Positions 1 to 64,000 of a DNA stretch of 64,000 nt are shown one piece after another (position 1 is the first letter of the stretch; each line of letters starts with the position of its first letter). The notes beneath the pieces were generated by a model. It did no database searches, had not been told where the DNA came from, and saw only the letters and a list, made by a program, of their open reading frames with translations. The DNA lies in the NCBI GenBank assembly GCA_025362795.1, contig JANYFE010000061.1, positions 1 to 64,000 of the forward strand, given 5' to 3'. The translations under genes and the position numbers were made by a program. The stretch comes from Rhodobacterales bacterium (lineage in GTDB: Bacteria; Pseudomonadota; Alphaproteobacteria; Rhodobacterales; Rhodobacteraceae).

Positions 1-51
1 AACAAAATCAACAACGCGCTGACGAAGCTCCATAGGAAGTGGCTTGCCCAT
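1..51 (-). CDS. IS630-family transposase, N-terminal fragment (runs off window)
   Basis: Reading the minus strand from ATG at 51-49, all 17 codons to the edge are open and give MGKPLPMELRQRVVDFV. This matches the typical beginning of IS630-family transposases (M-G/A-K/R-P-L-x-M-x-L-R-x-R-V-V), the start of their N-terminal helix-turn-helix. Only the first residues are present, so whether the copy is intact cannot be judged. The catalytic DDE/DDD domain would lie to the left. Confidence 0.7.
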   Translation of the reverse strand, partial: MGKPLPMELRQRVVDFV

Positions 52-140
52 CAATGACCCCCAACATCTGCCATATGCAGAGGGAATCACAAATCCGAAC
101 TCTTGGGAATCCAGAATCGAAATGGCCGCAACACGCTCTA
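1..140 (-). mobile_element. End of an IS630-family insertion sequence (partial)
   Basis: The left edge holds the 5' end of an IS630-type transposase gene reading leftwards out of the window, so an insertion sequence enters here. IS630 elements target TA dinucleotides. Reading the minus strand, a TA at 139-140 is followed by GAGCGTGTTGCGG, which could be the terminal inverted repeat, so I place the element end near 138. That boundary is inference, because the other end is outside the window. The element lies just beyond the 3' end of the dehydratase gene and marks one side of the sugar island. Confidence 0.5.
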
Positions 141-190
141 AGATGTGGTTAATGAAACCCACAACCCCTTGAAGTTAAACGGCCCTGCAA

Positions 191-210
191 GATGTCCATA
201 TGTGGACATC
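191..210. repeat. Inverted repeat GATGTCCA-tatg-TGGACATC
   Basis: Eight-base perfect arms with a 4-base centre, 8 bp beyond the stop codon of the dehydratase gene. The core TGTCC-N2-ATGTGGACA recurs at 29007-29022 after another gene. No T-run follows on either strand, so it is a poor intrinsic terminator. It may be a protein-binding palindrome or a short dispersed repeat. Confidence 0.55.
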
Positions 211-217
211 CGCAACC

Positions 218-1750
218 TCACATCACTGCCCCCATCGCCCAGGGCACGAACTCCGCCCCGCCAAAGCCCAGTTCCTCCGACTTGGTCTGCGCCCCCGAGG
301 CGACCGTGATGAACATCTCGAATATCTCGCGCCCTTTCGCCTCCATCGTCACCCCGTCGGTGATGATATCGCCGCAGTTGATGTCCATGTCCTCGCGCAT
401 CCGCTCGTACATCTCGGAATTCGTCGCCAGCTTGATGCAGGGCGTCGGCTTGTATCCCGAAACCGACCCGCGCCCGGTGGTAAAGGCGATCAAATTGGCC
501 CCCGACGCAATCTGCCCCGTCACCGAACACGGATCGTAGCCGGGGCTGTCCATGTAGACAAAGCCATGTTCGGTGATCGGTTCGGCAAATTTGTACACCT
601 GGGTCAGGGGGGCCGTGCCGCCCTTGGCCACCGCCCCCAGCGACTTCTCCAGAATGGTCGTCAGCCCGCCTTTCTTGTTGCCGGGTGACGGGTTGTTGTC
701 CATCTCGCCACCCTGCCGCGCCGTGTAATCTTCCCACCACTTGATCCGCGCGACGATCTTTTCGCCCACTTCGCGCGACACCGCCCGCCGCGTCAACAGA
801 TGTTCCGCCCCGTAGATCTCGGGCGTCTCCGAAAGGATCGTGGTGCCACCATGCGCCACCAGCAGATCCGATGCGAACCCCAATGCCGGATTGGCGGTGA
901 TCCCGGAATAGCCGTCCGATCCGCCGCACTGCATCCCCACCATGAGATGCTCCAGCCCGGCCGGCGCCCGCGCCGCCGCATTGGCCACCACCGCCATCTC
1001 CTGCAACACCGCAATCCCGCGCTCGATCGTCTTGCGGGTGCCGCCGGTCTGCTGGATCGTCATATAGCGGAAATTGCCATCCTTGCGCATCCGCCCCGCG
1101 CCGATCAGATCCGGGATCTGCATCACCTCGCAGCCCAGCCCGACCAGCAATATCCCGCCAAAGTTCGGGTTGCGCGCATAACCCTGCAAGGTGCGGAACA
1201 AGGTGTCATAGCCCTCGTCGCGCCCACTCATCCCGCAGCCGGTGCCATGCACGATCGGCACCACACCATCGACATTGGGGAAGTCGCGCAGCCAGTCCGA
1301 CTTTTCGCAGGCCTCGGCAATGAACCGCGCCACCGACCCCGAACAGTTGACCGAGGTCAGCACCCCCAGATAATTCCGGGTGCCGACCGACCCATCGGCC
1401 CGGTGGTATCCCATGAATTGCCGCTTTTCATTCACCAGAGGCTGCGGCGGATGCTCAGAGGCAAAGGCATAGTCCAGCTCATGCGCCGGATCCATTCCCA
1501 GGTTCTGCGAATGGATATGCTCGCCCGCTGCAATCGGACGGGTCGCCACCCCGATGATCTGGCCATAGCGCACCACCCGCGCCCCAGCCGGAATGGCCAG
1601 CGTTGCAATCTTGTGCCCGCGCGGCACCGCCATTGCCAAAGGTGCATTCAACTCCGGCACCACCGTCCCCGCCGTCAGATCTTTCAGCGCGATGATGACA
1701 TTGTCTGACGGGTGCAAACGGATCACGCTGGCCGGGATTATGGGCTGCAT
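218..1750 (-). CDS. uxaA: UxaA-family sugar-acid dehydratase (altronate/fuconate type)
   Basis: A 510-residue enzyme of the altronate/galactarate dehydratase family. Residues about 5-80 form the SAF domain and the rest is the UxaA core, with conserved cysteines in VHGTGCGMSGRDEG, GLGCEV, GMQCGGSDGYSG and PGYDPCSVTGQI that bind the metal in this family. Family members dehydrate aldonates to 2-keto-3-deoxy acids in the cytoplasm. I chose the ATG at 1750, preceded by AAAGG; a longer reading to 1813 adds unconserved residues. It is divergent from the GntR regulator, with the CTAACATGTTAG palindrome 73 bp upstream. Altronate is the textbook substrate. The neighbouring lactonase, aldose dehydrogenase and FucU mutarotases suggest L-fuconate or a similar 6-deoxy aldonate instead (inference). 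Confidence 0.88.
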   Translation of the reverse strand: MQPIIPASVIRLHPSDNVIIALKDLTAGTVVPELNAPLAMAVPRGHKIATLAIPAGARVVRYGQIIGVATRPIAAGEHIHSQNLGMDPAHELDYAFASEHPPQPLVNEKRQFMGYHRADGSVGTRNYLGVLTSVNCSGSVARFIAEACEKSDWLRDFPNVDGVVPIVHGTGCGMSGRDEGYDTLFRTLQGYARNPNFGGILLVGLGCEVMQIPDLIGAGRMRKDGNFRYMTIQQTGGTRKTIERGIAVLQEMAVVANAAARAPAGLEHLMVGMQCGGSDGYSGITANPALGFASDLLVAHGGTTILSETPEIYGAEHLLTRRAVSREVGEKIVARIKWWEDYTARQGGEMDNNPSPGNKKGGLTTILEKSLGAVAKGGTAPLTQVYKFAEPITEHGFVYMDSPGYDPCSVTGQIASGANLIAFTTGRGSVSGYKPTPCIKLATNSEMYERMREDMDINCGDIITDGVTMEAKGREIFEMFITVASGAQTKSEELGFGGAEFVPWAMGAVM

Positions 1751-1801
1751 TGCAAATTGCCTTTCGATCTGGCTCTCTCCCGGCCGCTGCGGCGGGGCTG
1801 C

Positions 1802-1829
1802 TTGACAGGGCAACCGCCCCAGCTAACAT
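1802..1829 (+). promoter_or_regulatory. Candidate sigma-70 promoter of the GntR regulator
   Basis: TTGACA at 1802-1807 is a perfect -35 hexamer. TAACAT at 1824-1829 lies 16 bp further on and could act as -10. The -10 falls inside the 1823-1834 palindrome, so a bound repressor would block it. Position relative to the regulator start at 1854 is reasonable. Not tested. Confidence 0.5.
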
Positions 1830-1834
1830 GTTAG
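1823..1834. promoter_or_regulatory. GntR operator candidate CTAACATGTTAG, copy 1
   Basis: A perfect 12-bp palindrome in the gap between the divergent dehydratase and GntR genes. The same 16 nt, CTAACATGTTAGTATG, occurs again at 11888-11903 in the divergent transporter promoter region. FCD-type GntR proteins bind short palindromes of this size as dimers, and regulators commonly bind next to their own gene. The assignment is therefore strong inference. Confidence 0.7.
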
Positions 1835-1853
1835 TATGCTACAGGGTGACGCC

Positions 1854-2585
1854 ATGCCAGTTCAAGAGGGGATGATCGACGTGGCGCTGCCGCAGCGACT
1901 TGCTTTGCGTCCGCTGGAGGGGTTTTCGGGGTCGCTGGCGCAGCGGGTCTATGCCTCGCTCCGCCAGTCGATCTTGTCACTTGACCTGCGGCCCGGTGAC
2001 ATCCTGCGCAAACCGGAAATCTGCGATGCCCTCGGCGTCTCGCGCAGCCCGGTCAGCGAGGCGGTGGCCCGGCTTGCCGCCGAACACCTGGTCCGTGTCG
2101 TCCCGCAGGCCGGCACCTATGTCGCCCGGTTTTCGCTGAATGAAATCCGCGAAGGTGCCTTTCTGCGCGAGGCTCTGGAACTTGCCGCCGTCGAACGGGT
2201 GGCCCAGACCGTGACCGAGGATCAGCTGGCGCACCTGCGCCGCAACCTGCACCTGCAAGCCGCCCTGTTCGAGGCTGGCGACTTCGCCGGCTTTTACCAG
2301 GCCGACGCTGCGATGCATGAACTGATCCTGACGTTCACCGGTTTCAAACGGGTGGCCACGCTGGCCGACACGTCCTGGGTCCATGTCAACCGCGCCCGCC
2401 AACTGATCCTGCCCGCTCCGGGCCGGGTGCAGGCCACGCTCACCGAACACCATGCCATCCTCGCAGCCATCGAGGCCCGCAACGCGCCAGCCGCCCGCAC
2501 CGCCACCCGCGTCCACCTTGGCAAACTGCTGGGCTTTCTTGAACCCCTGGCCCTCAGTCGCCCCGATCTCTTTGATCCCGAATGA
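1854..2585 (+). CDS. GntR-family regulator, FCD subfamily
   Basis: A 243-residue transcription factor. Residues about 25-90 form the winged helix-turn-helix (LAQRVYASLRQSILSLDLRP, then DALGVSRSPVSEAVARL). The C-terminal FCD domain, an all-helical ligand sensor, carries histidines in AAMHELI and TEHHAILAAIE that fit its usual metal site. The ATG at 1854 follows AGGGTGA; an upstream ATG at 1836 lies in the operator and is less likely. It probably controls the divergent dehydratase, itself, and the transporter genes that share the palindrome. The likely effector is a sugar acid, as for UxuR/ExuR relatives (inference). Confidence 0.9.
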   Translation: MPVQEGMIDVALPQRLALRPLEGFSGSLAQRVYASLRQSILSLDLRPGDILRKPEICDALGVSRSPVSEAVARLAAEHLVRVVPQAGTYVARFSLNEIREGAFLREALELAAVERVAQTVTEDQLAHLRRNLHLQAALFEAGDFAGFYQADAAMHELILTFTGFKRVATLADTSWVHVNRARQLILPAPGRVQATLTEHHAILAAIEARNAPAARTATRVHLGKLLGFLEPLALSRPDLFDPE

Positions 2586-2663
2586 AATCCCCACAACTCG
2601 CCTAAAATGTCGCCCCCGTTCACGGTGGCGAAAATACTCCACCTCTGCGTCATTGGTTGCGCG

Positions 2664-2682
2664 ATTGGTTTGGGCTACCAAT
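2664..2682. promoter_or_regulatory. Inverted repeat ATTGGT-N7-ACCAAT upstream of the isomerase
   Basis: Six-base perfect arms, 62 bp upstream of the TIM-barrel isomerase start. This is a common operator size, but only one copy was noticed. No regulator can be assigned. Confidence 0.25.
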
Positions 2683-2743
2683 GGACCCGACGGCTGTAAA
2701 ACCCCCACCATTTCAATGCCGCAGACCGCCCCAAGGAACCCCC

Positions 2744-3718
2744 ATGCCCGACCTGCCCAACCGCCCCCGCTACGCCGCCCGCCTGAACGCCTTCAAACTT
2801 GGCCTTCCCGGCAAACCCACCGTCGCGGACCTGCTGGACAGGGCAGGGCAGGTGCCCGGCCTTGATGCCGCCGATCTCAATTACCCTGACCATTTCGAAC
2901 ACCACACCCCCGCCCAGCTGTCCACACTTCTGGCCGCCAAAGGCATGGCCCTCAACGGGCTCGCCATGCGCTACTACACCGACCCCGGCTTCCGCCTCGG
3001 TGCCTTCACCCACCCCGACCGTCGCGTCCGCCGCGCTGCCATCGATCTCACCAAACGCGGCCTTGACGCCCTGTCCGAAATGGGTGGCCGGATCATGACG
3101 CTGTGGATGGGCCAGGACGGTGTCGATTACGCTTTTCAGGGCAACTACGGTCAGATGTGGGACGATACGCTGAAGGCGCTGATCGAAGTCACCGGCCACA
3201 ACCCCGCCCTCGACATCTCGCTCGAATACAAACCCAACGAGCCGCGCGCCTTTGCCCTGCTGCCCGATCTCGCCACCAACCTGTTGATGCTGAAAGAGGT
3301 GGATCGCCCCAACACCGGCATCACCCTCGACTTCTGCCATGTCTTGTTCGCAGGCGAGATTCCCGCCCAATCCGCCCAACTCACCGCCCGCCACTCCCGC
3401 CTGCTGGGGGTTCACCTGAACGACGGCTACGGCAAACGTGATGACGGCCTGATGGTCGGCTCGGTCAACCCTATGCAAACGCTGGAACTTTTTGTCGAAC
3501 TCGCGCGGCAGAACCACGACGGGGTGATCTACTTCGACACGTTTCCCGATCATTCAGGGTTGGACCCGGTGCAGGAGGCCACCACCAACATCCTGATGGC
3601 CAACCGCCTGCGCGCCATCGCCCTTCGCCTGAAAGACGATCCGGCCCTCACCGCCGCCATCGCCCGCCAGGACGCGGCCCTTGGCCTGAGGATCGTGGCG
3701 GACCATCTGTATCGGTAG
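2744..3718 (+). CDS. Xylose-isomerase-like TIM-barrel sugar isomerase/epimerase
   Basis: A 324-residue cytoplasmic protein of the AP-endonuclease-2/xylose isomerase superfamily. Acidic and histidine residues expected at the metal site appear at the ends of successive strands: DISLEYKPNEPR, GITLDFCHVLFAG, LLGVHLNDGYGKRDDG and VIYFDTFPDHSG. The start ATG at 2744 has AAGGA 6 nt upstream; an open frame reaching back to 2657 has no ribosome binding site. It probably interconverts an aldose and ketose, or epimerises a keto sugar, for the surrounding pathway. The exact substrate cannot be read from sequence. It is transcribed in the same direction as the GntR gene, 158 bp downstream of it. Confidence 0.8.
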   Translation: MPDLPNRPRYAARLNAFKLGLPGKPTVADLLDRAGQVPGLDAADLNYPDHFEHHTPAQLSTLLAAKGMALNGLAMRYYTDPGFRLGAFTHPDRRVRRAAIDLTKRGLDALSEMGGRIMTLWMGQDGVDYAFQGNYGQMWDDTLKALIEVTGHNPALDISLEYKPNEPRAFALLPDLATNLLMLKEVDRPNTGITLDFCHVLFAGEIPAQSAQLTARHSRLLGVHLNDGYGKRDDGLMVGSVNPMQTLELFVELARQNHDGVIYFDTFPDHSGLDPVQEATTNILMANRLRAIALRLKDDPALTAAIARQDAALGLRIVADHLYR

Positions 3719-3742
3719 GGCGGGGTTCACCCCGCCACCCGC

Positions 3743-4573
3743 TCACAGCCGGTAAAACGCCACCGCCGACCCGCCATAAATCCGTGCGTTGGCCGCGTCC
3801 GACAATTCTGAAGTCAACTCCAGCGCCGCCGCCCGCCAGCCGTCATATTCCGCCCGCAGCCGGCACACCGGCCAATCCGACCCCCACATCACGCGGTCGG
3901 GCCCGAACGCCGCAACCACATGATCGACATAGGGCCGCAAATCCGCCACCGTCCAATCCGCATTCGCCTCGGTGATCAGGGCCGAGAATTTGACAAAAGC
4001 CCCAGCCTCCGCCAGCCGCGACATGCCATCGGCCCAGAACCGAAAGTTCGCGTCGGAATGCGCACGTATCCGCGGCTTCATGCAATGATCGACAACCACC
4101 CGCATCGTCGGATATCGTTTGAAGATCGTCAGGAAATTCGCCAGATGCTGCGGAAAGCCCAGCGCATCCAGCGTCAGATCCAGATCGCACAGCGCGGCAA
4201 ACCCCCACTGCACATCAGCGCGCAGCATCCAGTCGTCGTCGGCAATATCCTGAATCATCGGCCGGACACCTTTGAACTTCGGATGCCCCTTCAACCGCCG
4301 CAGCTCGTCAAGGTCGCCCGCCTTCTCAAAATCCACCCAACCCACGACGCCCTTCACAAACTCCGTCGCATCCGCCAGCCCCAGCATATACTCGGTCTCC
4401 GCCACCGAAGCCGCCGCCTGCACCAGAACCGTCGCATCGATCCCGTTCTGTGCCAAAACCGGGGCAAGATCGGCAGGCATATACACCCGGTTCAACACCG
4501 CATTGTCGCGCGGCATCCAGTCATAATCGCCCCGCGCCGGGTTCCAGAAATGCTGGTGCGCGTCCACGATCAT
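3743..4573 (-). CDS. COG3618 amidohydrolase, probable sugar lactonase (L-fuconolactonase type)
   Basis: A 276-residue amidohydrolase-2 protein starting MIVDAHQHFWNP, with the HxH metal motif at residues 5-7. Further features are HAHxD-like positions VVVDHCMKPR and the C-terminal RVMWGSDWPVCR, whose Asp is the usual catalytic residue. COG3618 members include L-fucono-, L-rhamnono- and related lactonases that open the lactone made by a sugar dehydrogenase. The preferred ATG at 4573 overlaps the aldo/keto reductase stop as ATGA, showing translational coupling; the frame is open further upstream but that part is low-complexity shadow. It is the last gene of a five-gene minus-strand operon that starts with the two permeases. 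Confidence 0.85.
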   Translation of the reverse strand: MIVDAHQHFWNPARGDYDWMPRDNAVLNRVYMPADLAPVLAQNGIDATVLVQAAASVAETEYMLGLADATEFVKGVVGWVDFEKAGDLDELRRLKGHPKFKGVRPMIQDIADDDWMLRADVQWGFAALCDLDLTLDALGFPQHLANFLTIFKRYPTMRVVVDHCMKPRIRAHSDANFRFWADGMSRLAEAGAFVKFSALITEANADWTVADLRPYVDHVVAAFGPDRVMWGSDWPVCRLRAEYDGWRAAALELTSELSDAANARIYGGSAVAFYRL

Positions 4574-5604
4574 GCCAAATTCCCCACTGGCGCATCCGCC
4601 CGCATCAATCCCTGCGCTTTCAGATCGGCCCACAGCGCCGCCGGGATCGCCGCCGCCGCCGCCCGCGCGTTGGCCTCGACCTCCGCCACACCCTGACCGC
4701 CCGGGATCATCGACACCACCGCCGGATGCAGCAGCGGAAACTGAAACGCCGCATCGACCAGCCTTGCGCCATGCGCCGCACACACGGCTTCAATCCGCTG
4801 CACCTTGTCCATCACCGCCTGCGGTGCCACCTCGTAATTGTAAAACGCCCCTGGCCGCGCTCCGGTTGCCAAAATCCCCGAGTTGTATGGCCCGCCGATC
4901 ACAATCCCGATCCCCCGCGCCACCGCCAGCGGCAAGAACGACACCAGCGCCTCCTGCTCCAGCAGCGTATAGCGCCCGGCCAACAGGAACAGATCGAAAT
5001 CCCCCCGCTCGGTCAGCCACTGGCACTGTTCCCATTCGTTGATCCCGCCGCCAATCGCCCGGATCACCCCCTGATCACGCAACGCAATCAGCGCCCGGTA
5101 GCCGCCGGCCATGAACTGATCCCGATATCCCTCCATCACGGCCCGGCTGCCGTGGGTCCAGACGTCCAGATCATGCACATACAGAATGTCGATCCGGTCC
5201 AGTCCGGTCCGCTCCAGCGTGAACTCCAGCGACCGCATCACGCCGTCATAGCTGTAGTCGTAGACGCCTTGCCGGTTCGGCACCTCGAACCACTTGCCAA
5301 TCCCCTCCCGCGTCTTGCCCGTCTCCGGTGGCCGCATGATCCGGCCCACTTTGGAGGACACCACGAAATCCTCGCGCCGTTTGTCCCGCAACACCCGGTT
5401 CAGCCGCACCTCCGACAGACCTAACCCGTACAGCGGTGCCGTATCGAAATACCGCACCCCCAGATCCCAGGCCCGCGTCATCGTCGCATGGGCCTCGTCA
5501 TCCGACACCGCACGGTACAACCCGCCAATCGGTGCCGTCCCGAACCCCAGTTCGGTAAACCGCACCGCCCCCAGCCCGCCCCTGTCCCAAACCCGCACCT
5601 TCAC
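4570..5604 (-). CDS. Aldo/keto reductase, probable aldose 1-dehydrogenase (L-fucose dehydrogenase type)
   Basis: A 344-residue (from GTG at 5604) aldo/keto reductase of the D-threo-aldose/L-fucose dehydrogenase group. The tetrad is visible: Asp and Tyr in YFDTAPLYG, Lys in VVSSKVGR, His in ILYVHDLD. These enzymes oxidise the free sugar to its lactone with NAD(P), the substrate of the lactonase encoded next. I chose GTG because AAAGGA lies 5 nt upstream; an in-frame ATG at 5628 adds 8 residues but has no ribosome binding site. It follows the mutarotase gene by about 97 nt. Confidence 0.85.
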   Translation of the reverse strand: MKVRVWDRGGLGAVRFTELGFGTAPIGGLYRAVSDDEAHATMTRAWDLGVRYFDTAPLYGLGLSEVRLNRVLRDKRREDFVVSSKVGRIMRPPETGKTREGIGKWFEVPNRQGVYDYSYDGVMRSLEFTLERTGLDRIDILYVHDLDVWTHGSRAVMEGYRDQFMAGGYRALIALRDQGVIRAIGGGINEWEQCQWLTERGDFDLFLLAGRYTLLEQEALVSFLPLAVARGIGIVIGGPYNSGILATGARPGAFYNYEVAPQAVMDKVQRIEAVCAAHGARLVDAAFQFPLLHPAVVSMIPGGQGVAEVEANARAAAAAIPAALWADLKAQGLMRADAPVGNLA

Positions 5605-5701
5605 AGCGTTCCTTTCCGTTCCATTCACAGTGACCCAAATACCTCACGGAGGGGGGGGCCGCAGGATGTGACATCCCCCGGCCTTTGCCAAGCGCAGCAT
5701 G

Positions 5702-6160
5702 TCACCGCAAGGGTGCCAAATCCACCACGCCTTTTTTCAGGATAAAGCAGCCATAAGGCCCCGAATCCGCCGTGCGAATGATGCAAAACGCCCGCTTGGC
5801 CGCCTCGTAAAACGCAAACCGCTCCAGCGCCTGCATCTCCACGTCGCGGCCCTCCATCTCCGAACACAGAACCTGCAACGCGCTGAACGACGGCAGCACT
5901 TTCGCCGCATCCCCCACCACCTGCATCCGCGACACCGGCGCCGGCACGAACGTATCCAGCGGCATCAGGCTCAAGATCGCGCCGGTCGCCGTCAGAATAT
6001 CGCAGCCGGCAAAGTCGATGACCCGGCCATAGGTCGTCTTTGCCGCAATCGTCGCCGCCGGATGGTTGACATCGCAGATCACCAGTTCATCGCCATGCCC
6101 CATCAGCATCAGCACATGTACCAGTTCCGCCGACAACCGCTGGTCAATGCCCTTCAGCAT
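5702..6160 (-). CDS. fucU: RbsD/FucU-family sugar mutarotase, copy 1
   Basis: A 152-residue protein with the FucU pattern: MLKGIDQRLSAEL at the start, MGHGDELVICD with the conserved His-Gly-Asp, FYEAAKRAF, and a final YGCFILKKGV. FucU interconverts alpha and beta anomers of L-fucose or related sugars so that dehydrogenases and kinases receive the right form. It lies between the permease genes and the aldose dehydrogenase, fitting that role. A second, roughly half-identical copy is at 13703-14155, so the locus has two mutarotases of the same family. Confidence 0.9.
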   Translation of the reverse strand: MLKGIDQRLSAELVHVLMLMGHGDELVICDVNHPAATIAAKTTYGRVIDFAGCDILTATGAILSLMPLDTFVPAPVSRMQVVGDAAKVLPSFSALQVLCSEMEGRDVEMQALERFAFYEAAKRAFCIIRTADSGPYGCFILKKGVVDLAPLR

Positions 6161-6194
6161 CTCGGCCCTTGATATTTCGCAGAAAAATCGCGCC

Positions 6195-7127
6195 TCACTT
6201 GACCGCTCCCGCCGCCATGCCCTTGATGATGAACCTTTCCAGAAAGATCCCGATCACCACCAGCGGCAGGATGGCCGCAAAAGACAGCGCCGCCATCGAC
6301 CACCACGAAATCCCCTGTGATCCGGTCTGGCTCGCCACCATGACCGGCAAGGTATTGGCATAGGTCGAGGTCAGCAGCGCCGCAAAGAAGTACTCGTTCC
6401 AGGTCAGAACCAGCGACAGGATCAGTGCCGCCACCATACCGGGCAGCGCAATCGGCAGCACAATCGTCAGAAACGCCCCCCACACCGACTGGCCGTCCAC
6501 CATCGCGGCTTCCTCCAGCTCGGTCGGGATGCCGGCGAACTGGTCGCGCATGATCCAGACCACGATCGGCAGCACCGACAGGGTGTACAGCGCGATCAAC
6601 CCCACCCGAGTGTCCAGCAGGTCCAGCTGTTTGTACAAAACCAGCATCGGCAGTGCCAGAACCACCGGCGGCAGGATCAGCTGGCTCAGGAAAAAGAACG
6701 AGATATCGGCGTTGCGCATCCACAGGAACTTATAGCTGAACCGGCTTAACCCGTAGGCCGCCAGACTGCCCAGAGCCACCGCCAGCACCGAAGACGTGAC
6801 CGAGATGACCACCGAATTGGCAAAGCGCCGCAGGAACTCGTCCCGCACGGTGTTGCCTTGGCCAATGGTTTCCGGGCTCAGCCCCAGTGATTTCCAACCC
6901 AGCCATTTCGGCGTGAAATCGACCCAGGGCACCAGCCGCCCCTGCATCACATCCGGCGCCATCTTGAACGATGTGGTGATCGTCCAGTAAATCGGGAACA
7001 GCGAGATAAAGGCCCACAGCGCCAGCATGGCGTAAATGAATGTCCGCGCCGTCCACCATTTGGCGCTGTGGCCAAGGTCGGCCGCGCTGTCACGGAAAAT
7101 CTGGCCAGAATTGTCGGTTGCGGTCAT
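6195..7127 (-). CDS. Sugar ABC transporter inner-membrane permease (MalG type)
   Basis: A 310-residue permease with six hydrophobic segments. The first is around residues 28-50 (FIYAMLALWAFISLFPIYW). The EAA loop, EEAAMVDGQSVWGAFLTIVL, contacts the ATPase. It forms the channel with the MalF-type protein encoded immediately upstream, with one nucleotide between that stop and this start. The carbohydrate-uptake-1 family is indicated by the pairing with a MalF-like partner and a UgpC-like ATPase. Confidence 0.92.
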   Translation of the reverse strand: MTATDNSGQIFRDSAADLGHSAKWWTARTFIYAMLALWAFISLFPIYWTITTSFKMAPDVMQGRLVPWVDFTPKWLGWKSLGLSPETIGQGNTVRDEFLRRFANSVVISVTSSVLAVALGSLAAYGLSRFSYKFLWMRNADISFFFLSQLILPPVVLALPMLVLYKQLDLLDTRVGLIALYTLSVLPIVVWIMRDQFAGIPTELEEAAMVDGQSVWGAFLTIVLPIALPGMVAALILSLVLTWNEYFFAALLTSTYANTLPVMVASQTGSQGISWWSMAALSFAAILPLVVIGIFLERFIIKGMAAGAVK

Positions 7128-7128
7128 C

Positions 7129-8232
7129 TCAATACCTCGACTTCATCCAGCGGTCCGCGAATTTCATCAGCACGGTCATCACGATGATGATGATCACCAA
7201 ATAAACCATTGCCAGCAACGTGCCGTATCCGACGTTCGACCGGTCGCGGTATTCCCGGAAGATGAAACTGGTCACGCTGTCGGTGGCCCCGCCCGGCCCG
7301 CCCGAGGTGACGCTGATGATGATATCCGCCAGCTTCAGCTTGAAGATCAGCCGGATCAGCACGGCGGTGATCGACACCGGCAACATCAGCGGAAATGTCA
7401 CCTCCCAGAACGCCCGCCACGGGCTCGCGCCGTCAACCTTGGCGGCCTCTTGCAATTCCTTGGGGATCGCCTGCAACCCGGCAAGGATCATGATCATCAT
7501 GAACGGAATGAAGGTCCAGGCGTCCATCCCCATGATGGTCAGCTTGGCCATCCAGCCGGTACCGAAAAACGACGGATTGTCCCAGCCGAGATGCCTTGCA
7601 AGCGTGGCCAGCGGGCCAAACCGCGTCTCCATCATCGACTTGCCGATCATCCAGCTGACAGCGACCGGCGACAGCATCAGGGGCATCAGAAACGCCACCC
7701 GAAAAAATTTCCGCGCCCGGATTTCGGTGTTCAGCATCAGGGCCAGCGCAAAGGCCACGACATATTCCGGCAGGATCGCCAGCACATACCAGACCATATT
7801 GGTCAGCGCGTTCCAGTAGAACGGGTCGTGCCACATCTGCACAAGGTTGTCGAAACCGTTGAACTGGCGGCCATCCGGGCTGGACAGGTTCCAGCTTGAA
7901 AATGCGATGACCAACCCGAATAGCAGCGGAAACACCACCAGCGATATGACGAACAACGCGGCGGGCAGCACGAACAGGATGCGCTTGCCATGCTCGCCCT
8001 TGACCAGAACCTGCGCCCAGCACAGGCAGACCGCGAACAGGATATAGGCGTATAAGGTCGGTCGCCAGCTTGCGAAACCAAAGTCGGATGTGCCCAGCGA
8101 TTGCAGGGTTTGCAACACCGCCACCACTGCCATCAGTCCGACCGATCCCCACACGATCGCCCGGCCAAACGTGATGCGTCCGGGGCCGATATTGTCGGTG
8201 GTGACAACGTGCAGAAGGTCGCCTTCGCTCAT
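7129..8232 (-). CDS. Sugar ABC transporter inner-membrane permease (MalF type)
   Basis: A 367-residue permease. Several N-terminal hydrophobic segments precede the standard permease domain, as is common for MalF-like subunits. The EAA loop reads LQEAAKVDGASPWRAFWEV. The ATG at 8232 follows GGAGGGGA with about 9 nt spacing; the open frame extends to 8349 without support. This is the first gene of the minus-strand operon permease-permease-mutarotase-dehydrogenase-lactonase. Its binding protein and ATPase are encoded separately beyond an HxlR/methyltransferase pair, so the transporter genes are split. Confidence 0.92.
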   Translation of the reverse strand: MSEGDLLHVVTTDNIGPGRITFGRAIVWGSVGLMAVVAVLQTLQSLGTSDFGFASWRPTLYAYILFAVCLCWAQVLVKGEHGKRILFVLPAALFVISLVVFPLLFGLVIAFSSWNLSSPDGRQFNGFDNLVQMWHDPFYWNALTNMVWYVLAILPEYVVAFALALMLNTEIRARKFFRVAFLMPLMLSPVAVSWMIGKSMMETRFGPLATLARHLGWDNPSFFGTGWMAKLTIMGMDAWTFIPFMMIMILAGLQAIPKELQEAAKVDGASPWRAFWEVTFPLMLPVSITAVLIRLIFKLKLADIIISVTSGGPGGATDSVTSFIFREYRDRSNVGYGTLLAMVYLVIIIIVMTVLMKFADRWMKSRY

Positions 8233-8345
8233 CTTCCGGGTCCCCTCCCTGCAATGCTGGAATGTTAGCGGAGGGTTTCTGCCCTGGGAAGGGACTAACT
8301 GAGGCAAAGTGCTGAACTGCCGACCCAAAACGCCCCTCGACCCCG

Positions 8346-8364
8346 GCACTACAGTTTCTGGACT
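8346..8364 (+). promoter_or_regulatory. HxlR-locus operator candidate, copy 1
   Basis: GCACTACAGTTTCTGGACT, 50 bp upstream of the HxlR gene, matches 17 of 19 bases at 9108-9126 upstream of the methyltransferase. Repetition before both genes of the pair points to binding by the HxlR protein. Confidence 0.5.
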
Positions 8365-8413
8365 GGCCAGCCCCGCCGCATCGGGCCTATCCTGAAGTCA
8401 TGGAGGTGCTGCC

Positions 8414-9085
8414 ATGACTCAGGACTGCTACTTGAGCTTTTGCCCGGTCGCCAAGACCTGCGACCTGTTGGAGCCGCGCTGGACCATGCTGGTGCTGTGC
8501 GAACTCTTTTCCGGGGCCAAACGCTTCAACGAGGTTCATCGCGGCGTGCCCGGCATGTCGCCCAGCCTTCTGTCGCGCCGCCTCAAGCAGATGCAGGCCA
8601 ACGGCCTCCTGACCCGCAGCGTCACTGAAGAGATCACCTACGCCCTGACCCCGATGGCCGAAGAGTTGCGCCCGGTCGTGCTCGCCTTGGGCAAATGGGC
8701 ACATCGCAATGTCGACCGCGAAGTGACGATGGAGCATCTGGATGCCCGCCTTCTGATGTGGAACGTGCGGCGCAAGGCGGATGTGGCGCTGATGCCGCCG
8801 GCGCGGCAATGGGTCGTCCAATTCCAGTTCCCGGTCCCGAAACCAGAGGAACGTGACTTCTGGCTGGTGGCGAAACTTGGCGCCCCGACCGATCTTTGCA
8901 CGCTGGACCCGGGGCAGAATGTCGATCTTTTCGTGCATGCGGACCTTAAGGCGATGACCTCGGTTTTTCTGGGCTATAGCAAACTGAACACCGAAGTGGC
9001 GCGGGGGACCATTCAGTTGACGGGAGAGCGGGGTCTTGCCTCTACCATGATGGACTGGTTCGTGCCGACCGTCTACGCGGCCTGA
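8414..9085 (+). CDS. HxlR-family transcriptional regulator
   Basis: A 223-residue regulator. Residues about 10-100 form an HxlR winged helix (CPVAKTCDLLEPRWTMLVLC, FNEVHRGVPGMSPSLLSRRL). Cysteines at positions 5, 10 and 15 resemble those used for redox or electrophile sensing in some family members. The C-terminal ~120 residues resemble an SCP2-like extension found in longer HxlR proteins. GGAGG precedes the ATG at 8414. It is transcribed towards a methyltransferase and opposite to the flanking sugar transporter genes, and both genes of the pair share an upstream repeated element, suggesting autoregulation. Confidence 0.85.
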   Translation: MTQDCYLSFCPVAKTCDLLEPRWTMLVLCELFSGAKRFNEVHRGVPGMSPSLLSRRLKQMQANGLLTRSVTEEITYALTPMAEELRPVVLALGKWAHRNVDREVTMEHLDARLLMWNVRRKADVALMPPARQWVVQFQFPVPKPEERDFWLVAKLGAPTDLCTLDPGQNVDLFVHADLKAMTSVFLGYSKLNTEVARGTIQLTGERGLASTMMDWFVPTVYAA

Positions 9086-9099
9086 CCGCTCTCATTCCT

Positions 9100-9126
9100 G
9101 TAGTGCCGCACTACAGTTCCTGCACT
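9100..9126 (+). promoter_or_regulatory. HxlR-locus operator candidate, copy 2, with palindrome
   Basis: GTAGTGC-C-GCACTAC (9100-9114) is a perfect inverted repeat. It overlaps GCACTACAGTTCCTGCACT (9108-9126), the near-copy of the element before the HxlR gene. It lies 79 bp before the methyltransferase start, so it probably lets the HxlR protein control that gene. Confidence 0.55.
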
Positions 9127-9204
9127 ACCTTTGGGCCCATGCGCCTCGATACACTTCATCCATGCGGCGGAAGGTCCGCCGGTAAACTGGACAAGAGGTG
9201 TAAG

Positions 9205-10029
9205 ATGCAGACTTCATTAGAAGAATCCCGGCCCGATCTGGTGGCGCTGAAGCAAAAGCAGCAGGCGGCGTGGTCGTCGGGCGACTATGCCGTGGTGGGC
9301 ACCACCCTTCAGATCGTGGGCGAGACGTTGTGCGAGGCGGTGGACTTGCGCGCTGGCGCCAAGGTTCTGGACGTGGCGGCGGGCAACGGCAATGCGACGC
9401 TGGCAGCAGCACGACGCTGGGGCAAGGTGACGTCCACCGACTATGTCCCGGCCTTGCTTGAACGGGGCAAAGCACGGGCCGCGGCTGAGAGGCTGGAGGT
9501 GCTGTTTCAAACCGCCGACGCCGAAGACCTGCCCTTCAGCGCGGGTGAGTTCGATGTGGTCCTGTCCACCTTTGGCGTCATGTTCACCGCAGATCATTCC
9601 AAGGCCGCGCAAGAGATGATCCGCGTCTGCCGCAGGGGTGGCAAGATCGGCATGTCGAACTGGACCCCTGCGGGTTTCATCGGGCAGGTGTTCAAGACGC
9701 TGGGCCGCCATGTCCCCCCGGCACCGGGCGCACAGTCACCGGCTTTGCGGGGGTCACCTGATCACCTTCAGCACCTGTTCGGCGCGGCGGGCTCCATCGC
9801 CACCACCGAACGGCAGTTCACCTTCCGCTACCGGACGCCCGCGCATTTTATGGACGTGTTCCGTCAGTGGTACGGCCCGATGCTCAAGGCGTTTGCGGCG
9901 CTTCCCGAGGCTGGCAAGACAGCGCTGGAACAAGACCTTCTGGCGCTGATCGCCCAGATGAACCGCGCCAAGGATGGCACGATGGTGGTGGAAAGCAGCT
10001 ATCTCGACGTGGTCGTCACCAAGGCCTGA
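9205..10029 (+). CDS. Class I SAM-dependent methyltransferase
   Basis: A 274-residue cytoplasmic enzyme with the SAM-binding motif I VLDVAAGNGNATLAAA, an acidic residue after strand 2 (VTSTDYVP), and the post-II/motif III region DAEDLPFSAGEFDVVLSTFG. This is the UbiE/Coq5-like methyltransferase-11/25 fold; the substrate is unknown. The ATG at 9205 is preceded by AGAGG; the frame is open upstream but crosses the operator element. It ends just before a strong bidirectional terminator. Linked to the HxlR gene and not evidently to sugar metabolism. Confidence 0.85.
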   Translation: MQTSLEESRPDLVALKQKQQAAWSSGDYAVVGTTLQIVGETLCEAVDLRAGAKVLDVAAGNGNATLAAARRWGKVTSTDYVPALLERGKARAAAERLEVLFQTADAEDLPFSAGEFDVVLSTFGVMFTADHSKAAQEMIRVCRRGGKIGMSNWTPAGFIGQVFKTLGRHVPPAPGAQSPALRGSPDHLQHLFGAAGSIATTERQFTFRYRTPAHFMDVFRQWYGPMLKAFAALPEAGKTALEQDLLALIAQMNRAKDGTMVVESSYLDVVVTKA

Positions 10030-10040
10030 TCGTACAAAAA

Positions 10041-10074
10041 AGAACGCGCCGGGGGGGCCGGCGCGTTCTGTTTT
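10041..10074. terminator. Bidirectional intrinsic terminator
   Basis: AGAACGCGCCGG (10041-10052) pairs with CCGGCGCGTTCT (10058-10069) around a G5 loop. It is followed by GTTTT on the + strand and flanked by an A-run on the left that gives T6 on the minus strand. It separates the convergent methyltransferase and binding-protein genes. Confidence 0.88.
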
Positions 10075-10095
10075 CAAAGCGGGCAAAAGGGCCGA

Positions 10096-11730
10096 TCACA
10101 TCCCCAAGCTTGCCTTGTACAGCTTGATCTGACCATCGCGGCCAATCTGGTCGGTGATCTTCTCCCAGGCGGCGGCAATCGCATCGGCGGTTTCCTGCGC
10201 CGATTTGTAGGTGCCGGCATAGCCCTTGGCCAACTCGTCTTCCGCCACCGAATAGTATTGGAAGATCCCCGGAATCCGCGGCTCGATTGCGGCGTTGGGG
10301 TGGTTGTAGCTGTCAAGGTTCGACCCGAGGTAATCCTCGACAAAGCCCTTGTCGTAGCCCGCAGCCGCCCATTCGTCATAGTTGAACTGGCTGTTGCGGT
10401 AGGGCTGGAAGCCGGACGGATAGGCCGCCATCCACAGCGACAGATCCTTGCCACCCAGATGGGCCGCCGCAGACCAGGCTGCCTTGCGCTTTTTCTCATC
10501 GGCCGAAACCCGGCTGGTGACATAGACGCCCCAGCCCAGATAGGCCATGTTCGGCGCAAAGTTCGGGGTGGCCGGGGTTTCCCAGGCGGCGGTTGTGGCG
10601 TTGTAAACCTTGTCCGAACCGGGGTTTATCGAGAAGCCGACGACATCGCCCACCACCGAGGAATCACTGGTCTTGGCGTTGGAACCGACGTCGCCCCACC
10701 AGCAGATGCTCGAACCGGTGCCGGCCAGGAACTGCTGGAACGCGGTGGTGCCGGGGTCGGCGTTGATCTGGTCGGCGGGCAGGTTCGGGATGTTGTCCAT
10801 CACGTCCTGAATGGCCTGCACCCAGCCGGGGTTGTTGACCATCGGCTTCATCGTGTCGGGTTCGAACAGCCAGGCCGGATTGCCGGGGTATTTGACATAG
10901 GCGCTGGCCCGGTCCTCCAGGAAGTAGAAACCAAAGCCGCCCCAGCCTTTCAGCGGGTCAAGGAAGCCCACCGCATCCAGCCCGGTCAGCGGGTCTTTCT
11001 GGCCGTGAACCGCCTTGGAATAGGCTGCAACCTGCGCCCAGGTGGTCGGCGCATCCTTCATGCCGGAAATCGCGCCGTCGCCGAAATAATCCTTGCGATA
11101 GGCGAAGGTGTGGCAGTCGCCGTCCACCGTGATCCGGTAAGTCTTGCCCGCCCAGGTGCCAACCGGGGCTTTCAGGTAATTCACATAATCGTCCATGTCG
11201 ATCTGGGCCTTGACCCAGTCCGGCATCTCGTCCAGCAGACCTTTGCCCGCGGTGTCGCCTTCAAACGGTGCGCCCATTTCGATGATGTCGAAATCAACGG
11301 TGCCGGTGGCAATCGCCTGTTGCAGGCGTGGGTTGTAATCGGCCTGCGCCAGATCGATCCAGCTGATCTTGGCACCGGTATAGGTTTCCCAGGACTTGAG
11401 GAATCCGCGGAACAGGAAGTTGTGCTGGTTCTGGTTGTTCAACCCCATGAAGGTCAATTCGACCCCGGCAAATTCGCCTTCCTTGACGCTGGCCTTGGTC
11501 GCACCCAGGCACATTTCCCCGACCTTCTGCCAATCGGCATCGGTTGGCGATCCGGCGCCCACGCCCGGTACTTTCAGAATGGCCGCGCGCACATCGTCCT
11601 GCGCCATCACGGGGGTTCCAAAGCTCAGGCCCCCAAACACCGAAAGACCGCCCGCAGCGGCGGCCCCTTTCAGAACGCCCCGCCGGGTCAGACCCGCGCG
11701 CACTGCATAGTCGTAAAGTTCCGCTTTCAT
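10096..11730 (-). CDS. Sugar ABC transporter substrate-binding protein, Tat-exported
   Basis: A 544-residue extracellular solute-binding protein family 1 (MalE-like) member, longer than the usual ~420-450. The N-terminus carries a twin-arginine signal, LTRRGVLKGAAAAGG, with likely cleavage after TPVMA, so it folds before export to the periplasm. GGAGG lies 6 nt before the ATG at 11730. It should deliver sugar to the permeases at 6195-8232, from which it is separated by the HxlR/methyltransferase pair. The promoter region is shared with the divergent ATPase gene and contains the second GntR palindrome. Confidence 0.92.
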   Translation of the reverse strand: MKAELYDYAVRAGLTRRGVLKGAAAAGGLSVFGGLSFGTPVMAQDDVRAAILKVPGVGAGSPTDADWQKVGEMCLGATKASVKEGEFAGVELTFMGLNNQNQHNFLFRGFLKSWETYTGAKISWIDLAQADYNPRLQQAIATGTVDFDIIEMGAPFEGDTAGKGLLDEMPDWVKAQIDMDDYVNYLKAPVGTWAGKTYRITVDGDCHTFAYRKDYFGDGAISGMKDAPTTWAQVAAYSKAVHGQKDPLTGLDAVGFLDPLKGWGGFGFYFLEDRASAYVKYPGNPAWLFEPDTMKPMVNNPGWVQAIQDVMDNIPNLPADQINADPGTTAFQQFLAGTGSSICWWGDVGSNAKTSDSSVVGDVVGFSINPGSDKVYNATTAAWETPATPNFAPNMAYLGWGVYVTSRVSADEKKRKAAWSAAAHLGGKDLSLWMAAYPSGFQPYRNSQFNYDEWAAAGYDKGFVEDYLGSNLDSYNHPNAAIEPRIPGIFQYYSVAEDELAKGYAGTYKSAQETADAIAAAWEKITDQIGRDGQIKLYKASLGM

Positions 11731-11887
11731 CCTTGACCTCCCAAGATGGTTTTGCCTTATCGGCCGCGCAAATAGGGCAGGGCGCCCGCGCCCATCCGGG
11801 CGTCATTTTGCCAAAAGCATCCCCGTCCCGTCCGGCTTTGGCCGGACATGCCTTACCCTTTCAGTGAAGCCGGAACCTGTCAAGCAT

Positions 11888-11899
11888 CTAACATGTTAG
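11888..11899. promoter_or_regulatory. GntR operator candidate CTAACATGTTAG, copy 2
   Basis: Identical to 1823-1834, with identity extending through TATG (16 nt). It sits in the 252-bp gap between the divergent binding-protein (start 11730) and ATPase (start 11983) genes. On the minus strand a TTGACA at 11883-11878 begins 5 bp from the palindrome and could be the -35 of the binding-protein promoter, although its -10 is weak. Confidence 0.7.
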
Positions 11900-11982
11900 T
11901 ATGTCTGGATGATGGACTCCTCGGTTTTGCTGCGCTACGACTTTTGGCGACGGGCCTTTGGCTCACGGATGCGGGGGGCAAG

Positions 11983-13032
11983 ATGGCCGAGGTCAAGATC
12001 CGGGATTTGCAGAAATCCTATGGCGCGATGCAGGTCGTTCACGGCGTCAGCGTCGATATCGCCGACGGACAGTTCGTGGTGCTCGTCGGCCCGTCCGGCT
12101 GCGGCAAGTCCACCCTGCTGCGGATGATCGCGGGGCTGGAAGGCATCTCCTCTGGCACCATTTCGATTGGTGACCGTGTGGTGAATAACCTGCCACCCGC
12201 CGAACGCGACATTGCGATGGTGTTCCAGAACTATGCGCTTTACCCGCACAAGACCGTCGCCGCCAACATGTCCTTCGCGCTGAAAATGGCCAAGATGTCC
12301 AAGGACGAGATTGACAAGCGCGTCACCCGCGCCGCCAATATTCTGGGCCTGACCCCCTATCTTGACCGGTTCCCGCGCAACCTGTCGGGCGGGCAGCGGC
12401 AGCGCGTGGCGATGGGCCGCGCCATTGTCCGCGATCCGCAGGTGTTCCTGTTCGACGAACCCCTGTCCAACCTTGACGCCAAATTGCGCGTCCAGATGCG
12501 CTCCGAGATTCGCGAACTGCATCAACGGCTTGGCACCACCACCGTCTACGTGACCCATGATCAGATCGAGGCGATGACAATGGCCGACCGCATCGTCGTG
12601 ATGCGCGATGGCCGGATCAGCCAGGTCGGTGCCCCGCTGGAACTCTATGATTTTCCTGCCAATGTGTTCGTCGCGGGCTTCATCGGCTCGCCCGCCATGA
12701 ACCTGATCCAGGGCACGGTCGGCGCGGATGGCAGCTTTGCCGGCGATGGCATTTCCCTGCCTCTGCCCACAAGGCTGACCCCGGGTCGCAAGATCACCTA
12801 CGGCGTGCGCCCCGAACATTTGTCGCTGACCGACACCGGTCTTGCCGCCACGCTGGTGGTGGTTGAACCCACCGGCTCCGAAATCCACCTTGTCCTGCGC
12901 GTCAGCCAGCAGGAACTGACCGTCGTGATCCGCGAACGGCAAAGCTTCCAGCCCGGCCAGCAACTGCACCTGACCCCGCAACCCGGCATGGTCCATCTGT
13001 TCGACACCGAAACCGGAGAGCGTATCGGATGA
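11983..13032 (+). CDS. Sugar ABC transporter ATP-binding protein (MalK/UgpC type)
   Basis: A 349-residue ATPase: Walker [12 protein letters not shown], signature [15 protein letters not shown], Walker [18 protein letters not shown]-loop [14 protein letters not shown]. It then has a C-terminal TOBE/OB regulatory domain (residues ~240-349), as in MalK and UgpC. The ATG at 11983 ([10 protein letters not shown]) gives the normal family length; upstream open frame to 11848 crosses the operator. It energises the importer formed with the two permeases. Its stop overlaps the next start as ATGA, beginning a four-gene operon with the SGNH hydrolase, second mutarotase and ribokinase. Confidence 0.95.
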
Positions 13033-13691
13033 CCCGCACCATCCTGTGTTTTGGCGACAGCAACACCCATGGCACCAAGCCGATGCCGTCGCTTGATGGC
13101 GCGGGCCGGTTTGACCATAATGCCCGCTGGCCCTCGGTCATGGGCCGGTCTTTGGGCGATGGCTATGAGGTGATTGCCGAAGGCCACCCCGGTCGCACCA
13201 CGGTGCATGACGACCCGATGGAAGGGCCGTGGCGCAATGGCGTGTCGGTCCTGCCCGCCCTTTTGGAAAGCCATAAACCCTTGGACATGGTGATCCTGAA
13301 ACTCGGGACCAATGACCTCAAGAACTGCTTTCACGTCAGCGCCGCCGACATCGCCTTCTGTCTGGACCGTTTGATCCGCCTGATCCGTGGCTTTGGTGCG
13401 GGCCCCGACGCCAGCGCCCCCGACGCCAGCGCCCCCGCCGTTCTGGTGATCGCCCCGCCGCCCATCCTCGAAGTCGGCTGTCTGGCCGAAATGTTCGCCG
13501 GGGGTGCCGCCAAATCCCGCGACCTCGCCGCTGCAATCGGTGCGATGGCACACCGCATGGACGCCGGCTTCTTTGACGCTGGACAGGTCATTCAGGTCAG
13601 CCCGGTCGACGGCATCCACTACGAGGCGCCGGCCCAGATCACGCTGGGGCTTGCCATTGCCGACGTGCTGCGCGACCATTTCCGCGGTTGA
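13029..13691 (+). CDS. SGNH/GDSL hydrolase (arylesterase-like)
   Basis: A 220-residue hydrolase with the block I serine in CFGDSNTHG, block III in KLGTNDLK, and the catalytic Asp-x-x-His in SPVDGIHYE. No signal peptide is seen, so it is probably cytoplasmic. In a sugar operon it may remove acyl groups from imported sugars (inference). It overlaps the ATPase stop by 4 nt. A tandem 15-bp duplication at 13407-13436 (GACGCCAGCGCCCCC twice) inserts an extra DASAP into a loop before the AVLVIAPPP strand. Confidence 0.85.
   Translation: MTRTILCFGDSNTHGTKPMPSLDGAGRFDHNARWPSVMGRSLGDGYEVIAEGHPGRTTVHDDPMEGPWRNGVSVLPALLESHKPLDMVILKLGTNDLKNCFHVSAADIAFCLDRLIRLIRGFGAGPDASAPDASAPAVLVIAPPPILEVGCLAEMFAGGAAKSRDLAAAIGAMAHRMDAGFFDAGQVIQVSPVDGIHYEAPAQITLGLAIADVLRDHFRG
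13407..13436 (+). repeat. 15-bp tandem duplication inside the SGNH hydrolase gene
   Basis: GACGCCAGCGCCCCC occurs twice in perfect tandem and keeps the reading frame, encoding DASAP twice. It is probably a recent slippage event in a surface loop. Confidence 0.85.
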
Positions 13692-13702
13692 GGGGGGACA
13701 GA

Positions 13703-14155
13703 ATGCTCAAAGGGATCGACAACCGGCTCAGTGCCGAGGTGCTGTTCGTGCTGCGGGCGATGGGCCACGGTGATACGCTGGTGATCTGCGACACCAACTT
13801 TCCCGCCGACAGCATCGCGCGGCAAACCGTCTATGGCGATCTGTTGCGGATGGACAATCTGACCTGTGCGCAGGCGATGAAATCCATCCTGTCGGTGCTG
13901 CCGCTGGATACATTCGTCGATGACTTTGCCGGACGGATGGAAATGGTGGACGACCCTGCCAAAGTCCCGCCCGTGCAGGCCGAAGTGCAGGTCGAAATCG
14001 ACGCGGCAGAAGGCCGTCCGCGCCAGATGGTCAGCATCGAGCGGTTTGATTTCTACGACCGCGCCAAGGATGCCTATGCCGTGATCCAGACCGGTGAACG
14101 CCGCTTTTATGGCTGCTTCATCCTGCGCAAGGGCGTGATCCCGCCGGAGTCCTAA
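13703..14155 (+). CDS. fucU: RbsD/FucU-family sugar mutarotase, copy 2
   Basis: A 150-residue FucU homologue: MLKGIDNRLSAEV, MGHGDTLVICDTNFPA, FYDRAKDAY and a final YGCFILRKGV. The ATG at 13703 follows a GGGGGG run; an in-frame start at 13688 adds five residues and overlaps the hydrolase stop. It is followed at once by the ribokinase gene (TAA then ATG), like rbsD-rbsK pairs elsewhere, so it may supply the anomer used by the kinase. It is about half identical to copy 1 at 5702-6160, so the copies are ancient paralogues. Confidence 0.9.
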   Translation: MLKGIDNRLSAEVLFVLRAMGHGDTLVICDTNFPADSIARQTVYGDLLRMDNLTCAQAMKSILSVLPLDTFVDDFAGRMEMVDDPAKVPPVQAEVQVEIDAAEGRPRQMVSIERFDFYDRAKDAYAVIQTGERRFYGCFILRKGVIPPES

Positions 14156-15073
14156 ATGGGCCGCGTTGTCATCCTCGGCGTATTCGTCGCCGACACCGCC
14201 TACCGCGCCGCGCGTCAGCCCAGGATGGGCGAGACGATCCTGGGCAACAGCTTTGTGCTGGGGCCGGGCGGCAAAGGCTCCAATCAGGCCGTTGCGGCGG
14301 CGATGGCCGGGGCGGACACCCATTTCATCTCTCGGCTCGGGCAAGACCCGTTTGGCGACATGGCGCTTGCAACGTGGAAAAAGGCGGGCGTCCATCCCGC
14401 CGTGACCCGGCATGCCGACAGCTACACCGGCGCCGCCTATATCTTCATCGAAGATGGCACCGGCAACAACGCCATCATCATCTCGCCCGGTGCTGCGGCG
14501 GACATCTGTAACGCCGATATCGACGCCAATGCCGCGTTGATCCGGTCCGCCCGGGTGTTCGTCACCCAATTGGAACAGCCGATCCCGGTGGCGTTCCATG
14601 CCCTGCAACTGGCGCGTGGGGCGGGTGTCACCACCATCCTGAACCCGGCACCCGCCGCCGCTCTGCCCGACGGCATGCTGGCGCTGTGCGATTACGTCAC
14701 CCCCAACGAAACCGAGGCAGAGGCGCTGACCGGCCTGCCCGTCACCTCGGTCGAGGATGCCATCGCCGCCGCCAAGGCGTTGTGCGCCAAGGGGGCAGGG
14801 GCCGCAATCATCACCTTGGGCGCCAAGGGCGCGTTGTTCCATGACGGCACCCGTACCGTGCATGTGCCGCCGTTCAACGCGGGCAAGGTCGTGGAAACCA
14901 CCGGGGCGGGCGACGCGTTCAATGGTGGCTTTGCCGCCGCGCTGTCCGACGGTATGGACCCGGCTGCGGCCGTGCGCTTTGGCTCTGCCACCGCCGGGAT
15001 TTCCGTCACCCGCGCCGGCACCGCACCCTCGATGCCCGCCCGTGCCGAGATCGAGGCGCTGCTGCGCCGCTGA
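14156..15073 (+). CDS. rbsK: Ribokinase-like PfkB-family sugar kinase
   Basis: A 305-residue PfkB kinase. The N-terminal glycine motif is GPGGKGSNQAVAAAMAGA; the C-terminal anion-hole/catalytic motif is ETTGAGDAFNGGFAAAL with the Asp base. Ribokinases phosphorylate D-ribose at O5; relatives accept other sugars, so the actual substrate is open. It is the last gene of the ATPase-hydrolase-mutarotase-kinase operon. Its presence next to non-phosphorylating enzymes means the island either handles two sugars or uses the kinase on a later intermediate. Confidence 0.9.
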   Translation: MGRVVILGVFVADTAYRAARQPRMGETILGNSFVLGPGGKGSNQAVAAAMAGADTHFISRLGQDPFGDMALATWKKAGVHPAVTRHADSYTGAAYIFIEDGTGNNAIIISPGAAADICNADIDANAALIRSARVFVTQLEQPIPVAFHALQLARGAGVTTILNPAPAAALPDGMLALCDYVTPNETEAEALTGLPVTSVEDAIAAAKALCAKGAGAAIITLGAKGALFHDGTRTVHVPPFNAGKVVETTGAGDAFNGGFAAALSDGMDPAAAVRFGSATAGISVTRAGTAPSMPARAEIEALLRR

Positions 15074-15145
15074 TCCCGCGGCGCATCCGGGCGTTTTGCC
15101 GCTCTACCGGCGCTGCGAATGGCGCTTTGGCACCCGTGCCTGTGC

Positions 15146-15175
15146 GAACGGGGCGCGCAATTGCCCGCCCCGTTC
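15146..15175. terminator. Hairpin between convergent ribokinase and RTX genes
   Basis: GAACGGGGCG (15146-15155) pairs perfectly with CGCCCCGTTC (15166-15175) around a 10-base loop. No T-run follows on either strand. It may stop transcription with Rho or protect 3' ends; function uncertain. Confidence 0.45.
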
Positions 15176-15199
15176 GATCAGATTAATCGCGTATCCCGA

Positions 15200-18100
15200 T
15201 CAGGTGAACAGGAAGTCCAGCGCGGTCAGTTCCGCAGCACTGGTCAGCCCGGTCATGGTGATGAAGATATCCGCAGCCCCGCTGCCGTCGGTGTCGATCT
15301 GAACCTGACTGCCGACCACCCGCGCTTCGGTATTGCCATGCACCAGACTGAACGCCGCCGCGCCCAGATAGTTGAAGGTGCCGTGCAAGAGCCCGATAAA
15401 CTCCAGCACATCGCCTTCCGCGCCGCCAATGCCCTCGACCCCGTTGAAGTCGGTGATGACGTCGATGCCACTGACGGTGGAGTTGAAGACGAAGTGATCC
15501 GCCCCCGTGCCGCCGGTCAGATTGTCGTTGCCACCCAGTCCGATCAAGCTGTCGTTGCCGTCCATCCCCTTCAGAATGTTGGTGCCCAGGTTGCCCGTCA
15601 GCTTGTTGTCCAACAGGTTGCCGGTGCCGTTGATCGACGAACTGGACAGCAGCGTGAGGTTTTCAACGTTGGCGGCCAGCGTATAGGTGATCGTCGACTG
15701 AACGGTATCGATGCCCTTGTTTAGGTCTTCGGTGATCAGATCCAGCACAGCATCGATGATATAGACGTCGTTGCCGTCACCGCCTTGCAGCACGTCATTG
15801 CCCGAACCGCCGTCCAGCTTGTCCGCGCCGTCCCCGCCATACAGCGTATCGTTCAGCGAGCCGCCCGACAACTGGTTGGCGGCCGAGTTGCCGGTCAGGA
15901 TGTTGGCCAGGCTGTTACCGGTGCCGTCGATCGCATTGGTGCCGGTCAGCGTCAGGTTTTCCACCGCCGTCAGCGCCGAGATCGACTTGGTGATCGACGC
16001 CAACACCGTGTCGACGCCTCCGGTGAGCGATTCGGTAATCATGTCGGTCGCGCTGTCGACGATGTAGGTGTCGTTGCCGTTGCCACCGGTCATCGCGTCA
16101 TTGCCGATGCCGCCATCCAGCGTGTCCGCCCCGTCACCGCCCAACAGCGTGTCGTTGCCATCCAGACCCATCAGCAGGTTGGCCCCGGCATTGCCGTTCA
16201 TCAGGTTGGCCAAGTTGGTGCCGGTGCCGTTGATGTCCAGCAGACCCGTCAGCGTCAGATTCTCGAACTCCGCCGCCAGCGTATAGGTCAGGCTGGCCTG
16301 CACCAGATCCGCCGTGCCGCCCAACGCCTGTTCCACCAGCGTGTCGCCAAGGCTGTCAACGACAAACGTGTCGTTGCCTCCGCCGCCGGTCATGCTGTCA
16401 TCGCCAAGGCCGCCGTTCAGCGTGTCATTGCCCAGACCGCCGTCCAGCGTGTCGTTGCCGTCCAGGGCGATCAGGTTGTTGGCCGACGCGTTGCCGGTCA
16501 TCACGTTGGCCGACAGGTTGCCGGTGCCGGTGATCGCAGTGCCGATCAGCGTCAGGTTTTCCAGCGTGGCACCCAGAATGTAGGTCAGCGTGGAATTCAC
16601 TGTGTCCGTGCCCTCACCCGCAACCTCGATCACCTGATCGGCAATGTTATCGACAAAGTAGGTGTCGTTGCCCGCGCCGCCGGTCATCGAATCCGCTTCG
16701 GTGCCGCCGTTCAGCGTGTCCGCCCCGTCGCCGCCAAACAGCGTGTCATTGGCGGCCCCGCCCGCCAGCATGTTGGCGCCGGCGTTGCCGGTCATGGTGT
16801 TGGCCAGTGTGTTGCCGGTGCTGTTCAGATCGGCCGAGCCGCTTATCACCAGGTTCTCGACAAAGCCGCTCAACAACGTGATCTCGACCGACGTGCGTAC
16901 CGTGTCGATGCCGCCCGTCAGGGTTTCGGTGATCGTGCCGCCCGTGTCATCGACGATATAGGTGTCATTGCCGTCGCCGCCGGTCATCGTATCTACGCCA
17001 AGACCACCGTTCAGCGTGTCATTGCCCGCGCCGCCAAAGAGGGTGTCGTTGCCAAGCCCGCCCGACAGGTTGTTCGCGCCGATGTTGCCGGTGATCACGT
17101 TGGCCACGTCGTTGCCGGTGCCGTTGATGTCGGCGGTGCCGATCATGGTCAGGTTTTCGAACTCGACCGCCAGAGTGTAGTTGACCGTGCTTTGCACCGT
17201 GTCGATGCCGCCAAGGGCCACTTCGACCAGCACGTCGCTTTGGGTGTCGACGATATAGGTGTCGTTGCCCAGCCCGCCGTCCATGCTGTCGGTCCCGGCC
17301 CCGCCGTCCATCGTGTCGTTGCCCGTGCCGGTGCCGCCATACAGCGTATCGGCGCCGCCCATGCCTTGCAGATTGTTGCCAGAGGCGGTTCCGGTGATCG
17401 TGTTGTTCTGGTCGTTGCCGATGCCGGTGATGGCAGAGCTGCTCAGCACCAAATTCTCGACATCGGCGCTCATCGTATAGTTGATCGAGGCGTTGATCGT
17501 GTCAGTGCCCTCGCCTTGCAGTTCCACCACCACATCGCCGGCATTGGCGACGATGTAAGTGTCGTTGCCTCCGCCGCCGACCATGCTGTCGTTGTCGGCC
17601 CCGCCGTCCAGCGTGTCCGCCCCCCCGCCGCCATACAGCGTGTCGTCCAGCGCAGCACCGCTCAGCAGGTTGCCCGACCCGTTTCCGGTGATCACGTTGG
17701 CCAGACCGTTGCCGGTGCCGTTCAACATACCCGCGCCGGTGATGTTCAGGTTTTCAAGGTTGGTGCCCAGCGTATAGGTCACTGTGGCTTCAACGGTGTC
17801 GATGCCGCCCGTTGTGGTTTCGGTGATCTTGTCCAGCACGGCATTGTCCAGCCGGTACAGATCGTTGCCGTCGCCGCCCACCATCGTGTCGTTGCCGGTG
17901 CCGCCGTCCAGCGTGTCGTTGCCGCCGTTGGCAGTCAGCACGTCATTGCCATCCAACCCGGTCAACAGGTTGGCGGCATCGTTGCCGGTGATCGCGTTGT
18001 TCACGGCGTTGCCGGTGCCATTGACGACATCCGTGCCGGTCAGCACAAGGTTTTCAAAGAAGTCGGCCAGCGTGAAGGTCAGGTTGGTCAGCACGGTGTC

Positions 18101-21100
18101 AACATCCACACCGGCAACCTCGACGATCACATCGGCCAGCGTGTCCACGACATAGGTGTCGTCGCCGGTGCCGCCGACCATGCGGTCGGTGCCGGTACCG
18201 CCATCCAGCGTGTCGTTGCCGCCGTTGCCGATCAGCGTGTCATTGCCCGCCAGACCCTGCAGCACGTTGAAGCCGCGCTGGCCAATTGTGCCGCCGGTGC
18301 CAGAGTTGCCGGTGATCTTGTTGTCCAGCGCGTTGCCGATGCCTTCCAGATCGAACTGACCGTTCAACGTCAGGTTCTCGATCCCGGTGGACAGCGTGAT
18401 GTTGGCGGTGCTGAACACAAGGTCGATGCCCTGACCGTCAAGTTCGGTAATCACGTCCAGCGCCGAGTCGACCGTATAGGTGTCATCGCCCAGGCCGCCG
18501 ATCATGGTGTCGGCAGTCAGTGCACCATCGGTAGACCCGCCGTCCAGCTTGTCGTTGCCCGCACCGCCGGACAGAATGTTGGCGGCCGTATCGCCCGTCA
18601 AAGTGTCGTCAAACGCCGAACCCGTCAGGTTCTCGATGTTGGTCAGAATGTCGCCGTCCGCATCGCCACCGACGCCAAAGCCGTTGAACAGATCCATCGA
18701 AACCGCAGCGGCCGAGGTTGCGTAGGACGCAGTGTCCGTCCCGGTGCTGCCGATGATCACGTCACCCCCGGCGCCGCCCGTCAAAACGTTGTTGCCAGTG
18801 TCGCCCTTCAGCGTATCGGCAAAAGCCGTGCCGATCAGGTTCTCGATCCCGGCAAACGTGTCGCCATCGGCATCGCCGCCCGTCGCCACGTTGAGGGTCA
18901 GGTCAATGTTCACCGCCAGCGCGTTGGCCGCATAGTCAGCCGTGTCGCTGCCGGCACCGCCGACCATGCTGTCGGCCCCGGCACCCCCGACAAAGCTGTT
19001 GTCACTGCCATCGCCCGTCAGCGTATCGTTGAACGCACTGCCTTTGACGTTCTCAAAGTTGCTGACCGTGTCGGTGCCATCACTGCTGATCGCACTGCCG
19101 GTCGCAAGGTTGACCGTCACCGCCACCGTTGAATTGGCAAGGTCCAGCGTGTCGATCCCGGCGCCGCCGTCCAGCACGTCATCGCCGGCACCGCCCGACA
19201 GCGCGTCGCTGCCGTCACCGCCATACAGACTGTCAACGCCGATCCCGCCAAACAGCGCGTCATTGCCCAGACCGCCGGTCAGCTGGTTGGCATTGCCGTC
19301 GCCGGTCAGCACGTCGCCGCCGCCCGAACCGGTCAGATTTTCGATCCCGACCAGCGTATCGCCCCCGGCATCGCCGCCGGTGTTGACGCCGGTCGACAAG
19401 TTGACCGTCACCGCACTGGCAGAGCTGCTGTAATCCGCCGTGTCGGTCCCGGTGGAACCGTCCAGGCTGTCAGATCCGACCCCGCCCACCAGCGTGTCAT
19501 TGTCCGCCCCGGCATACAGACTGTCGTTGCCGTCATTGCCGGTCAGAACGTCCGCTCCGATCCCGCCCAACAGCACGTTGGCGGTGTTATCGCCCGCCAG
19601 CACATCAGCAAAGCCCGAACCCGTCAGGTTCTCGATCGCGGTCAGCACATCGCCGGTCGCATCGCCCGCCGTCCCGGTGCCTGCCAGCAAGCTGGCCGAA
19701 ACGCCAGCGGTCGCGCTGGAATAATCCGCGGTATCAGTGCCCGCGCCGCCATCCAGACTGTCAGCACCGGCCCCACCGATCAGCGTGTCATTTTCGGTGC
19801 CGCCAAACAGACTGTCATTGCCCGCAGCCCCCGACAGACTGTCGGCCAGCGCACCACCCAACAGCACGTTGGCATTGCCGTCGCCTGTCAGCGTGTCGTT
19901 GAACGCAGAACCCGCAACCGTCTCAAACCCGCTGACCACGTCGCCTGCCGCTTCGCCCGCCGTTCCCGTGCCGTTGGTCAGGTTGACCGCAACGCCGGCC
20001 GTAGCCGTGCTATAGTCCAGCGTATCGCTGCCGCCAGTGCCGCCATCCAGCGTGTCAGCCCCCGCGCCACCCGAAATCGTGTCGTCGCCCAGTCCGCCAA
20101 ACAGCGCATTCGCGCCCACATCGCCGGTCAGGCTGTCATTCTGGCCAGACCCCACGATGATCTCGAACCCGGTAACCACGTCGCCCGTCGCATCGCCGCC
20201 AGCATAGCTGCCGGTGCCCAGGTTGATCGTGACGCCCGACGTCGACCCGGAATAATCCAGTATGTCGCCAGTGCCTGCCCCGCCATCCAGCGTATCCGCG
20301 CCCGCGCCGCCGGTGATGCTGTCATTGCCAGCCCCGCCGTAGAACACGTTGGCATTGCCATCGCCGACCAGCGTGTCGTTGAACGCACTGGCCACGACGC
20401 CTTCGATGTTCAGGATGACATCACCTGCCGCGTCGCCGCTGAAGGTGTTGGTCGTCAGGTTGAACGTCAGCGCCGCCGTCGCCGTGCTGTAATCCGCAAA
20501 GTCGGTGCCATTGCCACCGTCCATCGTGTCGGCACCTGCACCACCGGTCAGCGTGTCGTTGCCGTCGCCGCCCAGCAGCGAATCCGCGCCCGCGCCACCA
20601 AACAGCGCGTTGCCTCCGGTATCGCCGGTCAGCGTATCAGCAAAGCCCGAACCGATCAGGTTCTCGATCGCCGTCAGAACATCGCCAGCCGCATCACTGC
20701 CCGCAGTTGCGCCGGTCAAGAGGTTGACACTGACACCGGCCGCCGCGCCGGAATAATCCGCCGCATCCGTGCCCGCGCCGCCGTCCATGCTGTCAGCACC
20801 GGCCCCGCCGACCAGCGTGTCATTCTCGGTGCCGCCGAACAGACTGTCATTGCCGCCCGCACCCGACAGGCTGTCGGCCAGCGCGCCGCCGAACAGGCTG
20901 TTGGCGGTCGCATCGCCGCCCAGCGTGTCGTTGAACGCGGTGCCAAGGATGGTTTCGACATTGGTGATCAGATCGCCCGCCGCGTCGCCTCCCAGGCCCG
21001 CAGCACCGCCGATGGTGATGTTCACCGCAGCGGCCGATCCGGTGTAATCCACCTGGTCGTTGCCGGTGCCACCGTCCAGCGTGTCAGCCCCGGCCCCGCC

Positions 21101-23041
21101 GGTCAGCGTGTCGTTCAGCGCGCCACCGTACAAAGCGTTGGCATTGGCGTCGCCGGTCAGCGTGTCATTGAAGGCCGAACCGATGACCGCCTCGACCGAG
21201 CCCAGCACAAAGGTATCGCCGGTCGCGTCGCCGTTGTTGCCGGTGCCGCTGTTCAGCAGGATGGCCACGCCAACGCCAGCCGCGCTGTAGTCCACCGTGT
21301 CAAAGCCCGCGCCGCCGTCGATGCTGTCGGCCCCCGCGCCGCCAACCAAAGTGTCATTCTCGCTGCCGCCGAACAGCGTGTCGTTGCCCGCAGCCCCCGA
21401 CAGGCTGTCGGCCAGCGCCCCGCCCGACAACACGTTGGCAGCGCCGTCGCCGCCCAGCGTGTCGTTGAAGGCAGAGCCGGTCAGGTTCTCGACCGTGGTC
21501 AGAATGTCGCCCGCCGCGTCGCCGCCCAGGCCCGCAGCGCCGCCGATGGTGATGCTGACGCCCGCGCCAGAGGCGGAATAATCCACCGTATCGGTGCCGG
21601 TGCCGCCGTCAATCGTGTCAGCCCCCAGACCGCCCGCCAGCGTGTCGTTGCCGGCGCCGCCGGACAGGCTGTTGGCGTTCAGATCGCCGGTCAGCGTGTC
21701 GTTGAAGGCAGAGCCGACCAGGTTTTCCACGGTGGTCAGAATGTCGCCCGCCGCGTCGCCGCCCAGGCCCGCCGCGCCGTTGACCGTGATGCTGACGCCC
21801 GCGCCAGAGGCGGAATAATCCACGGTATCGGTGCCGGTGCCGCCGTCAATCGTATCAGCCCCCGCGCCGCCCGCCAGCGTGTCATTCAGCGCCCCGCCAT
21901 ACAACGCGTTAGCAGCGCCGTCGCCAGTCAGCGTGTCATTGAAGGCCGAGCCGATGATCGCCTCGACCGAGCCCAGCGTGATGACATCGCCCGCCGCATC
22001 GCCCAAAAGACCGGTGCCCGCCGCCAGAGAAACCGTGACGCCCGCGCCCGATGCGCTGTAGTCCACCGTGTCAAAACCCGCGCCGCCGTCCATGCTGTCA
22101 GCACCGGCCCCGCCGACCAGCGTGTCATTCTCGGTGCCGCCGAACAGACTGTCATTGCCGCCCGCACCCGACAGGCTGTCGGCCAGCGCGCCGCCGAACA
22201 GCACGTTGGCATTGCCGTCGCCCGCCAGCGTGTCGTTGAACGCAGAGCCCGTCACGTTCTCGACCGAGGCCAGCGTGATGATGTCGCCTGCCGCATCGCC
22301 GCCCGATTGCGCGGTGCCGATCGCAAGGTTGATGTTGACCGCCAGAGACGAGGTCGAATATTCCACCGTGTCGATGCCCAAGCCGCCGTCGATGCTGTCG
22401 GCCGCAGCGCCGCCCGTCAGGGTGTCGTTGCCCGATCCGCCAAACAGCGTGTCAAGCCCCGCGCCGCCCTTCAGCCAGTTCGCGTTGCTGTCGCCGGTGA
22501 GTGTGTCATTGAACGTCGACCCGATCACCCCCTCGATCGAGTTCGAGGTCATCGTGTCGCCCGCCGCATCACCGCCGGTGCTGGTGCCGCCAATCGTGAC
22601 ACTGACAGCAGACCCAGAGGCGGTGTAATCCACCCAGTCAAAGCCCGCGCCGCCGTCCAGACTGTCCGCCCCCGCGCCGCCGATCAGCGTGTCATTGCCC
22701 GCGCCGCCAAACAGACTGTCGACACCTGCGCCGCCGCTCAGCAGGTTGTCGTTGCCGTCACCGGTGATGTTGTCTGCCGCCGTGCCGCCCGTGACGTTTT
22801 CGATGAAGAACAGGGTGTCGCCATTCGCGTCGCCCAGCGTTCCGGTGCCGGTCAGCAGATTGACCGTGATCGACGTCGTTGAAGCCGAGTAATCTGCAAG
22901 GTCGATGCCATTGCCGCCATCCAGCCGGTCAGCCCCCGCCAGGCCGATCAGCACGTCGTTGCCATCCGCCCCGTAAAGCGAGTCGATACCCGCACTACCG
23001 GTCAGCGTTTCGTTTGCAGCGGTCCCGTTGATGGTGGTCAT
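15200..23041 (-). CDS. Giant RTX (calcium-binding nonapeptide repeat) protein, secreted
   Basis: A 2,613-residue protein made almost entirely of repeats. From about residue 10 to 1517 there are 17 modules of ~70-100 residues of the form D-x-x-DYS-...-VNL-...-GDAAGD-...-ENLxGSAFNDTLTGD-...-GGxGADxLDGG. From there to ~2520 are 10 modules of the form DTYIVD-...-GIDTV-...-YTLxxxxENLxLxG-...-NGTGN-...-GGxGNDTLDGG. The final ~100 residues (DHFVFNSTVSG, then VITDFN, GDVLEF) resemble the serralysin-like C-terminus used as a type I secretion signal. GGxGxD motifs bind calcium outside the cell. No enzymatic domain is visible, so a surface/adhesin or matrix role is likely. ATG 23041 has GGGAG upstream. 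No type I exporter is encoded nearby. Confidence 0.92.
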   Translation of the reverse strand: MTTINGTAANETLTGSAGIDSLYGADGNDVLIGLAGADRLDGGNGIDLADYSASTTSITVNLLTGTGTLGDANGDTLFFIENVTGGTAADNITGDGNDNLLSGGAGVDSLFGGAGNDTLIGGAGADSLDGGAGFDWVDYTASGSAVSVTIGGTSTGGDAAGDTMTSNSIEGVIGSTFNDTLTGDSNANWLKGGAGLDTLFGGSGNDTLTGGAAADSIDGGLGIDTVEYSTSSLAVNINLAIGTAQSGGDAAGDIITLASVENVTGSAFNDTLAGDGNANVLFGGALADSLSGAGGNDSLFGGTENDTLVGGAGADSMDGGAGFDTVDYSASGAGVTVSLAAGTGLLGDAAGDVITLGSVEAIIGSAFNDTLTGDGAANALYGGALNDTLAGGAGADTIDGGTGTDTVDYSASGAGVSITVNGAAGLGGDAAGDILTTVENLVGSAFNDTLTGDLNANSLSGGAGNDTLAGGLGADTIDGGTGTDTVDYSASGAGVSITIGGAAGLGGDAAGDILTTVENLTGSAFNDTLGGDGAANVLSGGALADSLSGAAGNDTLFGGSENDTLVGGAGADSIDGGAGFDTVDYSAAGVGVAILLNSGTGNNGDATGDTFVLGSVEAVIGSAFNDTLTGDANANALYGGALNDTLTGGAGADTLDGGTGNDQVDYTGSAAAVNITIGGAAGLGGDAAGDLITNVETILGTAFNDTLGGDATANSLFGGALADSLSGAGGNDSLFGGTENDTLVGGAGADSMDGGAGTDAADYSGAAAGVSVNLLTGATAGSDAAGDVLTAIENLIGSGFADTLTGDTGGNALFGGAGADSLLGGDGNDTLTGGAGADTMDGGNGTDFADYSTATAALTFNLTTNTFSGDAAGDVILNIEGVVASAFNDTLVGDGNANVFYGGAGNDSITGGAGADTLDGGAGTGDILDYSGSTSGVTINLGTGSYAGGDATGDVVTGFEIIVGSGQNDSLTGDVGANALFGGLGDDTISGGAGADTLDGGTGGSDTLDYSTATAGVAVNLTNGTGTAGEAAGDVVSGFETVAGSAFNDTLTGDGNANVLLGGALADSLSGAAGNDSLFGGTENDTLIGGAGADSLDGGAGTDTADYSSATAGVSASLLAGTGTAGDATGDVLTAIENLTGSGFADVLAGDNTANVLLGGIGADVLTGNDGNDSLYAGADNDTLVGGVGSDSLDGSTGTDTADYSSSASAVTVNLSTGVNTGGDAGGDTLVGIENLTGSGGGDVLTGDGNANQLTGGLGNDALFGGIGVDSLYGGDGSDALSGGAGDDVLDGGAGIDTLDLANSTVAVTVNLATGSAISSDGTDTVSNFENVKGSAFNDTLTGDGSDNSFVGGAGADSMVGGAGSDTADYAANALAVNIDLTLNVATGGDADGDTFAGIENLIGTAFADTLKGDTGNNVLTGGAGGDVIIGSTGTDTASYATSAAAVSMDLFNGFGVGGDADGDILTNIENLTGSAFDDTLTGDTAANILSGGAGNDKLDGGSTDGALTADTMIGGLGDDTYTVDSALDVITELDGQGIDLVFSTANITLSTGIENLTLNGQFDLEGIGNALDNKITGNSGTGGTIGQRGFNVLQGLAGNDTLIGNGGNDTLDGGTGTDRMVGGTGDDTYVVDTLADVIVEVAGVDVDTVLTNLTFTLADFFENLVLTGTDVVNGTGNAVNNAITGNDAANLLTGLDGNDVLTANGGNDTLDGGTGNDTMVGGDGNDLYRLDNAVLDKITETTTGGIDTVEATVTYTLGTNLENLNITGAGMLNGTGNGLANVITGNGSGNLLSGAALDDTLYGGGGADTLDGGADNDSMVGGGGNDTYIVANAGDVVVELQGEGTDTINASINYTMSADVENLVLSSSAITGIGNDQNNTITGTASGNNLQGMGGADTLYGGTGTGNDTMDGGAGTDSMDGGLGNDTYIVDTQSDVLVEVALGGIDTVQSTVNYTLAVEFENLTMIGTADINGTGNDVANVITGNIGANNLSGGLGNDTLFGGAGNDTLNGGLGVDTMTGGDGNDTYIVDDTGGTITETLTGGIDTVRTSVEITLLSGFVENLVISGSADLNSTGNTLANTMTGNAGANMLAGGAANDTLFGGDGADTLNGGTEADSMTGGAGNDTYFVDNIADQVIEVAGEGTDTVNSTLTYILGATLENLTLIGTAITGTGNLSANVMTGNASANNLIALDGNDTLDGGLGNDTLNGGLGDDSMTGGGGNDTFVVDSLGDTLVEQALGGTADLVQASLTYTLAAEFENLTLTGLLDINGTGTNLANLMNGNAGANLLMGLDGNDTLLGGDGADTLDGGIGNDAMTGGNGNDTYIVDSATDMITESLTGGVDTVLASITKSISALTAVENLTLTGTNAIDGTGNSLANILTGNSAANQLSGGSLNDTLYGGDGADKLDGGSGNDVLQGGDGNDVYIIDAVLDLITEDLNKGIDTVQSTITYTLAANVENLTLLSSSSINGTGNLLDNKLTGNLGTNILKGMDGNDSLIGLGGNDNLTGGTGADHFVFNSTVSGIDVITDFNGVEGIGGAEGDVLEFIGLLHGTFNYLGAAAFSLVHGNTEARVVGSQVQIDTDGSGAADIFITMTGLTSAAELTALDFLFT
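15500..18490 (-). repeat. Tandem type-B modules of the RTX gene (10 copies)
   Basis: Ten repeats of about 300 bp encoding DTYIVD...YTL...ENL...NGTGN...GNDTLDGG modules. They are more diverged from each other at DNA level than the type-A copies, suggesting an older array. Confidence 0.8.
20772..20896 (-). repeat. 125-bp perfect repeat inside the RTX gene, copy 1
   Basis: Identical over 125 bases to 22077-22201. Both encode the GGALADSLSGAGGNDSLFGG / ENDTLVGGAGADSMDGG part of a type-A module. Perfect identity, including third positions, shows recent duplication or gene conversion. Confidence 0.9.
22077..22201 (-). repeat. 125-bp perfect repeat inside the RTX gene, copy 2
   Basis: Partner of 20772-20896, about 1.3 kb away in direct orientation. 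Recombination between the copies would delete in-frame modules and change protein length. Confidence 0.9.
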
Positions 23042-23236
23042 GTCAAAATCTCCCTTCGTGCAAACGCCGGCGGCAGCCAACAGGCACAGTTACATTCCGT
23101 CAGCGTTACGGGTGACTTCGGGCAGAATTTAGACAGGATTGCTGCGCTTAGCGGAGAAATTAAGCCAAATTTGCGGCAGTCCCCGCCGGGCAACGCACAG
23201 CCAGAACCGCGGCAGGTCGTGAAATCTGTCCAGTCC

Positions 23237-23261
23237 CGGTAAATCTCTATTGTATTTACCG
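23237..23261. promoter_or_regulatory. Operator candidate CGGTAAAT-N9-ATTTACCG
   Basis: Perfect 8-bp arms with a 9-bp AT-rich centre, 44 bp before the Rrf2 gene start and in the 264-bp gap shared with the divergent RTX gene. Rrf2 proteins bind dyad sites and often repress their own genes, so this is the likely Rrf2 site. It could also affect the RTX promoter. Confidence 0.55.
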
Positions 23262-23305
23262 ATGTGTGCGTTGATTCCGTGAATATTGCAGTTTAGGTCT
23301 GGTTT

Positions 23306-23758
23306 ATGATCACGCAAAAAATGAAATATGCGCTAAAGGCATTGCTGTCGCTCGCGGATGAGGCGCGCAGACCCGTGCCCGAAGCGCTGACGATTGAAGA
23401 GATCGCCCGCCGCTCCGGCACGCCCAAGCGGTTTTTGGAACATATTCTGCTGGAAATTCGCAACGCCGGCATCATCGCCTCGACCCGGGGCCGGTCGGGT
23501 GGCTATCAGCTGATCAAATCGCCGGAAACCGTGTCGATTTCGGAACTGTTGCGGATGATCGACGGCCCGATCGCCCCGTTGCCCTGCCTGTCACGCCGCG
23601 CCTACCAGCGTTGCGAAGATTGCAAGGACGAGGAAACCTGCCGCATCCGCAAAGTCTTTGCCGATGTGTTCTGGTCTTATCTCGTCTTGATCGAAAGCCT
23701 GACACTGGCCGATATCCAGCGCTCTGACGAGGTGGCCCAACAGCTGTTGCGGGCCTGA
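23306..23758 (+). CDS. Rrf2-family transcriptional regulator
   Basis: A 150-residue regulator with the Rrf2 winged helix: MKYALKALLSLADEARR, TIEEIARRSGTPKRFLEHIL, and the wing STRGRSGGYQL. Cysteines in LPCLSRRAYQRCEDCKDEETC lie where IscR, NsrR and RirA hold Fe-S ligands, so it may sense iron, nitric oxide or redox state. Which signal cannot be read from sequence. The ATG at 23306 has no strong ribosome binding site but gives the standard start. It is divergent from the giant RTX gene with an inverted repeat between them. Confidence 0.9.
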   Translation: MITQKMKYALKALLSLADEARRPVPEALTIEEIARRSGTPKRFLEHILLEIRNAGIIASTRGRSGGYQLIKSPETVSISELLRMIDGPIAPLPCLSRRAYQRCEDCKDEETCRIRKVFADVFWSYLVLIESLTLADIQRSDEVAQQLLRA

Positions 23759-23870
23759 GGCGCACAACTGCCACCGCGAGATTTCCCGGCCCCCGACCCA
23801 TGCCGCCGCCGTGCAAATCTCGCCGTTAACCTTTGCCGGTCGGTACCGCGCAAAGACGCAGCGCAGAGAC

Positions 23871-23903
23871 GTGGGCAAGACGCAGGCAAGACGCGGGCAA
23901 GAC
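23871..23903 (+). repeat. 11-bp tandem repeat, three copies
   Basis: GTGGGCAAGAC, GCAGGCAAGAC and GCGGGCAAGAC follow one another between the convergent Rrf2 and oxidoreductase genes. The phrase GCCGTTAACCTT also occurs on both sides (around 23822 and 23927). No function is evident and no intrinsic terminator is seen in this 182-bp gap. Confidence 0.6.
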
Positions 23904-23940
23904 CGCGTAAATACGCCCGACCTCTGCCGTTAACCTTGGC

Positions 23941-25323
23941 CTATCTGCCGGTCAGCCAGTTGCCGAAAGCTGACAGACGCGAGGGCGGCGTGTTGTGCGT
24001 CGTCTCGCGGAAATCGGCCATCTGGTACAATTTGTACATCCCGTGAACCCCAAGCCAGCGCAACGGTTCTGGTTCCCAGGGTCGCACCTTGCGGTTGACC
24101 CAAGGCAGGCGGGTCAAGGCGGTGTCCCGGCCAAGTGCCAGATCCGCAAGGGTTTTTCCCGCCAGATTAGAGGTAGAAACCCCCACGCCGACATAGCCGC
24201 CAGCCCAGCCCAACCCCGATCCGGCATCCAGCCCGACCGTCGCACACCAATCGCGTGGCACCCCCATGACACCGCACCAGGCATGTTCCACCGGATAGGC
24301 CGCCGTTGCAGGAAAATGCCGGTGCAAAATCTCGGTCAGCCGGCGAATGGTCTCCGCATCCGGCGCCCCGTTCCGGTCCATTTTGGAGCCGAAAATATAA
24401 GGAACCCCCCGCGCCCCAACCGCGATTCTGCCTTCGCGCGTGCGCTGGCAATAGCAATAGCTGTTATAATAATCATGAAACAATTCATGGCCTTGCCAAC
24501 CGATCTTCTCCCATACCACAGGCGGCAAAACCGGCGTGACGATCTGGGCAGAGTTCAATGGCAGCCATTCGCGCTTATGGCCCGGCAGGGTGGCGGTAAA
24601 GCCCTCGGTGCAGCGCAGAATGATCGGCGCCTTGACAGTGCCCAGGTTGGTTTTGACCACGCCCGACGCATATTCGGTAACTGTCGTTCCCTCGAAAATC
24701 CTGACGCCCAATCGCTCCACAGCCAGTGCCAGACCCCGCACCAGCTTGGCCGGCTGCACCCGCGCCATTCCCGAAACCGACAACCCGCCCAGTGCCCCCG
24801 GTACGGTGATCCGGGCCAAAGTTTCATCGCGATTCAATAGCTTGACCCGGTGTCCTTCGCCCCACTTCTGATGATCGGCCAAAGCCTCCTGCATCCGAAT
24901 GACATGGGCCGGATGGGTTGCGACACTCAGTTCATCGGTCCGGATGATGTCGGCGTCGATGCCTTCCGCCGCGCAGACCCGGATGACTTCATCGACGGTG
25001 GTCTCCATCGCTGCCACCATGTCCAGAACCGCTTCCCGCGAGGTAGTCTCGGCGTAGCGGTTATGGTTCCACGCAAATGTGCCCATCAGCCAGCCGCCGT
25101 TGCGACCAGAGGCGCCAAATCCCGCGAACTCCTGTTCAATCACGATAACATTCAGGGAAGGTTGGGTTTTTTTCAGATAATAGGCGGTCCAAAGTCCGGT
25201 ATATCCGGCTCCGATGATCGCCACATCCGCCGTGGTGTCACCTTGCAGCGCCGCACGGCGTCCGGGCAGACCAATATCAGCATACCAGAACGAAACATCT
25301 CCGACAGTCATGGTTTGGGTCAT
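23941..25323 (-). CDS. FAD-dependent amine/amino-acid oxidoreductase (DAO family)
   Basis: A 460-residue flavoenzyme with the Rossmann FAD motif VAIIGAGYTGLWTAYYLKK at residues ~34-52, the GASGRNGGW motif after it, and a C-terminal FAD-contact region GLGWAGGYVGVGVSTSNLAG. This arrangement matches the gamma-glutamylputrescine oxidoreductase/DadA-like group that oxidises secondary or primary amines in the cytoplasm. GGAGG lies 7 nt before the ATG at 25323. It is divergent from glutaryl-CoA dehydrogenase. The actual substrate is not determined. Confidence 0.87.
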   Translation of the reverse strand: MTQTMTVGDVSFWYADIGLPGRRAALQGDTTADVAIIGAGYTGLWTAYYLKKTQPSLNVIVIEQEFAGFGASGRNGGWLMGTFAWNHNRYAETTSREAVLDMVAAMETTVDEVIRVCAAEGIDADIIRTDELSVATHPAHVIRMQEALADHQKWGEGHRVKLLNRDETLARITVPGALGGLSVSGMARVQPAKLVRGLALAVERLGVRIFEGTTVTEYASGVVKTNLGTVKAPIILRCTEGFTATLPGHKREWLPLNSAQIVTPVLPPVVWEKIGWQGHELFHDYYNSYCYCQRTREGRIAVGARGVPYIFGSKMDRNGAPDAETIRRLTEILHRHFPATAAYPVEHAWCGVMGVPRDWCATVGLDAGSGLGWAGGYVGVGVSTSNLAGKTLADLALGRDTALTRLPWVNRKVRPWEPEPLRWLGVHGMYKLYQMADFRETTHNTPPSRLSAFGNWLTGR

Positions 25324-25463
25324 CGTCTGGCCTCCTGCGCGGGCAGATTGTATCGTAGGGCGCCCGCGCGCAATGGTGATTTGCGCCGGGTGGGCACCGC
25401 TTGAAATTTATGCGATACGTTGGCCAAGGACATGCAATCGCGGATGCTGCACGAGGAATTATG

Positions 25464-26681
25464 ATGGAAAAGCCGACGCTTAAGCCCAAAGACGCCCCTG
25501 AACTGGGTCGGTTTGACTGGCAAGATCCGCTTCGCCTTGACGATCAGTTAACCGAAGAAGAACGGATGCTGCGCGATGCTGCGGCGGCCTATGCAGCAGA
25601 GAAATTGCAGCCACGGGTCGTCGCGGCGTACCGCGAGGAATCCACGGATCCCGCGATTTTCCGTGAAATGGGCGAAATGGGCCTGCTCGGCGTCACAGTG
25701 CCCGAGGAATACGGCGGTCTGGGGGCGTCTTATGTCGCCTACGGGCTGATCGCGCGCGAAGTGGAACGGGTGGATTCAGGCTACCGGTCGATGATGTCGG
25801 TCCAAAGCTCTTTGGTCATGTATCCGATCTATGCCTATGGGACCGAAGCGCAGCGGCAAAAATACCTGCCAAATCTCGCGTCCGGCGCGTGGATTGGTTG
25901 TTTCGGGCTGACCGAACCGGATGCGGGCTCTGACCCGGGGGGGATGAAGACGACGGCGAAGAAAACCGCATCAGGCTATGTCCTGAATGGTGCGAAGATG
26001 TGGATTTCAAATGCGCCGATTGCGGATGTTTTCGTGATCTGGGCCAAGTCAGAGGCGCACGGCGGCAAAATTCGCGGCTTTGTGCTGGAAAAAGGGATGC
26101 AGGGGCTGTCCGCGCCCAAGATTGGCGGGAAACTGTCGTTACGGGCCTCGATCACCGGCGAGATCGTGATGAAAGATGTCGAAGTGGGTGAGGACGCCCT
26201 GTTGCCGTTTGTCGAAGGGTTAAAGGGACCGTTTGGCTGTCTGAACCGGGCGCGGTACGGAATTTCCTGGGGGGTGCTGGGCGCGGCGGAGTTTTGCATG
26301 AGCGCTGCCCGGCAGTATGGGCTGGATCGGCGACAGTTTGGCAAACCGCTGGCGCAAACTCAGTTGTATCAGTTGAAGCTGGCGAACATGATGACAGAGA
26401 TCTCTCTGGGGTTGCAGGCCAGCCTTCGCGTCGGGCGGTTGTTGGACGAAGCGAATGCAGCGCCCGAGATGATCAGCCTCGTCAAGCGGAACAACTGTGG
26501 CAAGGCTTTGGAGGCGGCGCGGTGGGCGCGGGATATGCATGGCGGCAACGGGATTCAGGAGGATTACCAGATCATGCGGCATATGGTGAACCTGGAGACG
26601 GTGAACACTTACGAAGGCACCCATGACGTTCACGCGCTGATCTTGGGCCGCGCGATCACCGGATTGCAGGCGTTTTTCTGA
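25464..26681 (+). CDS. gcdH: Glutaryl-CoA dehydrogenase
   Basis: A 405-residue acyl-CoA dehydrogenase whose sequence is typical of GcdH throughout: [67 protein letters not shown] and the catalytic glutamate in [18 protein letters not shown]. It oxidises and decarboxylates glutaryl-CoA to crotonyl-CoA with FAD, the final committed step of lysine, tryptophan and glutarate breakdown. GAGGA precedes two adjacent ATGs at 25461 and 25464; spacing favours 25464. The divergent flavin oxidase may act in the same amine/lysine catabolism, but no glutarate-CoA transferase is present here. Confidence 0.95.
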
Positions 26682-26834
26682 TTCGCCGCGACCGTCCGGC
26701 ACTTTATAAATTCCATTATTCTGTGAAATCAATGACTTGATTTTCTAGAATTAACCCGGCGTTAGGGATTGCCGCAGACGCGGCTGCTACCGGCGGGACT
26801 GTTTTGACCAGTATGCAAGCGCAGGGAGTGGCCG

Positions 26835-29000
26835 GTGGACCGGGCTGACATCGTGCATGAAAACTTTTCGCGGCGGGTCGCGGCGGGAGATTTGCCGGAG
26901 GGAGCGTTGCCTGCTGGGCCGTTGACGGCGGATCAGGCGCGGGCGATTTATCGCGCCGCGTGTCTAAGCCGTGCGCTGGACCGGCAGGCGCGGGTCATGC
27001 AGCGGGCGGGGCAGGGGTTCTATACGATCGGGTCGTCGGGGCATGAAGGCATGGCGGCTGTAGCGCTGGCACTCAGGCCCGATGACATGGCATTTTTGCA
27101 TTACCGCGATGCGGCGTTTCAGATTGCTAGGGCCGGCATGCTGCCGGGATCGGACCCGGTCTGGGATATGCTGTTGTCGTTTGCGGCCTCAGCCGATGAC
27201 CCTATTTCGGGCGGGCGGCACAAGGTTCTGGGCTCCAGGGCGCTGATGATTCCGCCGCAAACCTCGACCATTGCGAGTCATTTGCCAAAGGCGGTGGGGG
27301 CGGCATATTCGATTGGTTTGCCGCGGCAAGAGCATGCCTTGCTGGCGCGGGATGGGTTGGTGGTGGCGTCGTTTGGCGACGCGTCGGTCAACCATTCCAC
27401 CGCTCAGGGCGCATTCAATGCGGCAGGGTGGGCGGCGTTCCAGGGGGCGCCGATGCCGATGCTGTTTGTGTGCGAAGACAATGGGATCGGAATTTCCACC
27501 AAGTCGCCGGTGGGCTGGGTCGAGGCGAATATGCGGGGCAAGCCGGGTGTGACCTATTTTGCCGCCGATGGGCTGGACCTGTATGACTGCTACAAGGTCG
27601 CCGTGGAGGCGGCTGAATTTGTTCGGCTAAAGCGGCGGCCTGCGGTGCTGCATCTGCGGATGGTCCGGCTCTATGGTCATGCCGGCGCGGATGTGCCGAC
27701 GACGTACCTCAGCCGCGAGGAGGTCGAGGCCGAGGAGGCGCAAGACCCGTTGCTGCATGCGGTGCGTTTGTTGGACGCAGCGGGCGTGATGGGGCGGGCA
27801 GAGTCTTTGGCGGCCTATCTGGCGGCGGCGGAGGAAGTGGCGGCGCGGGCCGTTGCGGCGGTTCAGCGGCCTCGCTTGCATGTGGCGTCGCAGGTGATGG
27901 CGAGCATTGTGCCGCCGCTGCGATTGAATGCGGCGCGGAATGGGCCGGGCGATGATGTGCGGGCAACGCTGTTTGGCGCCGAGATCAAGGCGATGACAGA
28001 GCCGCAGCCGATGTCGCGGCTGATCAATTGGGCTTTGGCGGATTTGATGCTGGCCCATCCGGAAGTGGTGCTGATGGGCGAGGATGTCGGGCGCAAGGGC
28101 GGCGTTTATGGCATCACGCAAAAGCTGGCGGCACGGTTCGGGCGGGGCAGGGTGATTGATACTTTGCTGGACGAGCAAAGTATTCTGGGTCTGGCGATTG
28201 GCATGGCACAGAACGGCTTTGTGCCGCTGCCAGAGATCCAGTTCCTGGCCTACCTGCACAACGCCGAGGATCAGCTGCGAGGAGAGGCGGCGACGTTGCC
28301 GTTCTTTTCAAACGGACAGTTCAGCAATCCGATGGTGCTGCGGATAGCGGGTCTGGGCTATCAGAAAGGGTTTGGCGGGCATTTCCACAATGACAATTCG
28401 CTGGCGGTTCTGCGCGACATTCCGGGGGTGATCCTTGCGGTGCCATCCACCGGGGCGGATGCGGCGATGATGCTGCGGGAATGTGTCCGGCTGGCGCGGG
28501 AAGAACAGCGGGTCGTGGTCTTTGTCGAGCCGATTGCCCTGTACGGTGCGCGGGACTTGCTGGCAGAAAAGGATGGGTTGTGGATGACGACCTATCCGGC
28601 AACGGACCGCAGCATCGGGCTGGGTGAGGTCGGGGTGACCGGGGCCGGGCGCGATCTGGCGATCGTAACCTATGGCAACGGGCATCTGCTGGCGCGGCAG
28701 GCCATGGCGGGTATGCCAGAGATTGACCTGCGCGTGATAGACTTGCGCTGGTTGGCGCCCTTGCCGTTTGCAGCGCTGGAGGCGGCGTTGGCGGGGGTCG
28801 GGCGGGTGTTGTTCGTCGATGAATGCCGCCGTTCTGGGAACGTGTCGGAAGCGCTGATGACCTGGGCAGCCGAGGCGGGATTGCAGCGGTTTGCCCGGCT
28901 GACGGCGGAAGATTCGTTCATTGCGACCGGGCCGGCCTATGCTGCGACCCTGCCTTCGGTGGCAGGGATCGTGGCGGCGGCCCGGGCTTTGCTTGGGTAA
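26835..29000 (+). CDS. 2-oxoacid dehydrogenase E1, fused alpha and beta subunits
   Basis: A 721-residue thiamine-diphosphate enzyme. Residues ~35-330 are the E1-alpha domain with the TPP/Mg motif GDASVNHSTAQGAFN and CEDNGIGIST. Residues ~390-720 are the E1-beta transketolase domain, with LMGEDVGRKGGVYGIT and the C-terminal Asp-rich FVDECRRSGNVSEAL region. Fusion of alpha and beta is known in branched-chain/acetoin-type E1 enzymes. No E2 or E3 genes are adjacent, so it must share those encoded elsewhere or form a separate complex. Start is GTG at 26835, with GGGAG 7 nt upstream. Likely substrate is a branched-chain 2-oxoacid. Confidence 0.88.
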   Translation: MDRADIVHENFSRRVAAGDLPEGALPAGPLTADQARAIYRAACLSRALDRQARVMQRAGQGFYTIGSSGHEGMAAVALALRPDDMAFLHYRDAAFQIARAGMLPGSDPVWDMLLSFAASADDPISGGRHKVLGSRALMIPPQTSTIASHLPKAVGAAYSIGLPRQEHALLARDGLVVASFGDASVNHSTAQGAFNAAGWAAFQGAPMPMLFVCEDNGIGISTKSPVGWVEANMRGKPGVTYFAADGLDLYDCYKVAVEAAEFVRLKRRPAVLHLRMVRLYGHAGADVPTTYLSREEVEAEEAQDPLLHAVRLLDAAGVMGRAESLAAYLAAAEEVAARAVAAVQRPRLHVASQVMASIVPPLRLNAARNGPGDDVRATLFGAEIKAMTEPQPMSRLINWALADLMLAHPEVVLMGEDVGRKGGVYGITQKLAARFGRGRVIDTLLDEQSILGLAIGMAQNGFVPLPEIQFLAYLHNAEDQLRGEAATLPFFSNGQFSNPMVLRIAGLGYQKGFGGHFHNDNSLAVLRDIPGVILAVPSTGADAAMMLRECVRLAREEQRVVVFVEPIALYGARDLLAEKDGLWMTTYPATDRSIGLGEVGVTGAGRDLAIVTYGNGHLLARQAMAGMPEIDLRVIDLRWLAPLPFAALEAALAGVGRVLFVDECRRSGNVSEALMTWAAEAGLQRFARLTAEDSFIATGPAYAATLPSVAGIVAAARALLG

Positions 29001-29005
29001 GGTGC

Positions 29006-29027
29006 GTGTCCGCATGTGGACACTTTT
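29006..29027 (+). terminator. Palindrome GTGTCC-gcatgt-GGACAC followed by TTTT
   Basis: A six-base-pair stem followed by TTTT, 6 nt after the E1 stop codon and before the convergent channel gene. It could be a weak intrinsic terminator. The 16-bp core TGTCC-N2-ATGTGGACA is shared with 193-208, which argues that it is instead a repeated regulatory palindrome. Confidence 0.45.
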
Positions 29028-29103
29028 CCAAGCTATTGAAATGTAATGATATTGTAATTTTTGGTAACTTAGTTTTAGGAAAGATTGGGTTAATGCGTGG
29101 GGA

Positions 29104-30117
29104 TCAGCCCATGCCGCCGGACAGGTCCACCGACATCACCAGGATGTTCAGCAGGATATAGATACCGCCCAGAACCCACATCGCATTTCGGTCAAGCCGC
29201 AGGCTATCTGCTTCGCGGTCGTTATACCGCAGGCGCAGCGAAAAGATCGAGATGAAGACAGACACGAAAATCACCCCTACCGCGATCAGGTTGATCTGTT
29301 CTGCCAAGGTCACTGCGGTGGTGGGGGGCAGTGATCCGGTGATGACAAAGGCGTTGGCAGAGGCCGCGAAGATCGAGCCGACGCCCATGCCAAAGCGCGC
29401 GTCAAGGTCATCGGCCTTGATCAGAAAGGCCAGCAGCCCCAGCAGAACCGCCAACGCGGAAATCCAGAATGCCTTGAACAGCGGGCCATAACTGGTGCGG
29501 TCCAGCGACACCGACAGCACAAAGCGCGAATAGATGCCGGCGTCGGCTGCGGCGCTGCGCAGGCCATAGTTGGTGTCATAGGTATGGGCGGTCACGACGG
29601 TCGGTTGCAGCCCGACTTTCCAGCCAGAGACTTTGACAGCCGGGTCAAGGGCAATGCCTTCGTCAATGGTGTAGGTCAGTTGCGCATTGTCGAGTTCGGC
29701 GTCTTCCAGGTCGATGGTGATGACATGGTTGTCCAGCGGAAAGCGGCGCACGTCGAAATCGTGGAAAATCGTGGCCTGAACCCGGACAGTGGCGTAATTG
29801 GTGCCTCCGTCATCCTCGAGCTGGCTTTCAGACCGCGAGGTGATGACGCCATTGGCCAGCTCGAACGTCTGGTCGGGCCGCACTTCGCTGCCATGCCAGC
29901 GAAACCACAGCCACATGTCCACATCAAACGAGCCATTTTGCGGCGAAACATTGCTGAGCCGCAGAATATAGACCCCGGCAGCAACGTCAGTATGCGAGGC
30001 CACGATGGCAGTGGCGCCCGCAACGACGCCGGTGGTGGCCGCAGTCTCGGCGGTGGCGGGAAAGGACGCGCCCAGTAGGGACAGCACAAGCAGCAGGGAC
30101 CGGATCATGGTGCGCAT
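29104..30117 (-). CDS. Prokaryotic pentameric ligand-gated ion channel homologue
   Basis: A 337-residue protein. A signal peptide (MRTMIRSLLLVLSLLGASF) precedes an extracellular beta-rich domain, then four hydrophobic segments near the C-terminus: FKAFWISALAVLLGLLAFLI, FAASANAFVITGSLPPTTAV, INLIAVGVIFVSVFISIF and MWVLGGIYILLNILVMS. The motifs FDVDMWLWFRW and HDFDVRRFPLDNHVI match the ligand-binding domain of the GLIC/ELIC/Cys-loop superfamily. The Cys-loop cysteines are absent, as in other bacterial members. It would form an inner-membrane channel opened by a ligand or protons in the periplasm. ATG 30117 was chosen because it starts the signal peptide, though no ribosome binding site is obvious. 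The frame opens to 30198. Confidence 0.72.
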   Translation of the reverse strand: MRTMIRSLLLVLSLLGASFPATAETAATTGVVAGATAIVASHTDVAAGVYILRLSNVSPQNGSFDVDMWLWFRWHGSEVRPDQTFELANGVITSRSESQLEDDGGTNYATVRVQATIFHDFDVRRFPLDNHVITIDLEDAELDNAQLTYTIDEGIALDPAVKVSGWKVGLQPTVVTAHTYDTNYGLRSAAADAGIYSRFVLSVSLDRTSYGPLFKAFWISALAVLLGLLAFLIKADDLDARFGMGVGSIFAASANAFVITGSLPPTTAVTLAEQINLIAVGVIFVSVFISIFSLRLRYNDREADSLRLDRNAMWVLGGIYILLNILVMSVDLSGGMG

Positions 30118-30238
30118 GGCGGAGGGCTTTCTGGCAGGGGCGTTGCTGCCCGGGTTTGGGTCACGCCGCGACGCGAAGGCACCGGGGACATCCCCCATAG
30201 CCTAGCGACGCAGCGGGCTGCAGATGCCCCAACCGGGC

Positions 30239-30949
30239 TTAACTGGAACGCAACAGCACCTTGCTGGACCCGATCACCGCGGCGACCGTCTGGAAATCAA
30301 GCGCCCTATCCTGCGATTGTGACGCCGAGCGCAGCAACACAGTTTCCGTCTCTGTGACAATCGTCGTAGCGGCGGCAAGCGCCGCATCCAGATTTTCCGG
30401 TGCAACGGCGCGCAGCGGGCGGGTGGTGGTGATCGGATGTGCGCCTGCCATCGACATGCGGACCGGCGGCAGGGTGGTCGAACGATACTTGCTGGCCACG
30501 CCGCCCAATTTGCGCGACGCGGTGATCAGGGTCGCGCGCATGGCAGACAGATCGCCATAGGCGGGCATCTTTTCCGCAACCGCGCCAATTCGTTCGGCCA
30601 GACAATCCACCGCATATTCCCGCTTGGTGATGGCCTGACAGAAGGCGATCGAGGCTTTCAGTTCGTCAACGTAGACCGCGGTTGCGCTGGCGCTGACGCC
30701 CGATGTGGCGGAAGGGCCGGGTGACCCGATGCCTGCAAGCGGCGGGTAGTTCGAACAGCCTTCGCCACAAGTGCTTTGTGCATTGGCGGGGGCGGCAAGG
30801 CTGAACGTGGCGTCAATCGTGACATAGCGCGGCAACACCCCTTGTGACCCGGAGGCGATCTGATCCCCGGCAAAGTACAGTTGCGGCGGCAGCAGGATCA
30901 CGGCGAACATGCCCAGCAGGACGGTCAGGCGGAACAATCTTTCCAGCAT
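30239..30949 (-). CDS. Exported or membrane-anchored protein of unknown function
   Basis: A 236-residue protein I do not recognise. It begins with a hydrophobic segment (FRLTVLLGMFAVILLPPQLY) that could be a signal peptide or anchor. A cysteine cluster (STCGEGCSNYPP) and a helical alanine-rich C-terminal half follow. GGAGG lies 6 nt before the ATG at 30949, inside the stop region of the preceding gene, so the two are coupled. It probably acts in the periplasm together with the beta-rich exported protein encoded upstream. Confidence 0.7.
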   Translation of the reverse strand: MLERLFRLTVLLGMFAVILLPPQLYFAGDQIASGSQGVLPRYVTIDATFSLAAPANAQSTCGEGCSNYPPLAGIGSPGPSATSGVSASATAVYVDELKASIAFCQAITKREYAVDCLAERIGAVAEKMPAYGDLSAMRATLITASRKLGGVASKYRSTTLPPVRMSMAGAHPITTTRPLRAVAPENLDAALAAATTIVTETETVLLRSASQSQDRALDFQTVAAVIGSSKVLLRSS

Positions 30950-30950
30950 C

Positions 30951-31739
30951 TTAGCCTCCAAACGCATTTTCAAAAAGGATGGTGGCCGAGAGTGTCACCC
31001 GGCGGCCGTCCTTCTGGTTCAACGCATCGTCAAGTTGGGCGGAAAAGTTCCAGTTTTTCAGCGCGGCATTCTTGTAGGTGCCGCCAATGGTGACGGTTTC
31101 GCCGGTCCAGGCCACCGACGCGCCAAAGTTCGGGGTCAGGCCCATGCCGAGCCCGGCAAAGCCACCCGGATCGTTGCCTGCATTGCGGATGTGATCGCCG
31201 ATGCCAAGGGTCAGCATCATTGGATAGGCCTGATCGCCAAGTTTTATTGTAGGAAACACCGTGACCATGGCCGCCAGCGCAGGGTTGATGTCTTTGGCGC
31301 GGCCCCAGCCTGAAAGATGGTCAGCCGACACAGCGACAAAAACCGGCACTTTGGCGCTGATCAGATGGGCGGCCTGTAGGGAAAAATACCCCGACCTGCC
31401 GGGGCCAAGGCCGGAAAAGCTGGGGTCGCTGGCGAGTCCGGTGAAATTGACCCCGAATTGCAGGCCCACACCGGTTCCGGCATCACCCAGCACATAACCC
31501 AAGGCGGCAGACGCATCGTCGGCATCGACAAAGGTGCCGCCCAGATCGCTGCGGGTGCTATAGGACAGGGCGCCAAAGGCGGAATGACTGGGGGCGACGG
31601 CGGCAGAGCCGATCCCGAGCAGGGTCAGCAGGCGTGGTGCGCCGTCTTCGGCCAGAGCGGGGGACTGGGTCAGAGCCAATGCGATGGCCGCCTGACCGAT
31701 ACGGTGGATCACCTTGCGTGCGATGGCTTGGCGGAACAT
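30951..31739 (-). CDS. Exported, beta-rich protein of unknown function (possible outer-membrane protein)
   Basis: A 262-residue protein with a signal peptide ending around SPALAEDG. The remainder is glycine-rich with alternating hydrophobic strands (GVGLQFGVNFTGL, FVAVSADHLSG, VTIGGTYKNAAL, RVTLSATILFENAF), the look of an outer-membrane beta-barrel or beta-sandwich. No family is recognised. GGAGGGC precedes the ATG at 31739. It is co-transcribed with the anchored protein at 30239-30949, a likely partner, and stands next to the caspase-like gene on the same strand. Confidence 0.7.
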   Translation of the reverse strand: MFRQAIARKVIHRIGQAAIALALTQSPALAEDGAPRLLTLLGIGSAAVAPSHSAFGALSYSTRSDLGGTFVDADDASAALGYVLGDAGTGVGLQFGVNFTGLASDPSFSGLGPGRSGYFSLQAAHLISAKVPVFVAVSADHLSGWGRAKDINPALAAMVTVFPTIKLGDQAYPMMLTLGIGDHIRNAGNDPGGFAGLGMGLTPNFGASVAWTGETVTIGGTYKNAALKNWNFSAQLDDALNQKDGRRVTLSATILFENAFGG

Positions 31740-31852
31740 GACTGCTGCCCTCCGGTTACGCGCCGTTTGCCGCGCGTTTCAGCTTTGTCCCACAAGCCTA
31801 GCAAACCGCGCGGCAGGCGGACAGGGAAAACCGGACAGGCTCGTAATCTGGC

Positions 31853-33358
31853 TTAGCTTTGCAGCCCGAATGCCACTTTAAGGGCACCTTGTGTCGTCTT
31901 GCCGAAATCGCCATCCAGCGGGCCTTCGTAGAAATTGTGCGACTTCAGGATTTTCTGCAGGGCGGTCCGGGTCTTGATGCTGAACATCAAAGGATCGGAG
32001 GTCAGCTGTTTCAGCACGGCATCGCTGCCAGACCGCAAGGACTGATACAGGTATTTTGCGGAATCTTCGGGGCCTTTGCCCTCGACCTTGCCGTCGTCGA
32101 TCAGGGCGGCATAGTTGAACATCGCTTCGGGGTGGCGCAGGTCAGCGGCCTGACGGAACAGATCCAGGCCCTTCGCATGATCGGGGGTCAGGCCGAGGCC
32201 ACCCTGATAATACAGAAAGCCGAGGTCATTCAGTGCGTCGGGAAAATTCTGCGCGGCAGAGGCCTGGTATAGCTCCAGCGCACGCACCGGGTCGGCGGGA
32301 ACGCCGGTGCCCTGTTCGTATAGCTTTGCCAGTTCGAACTGGGCATCCGCGGCCCCGGCAGCGGCGGCTTTGGTCAAAAATTCCACCGCCTCTTGCGGGT
32401 TGTAGCGGGCCTCTTTCGGGTTCAGGCGGATATAGGCCAGCCCCAGCATCGATCGGGTGTCGCCACTGTCGGCGAGGGCGCGGAGCTGTTGTTCCTGTTC
32501 AGGTTTGATATCGGCCCAGGCGACCCGGGGGTCAGCCTCCGCCGCGACGTCGATCGAACCGCCGGTCGAGCCTGCCAGATAAAACGGCGTCCCGGACAAA
32601 GAGCCATAGGTATAGGGTTCCTGCAGGTTCTGGGTCTGAGCCAGAACCTGATCGCGCACCTGCCGGAACATCAGGCTGATTTCCAGATTGGGTTCGGCAA
32701 AGGCCTGCATCAGCGCGGTGGCGTAGGGACTGTGGCCGTTGGCCCCGTCTAGTGCCACCTGACCTCCCTTGGCGGCAAAGGCGACCAGTGTGCCAAGGTC
32801 GGGGTTGACCGGCGCCAGACCCTGCACACCGGCAGAACGGGTGCTGTTGTCGGTGCTGGTGGCTTCGGCCTTGGTCGAGGTGTCGACCAGATCGCCAAAC
32901 GGGTTGTTGCGGCAGCTGTCCAGAATGACGACGCGCATCTTGCGCGCCGATTCCACGGTTTTCAGCACGTCGTCCAGTGAAATGGCGACACGCACCACGT
33001 CCTTGTTCGACTTCACATCGGCATCGACCGGGATCAGATAGTTGACACCCTGCACCTCGACCCCGTGACCCGCGTAATAGACCAGCGCCAGATCGGCGGT
33101 TTCGGCCTGAAACGAAAACGCCTGCATGATGTCCAGCAGTTCGGCCTGAGACTTGTCGGTGGCCAAAGTGACCTTGAAGCCGACCGACTGCAACTTGGCC
33201 GCCACCGCATCGGCGTCGTTGATGGTGTTTTTCAGCTGCACGACATGTTGGTATGCCCCCATACCAATGACCAGCGCCACCCGTTCGGCCAAAGCCTGAA
33301 ACGGGGTGGCCAACAGGATCAGAACGAAAACCGGGGCGAGAAAGGCTTTGCGAAACAT
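31853..33358 (-). CDS. Exported caspase-like protein with Sel1 repeats and peptidoglycan-binding domain
   Basis: A 501-residue protein. Signal peptide (AFLAPVFVLILLATPFQALA), then a peptidase C14 caspase domain (residues ~25-265) with the catalytic His in LVYYAGHGVE and Cys in VVILDSCRNNPFG. Sel1-type TPR repeats follow (~300-440, e.g. AQFELAKLYEQGTGVPADP). A C-terminal peptidoglycan-binding-1-like segment ends the protein (LQKILKSHNFYEGPLDGDFG). It is therefore a periplasmic cysteine-peptidase homologue tethered to the wall. Two ATGs are adjacent; AGGAG spacing favours 33358. It heads away from the two tandem caspase genes at 34660-37725. Confidence 0.88.
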   Translation of the reverse strand: MFRKAFLAPVFVLILLATPFQALAERVALVIGMGAYQHVVQLKNTINDADAVAAKLQSVGFKVTLATDKSQAELLDIMQAFSFQAETADLALVYYAGHGVEVQGVNYLIPVDADVKSNKDVVRVAISLDDVLKTVESARKMRVVILDSCRNNPFGDLVDTSTKAEATSTDNSTRSAGVQGLAPVNPDLGTLVAFAAKGGQVALDGANGHSPYATALMQAFAEPNLEISLMFRQVRDQVLAQTQNLQEPYTYGSLSGTPFYLAGSTGGSIDVAAEADPRVAWADIKPEQEQQLRALADSGDTRSMLGLAYIRLNPKEARYNPQEAVEFLTKAAAAGAADAQFELAKLYEQGTGVPADPVRALELYQASAAQNFPDALNDLGFLYYQGGLGLTPDHAKGLDLFRQAADLRHPEAMFNYAALIDDGKVEGKGPEDSAKYLYQSLRSGSDAVLKQLTSDPLMFSIKTRTALQKILKSHNFYEGPLDGDFGKTTQGALKVAFGLQS

Positions 33359-33396
33359 CATGGCTCCTGCGCGGGATCTTGCCCGTGCCAGTTGGT

Positions 33397-34455
33397 CTAG
33401 TTGGTGACTTTGAATTCGATCCTGCGGTTGCGGGACATGTTTTCAGCGCTGTCGTTGGCGACCAGCGGCACCGCCTCGCCATAGCCATGCGCGGTCAAAC
33501 GGTCGGCGGGAATGCCCTTGGCCACCAGGTAGTCGATCACAGAGCGGGCACGCTTTTCCGACAGGGCCTGATTGGTGGCGTCGGACCCGGCATCATCGGT
33601 GTGGCCGCCGATTTCCAGCTTCATCTCCGGGCAGCGGCTGACGATGTCATAGAGGTTGTCCAGAATGGCCGAGCCCGCCACGTCCAGCTTGGCGGACCCA
33701 GAGCGAAAGTTGATATTGCCGGCATTTGACAGAATTTCGAACCGGCCCTTGCAGGCTTCGGCGTCGAAATTGCCGGTCGTCTCCAGCGCGGTCGTGGTCG
33801 GTTCGACCGCAGGTGCGGTGACTGGAGCTGCGCCCGAAGCGCCGACCCGCTGGAACAGCCAGTCAAAGGTGATCGACCCGGTCGGCACGATTTTAACCTT
33901 GGCCGCCTCCTGCAGCTTGGTGATCCCCGCGTCCAGATTGAAATCGCTGGTGGCTACCGGGATTGCGGCCACCGACGACACCGCGACCATATCGTCAGAG
34001 ATCAGGGTCACGGACACATCGGCCGTGCGCGCAATCTTCACGCCGTGCAGGTCAAGCGTATAGGGCATGTTGATCGTCATGCGGCGCTTGGTCGGCAGGT
34101 CGGCAATCAGGGCGGGGTCGATATGGGCGGTGATGATCGCTTCGGGGAATTTGAAGGTTTCAAAGAACAGAAACCGCATACGAACGTTGCGCAGATCGAT
34201 CTTGGTATCCACCGAATCCAGCGCCACGCGGACCTCGGCGTCGCCCGCTTCTGAAATGGTGCCAGAGAAGGTGGCAAAGGACGATCCCTCGACCTTGGTT
34301 TCGTTCTTGACCGATTGGAATCCAAGGGTCGAGCCGTCGGCGGTCAGCACCCAGCCACCCGCAAAAGGATTGCTTTGGGCCTGTCCGCTGCCGGGGATGG
34401 CAAAGGTCAGAACAAGGAATAGCGCCGTCATCCAAGCCGTTGCCACAGAACGCAT
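33397..34455 (-). CDS. YceI-like plus OmpA domain fusion, exported
   Basis: A 352-residue protein. Signal peptide (TALFLVLTFAIPGSGQAQ), then a YceI-like lipocalin-fold domain at ~30-205 (GWVLTADGSTLGFQSVKNET, FSGTISEAGDAEVRVALDSV). The C-terminal OmpA/MotB peptidoglycan-binding domain spans ~245-350, with LEIGGHTDDAGSD and ENMSRNRRIEFKV. YceI domains bind isoprenoid-like ligands; OmpA domains bind diaminopimelate in the wall. GGAG precedes the ATG. It lies 38 bp upstream of the caspase-like gene on the same strand, so the two are probably co-transcribed. Confidence 0.85.
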   Translation of the reverse strand: MRSVATAWMTALFLVLTFAIPGSGQAQSNPFAGGWVLTADGSTLGFQSVKNETKVEGSSFATFSGTISEAGDAEVRVALDSVDTKIDLRNVRMRFLFFETFKFPEAIITAHIDPALIADLPTKRRMTINMPYTLDLHGVKIARTADVSVTLISDDMVAVSSVAAIPVATSDFNLDAGITKLQEAAKVKIVPTGSITFDWLFQRVGASGAAPVTAPAVEPTTTALETTGNFDAEACKGRFEILSNAGNINFRSGSAKLDVAGSAILDNLYDIVSRCPEMKLEIGGHTDDAGSDATNQALSEKRARSVIDYLVAKGIPADRLTAHGYGEAVPLVANDSAENMSRNRRIEFKVTN

Positions 34456-34659
34456 TTGCTTCTCCGTCTCTGACCCGTGTTACACCCTGCGGGGAATATG
34501 CGCTTTCGCGAGAAGAAAGCAACAGGACCGCGCATTTCGGCGGTAGACAGCGGCGCGGCCGCGCGTTGCCATTGCCACCTGCCGCTGAATCCATCACTAG
34601 TGAGGCGGCGGACGCATCAGCCCCAAGAAGCGTTCTTCTGTGCCGAAAAGAAGGTGAAT

Positions 34660-36132
34660 ATGGCGCGCGTTATCATCTGGGCCGTTGCCCTGTGGCTGGG
34701 CCTGAATGCAACCGGGTTTGCGGAAAACCGGGTGGCGCTGGTGATTGGCAATGGCGGCTACCTGTCGGTGAACGGGCTGACCAACCCCGCGAATGACGCA
34801 AAGCTGATGGCGGTGGCACTGGGCGGGCTGGGGTTCAAGGTGACGCTGGTGGTCGACGGCGACATTTTGCAGATGTCGGCGGCGGTGACGGCGTTTGGTT
34901 CTGCCTTGCGTGATGCTGGGCCAGAGGCGACGGGGCTGTTTTATTACGCCGGCCACGGGGTTCAGAGTTTCGGGCACAACTATCTGCTGCCGGTCGATGC
35001 CAAGCTAAGCAACGCCGCCGATCTGGGGCTGGTGGCGGTCGATGCGGAATCCGTGTTGCGCCAGATGTTTTCGGCGCACAACCGCACCAACATCGTGATT
35101 CTGGACGCCTGCCGCAACAACCCGTTCGTGAACGTGCGCGATCTGGGGGACAACGGGTTGGCCGAAATGTCGGCCCCGACCGGCACATTCCTGTCCTATG
35201 CCACGGCGCCCGGCGCGGTCGCGCTGGACGGCGCGGATGGCGACAGCCCGTTCACCAAGGCGCTGGCGGCAAAGATGGCGACGCCGGGGCTGGCCATTGA
35301 ACAGGTGTTCAAAGAGGTGCGGGTGGCGGTGCTGGACGCAACGCACGGCAAGCAGACGCCGTGGGATACCAGTTCGCTGACCACCGATTTCGCCTTTGCG
35401 CCCGCGGCTGACACCAGCGCGGGCGACGAGGCGGCGCTGTGGGCGGCGATCAACGCGTCACATGACCCGGTTCAGATCATGCTGTTTTTGCGCGCCTATC
35501 CGGCCTCTGCCCATATGACAGAGGCGCGGGCGCTGCTGGCGGCGGCGATGCAGAAAGAGGTGGCACCAGCCGCCCCGCCGGCCAAGGTCGCTGCGGCGGC
35601 GGGCCCGGCGGAGGTGGCGGCTTTTGGCGCGGCAGAGGCGTCCGGGACTTTGGCGGGCTATCAGGATTTTCTGGCGCAGTATCCCGACAGCCCCTTTGTC
35701 GAAGCGGTGAGTGCCGAGATCGCAGCACTGAATGCGACGGCCGCGCGGGCGGCGGCGCCTCCGGTCGTCGCGCCTGATCCGGCGGCGGCCCGGCCTGAAG
35801 GCGCGATTGACCCGGTGATGGCGGCACAGATCGAGGCGCAAAGCATCCGTTTTGCCGCGCCCCTGACCGCAGGCACGCCCGATATCGCAGGCAAGGCCAT
35901 TCAGGATCTGATCAAGGCCAGCCCGCTCTTCCCGCCATTCGAAGGCGTGCCGGACGAGGTCTGGAAGGGCAAGAAGTGCAGCGATTGCCACAAATGGACG
36001 CAACCCGCGCTGTGTGATCAGGGCAAGTTCTATGTCAAGGACGATACGTTTGCCGCGCTGACCAACCAGCATCCGCTGGGCGGTGCGTTCCGGTTGACCC
36101 TGCGGACTTGGGCGACCCAGGGATGCAAGTAG
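34660..36132 (+). CDS. Exported caspase-like protein with C-terminal CxxCH domain, copy 1
   Basis: A 490-residue protein starting at ATG 34660 (AAGGTGA upstream). A signal peptide (MARVIIWAVALWLGLNATGF) and a caspase domain with His in LFYYAGHGVQSF and Cys in IVILDACRNNPF come first. Two helical repeats of the FLRAYPxSxxxxEA type follow, then a proline/alanine linker. The C-terminal domain has CSDCH at residues 440-444, another Cys in PALCDQGKFYV, a conserved HPLGG and a final Cys. CxxCH in an exported protein is the haem c attachment signature, though disulfide or metal binding is possible. It is paired in tandem with a close paralogue at 36271-37725. Confidence 0.87.
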   Translation: MARVIIWAVALWLGLNATGFAENRVALVIGNGGYLSVNGLTNPANDAKLMAVALGGLGFKVTLVVDGDILQMSAAVTAFGSALRDAGPEATGLFYYAGHGVQSFGHNYLLPVDAKLSNAADLGLVAVDAESVLRQMFSAHNRTNIVILDACRNNPFVNVRDLGDNGLAEMSAPTGTFLSYATAPGAVALDGADGDSPFTKALAAKMATPGLAIEQVFKEVRVAVLDATHGKQTPWDTSSLTTDFAFAPAADTSAGDEAALWAAINASHDPVQIMLFLRAYPASAHMTEARALLAAAMQKEVAPAAPPAKVAAAAGPAEVAAFGAAEASGTLAGYQDFLAQYPDSPFVEAVSAEIAALNATAARAAAPPVVAPDPAAARPEGAIDPVMAAQIEAQSIRFAAPLTAGTPDIAGKAIQDLIKASPLFPPFEGVPDEVWKGKKCSDCHKWTQPALCDQGKFYVKDDTFAALTNQHPLGGAFRLTLRTWATQGCK

Positions 36133-36270
36133 CGGCGCGTCGCCCCAGAGCATTTGTAATTCGGCCACGAGCTTGCCGCGTTCGCCTGCCATGCCATTGC
36201 CTTGCCCCGCCGAATCCATCAGGCTTTCCGCGCGGTTTGCTGGTCTGGCGACTGGGATAAGGGGAGCGGC

Positions 36271-37725
36271 GTGGCGCGTCTGATTTTGTGGGCAATGACC
36301 CTTTGGCTGGGGCTGACTGGCGCTGTCTTCGCCGAACCGCGCATCGCGCTGATCGTCGGCAACGGCGCGTATCAGGGCGTCAACGGCCTGCCCAACCCAC
36401 CCAATGATGCCAAGCTGATGGCCGCGACACTGGCGCAGCTTGGCTTCAAAGTGACCCTCTTGGCCGATGGCAGTTTGGAGCAGATGTCGGCGGCGGTGTC
36501 GGCCTTTGGGTTGGCGCTGCGCGAGGCGGGGCCAGAGACGACAGGGCTGTTCTATTACGCGGGCCACGGCGTCCAAAGTTTTGGGATCAATTATCTGCTG
36601 CCGGTCGATGCCAAGCTGAGCAACGCCGCGGATCTGGGGCTGGTGGCGATTGACGCACAGTCTGTGCTGCGCCAGATGTTTTCGGCGCACAATCGCACCA
36701 ACATTGTGATCCTGGACGCCTGCCGCAACAATCCGTTCACCGAAGTACGCGATCTGGGCGACAATGGCTTGGCAGAGATGGCGGCCCCGACCGGCACGTT
36801 CCTGTCCTATGCCACTGCCCCGCGGGCCGTGGCGCTGGACGGCGCCGATGGCAACAGCCCGTTCACCAAGGCGCTGGCAGCAAAGATCACCACCCCGGGT
36901 TTGCCGATCGAGCAGGCCTTCAAAGAGGTGCGGGTCGCCGTCTTGCAAGCGACGGGTGGCAAGCAGACACCTTGGGATACGTCGTCGCTGACCGCGGATT
37001 TTGCCTTTGCCCCGGCAGTCGACAGCGGGGCGGGCGATGAAGCGGCGCTGTGGGCCTCGGTCGTCGCCTCGCGCGATCCGGTGCAGGTCATGCTGTTCCT
37101 GCGTGCCTATCCGAAATCGACCCATGAGTCCGAGGCACGGGCCTTGCTGGCCGAGGTGATGCAGAAAGAAGTGACCAAGTCGGCAGAGACAACCAAGGTC
37201 GCCACAGTCGTTGATCCTGCCGAGGTTGCGGCCTTCGAGGCGGCGCAGGCGGCCGGCACATTGCTGGCATTTCAGGACTTTGTTGCTGCCTATCCGACCA
37301 GCAGTTTCAACGAAGCGGTGAACGCAGAAATCGCCTTGCTGGGCACAGCCCCCCGCGCCGCCGCCACCCCGGCGATTGCTCCGCAAGACGGCGGTGCCAT
37401 TGATGCGGCACTAAAAGGTCAGATCGAGGCTGCGGATATTGTGTTTGCCGGCCCGCTGGCCATCGGCACCTCCGGCATGGTCGGCAAGTCAATCGAAGAG
37501 CTGATCCAGACCAAACCGCTGTACAGCCCGATCGAGGGTCTGCCGAAAGAGGCGTGGGAAGGCCAGCCGTGTGCCGCCTGCCACAAATGGACCGAAGCCG
37601 CGCTGTGCGATCAGGGCAAGTTCTATGTGAAAGAGGCCGCTCCTTTGGTCGCCCTGACCCAGCATCCGTTGGGCGGTGAGTTCAAGCTGACGCTGAAAAC
37701 CTGGGCGGCGAAAGGCTGCAGGTAG
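36271..37725 (+). CDS. Exported caspase-like protein with C-terminal CxxCH domain, copy 2
   Basis: A 484-residue tandem paralogue of the preceding gene with the same layout. Signal peptide (WAMTLWLGLTGAVFAE), caspase dyad (FYYAGHGVQSF; IVILDACRNNPF), FLRAYPKSTHESEA repeats, and a C-terminal CAACH at residues 434-438 with the same downstream Cys, HPLGG and terminal Cys. Start is GTG at 36271 with GGGGAG just upstream; it aligns with the ATG of copy 1. Identity is high in the caspase domain and lower in the linker, which suggests duplication followed by selection on both ends. An intrinsic terminator follows. Confidence 0.87.
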   Translation: MARLILWAMTLWLGLTGAVFAEPRIALIVGNGAYQGVNGLPNPPNDAKLMAATLAQLGFKVTLLADGSLEQMSAAVSAFGLALREAGPETTGLFYYAGHGVQSFGINYLLPVDAKLSNAADLGLVAIDAQSVLRQMFSAHNRTNIVILDACRNNPFTEVRDLGDNGLAEMAAPTGTFLSYATAPRAVALDGADGNSPFTKALAAKITTPGLPIEQAFKEVRVAVLQATGGKQTPWDTSSLTADFAFAPAVDSGAGDEAALWASVVASRDPVQVMLFLRAYPKSTHESEARALLAEVMQKEVTKSAETTKVATVVDPAEVAAFEAAQAAGTLLAFQDFVAAYPTSSFNEAVNAEIALLGTAPRAAATPAIAPQDGGAIDAALKGQIEAADIVFAGPLAIGTSGMVGKSIEELIQTKPLYSPIEGLPKEAWEGQPCAACHKWTEAALCDQGKFYVKEAAPLVALTQHPLGGEFKLTLKTWAAKGCR

Positions 37726-37788
37726 GCGTGCTCTGCGGCGGTTGGATTTATCTTAAACCGTGTTTGGGCTGCGCCGAGGTTCGCGGCC

Positions 37789-37813
37789 CCCCGCACCTTC
37801 GTGGGGTTTTTTT
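37789..37813 (+). terminator. Intrinsic terminator after the tandem caspase genes
   Basis: A short stem (CCC-g-CAC / GTG-GGG, loop CTTC) with one bulged G is followed by seven Ts. It lies about 65 bp after the stop codon of the second tandem caspase gene and before the convergent TonB-like gene. Confidence 0.65.
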
Positions 37814-37903
37814 GCCCATCTGAATGGAACTCTAGGCGAATTGACCGGAACCAGTGTTGAGCAGGCGGTCAGAGCGCGCGAAGATTCGGTCTGACAGGCG
37901 GCG

Positions 37904-39379
37904 CTATTTTTTTGTCGACACAAAGAAATAGACCCACTCGCCTTTGAATTCCGGATCTTTGGCGCGGGCTTCGGCGACGCGGGTTTTCAGCCAGTCCAGA
38001 TAGGGCGCGGCGGGCTCGGTCATCGGGCGCAGGCCGTCATACAGGGGGGCGGAGGCGGCGAAGGCGGCTGCGATTTCCTGGCCATAGGGCGGGCCGATGG
38101 TGATGTGCAGGAACGGCTCGCCCGCATCCGCCGCGCCGACATGCATCGCGGTTTTTGCGGGTCGCAGTTTCAAGGGCACGGTGGCGTTGGGCACCAGATG
38201 GATCACCTGACCATCGGCATCGAAGAAATCCACGTAAAGATAGGCGTCGTAGTCCGGGGCGGCGAGGTCGAGCACCATCGTCTGGCCGGTGGTATAGGTA
38301 TAGGCCTTGGCCTGCGCATCGGCCCCGATCAGGCGGGGGTTGGTGTTCTGGTCCTGCGATTGTGGCAGGCCGACATCGGCGATACCCGACAAGGCACCGC
38401 ATTGCGGGCGGGGCAGGATCAGCATCGCATCTGCCACCTTGATCCCGGTGCCAACCTGGTCTTGCAAGGCCTTCAGGATCGGCGCGCGCAGGGCCTCATC
38501 CGGGACATGGCCGCGCAGTTCAAGACTGCCGGTGGCCGGGTTGAACTCGGCTTGCAGGCGGGAACAGGGGACCGAGGTCAGCACCGAAGACAGCGCGTCA
38601 TGCACGTCGTCGGATTGGGCGGCGATGTCGCCTGGCTGCATGAAGGACTGGATCGCCTTCAGGGTTTGTGGATCGATCTGAGTGTCCTGGCCCGACCATG
38701 CGAGTGCCGCGACCATGTGATCGCCGGTGGCAGGGGCGGCGGCGACGGGCTGCGCATTGGGTTGGGCCTGTTCGATTGTGTCGCCAATGGTGGATTGCAC
38801 GGCAGCGGTAGAACCGGTCGGGTCCAGGGCTTTGGTGGCGTTAGGGCGCGCGATGGGTTGGATTGCCTTGGGCGTGGCGCTGACCGCAGGCAAGGTTTCG
38901 GCAGGGGCGCTGGCGGATTTGACCACCTCCGCCGCAACGGAGACAGGGGCAATGGGTTCGGCAGGGGCCGCAACAGCCTTGACCGGCTTGGGTGCCGCGG
39001 TTTCAAGCAGCTGTTCGGCCGCGGGAACTTGCGGTTTTTCAGTCTGGGCGGGCGGGGCGGTTGTGGCGATTTTGGTTTGCGGCATCGCCACCGCTTTGGC
39101 CTGGCTTTGCGGCACCTGGCCTTCGGGCACCCGCGCACCTTTGGCCGAAGCGGCAGCGGCGGCGGTTTGCTGGGGGGCCTGTTCGGTGGCCTGAGACTGG
39201 GCAACCTGCTCTGTCTCGATCCTGAGTTGCGACTTGGGTTGCGGCTGATCCACCACCGGATCGGCTTGCAGCATGACCGCCAGCAACGCCGCGGCGCTGA
39301 CGTGGGCGGCGAGCGATGCCAGCAGCCCAACGCCCCATGTCAGGCCGGCACCGGTGTCGGAGGTGTCCAGCGCCGTCAT
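37904..39379 (-). CDS. TonB-like inner-membrane protein with C-terminal DUF4384 domain
   Basis: A 491-residue protein. A TonB-like N-terminal helix (GVGLLASLAAHVSAAALLAV) precedes a long Pro/Ala/Gln-rich periplasmic linker (~45-230). The C-terminal domain of ~160 residues, with YLYVDFFDADGQVIHLVPN and GPPYGQEIAAAFAASAPLYD, matches DUF4384, a domain known beside caspase-like and serine-kinase proteins. It overlaps the ExbD gene by 4 nt (ATGA). With ExbB and two ExbD proteins it should form a proton-driven envelope complex in which the linker spans the periplasm. The DUF4384 end replaces the normal TonB C-terminus that binds TonB boxes. Confidence 0.82.
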   Translation of the reverse strand: MTALDTSDTGAGLTWGVGLLASLAAHVSAAALLAVMLQADPVVDQPQPKSQLRIETEQVAQSQATEQAPQQTAAAAASAKGARVPEGQVPQSQAKAVAMPQTKIATTAPPAQTEKPQVPAAEQLLETAAPKPVKAVAAPAEPIAPVSVAAEVVKSASAPAETLPAVSATPKAIQPIARPNATKALDPTGSTAAVQSTIGDTIEQAQPNAQPVAAAPATGDHMVAALAWSGQDTQIDPQTLKAIQSFMQPGDIAAQSDDVHDALSSVLTSVPCSRLQAEFNPATGSLELRGHVPDEALRAPILKALQDQVGTGIKVADAMLILPRPQCGALSGIADVGLPQSQDQNTNPRLIGADAQAKAYTYTTGQTMVLDLAAPDYDAYLYVDFFDADGQVIHLVPNATVPLKLRPAKTAMHVGAADAGEPFLHITIGPPYGQEIAAAFAASAPLYDGLRPMTEPAAPYLDWLKTRVAEARAKDPEFKGEWVYFFVSTKK

Positions 39380-39780
39380 GGCACCTCTGGTGTGACGACC
39401 AGCGCGACATCCTTGGCCCCCAGATCCTCGAATTCGGTGATGAGGTTCAGGACGATGCGCAGTTCGGTGGTCTTGTCGGCGTTGATGCGGATCAGGGTTT
39501 GCGGGTTTTTGGCGATGCGGGTGGTGACGGCCGTGTCAAGGGCGGCATGGCTGATGGGTGCACCATCCAGGGCGAGGCCGCCGTCGGGGGCGACCGACAG
39601 GGTGATGCCCCCGGCGGGCAGGTCGGTGCCGGTGACGCCCAAGGGCGGGATGACGGCGAAGGGGGCGGTGGCGTCGAGACGGCCGATCAGCATGAAGAAA
39701 ATCAAAAGGAAGAAGGTCACGTCAATCAGCGCCACCACAGTCTCGCGTTCGGCCATTCTGTGCGGGCGGCGCAGTTTCAT
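39376..39780 (-). CDS. exbD: ExbD/TolR-family protein, copy 1
   Basis: A 134-residue protein with one N-terminal membrane helix carrying the conserved Asp in VALIDVTFFLLIFFML, which carries protons in ExbD/TolR. A small periplasmic domain follows (LIRINADKTTELRIVLNLI). It overlaps the TonB-like gene by 4 nt, so the two products are translationally coupled. It probably pairs with the second ExbD in the ExbB pore, as TolR/ExbD dimers do. Confidence 0.88.
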   Translation of the reverse strand: MKLRRPHRMAERETVVALIDVTFFLLIFFMLIGRLDATAPFAVIPPLGVTGTDLPAGGITLSVAPDGGLALDGAPISHAALDTAVTTRIAKNPQTLIRINADKTTELRIVLNLITEFEDLGAKDVALVVTPEVP

Positions 39781-39859
39781 TTGGCGGCCTCGTCAGCGGC
39801 CAAATCTTTTGGAAAAGATTTGCAAATTCCTTCAAAGGAATCTGGGCGTGGGGCTGCCG

Positions 39860-40303
39860 TCATTTGGCGGCCCCGAGGCGGATGACCTTGACGCGGACCG
39901 CTCCGGCCTTGGTGACGGTGTCCATCACGGTGATCAAGGCTTGCAGTTGTGCGCCGCCCGAGGGGAACAGCACCACAGGGGTCAGCGGGTCGGTGGCAAG
40001 GCGGGCCCGCAGGAGGGCGATCAGGGCGTCATTGGCCAAGGGCTGGCCGCGCACCGAGGCTGCGCCATCCGCACCGATGCGGATCAGCAGGGTGGCGGGG
40101 CTGCCGGGTTTGGTGGAGGGGCTGGGGACGGGAGTGTCATCGGGGGCCTCGTCCGACTTTTGCAGCGCGGGGACCATGTCGAGGTTCAGGTAGCTGGAGG
40201 TCACCATGAAAAAGAACAGCAGGATCATCATCACGTCGATCATCGACACGACCGAGATCAGCGTGTGGCGGCGGGCCGGGCGTCTGAGGATCACGCCGCT
40301 CAT
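39860..40303 (-). CDS. exbD: ExbD/TolR-family protein, copy 2
   Basis: A 147-residue ExbD-type protein with the proton-binding Asp in SVVSMIDVMMILLFFFMV. A Pro/Ser-rich stretch and a periplasmic domain (LLIRIGADGAASVRGQPLA) follow. ATG 40303 has GGAG 7 nt upstream; a TTG at 40309 is possible but less likely. It begins 2 nt after the ExbB stop. It differs from the other ExbD in linker and surface, so the complex may be heteromeric. Confidence 0.88.
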   Translation of the reverse strand: MSGVILRRPARRHTLISVVSMIDVMMILLFFFMVTSSYLNLDMVPALQKSDEAPDDTPVPSPSTKPGSPATLLIRIGADGAASVRGQPLANDALIALLRARLATDPLTPVVLFPSGGAQLQALITVMDTVTKAGAVRVKVIRLGAAK

Positions 40304-40305
40304 GC

Positions 40306-40932
40306 TCAACTCCGGTTGGCGGTGGCTTCGATGGCCAGCAAACGACCGATGCTGCTTTCGATGCGCAGCGCCGCGGTTTCGACCCGGCCGGTCAACAGGC
40401 TGGAGGCGACAGCGGCGGGGATCGCCACCAAGAGGCCGCCCGCGGTGGTCAGGAGGGCGAGCCAGATGCCACCGGCGAGGACCGAGGCATTGGCTGACCC
40501 CTGGGCCTGGGCCAGATCCTGAAAGCTCTGGATCATGCCCAGCACGGTGCCGAGCAGGCCCAGCAGCGGCGAGATCATCGAGATCAGGTCCAGCAGGCGC
40601 AGCCAGGCTGACATATGGGACACTTCATCATTGCCGCGGCGGGCCAGTTCGCCCTCCAGCACCGCGCCCGACATGCCGCCTTGCAGACCCTGCATTGCCG
40701 CCAGCAACACCCGGTCGGCGGGGCTGCGGCTTGGGATGCTGGCCATCGCGGCCTCGCGGTCGCCGCGTGCCCAGCTGTCAATCGCTGCGTCCCGCGCCCG
40801 GACGCCGCCGGTAACGGGCCACAGCCGGATGATCTTGACCACGATCAGCGTCAGCGACAAAGCGGAGAGCGCAATCAGGATGGACATGACCGGACCGCCC
40901 GCGACCAGCATGGCCCTAAGGTGCGTGCCCAT
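40306..40932 (-). CDS. exbB: ExbB/TolQ/MotA-family proton channel protein
   Basis: A 208-residue membrane protein with three hydrophobic helices: MSILIALSALSLTLIVVKI, then after a cytoplasmic loop DLISMISPLLGLLGTVLGMI and GIWLALLTTAGGLLVAIPAA. The Gly/Thr-rich motif SPLLGLLGTVLGMIQSF is the ExbB/TolQ hallmark. GGAGG lies 4 nt before the ATG at 40932, which overlaps the upstream stop (ATGA). It forms the stator pore around the ExbD helices. Confidence 0.9.
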   Translation of the reverse strand: MGTHLRAMLVAGGPVMSILIALSALSLTLIVVKIIRLWPVTGGVRARDAAIDSWARGDREAAMASIPSRSPADRVLLAAMQGLQGGMSGAVLEGELARRGNDEVSHMSAWLRLLDLISMISPLLGLLGTVLGMIQSFQDLAQAQGSANASVLAGGIWLALLTTAGGLLVAIPAAVASSLLTGRVETAALRIESSIGRLLAIEATANRS

Positions 40933-41381
40933 CATTCCTCCAAGGGTGCAGAGGTGCGGCTTTTCAGGTCCAGCATCGGATAGCAGTCGGTGTTCGCCTC
41001 GTTCTGCGGTTTGCACACCGGCACGTCATGCAGCAGCACTTCCGAGATGTTGGCGCAACTGATCTGCGGGATCTCGAACAGTTTGAGCGTGGTGCGGGCA
41101 ACGGGCAGCGGCGACGCGTCGATCGACAGCAGGCGGTCGATCACGCCATCCTTGTTGAAGATGGCGAGCGACATTTCGAACCCTTCGAAACTTTTGCCGG
41201 TGGCGTTCTGGAACAGGAAAAAGGCGCGACAGCCGCCGCCGTCGATTTCTTCGAACTTGTTGATCTCGATCGTCAGCTTGCCCGCAGGCGGCGTCGTCTG
41301 GGCCAGACCCTGCTGGCCGAGCAGTGCCAGAGCCATACCTGCCAGCGGCATCCCCAGCCGCTTTAGCGCCGCGTTACCCAT
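40932..41381 (-). CDS. Small exported protein of unknown function heading the ExbB/ExbD operon
   Basis: A 149-residue protein with a signal peptide ending near GLAQ. A mature domain with conserved-looking cysteines follows (GGGCRAFFLFQNATG, EIPQISCANISEV, DVPVCKPQNEANTDCYPM), probably two disulfides. The fold looks like a small beta-sandwich. I do not recognise the family. It is the first gene of the ExbB-ExbD-ExbD-TonB-like operon and is translationally coupled to exbB, so it is likely a periplasmic partner of that complex. Confidence 0.75.
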   Translation of the reverse strand: MGNAALKRLGMPLAGMALALLGQQGLAQTTPPAGKLTIEINKFEEIDGGGCRAFFLFQNATGKSFEGFEMSLAIFNKDGVIDRLLSIDASPLPVARTTLKLFEIPQISCANISEVLLHDVPVCKPQNEANTDCYPMLDLKSRTSAPLEE

Positions 41382-41719
41382 TCCGGATCTCCCTCGACAA
41401 TTGGCGGACGGGCGGACATGCCATCCCTGCCGCCACAGAACGACCTGCCCGGTTTTCTGTCAACGGTTCCCTTGCGACGGCGCGGCACTGCGTTTGGTCT
41501 GCAAAGGTGCTTTTTGCCATGGGAATATGCTGACAGCTGCAAGTGTTGATTGACAGACGGGGCAGCTGTGCCGTCATACTGCGGCACTTGATTTGCATTG
41601 ACCTGTATGTGCCGTTGACCGGCGAAGAAACAACGCCTTCTTTGCCTTATTCTAGACACACCGGCGTTGGACAAAGCAGTTTTGATAGCCGGGATCACGT
41701 CCCGGTTTGGGAGGCCTGA
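41382..41719. other. 338-bp divergent intergenic region before the type VI cluster
   Basis: This is the only gap longer than 300 bp. It separates the minus-strand ExbB operon from tssA. It contains the sigma-54 type promoter at 41582-41597 and locally AT-richer sequence around 41500-41560 and 41620-41690, which could take IHF or an activator. No open reading frame or RNA gene with support was found. Confidence 0.6.
41582..41597 (+). promoter_or_regulatory. Candidate sigma-54 promoter of the type VI secretion cluster
   Basis: CGGCAC-TTGAT-TTGCA matches the -24/-12 consensus TGGCAC-N5-TTGCA at all positions but the first. The invariant GG (41583-41584) and GC (41595-41596) have exact spacing. 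The start site would be near 41608, giving a leader of about 110 nt to tssA. Type VI clusters in several proteobacteria use sigma-54. Confidence 0.6.
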
Positions 41720-42766
41720 ATGGATTTGGACGCGCTCCTTGCCGCCCGCGATGGCGACGATCCGAGCGGGGAAAATCTGGAATACGACTTCGATTTCATG
41801 CAGTTGCAGATTGCTGCGACGCCGGGCGAGGAGCGTCAGGCCGGCAACGAAATTCTGGCAGCTGAAGACCCTGATTTTGCCGATGTCGTAGCCAAGTCCC
41901 TGGCTGTACTGGAACGCAGCCATGATCTGCGGGCCGCGGTGATTTACGCCCATGCGGTGCTGCACATCAAAGGGATCAAGGGATTTGCCGAGGCGGTGGC
42001 CTATATCAAGGGCTGTCTGGAACAGCATTGGGACAGTTGCCATCCGCAGCTGGATGCCGACGACGACAATGACCCCACAATGCGAATCAATGCCGTTCAT
42101 GGGCTGAACGGATCGGGCACGGTTCTGTCGGGTTTGCGGCGCGCTCCCCTGACCAACAGCCGGACCTTCGGCAAGCTGAACCTGCGCGACATCCAGATCG
42201 CCACCGGCGAAGTGCCACCACCGGAGGACACGTCCGGCCTGATGGACAAGACCGGCGTCAACGCGGCGTTTGTCGATACCGGGGAAGAGGCGCTGGCAGA
42301 ACTGCTGGCGGCGATTCGGGCGATACAGGCTGACCTCAAGGCGATCGAAGCGGTGTTTGTCGTCAAGACGCCGGGGCAGGGGCCGGAACTGGATGATCTT
42401 AAAAAGCTGATGCAGCAGATTGCCCGCCATGTTGCCGAACATGTCGCAGGTGCCCCGCCGGTCGAGGCAGAGGCCGAAGACGACGACGCAGCCAAAGGCG
42501 GTTCGCAGCACGCCGCCGCGCGACGGATGGCGGGCGGTGGTGGTGGTATGCCGGGTTCGGTTGACAGTGCCCAGGATGCCCGCAACGCGCTGGACCGCGT
42601 CATCGACTATTTCCAGCGCTACGAACCTTCCAGCCCGGTGCCGATCATCCTGGAACGGGCCAAGCGGCTGGTGGGCGCGGACTTTATGACAATTATGAAA
42701 GACATGGCCCCCGCGGGCGTCGACAGCGTGATGATGATCGGCGGGATCAGCGAAGATGACGACTAG
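41720..42766 (+). CDS. tssA: Type VI secretion protein TssA
   Basis: A 348-residue TssA with the ImpA N-terminal domain (residues ~5-130; SGENLEYDFDFMQLQ, HDLRAAVIYAHAVL). A short C-terminal part contains DARNALDRVIDYFQRYEPSS and RAKRLVGADFMTIMKDM. TssA caps the growing sheath and primes the baseplate. GGGAGG precedes the ATG at 41720. It is the first gene of the + strand cluster behind the sigma-54 type promoter. It is of the shorter TssA class, without a large C-terminal dodecamer extension. Confidence 0.93.
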   Translation: MDLDALLAARDGDDPSGENLEYDFDFMQLQIAATPGEERQAGNEILAAEDPDFADVVAKSLAVLERSHDLRAAVIYAHAVLHIKGIKGFAEAVAYIKGCLEQHWDSCHPQLDADDDNDPTMRINAVHGLNGSGTVLSGLRRAPLTNSRTFGKLNLRDIQIATGEVPPPEDTSGLMDKTGVNAAFVDTGEEALAELLAAIRAIQADLKAIEAVFVVKTPGQGPELDDLKKLMQQIARHVAEHVAGAPPVEAEAEDDDAAKGGSQHAAARRMAGGGGGMPGSVDSAQDARNALDRVIDYFQRYEPSSPVPIILERAKRLVGADFMTIMKDMAPAGVDSVMMIGGISEDDD

Positions 42767-42847
42767 CAGACAGCAGCCGGCATAAGCCACAACCGACACC
42801 GCAGTCACTGGCGCATCAGGGACTGACACAAAGCCAAGGAGCGTTTT

Positions 42848-43354
42848 ATGGCCACCAGTTCACAGAAATTCATCGCGCGGAACAGGGCACCCCGGGTCCA
42901 GATCGAATATGATGTGGAGCTGTACGGAGCGCAGAAGAAGGTCCAGCTGCCCTTTGTGATGGGCGTGATGTCGGATCTGTCGGGCAAGTCGGAAGAGCCG
43001 CTGCCGCCGGTCGCGGACCGCAAGTTTCTGGAAATCGACGTCGACAATTTTGACGACCGGATGAAGTCTATGAAACCGCGCGCCGCGTTCGCCGTGCCAA
43101 ACACTCTGACCGGCAAAGGCAACATGGCGGTCGATATCACCTTCGAATCGATGGACGATTTTTCGCCGGGTGCCATCGCCCGCAAGGTCGAACCGCTGCG
43201 GGCCCTTTTGGACGCGCGGACGCAATTGTCCAACCTGATGACTTACATGGACGGCAAGACCGGTGCCGAAGAACTGATTTCCAAGGTCATGCAAGACCCC
43301 GCGCTCTTGAAATCCTTGGCCGGCGCACCCAAACCAGAAGCGACGGAGGAGTAA
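42848..43354 (+). CDS. tssB: Type VI sheath small subunit TssB
   Basis: A 168-residue TssB/VipA (IglA) protein: IEYDVELYGAQKKVQLPFVM, ADRKFLEIDVDNFDDRMKSM and AIARKVEPLRALLDARTQLS. It forms the contractile sheath heterodimer with the TssC encoded 3 nt downstream. AAGGAG precedes the ATG. Length and sequence are normal for the family. A second TssB-like domain occurs fused in the protein at 53194-54912. Confidence 0.96.
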   Translation: MATSSQKFIARNRAPRVQIEYDVELYGAQKKVQLPFVMGVMSDLSGKSEEPLPPVADRKFLEIDVDNFDDRMKSMKPRAAFAVPNTLTGKGNMAVDITFESMDDFSPGAIARKVEPLRALLDARTQLSNLMTYMDGKTGAEELISKVMQDPALLKSLAGAPKPEATEE

Positions 43355-43357
43355 CAG

Positions 43358-44854
43358 ATGAGTGATGCAACTTCACAAGTCGGTGCGCAGGCCGGTGTAC
43401 AGGTTCAGGAAGGCTCCGATTTTTCGGCGCTCCTGAACAAGGAATTCCGTCCGAAATCGGATCAGGCCAAAACGGCGGTTGAAAGTGCTGTGCGCACGCT
43501 GGCGGAACAGGCGCTGGCCAACACCGCACTGATCTCTGACGACGCGCTGCGGTCCATTCAGGGCATCATTGCCGAGATCGACAAAAAGCTGACGGAACAG
43601 GTCAACCAGATCCTGCACCACCCGGATTTTCAGGCGCTGGAATCGGCCTGGCGCGGCCTGCACTATCTCGTCAACAATACCGAAACCGACGAGATGCTGA
43701 AAATTCGCGTCATGAACATCTCGAAGAAAGAGATGTCCAAGACGCTGCGCAAGTTCAAAGGCACGGCCTGGGATCAGTCGCCGATCTTCAAGAAAGTCTA
43801 TGAAGAGGAATTCGGCCAATTGGGCGGCCAGCCCTATGGCACCTTGGTCGCCGACTATTATTTCGACCATTCGCCGCCGGATGTGGAACTTTTGGGCGAG
43901 ATGTCCAAGATTGCCGCCGGTGCCCATGCGCCCTTGATCACCGGGGCCAATCCGACGCTGTTCCAGATGGACAGCTGGTCGGAACTGGCCAATCCGCGCG
44001 ATCTGACCAAGATTTTCCAGACGCCGGAATATGCGGCCTGGACCTCGTTGCGCGAAAGCGAGGACAGCAAGTATGTCGGTCTGGCGATGCCGCGCTTTCT
44101 GGGCCGGCTGCCCTATGGGTCCAAGACCGACCCGGTCGAGGCGTTCTCGTTCGAGGAAGACACCGACGGGTCCGATCATGCCAAATACGGCTGGGTCAAC
44201 GCGGCTTACGGCATGGCGGTGAACATCAACCGCAGCTTCAAGGAATACGGCTGGTGTTCGCGGATCAGGGGCGTGGAATCGGGTGGTGCGGTGCAGAACC
44301 TGCCGTCCCACACCTTCCCGACCGATGATGGCGGCATTGACCAGAAGTGCCCGACCGAGATTGCAATCTCGGACCGGCGCGAGGCGGAATTGGCCAAGAA
44401 CGGCATGATGCCGCTGATTCACCGCAAAAATACCGATGTGGCGGCGTTTATCGGGGCGCAATCGCTGCACAAGCCTGCCGAATATGACGACCCGGATGCG
44501 ACGGCCAACGCCAATCTTGCCGCGCGTCTTCCCTATCTTTTCGCAACCTGCCGTTTCGCCCATTTCCTGAAATGCATGGTCCGAGACAAGGTTGGCTCGT
44601 TCAAAAGCCGCAACGACATGCAGGCTTGGTTGCAAGACTGGATCAACAAGTATGTCGACTATAACGCCGAGATTTCGTCAGAGGCCGAAAAGGCGCGCAA
44701 GCCCCTGGCCGCTGCCGAAGTCGTGGTCGAGGAGGTCGAGGGCAACCCCGGCTACTACTCCTCGAAGTTCTTCCTGCGTCCGCATTACCAGCTGGAAGGT
44801 CTTTCGGTTTCGCTGCGTCTGGTCTCCAAGCTGCCTTCTGAAAAGGGCGCTTAA
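43358..44854 (+). CDS. tssC: Type VI sheath large subunit TssC
   Basis: A 498-residue TssC/VipB protein: LHHPDFQALESAWRGLHYLV, FDHSPPDVELLGEMSKIAAG, RLPYGSKTDPVEAFSFEED and the C-terminal CRFAHFLKCMVRDKVGSF with the strand that links neighbouring subunits. Full length for the family. GGAGGAG precedes the ATG. With TssB it builds the sheath recycled by ClpV. The truncated TssC-like half of the 53194-54912 protein aligns with it. Confidence 0.96.
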   Translation: MSDATSQVGAQAGVQVQEGSDFSALLNKEFRPKSDQAKTAVESAVRTLAEQALANTALISDDALRSIQGIIAEIDKKLTEQVNQILHHPDFQALESAWRGLHYLVNNTETDEMLKIRVMNISKKEMSKTLRKFKGTAWDQSPIFKKVYEEEFGQLGGQPYGTLVADYYFDHSPPDVELLGEMSKIAAGAHAPLITGANPTLFQMDSWSELANPRDLTKIFQTPEYAAWTSLRESEDSKYVGLAMPRFLGRLPYGSKTDPVEAFSFEEDTDGSDHAKYGWVNAAYGMAVNINRSFKEYGWCSRIRGVESGGAVQNLPSHTFPTDDGGIDQKCPTEIAISDRREAELAKNGMMPLIHRKNTDVAAFIGAQSLHKPAEYDDPDATANANLAARLPYLFATCRFAHFLKCMVRDKVGSFKSRNDMQAWLQDWINKYVDYNAEISSEAEKARKPLAAAEVVVEEVEGNPGYYSSKFFLRPHYQLEGLSVSLRLVSKLPSEKGA

Positions 44855-44929
44855 TCCGGCAGGTTTCCGTGGGTCGAAGTGACGATTAGCAACCGCCGCA
44901 AGGCATGATCATAGAGAGGAAGTTCTGAA

Positions 44930-45427
44930 ATGGCTGCTACAATGTTTGTGAATATCAATGACATCAAAGGCGATGCGACCGAAAAATCGCACGCCGACTG
45001 GCTGGTGGTTTCCAGCCTGTCGTGGAGCGTGGAGCGGGTCAGCGAAGAAGAAGGCGGCTCGGCCCAACGCGGTTTCGGCAAATCTGTATTCAAGATGGTC
45101 GAACTCGAATCCGAACTGGGCAAGGCGTCGATGCAGCTGATGCTGTCGGTTGCCAACGGCACCTACCGCAAGGAAATCGAAATCCACATGTGCCGGTCGG
45201 GCGACAGCGCCTCCAAAGGACTGGAGCCTTATCTGATCTGGAAGATCAAGGATTGCTACCTGCAAAGCTATTCGGTCGATGGCTCGGAGGAAAGCATTCC
45301 GAAGGAAAAATGGGCAATCAAGTACAATGCGATCGAGGTCGAGTATAAGGCGACCGACATCAAAACTGGCAAGCTGACCAAGTACAAGGACTTCAAATGG
45401 GATCTGGCCACCGGTGAAGTTGGCTGA
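44930..45427 (+). CDS. hcp: Type VI tube protein Hcp (TssD)
   Basis: A 165-residue Hcp: MFVNINDIKGDATEKSHADW, SSLSWSVERV, a beta-rich core, and CYLQSYSVDGS towards the end. Hcp hexamers stack into the inner tube propelled by the sheath, and Hcp is normally the most abundant secreted component. GAGGAAG precedes the ATG. A strong hairpin lies just after the gene. The extra residues compared with the shortest Hcp proteins lie at the C-terminus (KYKDFKWDLATGEVG). Confidence 0.95.
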   Translation: MAATMFVNINDIKGDATEKSHADWLVVSSLSWSVERVSEEEGGSAQRGFGKSVFKMVELESELGKASMQLMLSVANGTYRKEIEIHMCRSGDSASKGLEPYLIWKIKDCYLQSYSVDGSEESIPKEKWAIKYNAIEVEYKATDIKTGKLTKYKDFKWDLATGEVG

Positions 45428-45437
45428 TCTGACCCTT

Positions 45438-45470
45438 CTTCTGGCGCGGGGGAGACCCTCGCGCCAGAAG
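45438..45470 (+). promoter_or_regulatory. Strong hairpin directly after hcp
   Basis: CTTCTGGCGCG (45438-45448) pairs perfectly with CGCGCCAGAAG (45460-45470) around an 11-base loop that can itself pair GGG/CCC. No T-run follows, so full termination is unlikely. A 3' stabilising or partially terminating hairpin would raise hcp mRNA over the downstream genes. Confidence 0.6.
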
Positions 45471-45493
45471 GCCGCATTTGCTGGAGCTGCCGC

Positions 45494-46291
45494 ATGACGC
45501 CCGAAGAACATCTGAAATCCGGCGACCCGGATGCGGCTTTGCTTGCGTTGCAAGCACTGGTGCGGGCCAAGCCTGCCGATGTGAAGCTGCGGATTTTTCT
45601 GTTCCAGCTTCTGTGCGTGCTGGGCGACTGGAACCGCGCGATCCGCCAGCTCAAAGTCTGTGGCGAACTGGACCCTGCCGCGCTGCAAATGGCGCAGGCC
45701 TACCGCGAGGCGATCATCTGCGAGGTTTACCGCGAAAAAGTGTTTGCCGGCGACAAGGCGCCCTTGGTCTTTGGCGAGCCGCAGGAATGGCTGGCCTGGC
45801 TGATCGAGGCGCAGAAGATGCTTGCCAAGGGCGAGGCCACAGCGGCGGCTGAACTGCGCGCCAAGGCGTTTGACGCGGCCCCGGCCACCACCGGCGACAT
45901 GGACGGCATTCCATTCGACTGGATCGCCGATGCCGACATGCGCTTTGGCCCGGTGCTGGAGGCAGTGGTGAACGGGCGGTATTTCTGGCTGCCCTTTGCA
46001 CAGATTTCGTCGATCACCTTTGACCCACCGACCGACCTGCGCGACGCGGTGTGGACGGCGGCGAATATCAAGCTGGCCAACGAAGGCTCGGTCGTGGCCT
46101 TGGTGCCAACGCGCTATCCGATGAGTGGCCAGACCGGCACCCATGCCGAAAAACTGGCGCGGGCGACCAGCTGGGCGGATGCGGGGGCCGAAACCTTTGT
46201 CGGCACCGGGCAACGTTTGCTCAGCACCGATGCCGGCGATGTGGCGCTGCTGGATGCCCGGCTGATCAAGTTCGACGTTGCGGCGGGATAG
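45494..46291 (+). CDS. tagJ: Type VI accessory protein TagJ (ImpE/SciE family)
   Basis: A 265-residue protein starting MTPEEHLKSGDPDAALLALQ, with TPR-like helices and the downstream ImpE region (PFDWIADADMRFGPVLEAVV, RYFWLPFAQISSI). TagJ binds the TssB N-terminus and accompanies ClpV-dependent sheath recycling in some type VI systems. GGAG precedes the ATG. It lies between hcp and tssE, a usual place for impE. Confidence 0.92.
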   Translation: MTPEEHLKSGDPDAALLALQALVRAKPADVKLRIFLFQLLCVLGDWNRAIRQLKVCGELDPAALQMAQAYREAIICEVYREKVFAGDKAPLVFGEPQEWLAWLIEAQKMLAKGEATAAAELRAKAFDAAPATTGDMDGIPFDWIADADMRFGPVLEAVVNGRYFWLPFAQISSITFDPPTDLRDAVWTAANIKLANEGSVVALVPTRYPMSGQTGTHAEKLARATSWADAGAETFVGTGQRLLSTDAGDVALLDARLIKFDVAAG

Positions 46292-46296
46292 CGGTC

Positions 46297-46794
46297 ATGG
46301 CGGACAAAATGATGTCCGAGCGGTTGCAGCCAAGCTTGCTGGACCGCTTGACCGATGACGAACCTTCTTTGCAAACCGAAAGCCGCGAGGCGCGGGTGAT
46401 CGACATCCGGCGCTTGCGAGAGATTGTGCAGCGCGACCTGTCGTGGCTTTTGAACACCAACAACAATGACGGCTGGATCGACGCGGCGCGGCATCCTTTG
46501 GCCGCCAAATCGGTCCTGAACTATGGCGTCAAGGATGTCGCGGGCGATTTTGCCGCCAAGGACCGCGCCAATCTGATCCGAAAAAGCATCGCTTTGGCCA
46601 TCGAGAATTTCGAGCCGCGCATCCGCAAGGGATCGACCCATGTCGAGATGCGGACAGAGAATGTGTCGCGCGACACGATCATCTCTTTCGACATCCGCGC
46701 CGACATGTGGGCCGAACCGATCCCGATCGAGCTGTATCTGCGCTCATCTGTTGACATGACGACGGGTCAGGTCGCGCTGGAACGGAACGGATAA
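46297..46794 (+). CDS. tssE: Type VI baseplate protein TssE (gp25-like)
   Basis: A 165-residue TssE. The N-terminal QPSLLDRLTDDEP is followed by a gp25/lysozyme-like fold ending RTENVSRDTIISFDIRAD and PIPIELYLRSSVDM. It is a baseplate wedge component that starts sheath polymerisation. ATG 46297 follows the tagJ stop by 5 nt; the ribosome binding site is weak, and ATG codons at 46309 and 46312 are possible. It ends directly at the tssF start. Confidence 0.93.
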   Translation: MADKMMSERLQPSLLDRLTDDEPSLQTESREARVIDIRRLREIVQRDLSWLLNTNNNDGWIDAARHPLAAKSVLNYGVKDVAGDFAAKDRANLIRKSIALAIENFEPRIRKGSTHVEMRTENVSRDTIISFDIRADMWAEPIPIELYLRSSVDMTTGQVALERNG

Positions 46795-48675
46795 ATGGAC
46801 ACCCGGCTGCTGTCGCACTACGAGACCGAACTTGCCTTCCTGCGGGACATGGGGGCGGAGTTTGCGCAGGCCTACCCCAAGATCGCCGCCAGGCTGGGGA
46901 TGGAGGGGATGGAGGTGCTTGACCCCTATGTCGAGCGTCTGCTGGAGGGCACGGCGTTTCTGTCGGCGCGGGTGCAACTGGCGCTGGAGATGCAGTTTCC
47001 CGCGTTTACCTCGAACCTTCTGGAAATCGTCTATCCGCATTTTCTGGCCCCGACGCCGTCGATGATGGTGGTGGGGTTCGAACCTGATCTGGGCAACGCC
47101 GGGGTCAAGGAAGGCTTTGTGATGCCGCGCGGCACCCGGTTGCGGTCGCGTCCGGTGGATGGCGAACAGACGGCATGTCTGTTTCGCACTGCCGCCGATC
47201 TGACCCTGTGGCCGATCGAGATTGCAGAAGCGGAATACATCGACAGCCGGGGTGGTCTGGTGGCCGCCGGGGTCAGCCGGGATACGCCTGCACGGGCAGG
47301 CATCCGGTTGCGGTTGAAGCGGCGCGACGGCGGTTTGATGTCGGCGTTGCCGATGAACGCGCTGACGCTGCATTTGACCGGGCAGGGGGCGGAGGCCTGG
47401 GTGCTGCACGAGGCCTTGTCGACCAAGGTTGCGGGCATGGTCGGGCGGTCGACCGACCGGCGCAACGATTGGACGCAAGCCCTGACCGGGGCTGCCGCGA
47501 CGCCCAAGGGCTTTGGCCGTGACGAGGCGATGTTGCCGACGCCGCGCCGGTCGTTCGATGGCTACCGGCTGTTGCAGGAATATTTCGCCATGCCGGAGCG
47601 GTTCCATTTCGTGGAACTGTCGGGGATGCTGCCGGCGCTGAAGCGGGCCGATACGGTGGATGTCGATCTGTATCTGCTGCTGGCCGACACCTTGCCGGAC
47701 AACGGCGCTTGCGTTCGCAAAGAGACGTTCGTGCTGAACGCGGTGCCGGCGGTCAACCTGTTTGACCGGCAGTTCGACCGCATTCACATGACCAATTCCG
47801 ACACCGAACAATATGTCACGCCGAACCGCACCGCGCCTTTGGATTACGAAGTGTTCGCCATCGACAAGGTGGTCGGAATCTCCGGCAAGAACAACGAGGA
47901 AACCGAGTTTCGGCCGTTCTATTCGGCGACCGACATCACGGCGGCGGGTGAAAACCATCCGGCTTATTACACGATCCATCGCCGGATGCGGCAACGCAAC
48001 GAAAAGGAACGGCTGCGCGGGGTCCGGACATCTTATCTGGGGTCAGAGGTCTATGTCTCGCTGGTCGATGCCACCCAGGCGCCCTATGCCGCAGACCTGA
48101 CCCAGCTTTCGGTGACGGGTCTGTGCACCAACCGCGACCTGCCGCTGTTGCTGTCGACGGCTGGCAAGGATGCCTTCCACCTGCCGGATGGTGGCCCGGT
48201 TGTGGGGATTTCCACCGTGGTGTCGCCCACCCGCCCGCGCCCGACGATTGCCCAAGGTGAAACCGCTTGGCGGTTGATAAGCCATCTTTCGCTGAACTAT
48301 CTGTCGATCACCGATGGCAACAGCGACCGCGGCGGCGCGGAAGCCCTGCGCGAACTTATCGGGCTGTATGCACCTTCGGGCGACCGGGTGATTGCCAAAC
48401 AGCTGGAGGCGTTGCGCGGCGTTTCGACCCGTCCCATCGTAAGGCGGATGACGGATGAAGTTTTGTCAACTGCGGTCAGAGGGTTAGAGATCAAACTTGA
48501 TTTCGACGAAAGCTTCTTCGACGGGTCTGGCGTTTATGTGCTGGCCTCGGTGCTGGAGCGGTTCTTCCGTAAATATGTCACGATCAACTCGTTTACCGAG
48601 ACAGTTCTGACCACCCAACAACGCGGAGAGATCACCCGATGGAGACCGGAAAGCGGGCTCGGCCGGATGATCTGA
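46795..48675 (+). CDS. tssF: Type VI baseplate protein TssF
   Basis: A 626-residue TssF: LSHYETELAFLRDMGAEFAQ, YPKIAARLGM, DPYVERLLEGTAFLSARVQL, and the C-terminal GSGVYVLASVLERFFRKYV with SFTETVL. It forms the baseplate wedge with TssE, TssG and TssK. TAA of tssE is followed at once by its ATG. The 3' end overlaps tssG by 37 nt. Confidence 0.96.
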   Translation: MDTRLLSHYETELAFLRDMGAEFAQAYPKIAARLGMEGMEVLDPYVERLLEGTAFLSARVQLALEMQFPAFTSNLLEIVYPHFLAPTPSMMVVGFEPDLGNAGVKEGFVMPRGTRLRSRPVDGEQTACLFRTAADLTLWPIEIAEAEYIDSRGGLVAAGVSRDTPARAGIRLRLKRRDGGLMSALPMNALTLHLTGQGAEAWVLHEALSTKVAGMVGRSTDRRNDWTQALTGAAATPKGFGRDEAMLPTPRRSFDGYRLLQEYFAMPERFHFVELSGMLPALKRADTVDVDLYLLLADTLPDNGACVRKETFVLNAVPAVNLFDRQFDRIHMTNSDTEQYVTPNRTAPLDYEVFAIDKVVGISGKNNEETEFRPFYSATDITAAGENHPAYYTIHRRMRQRNEKERLRGVRTSYLGSEVYVSLVDATQAPYAADLTQLSVTGLCTNRDLPLLLSTAGKDAFHLPDGGPVVGISTVVSPTRPRPTIAQGETAWRLISHLSLNYLSITDGNSDRGGAEALRELIGLYAPSGDRVIAKQLEALRGVSTRPIVRRMTDEVLSTAVRGLEIKLDFDESFFDGSGVYVLASVLERFFRKYVTINSFTETVLTTQQRGEITRWRPESGLGRMI

Positions 48676-49706
48676 CGCATTACGCGCAGCTTCTGGCCAA
48701 TCCGCAAAGCTATCATCTGTTTCAGGCGCTTCGGGTGATCGAGGCGCATCATCCCGACCGCCCGCGTCTGGGCACGTCTCGGCGTGCCGCCCAAGACCCG
48801 GTGCGGCTGGGGCAAGAGGCGGAACTGGCTTTTCCGACATCGACCATCGCCGCCTTTGGACCGGACAAGGCGGGTGTCACGCGGCTGACCAACCGCAGCT
48901 TTGGCCTGTTCGGGCCGCAGGGGCCGTTGCCGTTGCACCTGACGGAATATGCCCGCAATCGACGGCGCAACGAGCGGGACACGACATTCCTCGCCTTTGC
49001 CGACATGTTCACGCACCGGCTTATGGGGCTGTTTTTTCGTGCTTGGGCTGCGGGGCAACCGGCAACCAGTTTTGACCGACCAGAGCAGGATGCGTTTGAA
49101 CGCAAGGTTGCAGCACTGTCGGGCTACAATGGCAAAGGCATGCGCGACCGTGACGAGATGCCGGATATGGCCAAGCGCCATTTCGCCGGGCATCTGGCGT
49201 CGGGCACCAAAACCGCCGAGGGGCTGGTATCGATCCTGTCGGCGTTCTTTGCCGCTCCTGTGCATCTGCAGCAATTCATCGGGGCGTGGCTCGATCTTGA
49301 ACCTGACGACCGCTGGCAATTGGGCAAGCCCGCAGGTCTGGGGCGCAGCACGTCCATCGGCACGCGGGTCTGGTCGCGCGCCTCGAAATTCCGCATTCTG
49401 GTCGGACCGTTATCATTGCCCGACTACAAGCGCCTGCTGCCCGGTCAAGGATCGCTGGAACGGCTGGAGGCGATTGTGCGCAACCATGTCGGCGACGCGC
49501 TGGACTGGGATGTGAACGTGATCCTGCGGGCGGCGGACGTGCCCCGCGCCGTGCTGGGCAGCACCACCGCCCTTGGCCACACGTCGTGGATCGGCCTGCG
49601 CCGGGCCGGGGCCAGCGATGCCAGCGACCTTTACCTATCCCCGCCCCATGTTTTGCGCCGTCAGCGGCCCGTATCGAAACCCATCACCCCGGAGAGAAAA
49701 AGATGA
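48639..49706 (+). CDS. tssG: Type VI baseplate protein TssG
   Basis: A 355-residue TssG: YAQLLANPQSYHLFQALRVI, FGLFGPQGPLPLHLTEYARN, HRLMGLFFRAWA and the C-terminal WDVNVILRAADVPRAVLG with LGHTSWIG. It partners TssF in the wedge. GGAG precedes the ATG at 48639 inside the tssF 3' end. The stop overlaps the clpV start as ATGA. Confidence 0.95.
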   Translation: METGKRARPDDLTHYAQLLANPQSYHLFQALRVIEAHHPDRPRLGTSRRAAQDPVRLGQEAELAFPTSTIAAFGPDKAGVTRLTNRSFGLFGPQGPLPLHLTEYARNRRRNERDTTFLAFADMFTHRLMGLFFRAWAAGQPATSFDRPEQDAFERKVAALSGYNGKGMRDRDEMPDMAKRHFAGHLASGTKTAEGLVSILSAFFAAPVHLQQFIGAWLDLEPDDRWQLGKPAGLGRSTSIGTRVWSRASKFRILVGPLSLPDYKRLLPGQGSLERLEAIVRNHVGDALDWDVNVILRAADVPRAVLGSTTALGHTSWIGLRRAGASDASDLYLSPPHVLRRQRPVSKPITPERKR

Positions 49707-52426
49707 GCGAAATCAGCCGCGTGGCTTTGTTTGGCAAGCTGAACCGACTGGGGTATCAGGCGGTCGAAGGTGCGACGGTGTTCTGCAAATTGCGCGGGAA
49801 CCCCTATGTCGAACTGGTGCACTGGCTGCACCAGATTTTGCAGAACCAGAACAGCGACATGCACCGGATCGTGGCGCATTACGAACTGGACCCCGGCAAG
49901 ATTGTCGGTGACATGCAGCGCGCCCTGGACGCCCTGCCGCGTGGCGCGTCGTCGATTTCTGACCTGTCGGAACATCTGGAGGATGCGACGGAACGGGCCT
50001 GGGTCTGGGGGTCGCTGCTGTTCAACGCGTCGCAGGTGCGGACCGGATTTCTTGTCCTGGGGATGCTCAAGACGCCCGCCCTGCGCAACATCCTGTTCGG
50101 CATTTCGTCCGAATTCAAAAAGATCAAACCGGACGATTTGGCAGAAAATTTCAACGCAGCGGTGAATGGCTCGCCAGAAGAAGGTCAGACCGCCACGGAT
50201 GGCAGCCATGTAGGCTCGGGTGCGCCGGGTGAGGACTCCGGTGCGATGGCTCCGGCGGCGATGGGCAAAGAGGAGGCGCTGAAGAAATTCTGCACCGACC
50301 TGACCCAACAGGCGCGGGATGGCAAGATTGACCCGATCGTCGGCCGGGATGAGGAAATCCGCCAGGTTGTCGATGTGCTGATGCGGCGGCGGCAAAACAA
50401 CCCGATCCTGACCGGCGAGGCAGGGGTGGGAAAGACCGCAGTGGTCGAAGGTTTTGCCTTGCGAATCGCGCGCGGCGACGTGCCGCCGGCGCTGCGCGAG
50501 GCGCGGATTCTGGCGCTGGATGTCGGGCTGTTGCAGGCCGGTGCCAGCATGAAAGGCGAGTTCGAGCAGCGCCTGAAAGCTGTCATCGACGAGGTGCAGG
50601 CTTCAACCACGCCGATCATCATGTTCATCGACGAAACGCATACGCTGGTTGGGGCGGGCGGGGCTGCGGGCACCGGCGATGCGGCGAACCTGTTGAAACC
50701 GGCCTTGGCGCGGGGGACATTGCGGACCATCGGTGCGACGACCTGGGCCGAATACAAGAAACATATCGAGAAAGACCCGGCCCTGACCCGGCGGTTCCAG
50801 ACGGTTGTGGTGGATGAACCCTCGCCCACCAAGGCGATCATGATGATGCGCGGCATCGCGTCGATGCTGGAAAAACACCACCGCGTGCAGATCCTGGACG
50901 AAGCGATCGAGGCGGCAGTGAACCTGTCGGCGCGGTATATTCCGGCGCGGCAGTTGCCGGATAAATCTGTATCGGTGCTGGATACGGCGTCGGCGCGAGT
51001 CGCGGTCAGCCAGCACGCGGTGCCTGCCGAGGTGGACGATTCCCGTCGCCGGATCGAGGCGCTGGAGACTGAACTCGGCATAATTGGCCGGGATGAGACG
51101 GCGGGCTATGACGTGTCCGAACGCCGCAATCTTAATCTGGGTTTGAAGGCCGAGGAGGAGGTTCGGCTTGCCGGTCTGACGTCGCGGTGGGAGGCTGAGA
51201 AAGCAGTGGTGGAGGTGATCCTCGAGCTGCGGGCCAAACTGCGGGAAGGCGGTGCGCCGGTGGACCCGAAACCTGCAGCCGTTGCAACCTCCGAAGCGGC
51301 GGCTCCGTCGGGCAACTCGCCGTTGACCGACGAGCAGCGCGCCGAACTGATGACACAGCTCAAGGCCAAGAATGCCGAACTTGCTACGCTTCAAGGCGAA
51401 ACCCCGCTGATCCTGCCGATTGTCGACGCGCTGGCGGTCGGATCGGTGGTGGGCGACTGGACCGGCATTCCGGTGGGCCGCATGCTGAAGGACGAGTTGC
51501 AGACGGTGATCGACCTGGCCCAACTGCTCGCCCGCCGGGTGATCGGGCAGGACCATGCAATGGAGATGATCGCCAAACGCATCCAGACCAGCCGCGCGGG
51601 CCTTGATAACCCGCAAAAGCCCATCGGTGTGTTTATGCTCGCGGGCACCTCGGGCGTCGGCAAAACGGAAACGGCACTCGCCTTGGCAGAGGTCATGTAT
51701 GGCGGCGAGCAGAACATCATCACCATCAACATGAGCGAGTTCCAAGAGGCGCATACCGTGTCGTCGTTGAAAGGTGCGCCTCCGGGCTACATCGGTTATG
51801 GCGAGGGTGGCGTGCTGACCGAGGCGGTGCGGCGGAAACCCTATTCCGTTGTCTTGCTGGACGAGGTGGAAAAAGCCCACCCCGATGTGCACGAAATTTT
51901 CTTTCAGGTGTTCGACAAGGGCATCATGGAGGATGGCGAGGGCCGCAGCATCGACTTCCGCAACACGATGATCTTGCTGACCACCAATGCCGGGACAGAG
52001 ATGATCACCGACCTTTGCGCTGACCCGGACCTGATGCCGGAACCGGATGCAATCGCAAAGGCCATCCGCGAACCTTTGCTGAAAATCTTCCCGCCTGCAT
52101 TGCTTGGGCGTCTGGTCGTCATCCCGTACTATCCACTAAGTCCGACGATGATTGCCCAGATCACCCGGCTGCAGCTGAACCGTATCAAAAAGCGCGTCGA
52201 AAGCGCCCAGGGCGTACCCTTTGAATACACCGACGCCGTGGTCGATCAGATCGTGGCGCGCTGCCAAGAGGTGGAAAGCGGCGGCCGGATGATCGATGCC
52301 ATCGTGACCAACACCATGCTGCCGGACATCTCGGGCGAATTCCTGCGCCGGATGATTGCTGGCAAGGCGGTTGGCCGCGTGGCGCTGGACGTCAAGGACG
52401 GCAATTTCACTTACAGTTTTGACTGA
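49703..52426 (+). CDS. clpV: Type VI AAA+ ATPase ClpV (TssH)
   Basis: A 907-residue Clp/Hsp100 ATPase. The N-domain (SRVALFGKLNRLGYQAVEGA) is followed by a first AAA+ domain with Walker A GEAGVGKTAVVEG and Walker B IIMFIDETHTL. A middle coiled coil (~450-560) and a second AAA+ domain with GTSGVGKTETALALAE and VVLLDEVEKAHPD come next. It unfolds contracted TssB/TssC sheaths for reuse. ATG 49703 overlaps the tssG stop (ATGA); an open frame back to 49586 is not needed. Confidence 0.95.
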   Translation: MSEISRVALFGKLNRLGYQAVEGATVFCKLRGNPYVELVHWLHQILQNQNSDMHRIVAHYELDPGKIVGDMQRALDALPRGASSISDLSEHLEDATERAWVWGSLLFNASQVRTGFLVLGMLKTPALRNILFGISSEFKKIKPDDLAENFNAAVNGSPEEGQTATDGSHVGSGAPGEDSGAMAPAAMGKEEALKKFCTDLTQQARDGKIDPIVGRDEEIRQVVDVLMRRRQNNPILTGEAGVGKTAVVEGFALRIARGDVPPALREARILALDVGLLQAGASMKGEFEQRLKAVIDEVQASTTPIIMFIDETHTLVGAGGAAGTGDAANLLKPALARGTLRTIGATTWAEYKKHIEKDPALTRRFQTVVVDEPSPTKAIMMMRGIASMLEKHHRVQILDEAIEAAVNLSARYIPARQLPDKSVSVLDTASARVAVSQHAVPAEVDDSRRRIEALETELGIIGRDETAGYDVSERRNLNLGLKAEEEVRLAGLTSRWEAEKAVVEVILELRAKLREGGAPVDPKPAAVATSEAAAPSGNSPLTDEQRAELMTQLKAKNAELATLQGETPLILPIVDALAVGSVVGDWTGIPVGRMLKDELQTVIDLAQLLARRVIGQDHAMEMIAKRIQTSRAGLDNPQKPIGVFMLAGTSGVGKTETALALAEVMYGGEQNIITINMSEFQEAHTVSSLKGAPPGYIGYGEGGVLTEAVRRKPYSVVLLDEVEKAHPDVHEIFFQVFDKGIMEDGEGRSIDFRNTMILLTTNAGTEMITDLCADPDLMPEPDAIAKAIREPLLKIFPPALLGRLVVIPYYPLSPTMIAQITRLQLNRIKKRVESAQGVPFEYTDAVVDQIVARCQEVESGGRMIDAIVTNTMLPDISGEFLRRMIAGKAVGRVALDVKDGNFTYSFD

Positions 52427-52463
52427 ATTGTCACCACAAAAAGCCAGAGGGAGTGACGTGAAG

Positions 52464-53069
52464 ATGGCCAAGTATTTGGTTATGGATGTCAAGAGCGTGG
52501 TGGTTTCTTCGGCCGGGTTGAAAGTCGTCGAAGCGGCGCAGGCCAAGCCGGCGCCGAATGCGATCAACGAAATTTCGTCGGCGGTGTTTCAGGAATTTCT
52601 GGGGATTTCGCAGCCCTCGATCAAGACCTGCGACACGCTGAAGGCGAAATACGCCAAGATGGTTGTCGACGTGCATGGCTGCGCCAAAAAACCGCGAGGC
52701 GCACTGGATGGTCAGCAAAAGCTGAAAAAGGAATTTCTGACCGAAGCGGCCAAGAAGCCGAAGGCCCACCCGACGGCCGACAAGGCCGGGCAACTTAAAA
52801 AGCCGGACGCCCAGTTCGACGAAGAAATGGCCAAGGGCGGCATGGTGATCATGGACCGGATTGGCGAGATTCATGCGCTTTACGCGGATATCAAGGTCTG
52901 GGCCCCCACGGTCGGCAAGCTGCCCGCTCAGGTCAAGGCGCTGAAAGTGTTCCGCGAGGCTTTGAAGTTCCTTGTGCTTGCCACGTCGATCTTTGACGGC
53001 AACAAGATCGTGGTGTCTGCCAAAAACCTCGGCATGGGTATCGTCACCGCTGGCAGGCTTTATGTGTAA
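52464..53069 (+). CDS. Unknown protein inside the type VI cluster
   Basis: A 201-residue protein I do not recognise. It is lysine- and alanine-rich (KKLKKEF-like stretches, AKKPKAHPTADKAGQ). The middle is variable and the C-terminus is more hydrophobic (LKFLVLATSIFDGNKIVV, NLGMGIVTAGRLYV). It has no signal peptide. GGGAG lies 10 nt before ATG 52464; GTG 52458, two codons earlier, is an alternative. It sits between clpV and the TssB-TssC fusion, so it could be a cargo, a chaperone or a structural accessory. No toxin motif is visible. Confidence 0.75.
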   Translation: MAKYLVMDVKSVVVSSAGLKVVEAAQAKPAPNAINEISSAVFQEFLGISQPSIKTCDTLKAKYAKMVVDVHGCAKKPRGALDGQQKLKKEFLTEAAKKPKAHPTADKAGQLKKPDAQFDEEMAKGGMVIMDRIGEIHALYADIKVWAPTVGKLPAQVKALKVFREALKFLVLATSIFDGNKIVVSAKNLGMGIVTAGRLYV

Positions 53070-53193
53070 GACAAGCTGGCCAGCAAGGCGATTGACGGCA
53101 CGGTTTTCGATATCTGATGACATTCTGCCCGGCACAGGATTGGTCCTGCGCCGGGCAATCTGACTATAATGGACAAAGCTGAAGGAGCCTGCG

Positions 53194-54912
53194 ATGGCGA
53201 AGAAAGCCGAAATGAGCCTGGACCTGTCGTTTGGAACAATCTCGGCAGAGCGGCCCGAGACTGGCAAACAGTCCCGTTTCCGCATCGCCCTGATGGGCGA
53301 CTTTTCGGGGCGGGCGGCCAAGGGCGAGGTCGAGATCGGTTCTGATCTTGCGGCGCGGCGACCGATCAAGCTGGATGTCGATACGCTGGACAAGGTAATC
53401 CACGGATTCGCCACCACGCTAATTTTGCCGATTGGCAAAAAGGGTCAGGGGATCGAGGTGGAACTGGGCTCGATCGACGATCTCCACCCCGATGAGTTGT
53501 TCGAGAAGGTCGAGATGTTTGCCGAACTGGTGGCGTTGAAGCGGCGTCTGGCCACCGGCTCGACCGCCAAGGGTGCGGTGACAGAATTGCGCGAATGGGG
53601 CGCAGAATTCGGCAAGAAGGTCAATCCGCCGGCGCGCAAATCGGCTGGCAATGCGGTGCCCGCCGACCGCAAGCTGTCGGATTTTGCCAAACTGGTCGGT
53701 GGCAACGTGACCCGCAAGGCCAAGGCTTCGCCTGCCGAGGAACTGATGGCCCGTATCGTCGGTCCCTACATTCAGGCGCTGCCGGATCCCGATGCGGCGG
53801 CGATGCAAGAGGCGGTCGAGGAAAGCCTGGCTGGCGCGATGCGGCTGGTGCTGCACCATCCCGAGTTTCAGTCGGTCGAAGCGCAGTGGCGCATGCTGGA
53901 CCTGATTACCCGGTCGGTGGAAACCGATGCCAAACTGGACATCGTGCTCTATGACATTTCGGCAGAGGAGCTGGCCGCGGACCTGTCGGCACAGGACGAT
54001 CTGACACAGTCCGGCTTTGGCGAATTGCTGATCGAAGGCACCCCGGACGGGCGCGGGCCATTTTCGGTGGTCTGCGGGTTCTACACGTTCGAGGAAACCC
54101 CGCCGCATGCCGAACTCTTGGGCCGCATCGCCAAGGTCTGCGCCCATGTCAACGCGCCGTTCTTTGCCGCGATCAGTCCCGGTTTCATGGACGTGCCCAA
54201 GGATGACCGCCATCCGATGGTGGCGCAGGCGTGGGACGCGCTGCGTGCGATGCCAGAGGCAGGGCATGTCGCACTGGTCAGCCCGCGCTTTTTGTTGCGG
54301 CGGCCTTACGGCGCGAAAACCGACCCGATCTACGAGTTTGAATTTGAGGAGTTCACCGAACAGGAAGGCCTGTCGGGCATGCTCTGGGCCAATCCGGTGG
54401 CGCTTGTGGTGATCTTGCTGGCACAGTCGTTCCGCAAGACCGGGCCGTCGCTGGGGCTGGGGTCGGTGATGTCGCTGGGCGGGATCCCGTTCCATTATGT
54501 CAAGGACCGCTACGGCGATCAGGTGGCGTTGCCCTGCACTGAACGCAATCTGACCCAGACCAAGACCCAGAACGCCATCGCGCGCGGCCTGATGCCGGTG
54601 GTGTCCGTCAAGGGCCGCGACGAGGTGCGGTTGGCCTCGTTCCAGTCGCTGGCGGGGGAAACCGTGCTGGGGCCGTGGACCAATGTGCCGCCACCCAAGC
54701 CGAAAGCAGAGGCACCACGCGCCGCCCCGGCAGAGGATGACGACGACAGCAGCAGTTCGGATGTTACCGAAGACGCGGGCGATGCCGATCTGGATGCGTT
54801 GCTGGCCGGATTCGACGATTCCTCCAGCAGTGACGACGCCGACGATGACAGCGACAGCGGTGACGACGAAGAAATGGACGCCGATCTGGCGGCATTGCTG
54901 GCAAGCCTGTGA
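53194..54912 (+). CDS. TssB-TssC fusion sheath-like protein with acidic tail
   Basis: A 572-residue protein. Residues ~5-150 resemble TssB (FRIALMGDFSGRA, RPIKLDVDTLDKVIHGF, ELFEKVEMFAELVALKRRL). Residues ~195-500 resemble TssC (LHHPEFQSVEAQWRMLDLIT, TPPHAELLGRIAKVCAHVNA, RRPYGAKTDPIYEFEFEEF). The last ~100 residues of normal TssC, including CRFAHFLK and the linking strand, are missing. An Asp/Ser tail instead carries DADLDALLAGF and DADLAALLASL. A complete tssB and tssC exist upstream, so this is an additional paralogue. AAGGAG precedes the ATG. Some alphaproteobacterial clusters carry two TssC-type genes; this may be the counterpart. Confidence 0.85.
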   Translation: MAKKAEMSLDLSFGTISAERPETGKQSRFRIALMGDFSGRAAKGEVEIGSDLAARRPIKLDVDTLDKVIHGFATTLILPIGKKGQGIEVELGSIDDLHPDELFEKVEMFAELVALKRRLATGSTAKGAVTELREWGAEFGKKVNPPARKSAGNAVPADRKLSDFAKLVGGNVTRKAKASPAEELMARIVGPYIQALPDPDAAAMQEAVEESLAGAMRLVLHHPEFQSVEAQWRMLDLITRSVETDAKLDIVLYDISAEELAADLSAQDDLTQSGFGELLIEGTPDGRGPFSVVCGFYTFEETPPHAELLGRIAKVCAHVNAPFFAAISPGFMDVPKDDRHPMVAQAWDALRAMPEAGHVALVSPRFLLRRPYGAKTDPIYEFEFEEFTEQEGLSGMLWANPVALVVILLAQSFRKTGPSLGLGSVMSLGGIPFHYVKDRYGDQVALPCTERNLTQTKTQNAIARGLMPVVSVKGRDEVRLASFQSLAGETVLGPWTNVPPPKPKAEAPRAAPAEDDDDSSSSDVTEDAGDADLDALLAGFDDSSSSDDADDDSDSGDDEEMDADLAALLASL

Positions 54913-55063
54913 TGGCGCAGATTTCAGGTTCGTGGCAGAGTGACGGTATTCTGACGGTAACATGACTGGTGGTTTGGTCGGGGCGTTGTGCCCAAATGAA
55001 GTGGGGCGCATCTGGCGCCGGGCGGCAGTCTGGTGATGAGGCGCGAACAAAGGTTGAGATATT

Positions 55064-57166
55064 ATGGTCAAAATCAGTAGGCAGACCGACAAACTGTTCA
55101 TGAAGCTGAGCGGCCCTGCCGCCTCGGATCTGATATGTATTGGCACCCGGATCAAGGATCGGCTGAGCACCATTCCCGAGATGCGGATGGAGTTCTATTC
55201 CAAAAGTACCGACTTTGACCCTTCCAAGGTTCTGGGCACACGGATCACGCTGGAGGCGGACAACGAATTCAAGTTTTCCGGCATCGTGATTTCGGTCGAA
55301 GATCTGGGCCATCAGGACAGCATCGACCTGTTCGCCGCTGAAATCAGGCCGTGGCCTTGGCTGTTGACCATCGGGTCCGAAAACCGGGTTTTTCAGAACA
55401 TGAAAACCGCCGATATCGTCAAGGAAATCTGCAACAAGGCCGGTTTCAGCGATGTCACTCTGGACCTGTCCGGCACCTACGAGGCGCGCGAATACTGCGT
55501 GCAATATGGCGAAAGCAATTTCGACTTCATCTGTCGGCTGATGGAAGAAGACGGCATCTACTACTTTTTCAACCATTCGGGGGCGACCGAACACCTGGTG
55601 CTGGCCGACAGCGTCAGTGCCCACACCAATGGCGGCACCGTGCCCTATACCGTCGCCAATCAGGTGGGTGGCAAACAGGCCGACAGCAATTCGATCTTTG
55701 AATGGGCCGAAGTCAGCCGGGTGGTGACAGGCAAGGTTTCGCTCTTTGACTACGACATGGTCAAGCCCGGTGCCGATCTGAAAGTAACGTCCACACTGGC
55801 CTCGGGCAGCCACAGTTACAACGCGGTCGAACGGTATGAGGCAAAGGGCCACTACAAAGTGGCCGACAAGGGCGAAGAGCAGGCCCGGGCCGGCGTCCAG
55901 AAACACGGAGCCGATTCAAAACGCTACAGCGGTGTCAGCAATTCGGCCCTGATCACGACCGGGGCGATTTTCACGCTGGATCACGAAAACCGCCCGGCGG
56001 TGAACGGGGCCTATCTGGTCGTCGGCGTCACGCATTTCATCCAGTTTGATCCGGGCTATAAAGACGAGGCACCGGAAAGTCTGAACCGTCATGTCGAACG
56101 CATTGAATTTCCGCCGGAGATGGGGATTTTCGAGACGGAGTTCGAGGTGCAGAAGGATTCGGTGCAGTTCCGCCCACCGCGCAACACCGCCTGGCCAGAG
56201 GTGCCCAGCCTGCTGACCGCGATTGTCACCGGGCCCGCAGGGGAAGAGATCCACACCGACGAATATGGCCGCATCCGCGTGCAGTTTCCGTGGGACCGGA
56301 TCGGCAAGAACGACGACAAAAGCAGTTGCTGGGTGCGGTCGGTCATGCCCTGGGCGGGCAAGGACTGGGGCATGGTCTCAATCCCGCGCATCGGCATGGA
56401 AGTCATCATCCAGTTCGAACGCGGCAACATCGACCGGCCGTTCTGCACCGGCATGGTTTACAATGGTGTCAACAAACCCTCGTATGCCTTGCCGGGCGAG
56501 ATGACCAAGACCGGCATCCGCACCAACAGTTCCAAGGGCGGCGGCGGGTTCCATGAGTTGACGTTCGAAGACAAAAAAGGCAAGGAGTCGATCTTTTTTC
56601 AGTCGGAAAAGGACTACAAGCAGATCATCAAGAACAACGCCGAAATCACCATCGGCATGGAGAAAAAGGACGCAGGCAGCCTGATCCAGACAATCTACAA
56701 GGACAGCACCGAAACCATCAAGACCGGTGATCTGAAGCTGACTGTCGAAACCGGAAACCGGATCACCAATATCAAGACCGACGAGACGACCACCATTGAA
56801 GGCAAATCGACCCATACCATCACCGGCGACACCGCCTTGACCGTCAAGACCGGCAATCTAAGCGAAAAGATCTCGGCCGGTAACATGTCCACCGAGGTGT
56901 CGACCGGCAACCAAAGCACCAAGGTCACAAAGGGCAACGTTACGGTTGATGCGTCAATGGGCAAGGTTGCGATTACGGCAATGCAGGAAATCACCCTGAC
57001 CGTCGGGGGCAGTTCGATCAAGATTGACCAGATGGGGGTGACAATCACCGGTGCGATGAGCGTCAAGATCGACGCCAAATTGCAGGCCCAGATTTCGTCC
57101 CTGATGACGAAAGTGGACGGGTCGGCGATGACGACGATTTCCGGCGGCCTTGTGATGATCAATTGA
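55064..57166 (+). CDS. vgrG: Type VI spike protein VgrG (TssI)
   Basis: A 700-residue VgrG. A gp27-like N-terminal part (VQYGESNFDFICRLMEEDGI, YYFFNHSG) is followed by the gp5 OB fold (GEEIHTDEYGRIRVQFPWDR, SCWVRSVMPWAGKDWG). A C-terminal beta-helix of short repeats of the KTGNLSEKISAGNMSTEVST type runs to LVMIN at the end. There is no added effector domain, so cargo must bind non-covalently or through PAAR. AAAGG lies upstream of the ATG at 55064. The preceding 151-bp gap separates it from the sheath-like gene. Confidence 0.95.
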   Translation: MVKISRQTDKLFMKLSGPAASDLICIGTRIKDRLSTIPEMRMEFYSKSTDFDPSKVLGTRITLEADNEFKFSGIVISVEDLGHQDSIDLFAAEIRPWPWLLTIGSENRVFQNMKTADIVKEICNKAGFSDVTLDLSGTYEAREYCVQYGESNFDFICRLMEEDGIYYFFNHSGATEHLVLADSVSAHTNGGTVPYTVANQVGGKQADSNSIFEWAEVSRVVTGKVSLFDYDMVKPGADLKVTSTLASGSHSYNAVERYEAKGHYKVADKGEEQARAGVQKHGADSKRYSGVSNSALITTGAIFTLDHENRPAVNGAYLVVGVTHFIQFDPGYKDEAPESLNRHVERIEFPPEMGIFETEFEVQKDSVQFRPPRNTAWPEVPSLLTAIVTGPAGEEIHTDEYGRIRVQFPWDRIGKNDDKSSCWVRSVMPWAGKDWGMVSIPRIGMEVIIQFERGNIDRPFCTGMVYNGVNKPSYALPGEMTKTGIRTNSSKGGGGFHELTFEDKKGKESIFFQSEKDYKQIIKNNAEITIGMEKKDAGSLIQTIYKDSTETIKTGDLKLTVETGNRITNIKTDETTTIEGKSTHTITGDTALTVKTGNLSEKISAGNMSTEVSTGNQSTKVTKGNVTVDASMGKVAITAMQEITLTVGGSSIKIDQMGVTITGAMSVKIDAKLQAQISSLMTKVDGSAMTTISGGLVMIN

Positions 57167-57177
57167 GGGGCGGGGCC

Positions 57178-57813
57178 ATGAACGAACGTTTCTCAGGTCT
57201 GACCAAACTGCCCAAACAGCCGGCGGCCCGGCTGCTGTCGAATGCCAATGCCGAATTGGAAACCGAACTTGCCGCCCCGGCCAGCGCGTCCGTCGAGGTG
57301 GTGCTGGAAGAGCTGGAGGCGAAAGGGGCGCTGATCGACATGCTGCGCTTGTTGTCGGTGGCTCTGCCGGCGCGGGAACGGGTGTGGTGGTCTTGCCTCG
57401 CGGCCCGCGATACGTTGGCCGCGGGCGGTAAACTGCCGCCTCCCTTGGCCGCCGCCGAGGCCTGGGTGTACAAACCGACCGAGGAAAACCGCGCCGTGGC
57501 GCATCATTCGTTGCAACATGCCGGCATGAAGGACGATACCAAACACTGCGCGATGGCGGTCCAGTGGCACGATGGCACACTGGGGCCGGGCGATCTGGCC
57601 CAACATCCCGCCCCGCCAGGCGGGTCGGAGGTGTCGGCTTTCGCAATGAATATCGTGGCGATCGGCAAAAGCGGCAAGACGCTGGAGGTGGCTGCGGTCT
57701 TGCTGATTGACCGCGCACTCGATATCGCTCGGGGCGGATCGGGGCAGGGCAAACCTGCGCCCATGGCCAAGACCGAACCGGCCATGGCCCAAACTACGAA
57801 GGAAGGAGCCTGA
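57178..57813 (+). CDS. DUF6931-type protein between vgrG and PAAR
   Basis: A 211-residue cytoplasmic-looking protein with a helical middle (VVLEELEAKGALIDMLRLLS, ERVWWSCLAARDTLA) and WVYKPTEENRAVAHHS. It resembles the DUF6931 family found in type VI loci; biochemical function is unknown. ATG 57178 has a GGGGCGGGG stretch upstream; TTG 57163 is a weaker start overlapping vgrG. Its position suggests an adaptor that loads PAAR or cargo on VgrG (inference). Confidence 0.78.
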   Translation: MNERFSGLTKLPKQPAARLLSNANAELETELAAPASASVEVVLEELEAKGALIDMLRLLSVALPARERVWWSCLAARDTLAAGGKLPPPLAAAEAWVYKPTEENRAVAHHSLQHAGMKDDTKHCAMAVQWHDGTLGPGDLAQHPAPPGGSEVSAFAMNIVAIGKSGKTLEVAAVLLIDRALDIARGGSGQGKPAPMAKTEPAMAQTTKEGA

Positions 57814-57814
57814 G

Positions 57815-58102
57815 ATGCCGCCTGCCGCTCGATTGGGTGATATGCATGTCTGTCCGATGGTGACGGTGCTGGTGCCGCATGTCGGCGGCCCGGTGGCGCT
57901 GGGCTGCTTTACCGTCCTGACGATGAAGATGCCGCAGGCGCAGGTGTCAAACATGTGCGTCTGCGTCGGCCCGCCGGATATGATCGCCAAAGGGTCGGCC
58001 ACCGTGCTGGCGGGCAAGCTTCCCGCAGCCCGCATGGGCGATTCTTCGGGCCATGGGGGTGTGGTGATCGGCATGGGCGTCACGGTGTTGATCGGCGGAT
58101 AA
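57815..58102 (+). CDS. PAAR-repeat spike tip protein
   Basis: A 95-residue PAAR protein, MPPAARLGDMHVCPMV..., with the repeated proline-alanine-alanine-arginine pattern again at KLPAARMGDSSGHGG. It lies over the VgrG trimer as the sharp tip and holds a metal through its His/Cys residues. GGAG precedes the ATG, 1 nt after the DUF6931 stop. No C-terminal effector extension is present. Confidence 0.93.
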   Translation: MPPAARLGDMHVCPMVTVLVPHVGGPVALGCFTVLTMKMPQAQVSNMCVCVGPPDMIAKGSATVLAGKLPAARMGDSSGHGGVVIGMGVTVLIGG

Positions 58103-58111
58103 GGCAGAAAA

Positions 58112-59782
58112 ATGAGCGTCACCCTGCGATTTCAGTCTTCCGGTGCAGTGCCCGGTGATGGTCGGCCCGTTGTGATGCGGGGCCCGAGCCTGACCATCGG
58201 GCGCGGTGAAGAGAATGACCTCGTGCTGCCCGATCCGGACCGGCAAATCTCCAAGACGCATTGCGTGATTGAAAACCACAATGGCAATGTGGTGGCGGTC
58301 GATCTATCGACCAATGGCACCTTTCTGAACTATGGCAAGATCGCGCTGGGCCGTACACCGACGCCGCTGAACGATGGCGATGTGCTGATCATGGGCGCTT
58401 ACGAACTGGTGGTGAATGTCGGGGTGGCCAGCAGCGAACCCGCAGCCCCGCTGATGGACGAGCGGGCGTCGTTCGGCAACGCGTCACGGGCCCCGGACCC
58501 GATGTCTCTGCTGGATGATGCCGCGCCGGGCGGCGATTTTCTGGACAGTCTCCTGGGGTCCAGCAAGCCTAAGGGGCCGGGCCAGTTCCGCAACAAGCAA
58601 GACGATTTTGGCGAGATTTTGCCGCCTTTGGGGGATGATGGGCCGCTGCTGGGGCCGGTTGCCGACACCAATACCGGCCCGGCGATGCGCGACAATTCCT
58701 CCAGCGGCAGCGATGCGTTCCGGGCACCACAGGCGACACGGTCAGCCATTCCTGACGATTGGGACGACCTGCTGGCCCCGACACCGCCCGCCGCCAGACC
58801 GGTGGCCAGCCCGCCGGCTTATGCGCCGCCGCCCGCCGTCAGCCAGATCCCGGACGATGACATTTTTGGCCCGCCGCCGACCGCAGCGGCCGCCGTCGCG
58901 CCAGCGCCAGTTCCGCCGCCCGCCTCTCTGCCGCCGCTGGCCGCGCCCAGTGTGGCCGAAACTCTTGCGCCGCCGCCCGTCTTGCCCCAACCGGTGGCAT
59001 TCGATCCTTTCGCAACTCAAGCCGCGCCGTTCGACCCTTTCAGCACCGACCCCAACCGCCCCGGCAAATCAGTTGTCCCGGCGGCGTCCGCTGACCTTGG
59101 CGATTTGCCAGCCGCACCCGCGCCTCCGCCGCCCATCGTTGCCCAAGCCGCGCTGCCACAGACAGCGCTGACCCAAAACCCTGCGCCCGCGAACACCGAC
59201 GCGGCCCGCGCCTTCCTGACGGCAGTGGGTGCCGACGAATTGCGGATTACCGATGCCGAACTAACCGACACGATGACGCGGCTCGGTCGCACGCTCAAAT
59301 CCATGATCACCGGCCTGCGCGAGATTCTGATGACCCGGACCTCGATCAAGTCAGAGTTTCGCATCGAACAGACGATGGTCAATGTTGGCGGCAACAACCC
59401 GTTGAAATTCTCGATCAGTCCGGAACAAGCCATCGAGGCGATGGTGAAACCCACGGTGCGCGGCTACCTTGCCGCCGAACTTGCGGCAGCGCAGGCGCTG
59501 GAGGACATCAAGGCACACGAGGTGGCGATGGTCACCGGGATGGAGGCGGCGCTGAAAGGCGTTCTGGGCAAACTGGACCCGGCGGCACTGACCACCAGGA
59601 TCGAGGCCAAGGGCGGCTTTGGCGGGTTCTTGAAAAACCGCAAGGCGCAGTATTGGGAAACCTACGAAGCGATGTATGCAGAGATATCCGATCAGGCCGA
59701 AAACGATTTCCACGAGCTGTTCGCCCGGGAATTCGCGCAAGCCTACAAAGACCAACTGGCCCGGCTTAAGGCGCAAACATAG
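58112..59782 (+). CDS. tagH: Type VI FHA-domain protein (TagH/ImpI family)
   Basis: A 556-residue protein. An N-terminal FHA domain (residues ~10-100) has GRGEENDLVL, SKTHCVIEN and STNGTFLNY, the phosphothreonine-binding signature. A long Pro/Ala-rich linker (~130-365) includes short DPFA/DPFS and DDWDDLLAP peptides. The conserved C-terminal type VI FHA domain spans ~380-556 (GLREILMTRTSIKSEFRIEQ). FHA proteins act in threonine phosphorylation control of assembly (PpkA/PppA), though no kinase gene is in the window. It starts 9 nt after PAAR. Confidence 0.92.
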   Translation: MSVTLRFQSSGAVPGDGRPVVMRGPSLTIGRGEENDLVLPDPDRQISKTHCVIENHNGNVVAVDLSTNGTFLNYGKIALGRTPTPLNDGDVLIMGAYELVVNVGVASSEPAAPLMDERASFGNASRAPDPMSLLDDAAPGGDFLDSLLGSSKPKGPGQFRNKQDDFGEILPPLGDDGPLLGPVADTNTGPAMRDNSSSGSDAFRAPQATRSAIPDDWDDLLAPTPPAARPVASPPAYAPPPAVSQIPDDDIFGPPPTAAAAVAPAPVPPPASLPPLAAPSVAETLAPPPVLPQPVAFDPFATQAAPFDPFSTDPNRPGKSVVPAASADLGDLPAAPAPPPPIVAQAALPQTALTQNPAPANTDAARAFLTAVGADELRITDAELTDTMTRLGRTLKSMITGLREILMTRTSIKSEFRIEQTMVNVGGNNPLKFSISPEQAIEAMVKPTVRGYLAAELAAAQALEDIKAHEVAMVTGMEAALKGVLGKLDPAALTTRIEAKGGFGGFLKNRKAQYWETYEAMYAEISDQAENDFHELFAREFAQAYKDQLARLKAQT

Positions 59783-59790
59783 GAGACGGC

Positions 59791-61131
59791 ATGTCCTGGG
59801 ACAGCAAGGTATTGTGGACCGAGGGACTTTTCCTTCAACCGCACCATTTCCAGCAAGCCGACCGCTATGCCGAGGCGCTGGTGACGGGGCTGGCTGGCCG
59901 GATTCTGCCCTATGCCTGGGGGGTGTCGACACTGGAGATTGACGAGGCCGCCCTGAAGGTCGGGCAGTTTGCGATCAAGGGGGCGACCGGGCTGACGCAG
60001 GACGGCACGGTGTTCCGCGTGCCCTCTGCCGACAACCATCCCCCTGCGCTGGAGGTGCCGCCGAACATCAAGGATTGCGTGGTCTATCTGTCGGTTCCGC
60101 AGCGCCGTCAGGGCGCGTCAGAAGTGGATCTGTCCGGCGCCGAACTGTCTGCCAGCCGCCTGCGTCCGGCAGAGATCGAAGTCACCGATACCATGTCGCA
60201 AGACCGCAAGGCGGTGACGCTGGGCGTCGGCAAGATGCGGCTGCAATTCGCCCTGGCAGTCGATGATCTGGCCGACAAGCTGACCATCCCCATCGCCCGC
60301 ATCATCGAGGTGCGGCCTGACCGCGAGGTTATTCTGGATGGCGGCTTCATCGCGTCTTGTCTTGATGTGCGTGCCGCCATGCCTCTGGTTGGTTTCTTGC
60401 GCGAACTCGAGGGGCTGTTGGCCCACCGCGTCACCGCCTTGTCAGGGCGGCTGTCCGACAGCGGCTCGACCCGCGCGGTGGCTGAAATCACCGATTTCCT
60501 GCTGCTGATGGTGGTGAATTCCGCCCTGCCGATGATCCGCCATCTGGGAACGATTGAAAATGTCCATCCCCAGGTGGTGTTTACCGAGGGGTTGAAACTG
60601 GCGGGCCAACTGGCGACCTTCATGGCCAGCGACAAACGGGCACCAGAGATTCCCGCCTATCGCCACGACGATCTGACCCGCAGCTTTGCGCCGCTGGTCC
60701 GCACGTTGCGCCAATATCTTTCTTCCGTGCTGGAGGCGACGGCCATTTCGATCCCGCTGGAGCCGCGCAAATACGGCATCTCGGTCGGTGTCATCGCCGA
60801 CCGTAAGCTGCTGTCCACCGCGGGTTTCGTGCTGGCGGTCAAGGCGGAAATTCCCGACGACACGATCCGCCGGCACTTTTCGGGGCAGGTCAAGATTGGC
60901 CCGGTCGAGGAAATTCGGCAACTGGTCAACTCGGCCCTGCCGGGAATCGCGCTGCGGCCGCTGCCGGTGGCACCGCGCCAAATTCCCTACCATGCCGGGG
61001 TCGTCTATTTTCAGCTGGAAAGCGATAGCCCCTATTGGGGCAAGATGACCACATCAGGCGGCATCGCGGTGCATGTTTCGGGTGACTATCCGGGGCTCGC
61101 GATGGAGCTGTGGGCGATCCGAAATACCTAA
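59791..61131 (+). CDS. tssK: Type VI baseplate-membrane connector TssK
   Basis: A 446-residue TssK: VLWTEGLFLQPHHFQQADRY at the start, then the shell, and the C-terminal head (ELESDSPYWGKM-like QLESDSPYWGK and GGIAVHVSG). TssK trimers join the baseplate wedges to TssL/TssM. AGGAGA precedes the ATG, 8 nt after the FHA gene. Length is typical. Confidence 0.96.
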   Translation: MSWDSKVLWTEGLFLQPHHFQQADRYAEALVTGLAGRILPYAWGVSTLEIDEAALKVGQFAIKGATGLTQDGTVFRVPSADNHPPALEVPPNIKDCVVYLSVPQRRQGASEVDLSGAELSASRLRPAEIEVTDTMSQDRKAVTLGVGKMRLQFALAVDDLADKLTIPIARIIEVRPDREVILDGGFIASCLDVRAAMPLVGFLRELEGLLAHRVTALSGRLSDSGSTRAVAEITDFLLLMVVNSALPMIRHLGTIENVHPQVVFTEGLKLAGQLATFMASDKRAPEIPAYRHDDLTRSFAPLVRTLRQYLSSVLEATAISIPLEPRKYGISVGVIADRKLLSTAGFVLAVKAEIPDDTIRRHFSGQVKIGPVEEIRQLVNSALPGIALRPLPVAPRQIPYHAGVVYFQLESDSPYWGKMTTSGGIAVHVSGDYPGLAMELWAIRNT

Positions 61132-61193
61132 GTTAGATCAGACTTTTACGGGACTGACTTGCAGCAAGACAAGAAGGCGCGAAGGAGGACAAG

Positions 61194-62603
61194 ATGGCGA
61201 ACAAAGACCCCTTTGCTGAACCTGACGATTCCGAACGGACGGTGATCCGTCCCAATCCGGGCGGCAAACGCAGCCCCACACCTGCCTCGGCCCCACAAGC
61301 GCCGCCGCAAACCTATGCGCCCACCGCCACGGACCCGTCGCCCGCGATGGGCATTCCCGCCTCCGCCGCACAACAGCGCCCCACCGGCGGCAATGATGCT
61401 AATGCGATTTCGCTCACAGGCATGAACCCCTTGACCGCATTGGCCACGCCTTTGCTGTCGCTCGTCAGCCGCATCCGCAACCGGGCGCAGCACATGGACC
61501 CCGAAAAGTTGCGCCAGTCGGTGATGGCCGAAGTGCGGGCGTTCGAGAATAACGCGCTGAAGGCCGGGCAGGATGCGCAAAAGGTCAAGGTCGCCCGCTA
61601 TGCCTTGTGCGCCACGCTGGACGATGTGGTGCTGAACACCCCCTGGGGCGAACAATCGGTCTGGGCGCAGCAAAGCATGGTCGGCACCTTCCACCGTGAA
61701 ACCGTCGGTGGCGACCGCTTTTACGATCTGCTGGCCCGGTTGGAACAAGATCCCAACACCAACATCGACCTGCTGGAATTCCTGTATATGTGCCTGTCCT
61801 TAGGCTTTGAGGGCCGTCTGCGGGTCGAGGCGGGCGGTCAGGACAAACACCTGCAAATCCGCAATGCGCTTGCCCGGATCATTCGTGGCCAGCGTGGCGA
61901 GGTGGAACGTGATCTTTCGCTCCGCTGGAAAGGTGTTCTGCGGCCTTACAAGGCTCTGTCCGCCTGGCGTCCGGTCTGGATCGCCATCGGGGCCACCGCC
62001 GCCATCGTGGCGCTGACATTCGCCGGCTTTTCGTGGCTGCTCAATCAAAAATCCAACGTCGTCCTCGGCCAGATCTCCGCGCTGGACACCGGCACCGTCG
62101 CCACGCTGTTGCGCCGCGCCCCGCCGCCACCGCCGCCGCCGCCGCAGAAACAGGATGTTGACCGGGTGGCAAAACTGTCCAGCTTTCTGGCTCCCGAAAT
62201 CAAGGATGGCCTCGTCACCATCTTCGAAAAGGGCAACACCGTGACCATCCGTCTGGCGGGCAACGGCATGTTCGCCTCTGGTTCTGACGCGCTGAACGAC
62301 GCTTTTGTGGCCCCGATCAACCGGGTCGCCGAGGCGTTGAAGGACGACAAGGGCGCTATCGTGATCGCCGGCCATTCCGACAGTTCCAAAGTGGGCGGTG
62401 GCCGGTTCAAAAGCAACGAGCAGCTGTCGCAGGCCCGCGCCGACAAGGTTTTGAAAATGCTGGCGCCAGTGGTGGGCGACCCCAGCCGGATCATCGCCGA
62501 GGGACACGGCGACAAGGAACCGATTGCCGACAACAAGACCAAGGATGGCCGCGCCGCCAACCGCCGGATTGAAATACTTCTCGTCAAGGGAGAGGGCGCC
62601 TGA
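61194..62603 (+). CDS. tssL: Type VI membrane protein TssL with C-terminal OmpA domain
   Basis: A 469-residue extended TssL. A Pro-rich N-terminal tail is followed by the DotU/IcmH domain at ~75-240 (LRQSVMAEVRAFENNALKAG, LDDVVLNTPWG). One membrane helix (PVWIAIGATAAIVALTFAGF) precedes a periplasmic OmpA/MotB peptidoglycan-binding domain with IVIAGHSDSSKVGGG and DGRAANRRIEILL. The OmpA part anchors the complex to the wall, a job done by TagL in other systems. GGAGG precedes the ATG. The stop overlaps tssM (ATGA). Confidence 0.95.
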   Translation: MANKDPFAEPDDSERTVIRPNPGGKRSPTPASAPQAPPQTYAPTATDPSPAMGIPASAAQQRPTGGNDANAISLTGMNPLTALATPLLSLVSRIRNRAQHMDPEKLRQSVMAEVRAFENNALKAGQDAQKVKVARYALCATLDDVVLNTPWGEQSVWAQQSMVGTFHRETVGGDRFYDLLARLEQDPNTNIDLLEFLYMCLSLGFEGRLRVEAGGQDKHLQIRNALARIIRGQRGEVERDLSLRWKGVLRPYKALSAWRPVWIAIGATAAIVALTFAGFSWLLNQKSNVVLGQISALDTGTVATLLRRAPPPPPPPPQKQDVDRVAKLSSFLAPEIKDGLVTIFEKGNTVTIRLAGNGMFASGSDALNDAFVAPINRVAEALKDDKGAIVIAGHSDSSKVGGGRFKSNEQLSQARADKVLKMLAPVVGDPSRIIAEGHGDKEPIADNKTKDGRAANRRIEILLVKGEGA

Positions 62604-64000
62604 TGATGAAGATACTCAAGTTTTTTGCGGCAATCCTGCGGTTCATGGGGTCGATCTATTTCATCCTGCCGGTGGTGACGCTGATCCTGTCGCTGGTGGT
62701 CTGGTACTTCAGCCCTTACATCGGCACCGACGCCTTCCGGCCGTTTGACCCGCCGTTTGGCCGCCTGATCTTCATTGGGATTCTGTGGGCGATTTGCCTG
62801 ATTTGGCTGCTCAGCGTGTTTCTGGTGCGCTACTACAACACCAAAAAGCTGGAAGAAGACATCGTCAAAGGCCCCGAGGAAACCGCAGCCGATGCCGAAA
62901 ACGAGGCGGTTTCGGCGGAACTGGGCGAACTGCGCGACAAGATGCGCGGCGCAATTGCCAAACTGAAAAAGTCCAAGGGCGGCCGGCGGTCGCTGTATGA
63001 ACTGCCATGGTATGTGATGATCGGCCCGCCCGGCGCGGGCAAGACCACGGCCATCGTCAATTCCGGCCTGCAATTTCCGCTGGCGGATGAGTTTGGCAAG
63101 ACCGCCATTGGCGGCGTCGGTGGCACCCGCAATTGCGACTGGTGGTTTACCGACAATGCCGTGCTGATCGACACGGCGGGTCGCTATACCACGCAGGAAT
63201 CCGATGCCGACGCCGACAATGCGGCATGGCTTGGGTTTCTCACCCTGCTGAAAAAGCATCGTATCCGCCAGCCGATCAATGGGGCGATGATCGCGATTTC
63301 GTTGTCCGACCTGTCGTTGCAGGACGAGGTGACGCAGAAAGGTCACGCCCGGTCGGTCCGCCGCCGTCTGGCCGAATTGCGGCAAAAACTGGGGGTGCGG
63401 TTCCCGGTTTATGTGCTGTTCACCAAGGCCGACATGATCGCGGGCTTTACCGAGTATTTCGACAATCTTGGCAAAGAGGACCGCGAACAGGTCTGGGGCT
63501 TTACCCTGCCGTTGGACAAGGCCAAGGGTGAGGCGTCGCCGGTTGCCGCCTTTGACGACGAATTTGCCGCACTGCTCGGGCAGTTGAACGCGCAACTTCT
63601 GGACCGCATGCAGTCAGAAACCGATCACCAGCGTCGCAGCCTGATTGCCGGCTTTCCCGCGCAGGTCGCCTCCGTCCGCGCCACCGCACGGACATTTCTG
63701 GCAGAGGTGTTTCAGGACAGCCGCTTTGAAGACCGCCAGATGCTGCGCGGCATCTATTTCACCAGCGGAACGCAAGAAGGCACGCCGATTGACCGCCTGA
63801 TGATGGGTATGGCCCGCACCTTTGGCATCGGACGGCAAGCCATCGGCACTGGGCGCGGCACCGGCCGCAGCTTCTTTCTGACCCGCCTGTTCATGGACGT
63901 GGTTTTCCCCGAAGCGGGTCTGGTCTCTGCCGATGACAAGGTCGAACGGCGCTACCGATGGAGCAAGCGGCTGGCGATTGCCGCCACCTTGCTGGTCGCC
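62603..64000 (+). CDS. tssM: Type VI membrane protein TssM (IcmF), 5' part; runs off window
   Basis: The open frame from ATG 62603 (or the adjacent 62606) continues for 466 codons to the edge. Two N-terminal membrane helices (FMGSIYFILPVVTLILSLVV; LIFIGILWAICLIWLLSVFL) are followed by a cytoplasmic P-loop domain with Walker A GPPGAGKTTAIV and Walker B LIDTAGRYTTQ. The third helix and periplasmic domain would lie beyond the window. TssM forms the transenvelope core with TssL. No tssJ lipoprotein gene is seen in the window. Confidence 0.95.
   Translation, partial: MMKILKFFAAILRFMGSIYFILPVVTLILSLVVWYFSPYIGTDAFRPFDPPFGRLIFIGILWAICLIWLLSVFLVRYYNTKKLEEDIVKGPEETAADAENEAVSAELGELRDKMRGAIAKLKKSKGGRRSLYELPWYVMIGPPGAGKTTAIVNSGLQFPLADEFGKTAIGGVGGTRNCDWWFTDNAVLIDTAGRYTTQESDADADNAAWLGFLTLLKKHRIRQPINGAMIAISLSDLSLQDEVTQKGHARSVRRRLAELRQKLGVRFPVYVLFTKADMIAGFTEYFDNLGKEDREQVWGFTLPLDKAKGEASPVAAFDDEFAALLGQLNAQLLDRMQSETDHQRRSLIAGFPAQVASVRATARTFLAEVFQDSRFEDRQMLRGIYFTSGTQEGTPIDRLMMGMARTFGIGRQAIGTGRGTGRSFFLTRLFMDVVFPEAGLVSADDKVERRYRWSKRLAIAATLLVA

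What the first reader, a model, noticed from the sequence alone, without database searches (positions are those of the whole stretch)
34660..37725. Tandem exported caspase-like proteins fused to a C-terminal CxxCH domain
Both paralogues keep the His/Cys dyad of peptidase C14 and end in a domain of about 50 residues. That domain has CxxCH (CSDCH at 440-444; CAACH at 434-438), a fixed third Cys in ALCDQGKFYV, an HPLGG with a possible distal His ligand, and a terminal Cys. The proteins carry signal peptides, so a haem c could be attached in the periplasm. A haem- or redox-gated caspase homologue would be new to me. The linkers differ more than the two ends, which fits selection on both.
Basis: partly seen in the sequence, partly recalled or inferred. 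Interest (0 to 1): 0.62.

Follow-up and report, generated by a model that had tools for sequence, protein, structure and literature searches.

The report
Exported caspase with putative haem-c tail
Two neighbouring genes of a Rhodobacterales bacterium encode exported caspase-like proteins that end in an unnamed small domain with the signature for covalent haem attachment; that domain almost always comes with one partner gene, a lipid-binding YceI-OmpA protein, whereas the caspase part and the neighbouring type VI secretion cluster are optional.

Summary
Two tandem exported paralogues (34660-36132 and 36271-37725, +) have a Peptidase_C14 domain (Foldseek: MALT1 paracaspase), a helical-repeat linker and a C-terminal domain of about 95 residues that matches nothing in Pfam, NCBIfam or the PDB. 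In 134 aligned full-length relatives CxxCH and the third Cys are invariant, and the HP histidine and last Cys are kept in 133. Mature proteins have exactly one Cys (catalytic) plus four in the tail (70 of 72). The domain occurs in about 10% of family genomes, Mesorhizobium, Stappiaceae and a few Gammaproteobacteria.

New here: the tail's partner is not the caspase. Of 198 family genomes the same 20 carry the tail and a YceI-OmpA protein, side by side (one surplus tail copy lacks it). Among 112 other loci YceI-OmpA is adjacent in all 85 with enough upstream DNA. Caspase-less secreted tails and catalytically dead caspases keep the tail and usually the partner. Caspase forms mostly lie near type VI secretion genes. 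In two genera the pair adjoins ccmF and ccmI.

A haem-c tail is likely (about 0.7) but unproven. A haem-gated protease is possible, not shown. One claim fails: between A and B the tail (56% identity) is no better conserved than the linker (63%).

The parts
34660..36132 (+). Paralogue A: exported caspase - helical linker - CxxCH tail (490 aa)
   Evidence: ORF; Pfam; AF2 model pLDDT 85.7
34660..34722 (+). Signal peptide of A (residues 1-21, ..GFA/EN)
   Evidence: sequence; hydrophobic helix 2-20 in the model
34729..35391 (+). Caspase domain of A, catalytic His99 (34954-34956) and Cys151 (35110-35112)
   Evidence: PF00656 E 1.3e-32; MALT1 paracaspase E 3.5e-16 by Foldseek; both residues invariant in A4
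35428..35754 (+). Linker with two TPR-like helical pairs (residues 257-301 and 316-365)
   Evidence: model; weak YfiO match
35845..36129 (+). C-terminal domain of A: CxxCH 35977-35991, C452 36013-36015, H471 36070-36072, C489 36124-36126
   Evidence: conservation; no Pfam or NCBIfam match; AF2 pLDDT 89.9
36271..37725 (+). Paralogue B, same layout (484 aa); CxxCH at 37570-37584
33397..34455 (-). Partner: exported YceI lipocalin domain fused to an OmpA peptidoglycan-binding domain
   Evidence: PF04264 and PF00691; linkage
31853..33361 (-). Third exported caspase, with Sel1 repeats and a weak C-terminal peptidoglycan-binding match, no CxxCH tail
37904..39379 (-). DUF4384 protein, conserved convergent neighbour
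39376..41016 (-). ExbD (39376-39780), ExbD (39860-40309), ExbB (40306-41016)
   Evidence: Pfam; same order in L195 and L197
41720..64000 (+). Type VI secretion cluster (TssA, TssB, TssC, Hcp, TagJ/ImpE, TssF, ClpV-type ATPase, FHA protein and others), running off the window

Best explanation
The C-terminal domain is a small periplasmic mono-haem c-type domain: Cys440 and Cys443 bind the haem, His444 is the proximal ligand, His471 of the HP motif is the likely distal ligand, and Cys452-Cys489 is probably a disulphide. Its partner is the YceI-OmpA protein encoded next door: a lipocalin-like domain expected to hold an isoprenoid or quinone, tethered to peptidoglycan. The two work as one envelope unit, most likely exchanging electrons between the haem and the lipid or quinone held by YceI, or sensing its redox state. 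In most members a paracaspase-like protease and a helical-repeat linker are fused in front, usually in or near a type VI secretion cluster, where docking or the haem state may position or switch proteolysis of an envelope protein. Shown here: anatomy, conservation, export signals, the gene pair, caspase-independence of the tail, T6SS linkage. Inferred: haem binding (about 0.7), physical docking to YceI-OmpA (about 0.65), electron exchange (about 0.4), switching of the protease (about 0.25).
For: CxxCH, third Cys, HP His and last Cys kept in 133-134 of 134; mature proteins have one catalytic Cys plus exactly four tail Cys in 70 of 72 caspase forms, and only the four in 12 of 15 without a recognised caspase. 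Two Cytochrom_C_asm proteins in the window's genome, one of CcmF and one of CcmC length; CcmF in 26/26 tail genomes. In L201 and L203 the partner gene is followed 30-odd bases on by an extra ccmF, then ccmI; L203 also has a multihaem c gene. The same 20 of 198 genomes carry tail and full-length YceI-OmpA; adjacent in 85/85 loci with sufficient upstream DNA, 84 within 455 bases. Tail without caspase or with dead caspase. YceI lipocalins hold ubiquinone-8 and pair with haem cytochrome b561 (PMC9113575). T6SS: 17/20 tail genomes against 28/178 others, Fisher p 5e-10, not corrected for kinship.
Against: No fold match to any cytochrome c (best Foldseek E 6.5; no VIA-align match at Z 2 or more) and no cytochrome Pfam match above chance; a few members score weakly against zinc-finger models. 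CcmF is common in this family, so its presence discriminates little. The two ccmF-linked loci may be one ancestral event. A disulphide or metal site would show similar conservation. One extra tail copy (G092 C27, L205) has no YceI-OmpA beside it, and B shares A's partner. No experiment.
Confidence: 0.58

Rival explanations
1. The tail is a haem-free cysteine-rich module held by disulphides (or a zinc site) that docks to the YceI-OmpA protein or the cell wall; CxxCH is coincidental.
For: Four invariant Cys allow two disulphides or a metal site; no cytochrome fold match; weak zinc-finger matches in some members.
Against: It does not by itself explain an invariant His directly after CxxC and an invariant HP His. 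The model puts a short helix at CxxC and no beta hairpin, unlike a zinc ribbon. An accessible CxxCH exported in a Ccm-positive cell usually receives haem (established knowledge). ccmF/ccmI adjacency.
Confidence: 0.27
2. One reading: the haem or redox state of the tail gates the paracaspase, and this is the main function.
For: Caspase plus tail in one chain in most members; dyad intact in 124 of 134 aligned full-length sequences; dyad invariant in A4.
Against: Many tails have no caspase or a dead one and usually still sit with YceI-OmpA; a linker of variable length separates the two domains.
Confidence: 0.2
3. [quoted passage not shown]
For: Genomic linkage to T6SS genes, same synteny in Parasedimentitalea.
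Against: Three tail-bearing genomes of the family sample have no TssC and two more in the second set; several carry both but far apart; caspase-less pairs are mostly unlinked.
Confidence: 0.2
4. It is a T6SS effector or toxin delivered to other cells.
For: Location beside T6SS genes only.
Against: Sec-type signal peptides, no VgrG, PAAR or Hcp fusion, near-obligate pairing with a peptidoglycan-anchored YceI-OmpA protein, existence in genomes without T6SS.
Confidence: 0.04

Closest known systems
Paracaspases and prokaryotic caspase homologues (Peptidase C14, orthocaspases; MALT1)
   Same: Caspase fold with intact His-Cys dyad; best structural match MALT1 at 28% identity
   Different: Exported, with helical repeats and a conserved C-terminal CxxCH domain; the two surveys read (PMC3501461, PMC6426788) do not mention cytochromes in their main text
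BcnA/LcoA: YceI lipocalin with cytochrome b561 (PMC9113575)
   Same: A YceI domain coupled by gene order to a (putative) haem protein in the Gram-negative envelope
   Different: Here YceI is fused to OmpA and the candidate haem protein is a soluble periplasmic c-type domain, not a membrane b561
Small mono-haem c-type cytochromes
   Same: CxxCH, candidate distal His, export, Ccm present
   Different: No detectable sequence or fold relation to a known cytochrome c family
T6SS accessory genes (ExbB/ExbD/DUF4384 cassette, TagF, kinase/phosphatase pair)
   Same: Conserved neighbours in the T6SS clusters of Rhodobacterales and Mesorhizobium
   Different: Not restricted to T6SS clusters or T6SS-bearing genomes

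Membership tests
Peptidase C14 / paracaspase-like | Match to family profile above curated cut-off | tested here: met
   113.8 and 125 bits against 21.4
Peptidase C14 / paracaspase-like | Catalytic His-Cys dyad | tested here: met
   His99, Cys151 in A; both present in 124 of 134 aligned full-length sequences, gaps and frameshifted records included in the rest
Peptidase C14 / paracaspase-like | Caspase fold | tested here: met
   Foldseek to MALT1, E 3.5e-16
Peptidase C14 / paracaspase-like | Proteolytic activity and P1 preference | not testable with these tools
   needs enzymology
c-type cytochrome (mono-haem) | CxxCH in an exported segment | tested here: met
   134/134; N-terminal hydrophobic segment over threshold in 75 of 87, most others just under it
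c-type cytochrome (mono-haem) | Conserved candidate for the second axial ligand | tested here: met
   His471 133/134
c-type cytochrome (mono-haem) | Cytochrome c maturation system in the host | tested here: met
c-type cytochrome (mono-haem) | Recognisable cytochrome c family or fold | tested here: not met
c-type cytochrome (mono-haem) | Covalent haem | not testable with these tools
   needs protein
YceI lipocalin (partner gene) | YceI domain above cut-off | tested here: met
   42.5 bits against 23.7
YceI lipocalin with cytochrome b561 (BcnA/LcoA type) | Adjacent cytochrome b561 | not tested
   no specific search for b561 was made; none was noted among annotated neighbours
Core T6SS component | Present only with T6SS genes | tested here: not met
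   G101, G154, G158 and G284, G310 have the tail without TssC

The most novel reading that the evidence does not exclude
A periplasmic redox unit in which a covalent haem-c domain and a quinone- or lipid-carrying YceI-OmpA protein together control a fused paracaspase: a bacterial protease switched by a cytochrome-c-like domain, in alphaproteobacteria, with type VI secretion or envelope repair as the output.
Probability: 0.2. Interest if true: 0.85.

Novelty: new variant of a known kind. Interest (0 to 1): 0.6.

Why it matters
Prokaryotic caspase homologues mostly lack a known trigger or partner. Here is a large family (over 100 loci) with one near-obligate partner gene, a defined genomic setting and an unnamed, strictly conserved domain that makes a sharp, cheap prediction (covalent haem). 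If haem is bound, it is a case of a caspase relative and a c-type haem domain in one bacterial envelope protein. The pairing with a YceI lipocalin would extend the known YceI-cytochrome theme from membrane b561 to a soluble c-type partner.

Tried and rejected
Pfam, NCBIfam and PDB sequence searches with the tail gave only chance-level or uninformative matches. L076, L093, L110, L142 and L166 were treated as chance matches; L079, L115 and the two viral-contig hits gave no open frame with the motif. My first automatic split into intact and pseudo-caspases was too strict; the alignment shows intact dyads in L104, L105, L138, L149, L159 and L183, and puts a Cys at the catalytic column in L178. L123, L187 and L184 look like frameshifted or truncated records. 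PADLOC matches are to a generic caspase model and to MotB-like OmpA domains only. Paper searches found no description of this architecture.

Full report
WHAT IS THERE. Two tandem genes on the + strand, 34660-36132 (A, ATG) and 36271-37725 (B, GTG; its frame opens at 36202), encode proteins with a signal peptide, a Peptidase_C14 domain well above Pfam's cut-off, a helical-repeat linker, and a C-terminal domain with CxxCH. The numbering in the finding (440-444 and 434-438) is right. AlphaFold2 with 38 relatives gives a confident caspase domain, two TPR-like helical pairs and a separate all-alpha tail; Foldseek puts the caspase domain next to human MALT1, the paracaspase (E 3.5e-16, 28% identity). 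The tail matches nothing in Pfam or NCBIfam, only chance-level sequences in the PDB, and no solved fold although its own model is confident (pLDDT 89.9).

IS IT MORE THAN CHANCE. Yes. HMM searches that do not require CxxCH found the tail in 20 of 198 genomes of the window's family, 42 of 292 in a denser sample (two of these are weak) and in seven genomes of one genus elsewhere in the class (Mesorhizobium by the named hits), and essentially nowhere else in the class and phylum samples. Over 134 aligned full-length proteins Cys440, Cys443, His444 and Cys452 are invariant, and His471 and Cys489 are present in 133. Mature caspase forms have exactly one other Cys, the catalytic one, in 70 of 72; 12 of 15 proteins without a recognised caspase have only the four tail cysteines. 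Four obligatory cysteines and two obligatory histidines fit two thioether bonds to haem, a proximal and a distal ligand, and one disulphide. They would also fit a haem-free disulphide or metal module.

A CORRECTION. The finding says the linkers differ more than the two ends. Between A and B identity is 84% in the caspase domain, 63% in the linker and 56% in the tail. The key residues of the tail are fixed; the rest is free to vary.

THE PARTNER. The gene upstream, 33397-34455 on the - strand, encodes an exported YceI lipocalin domain fused to an OmpA peptidoglycan-binding domain. Among 112 tail loci from the pattern scan, YceI-OmpA was found in 85, in 84 of them within 455 bases; the 27 without it all lack enough upstream DNA to hold it. 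In the family sample the same 20 genomes that carry the tail carry a full-length YceI-OmpA protein, and no other genome does (the only extra hit, G054, covers the OmpA part alone). Exceptions: a surplus tail gene in G092 (C27) has none beside it, and B shares A's. Some caspase-less tail genes overlap the end of the YceI-OmpA gene by 4 bases (L113, L136, L173).

THE CASPASE IS OPTIONAL. Short secreted proteins with the tail and no caspase occur in several lineages (L022, L024, L098, L100, L103, L113, L136, L163, L165, L173, L175, and others), and L182 has a cytoplasmic N-terminus, a membrane helix and then the tail. Dead caspases with an intact tail occur in L102 (both catalytic residues lost), L162 (both lost) and L185 (Cys lost). 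Twelve of the fourteen records first classed as caspase-less still have YceI-OmpA (a few of those records are frameshifted or truncated). On the tail tree at least 8 changes between caspase and no caspase are needed, though starred branches force only 2. So the conserved unit is tail plus YceI-OmpA, not tail plus protease.

TYPE VI SECRETION. The window's genes lie between a third caspase and a DUF4384 - ExbD - ExbD - ExbB cassette, followed by TssA, TssB, TssC, Hcp and so on. The same order is annotated on a Parasedimentitalea marina plasmid, and related arrangements occur in Ruegeria, Rhodobacteraceae SC52 and Mesorhizobium ciceri. In the family sample 17 of 20 tail genomes have TssC against 28 of 178 others (Fisher p 5e-10, not corrected for kinship), and in 12 of the 17 the two lie within about 11 kb. 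Caspase forms are often linked, caspase-less forms rarely (1 of 10 in the second set, by the coordinates). But five tail genomes have no TssC at all, so the unit is not a core T6SS part.

HAEM. CcmF is present in all 26 tail genomes tested, which is a necessary condition but common in the family. More telling: in G197 and G068 the YceI-OmpA gene is followed about 30 bases on by a second ccmF and then ccmI, and G068 has a multihaem cytochrome c7/DmsE-like gene nearby. These two may stem from one event. YceI lipocalins are known to hold ubiquinone-8 and to be coupled by gene order or fusion to a haem protein, cytochrome b561, against lipid peroxidation (PMC9113575). A c-type haem domain beside a YceI-OmpA protein would be the soluble counterpart.

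MECHANISM, WITH LIKELIHOODS. (1) The tail carries one covalent haem with bis-His ligation: about 0.7. (2) It docks to YceI-OmpA, which is held at peptidoglycan: about 0.65. (3) The pair exchanges electrons with, or senses, a quinone or lipid in YceI: about 0.4. (4) In the fused forms this positions or switches the paracaspase, perhaps on a T6SS or envelope substrate: about 0.25. Steps 1 to 4 are inferences; the anatomy, conservation, gene pair, optional caspase and T6SS linkage are shown.

WHAT IS NEW. No paper found describes the tail, its pairing or the fusion; the two surveys of prokaryotic caspase homologues that were read do not mention cytochromes in their main text, and the one in which YceI and type VI secretion were also looked for mentions neither. 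The search covers open-licence papers only. By parts it is a new variant of known kinds (paracaspase, YceI, OmpA) with an unnamed domain; it is not filed as a known cytochrome c family because the fold and family tests were not met.

Noticed in passing
L203 (G068) 6006-15940; L201 (G197) 3294-11387: The pair sits beside an extra ccmF and ccmI, and a 615-620 aa protein (TPR-like in L203; weak outer-membrane beta-barrel matches in L201); L203 also has a DmsE/MtrA-like multihaem cytochrome. Possibly an electron-transfer cluster.
   Followed up: partly
L102, L162, L185: Caspase domains that lost catalytic residues while the CxxCH tail stayed intact.
   Followed up: partly
L022 (G154), L182: The tail attached to other N-termini: a secreted domain with no Pfam match, and a cytoplasmic region followed by a membrane helix.
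   Followed up: no
window 15200-23080 (-): ORF of 2626 aa starting with repeats like NETLTGSAGIDSLYGADGNDVLIGLAGA, resembling an RTX-type repeat protein.
   Followed up: no
window 29104-30198 (-): Membrane protein with a weak Neur_chan_LBD match (E 2.5e-4), perhaps a ligand-gated ion channel relative.
   Followed up: no
L004 (G000 contig C43), 246-1469 and 1417-3117: Another caspase, overlapping the end of a gene that looks like a metallo-beta-lactamase-fold protein, with a possible membrane helix after the caspase domain.
   Followed up: no
window 33397-34455 and alignment A5: The YceI-OmpA partner has two invariant cysteines (C235, C275) in or before its OmpA domain.
   Followed up: no
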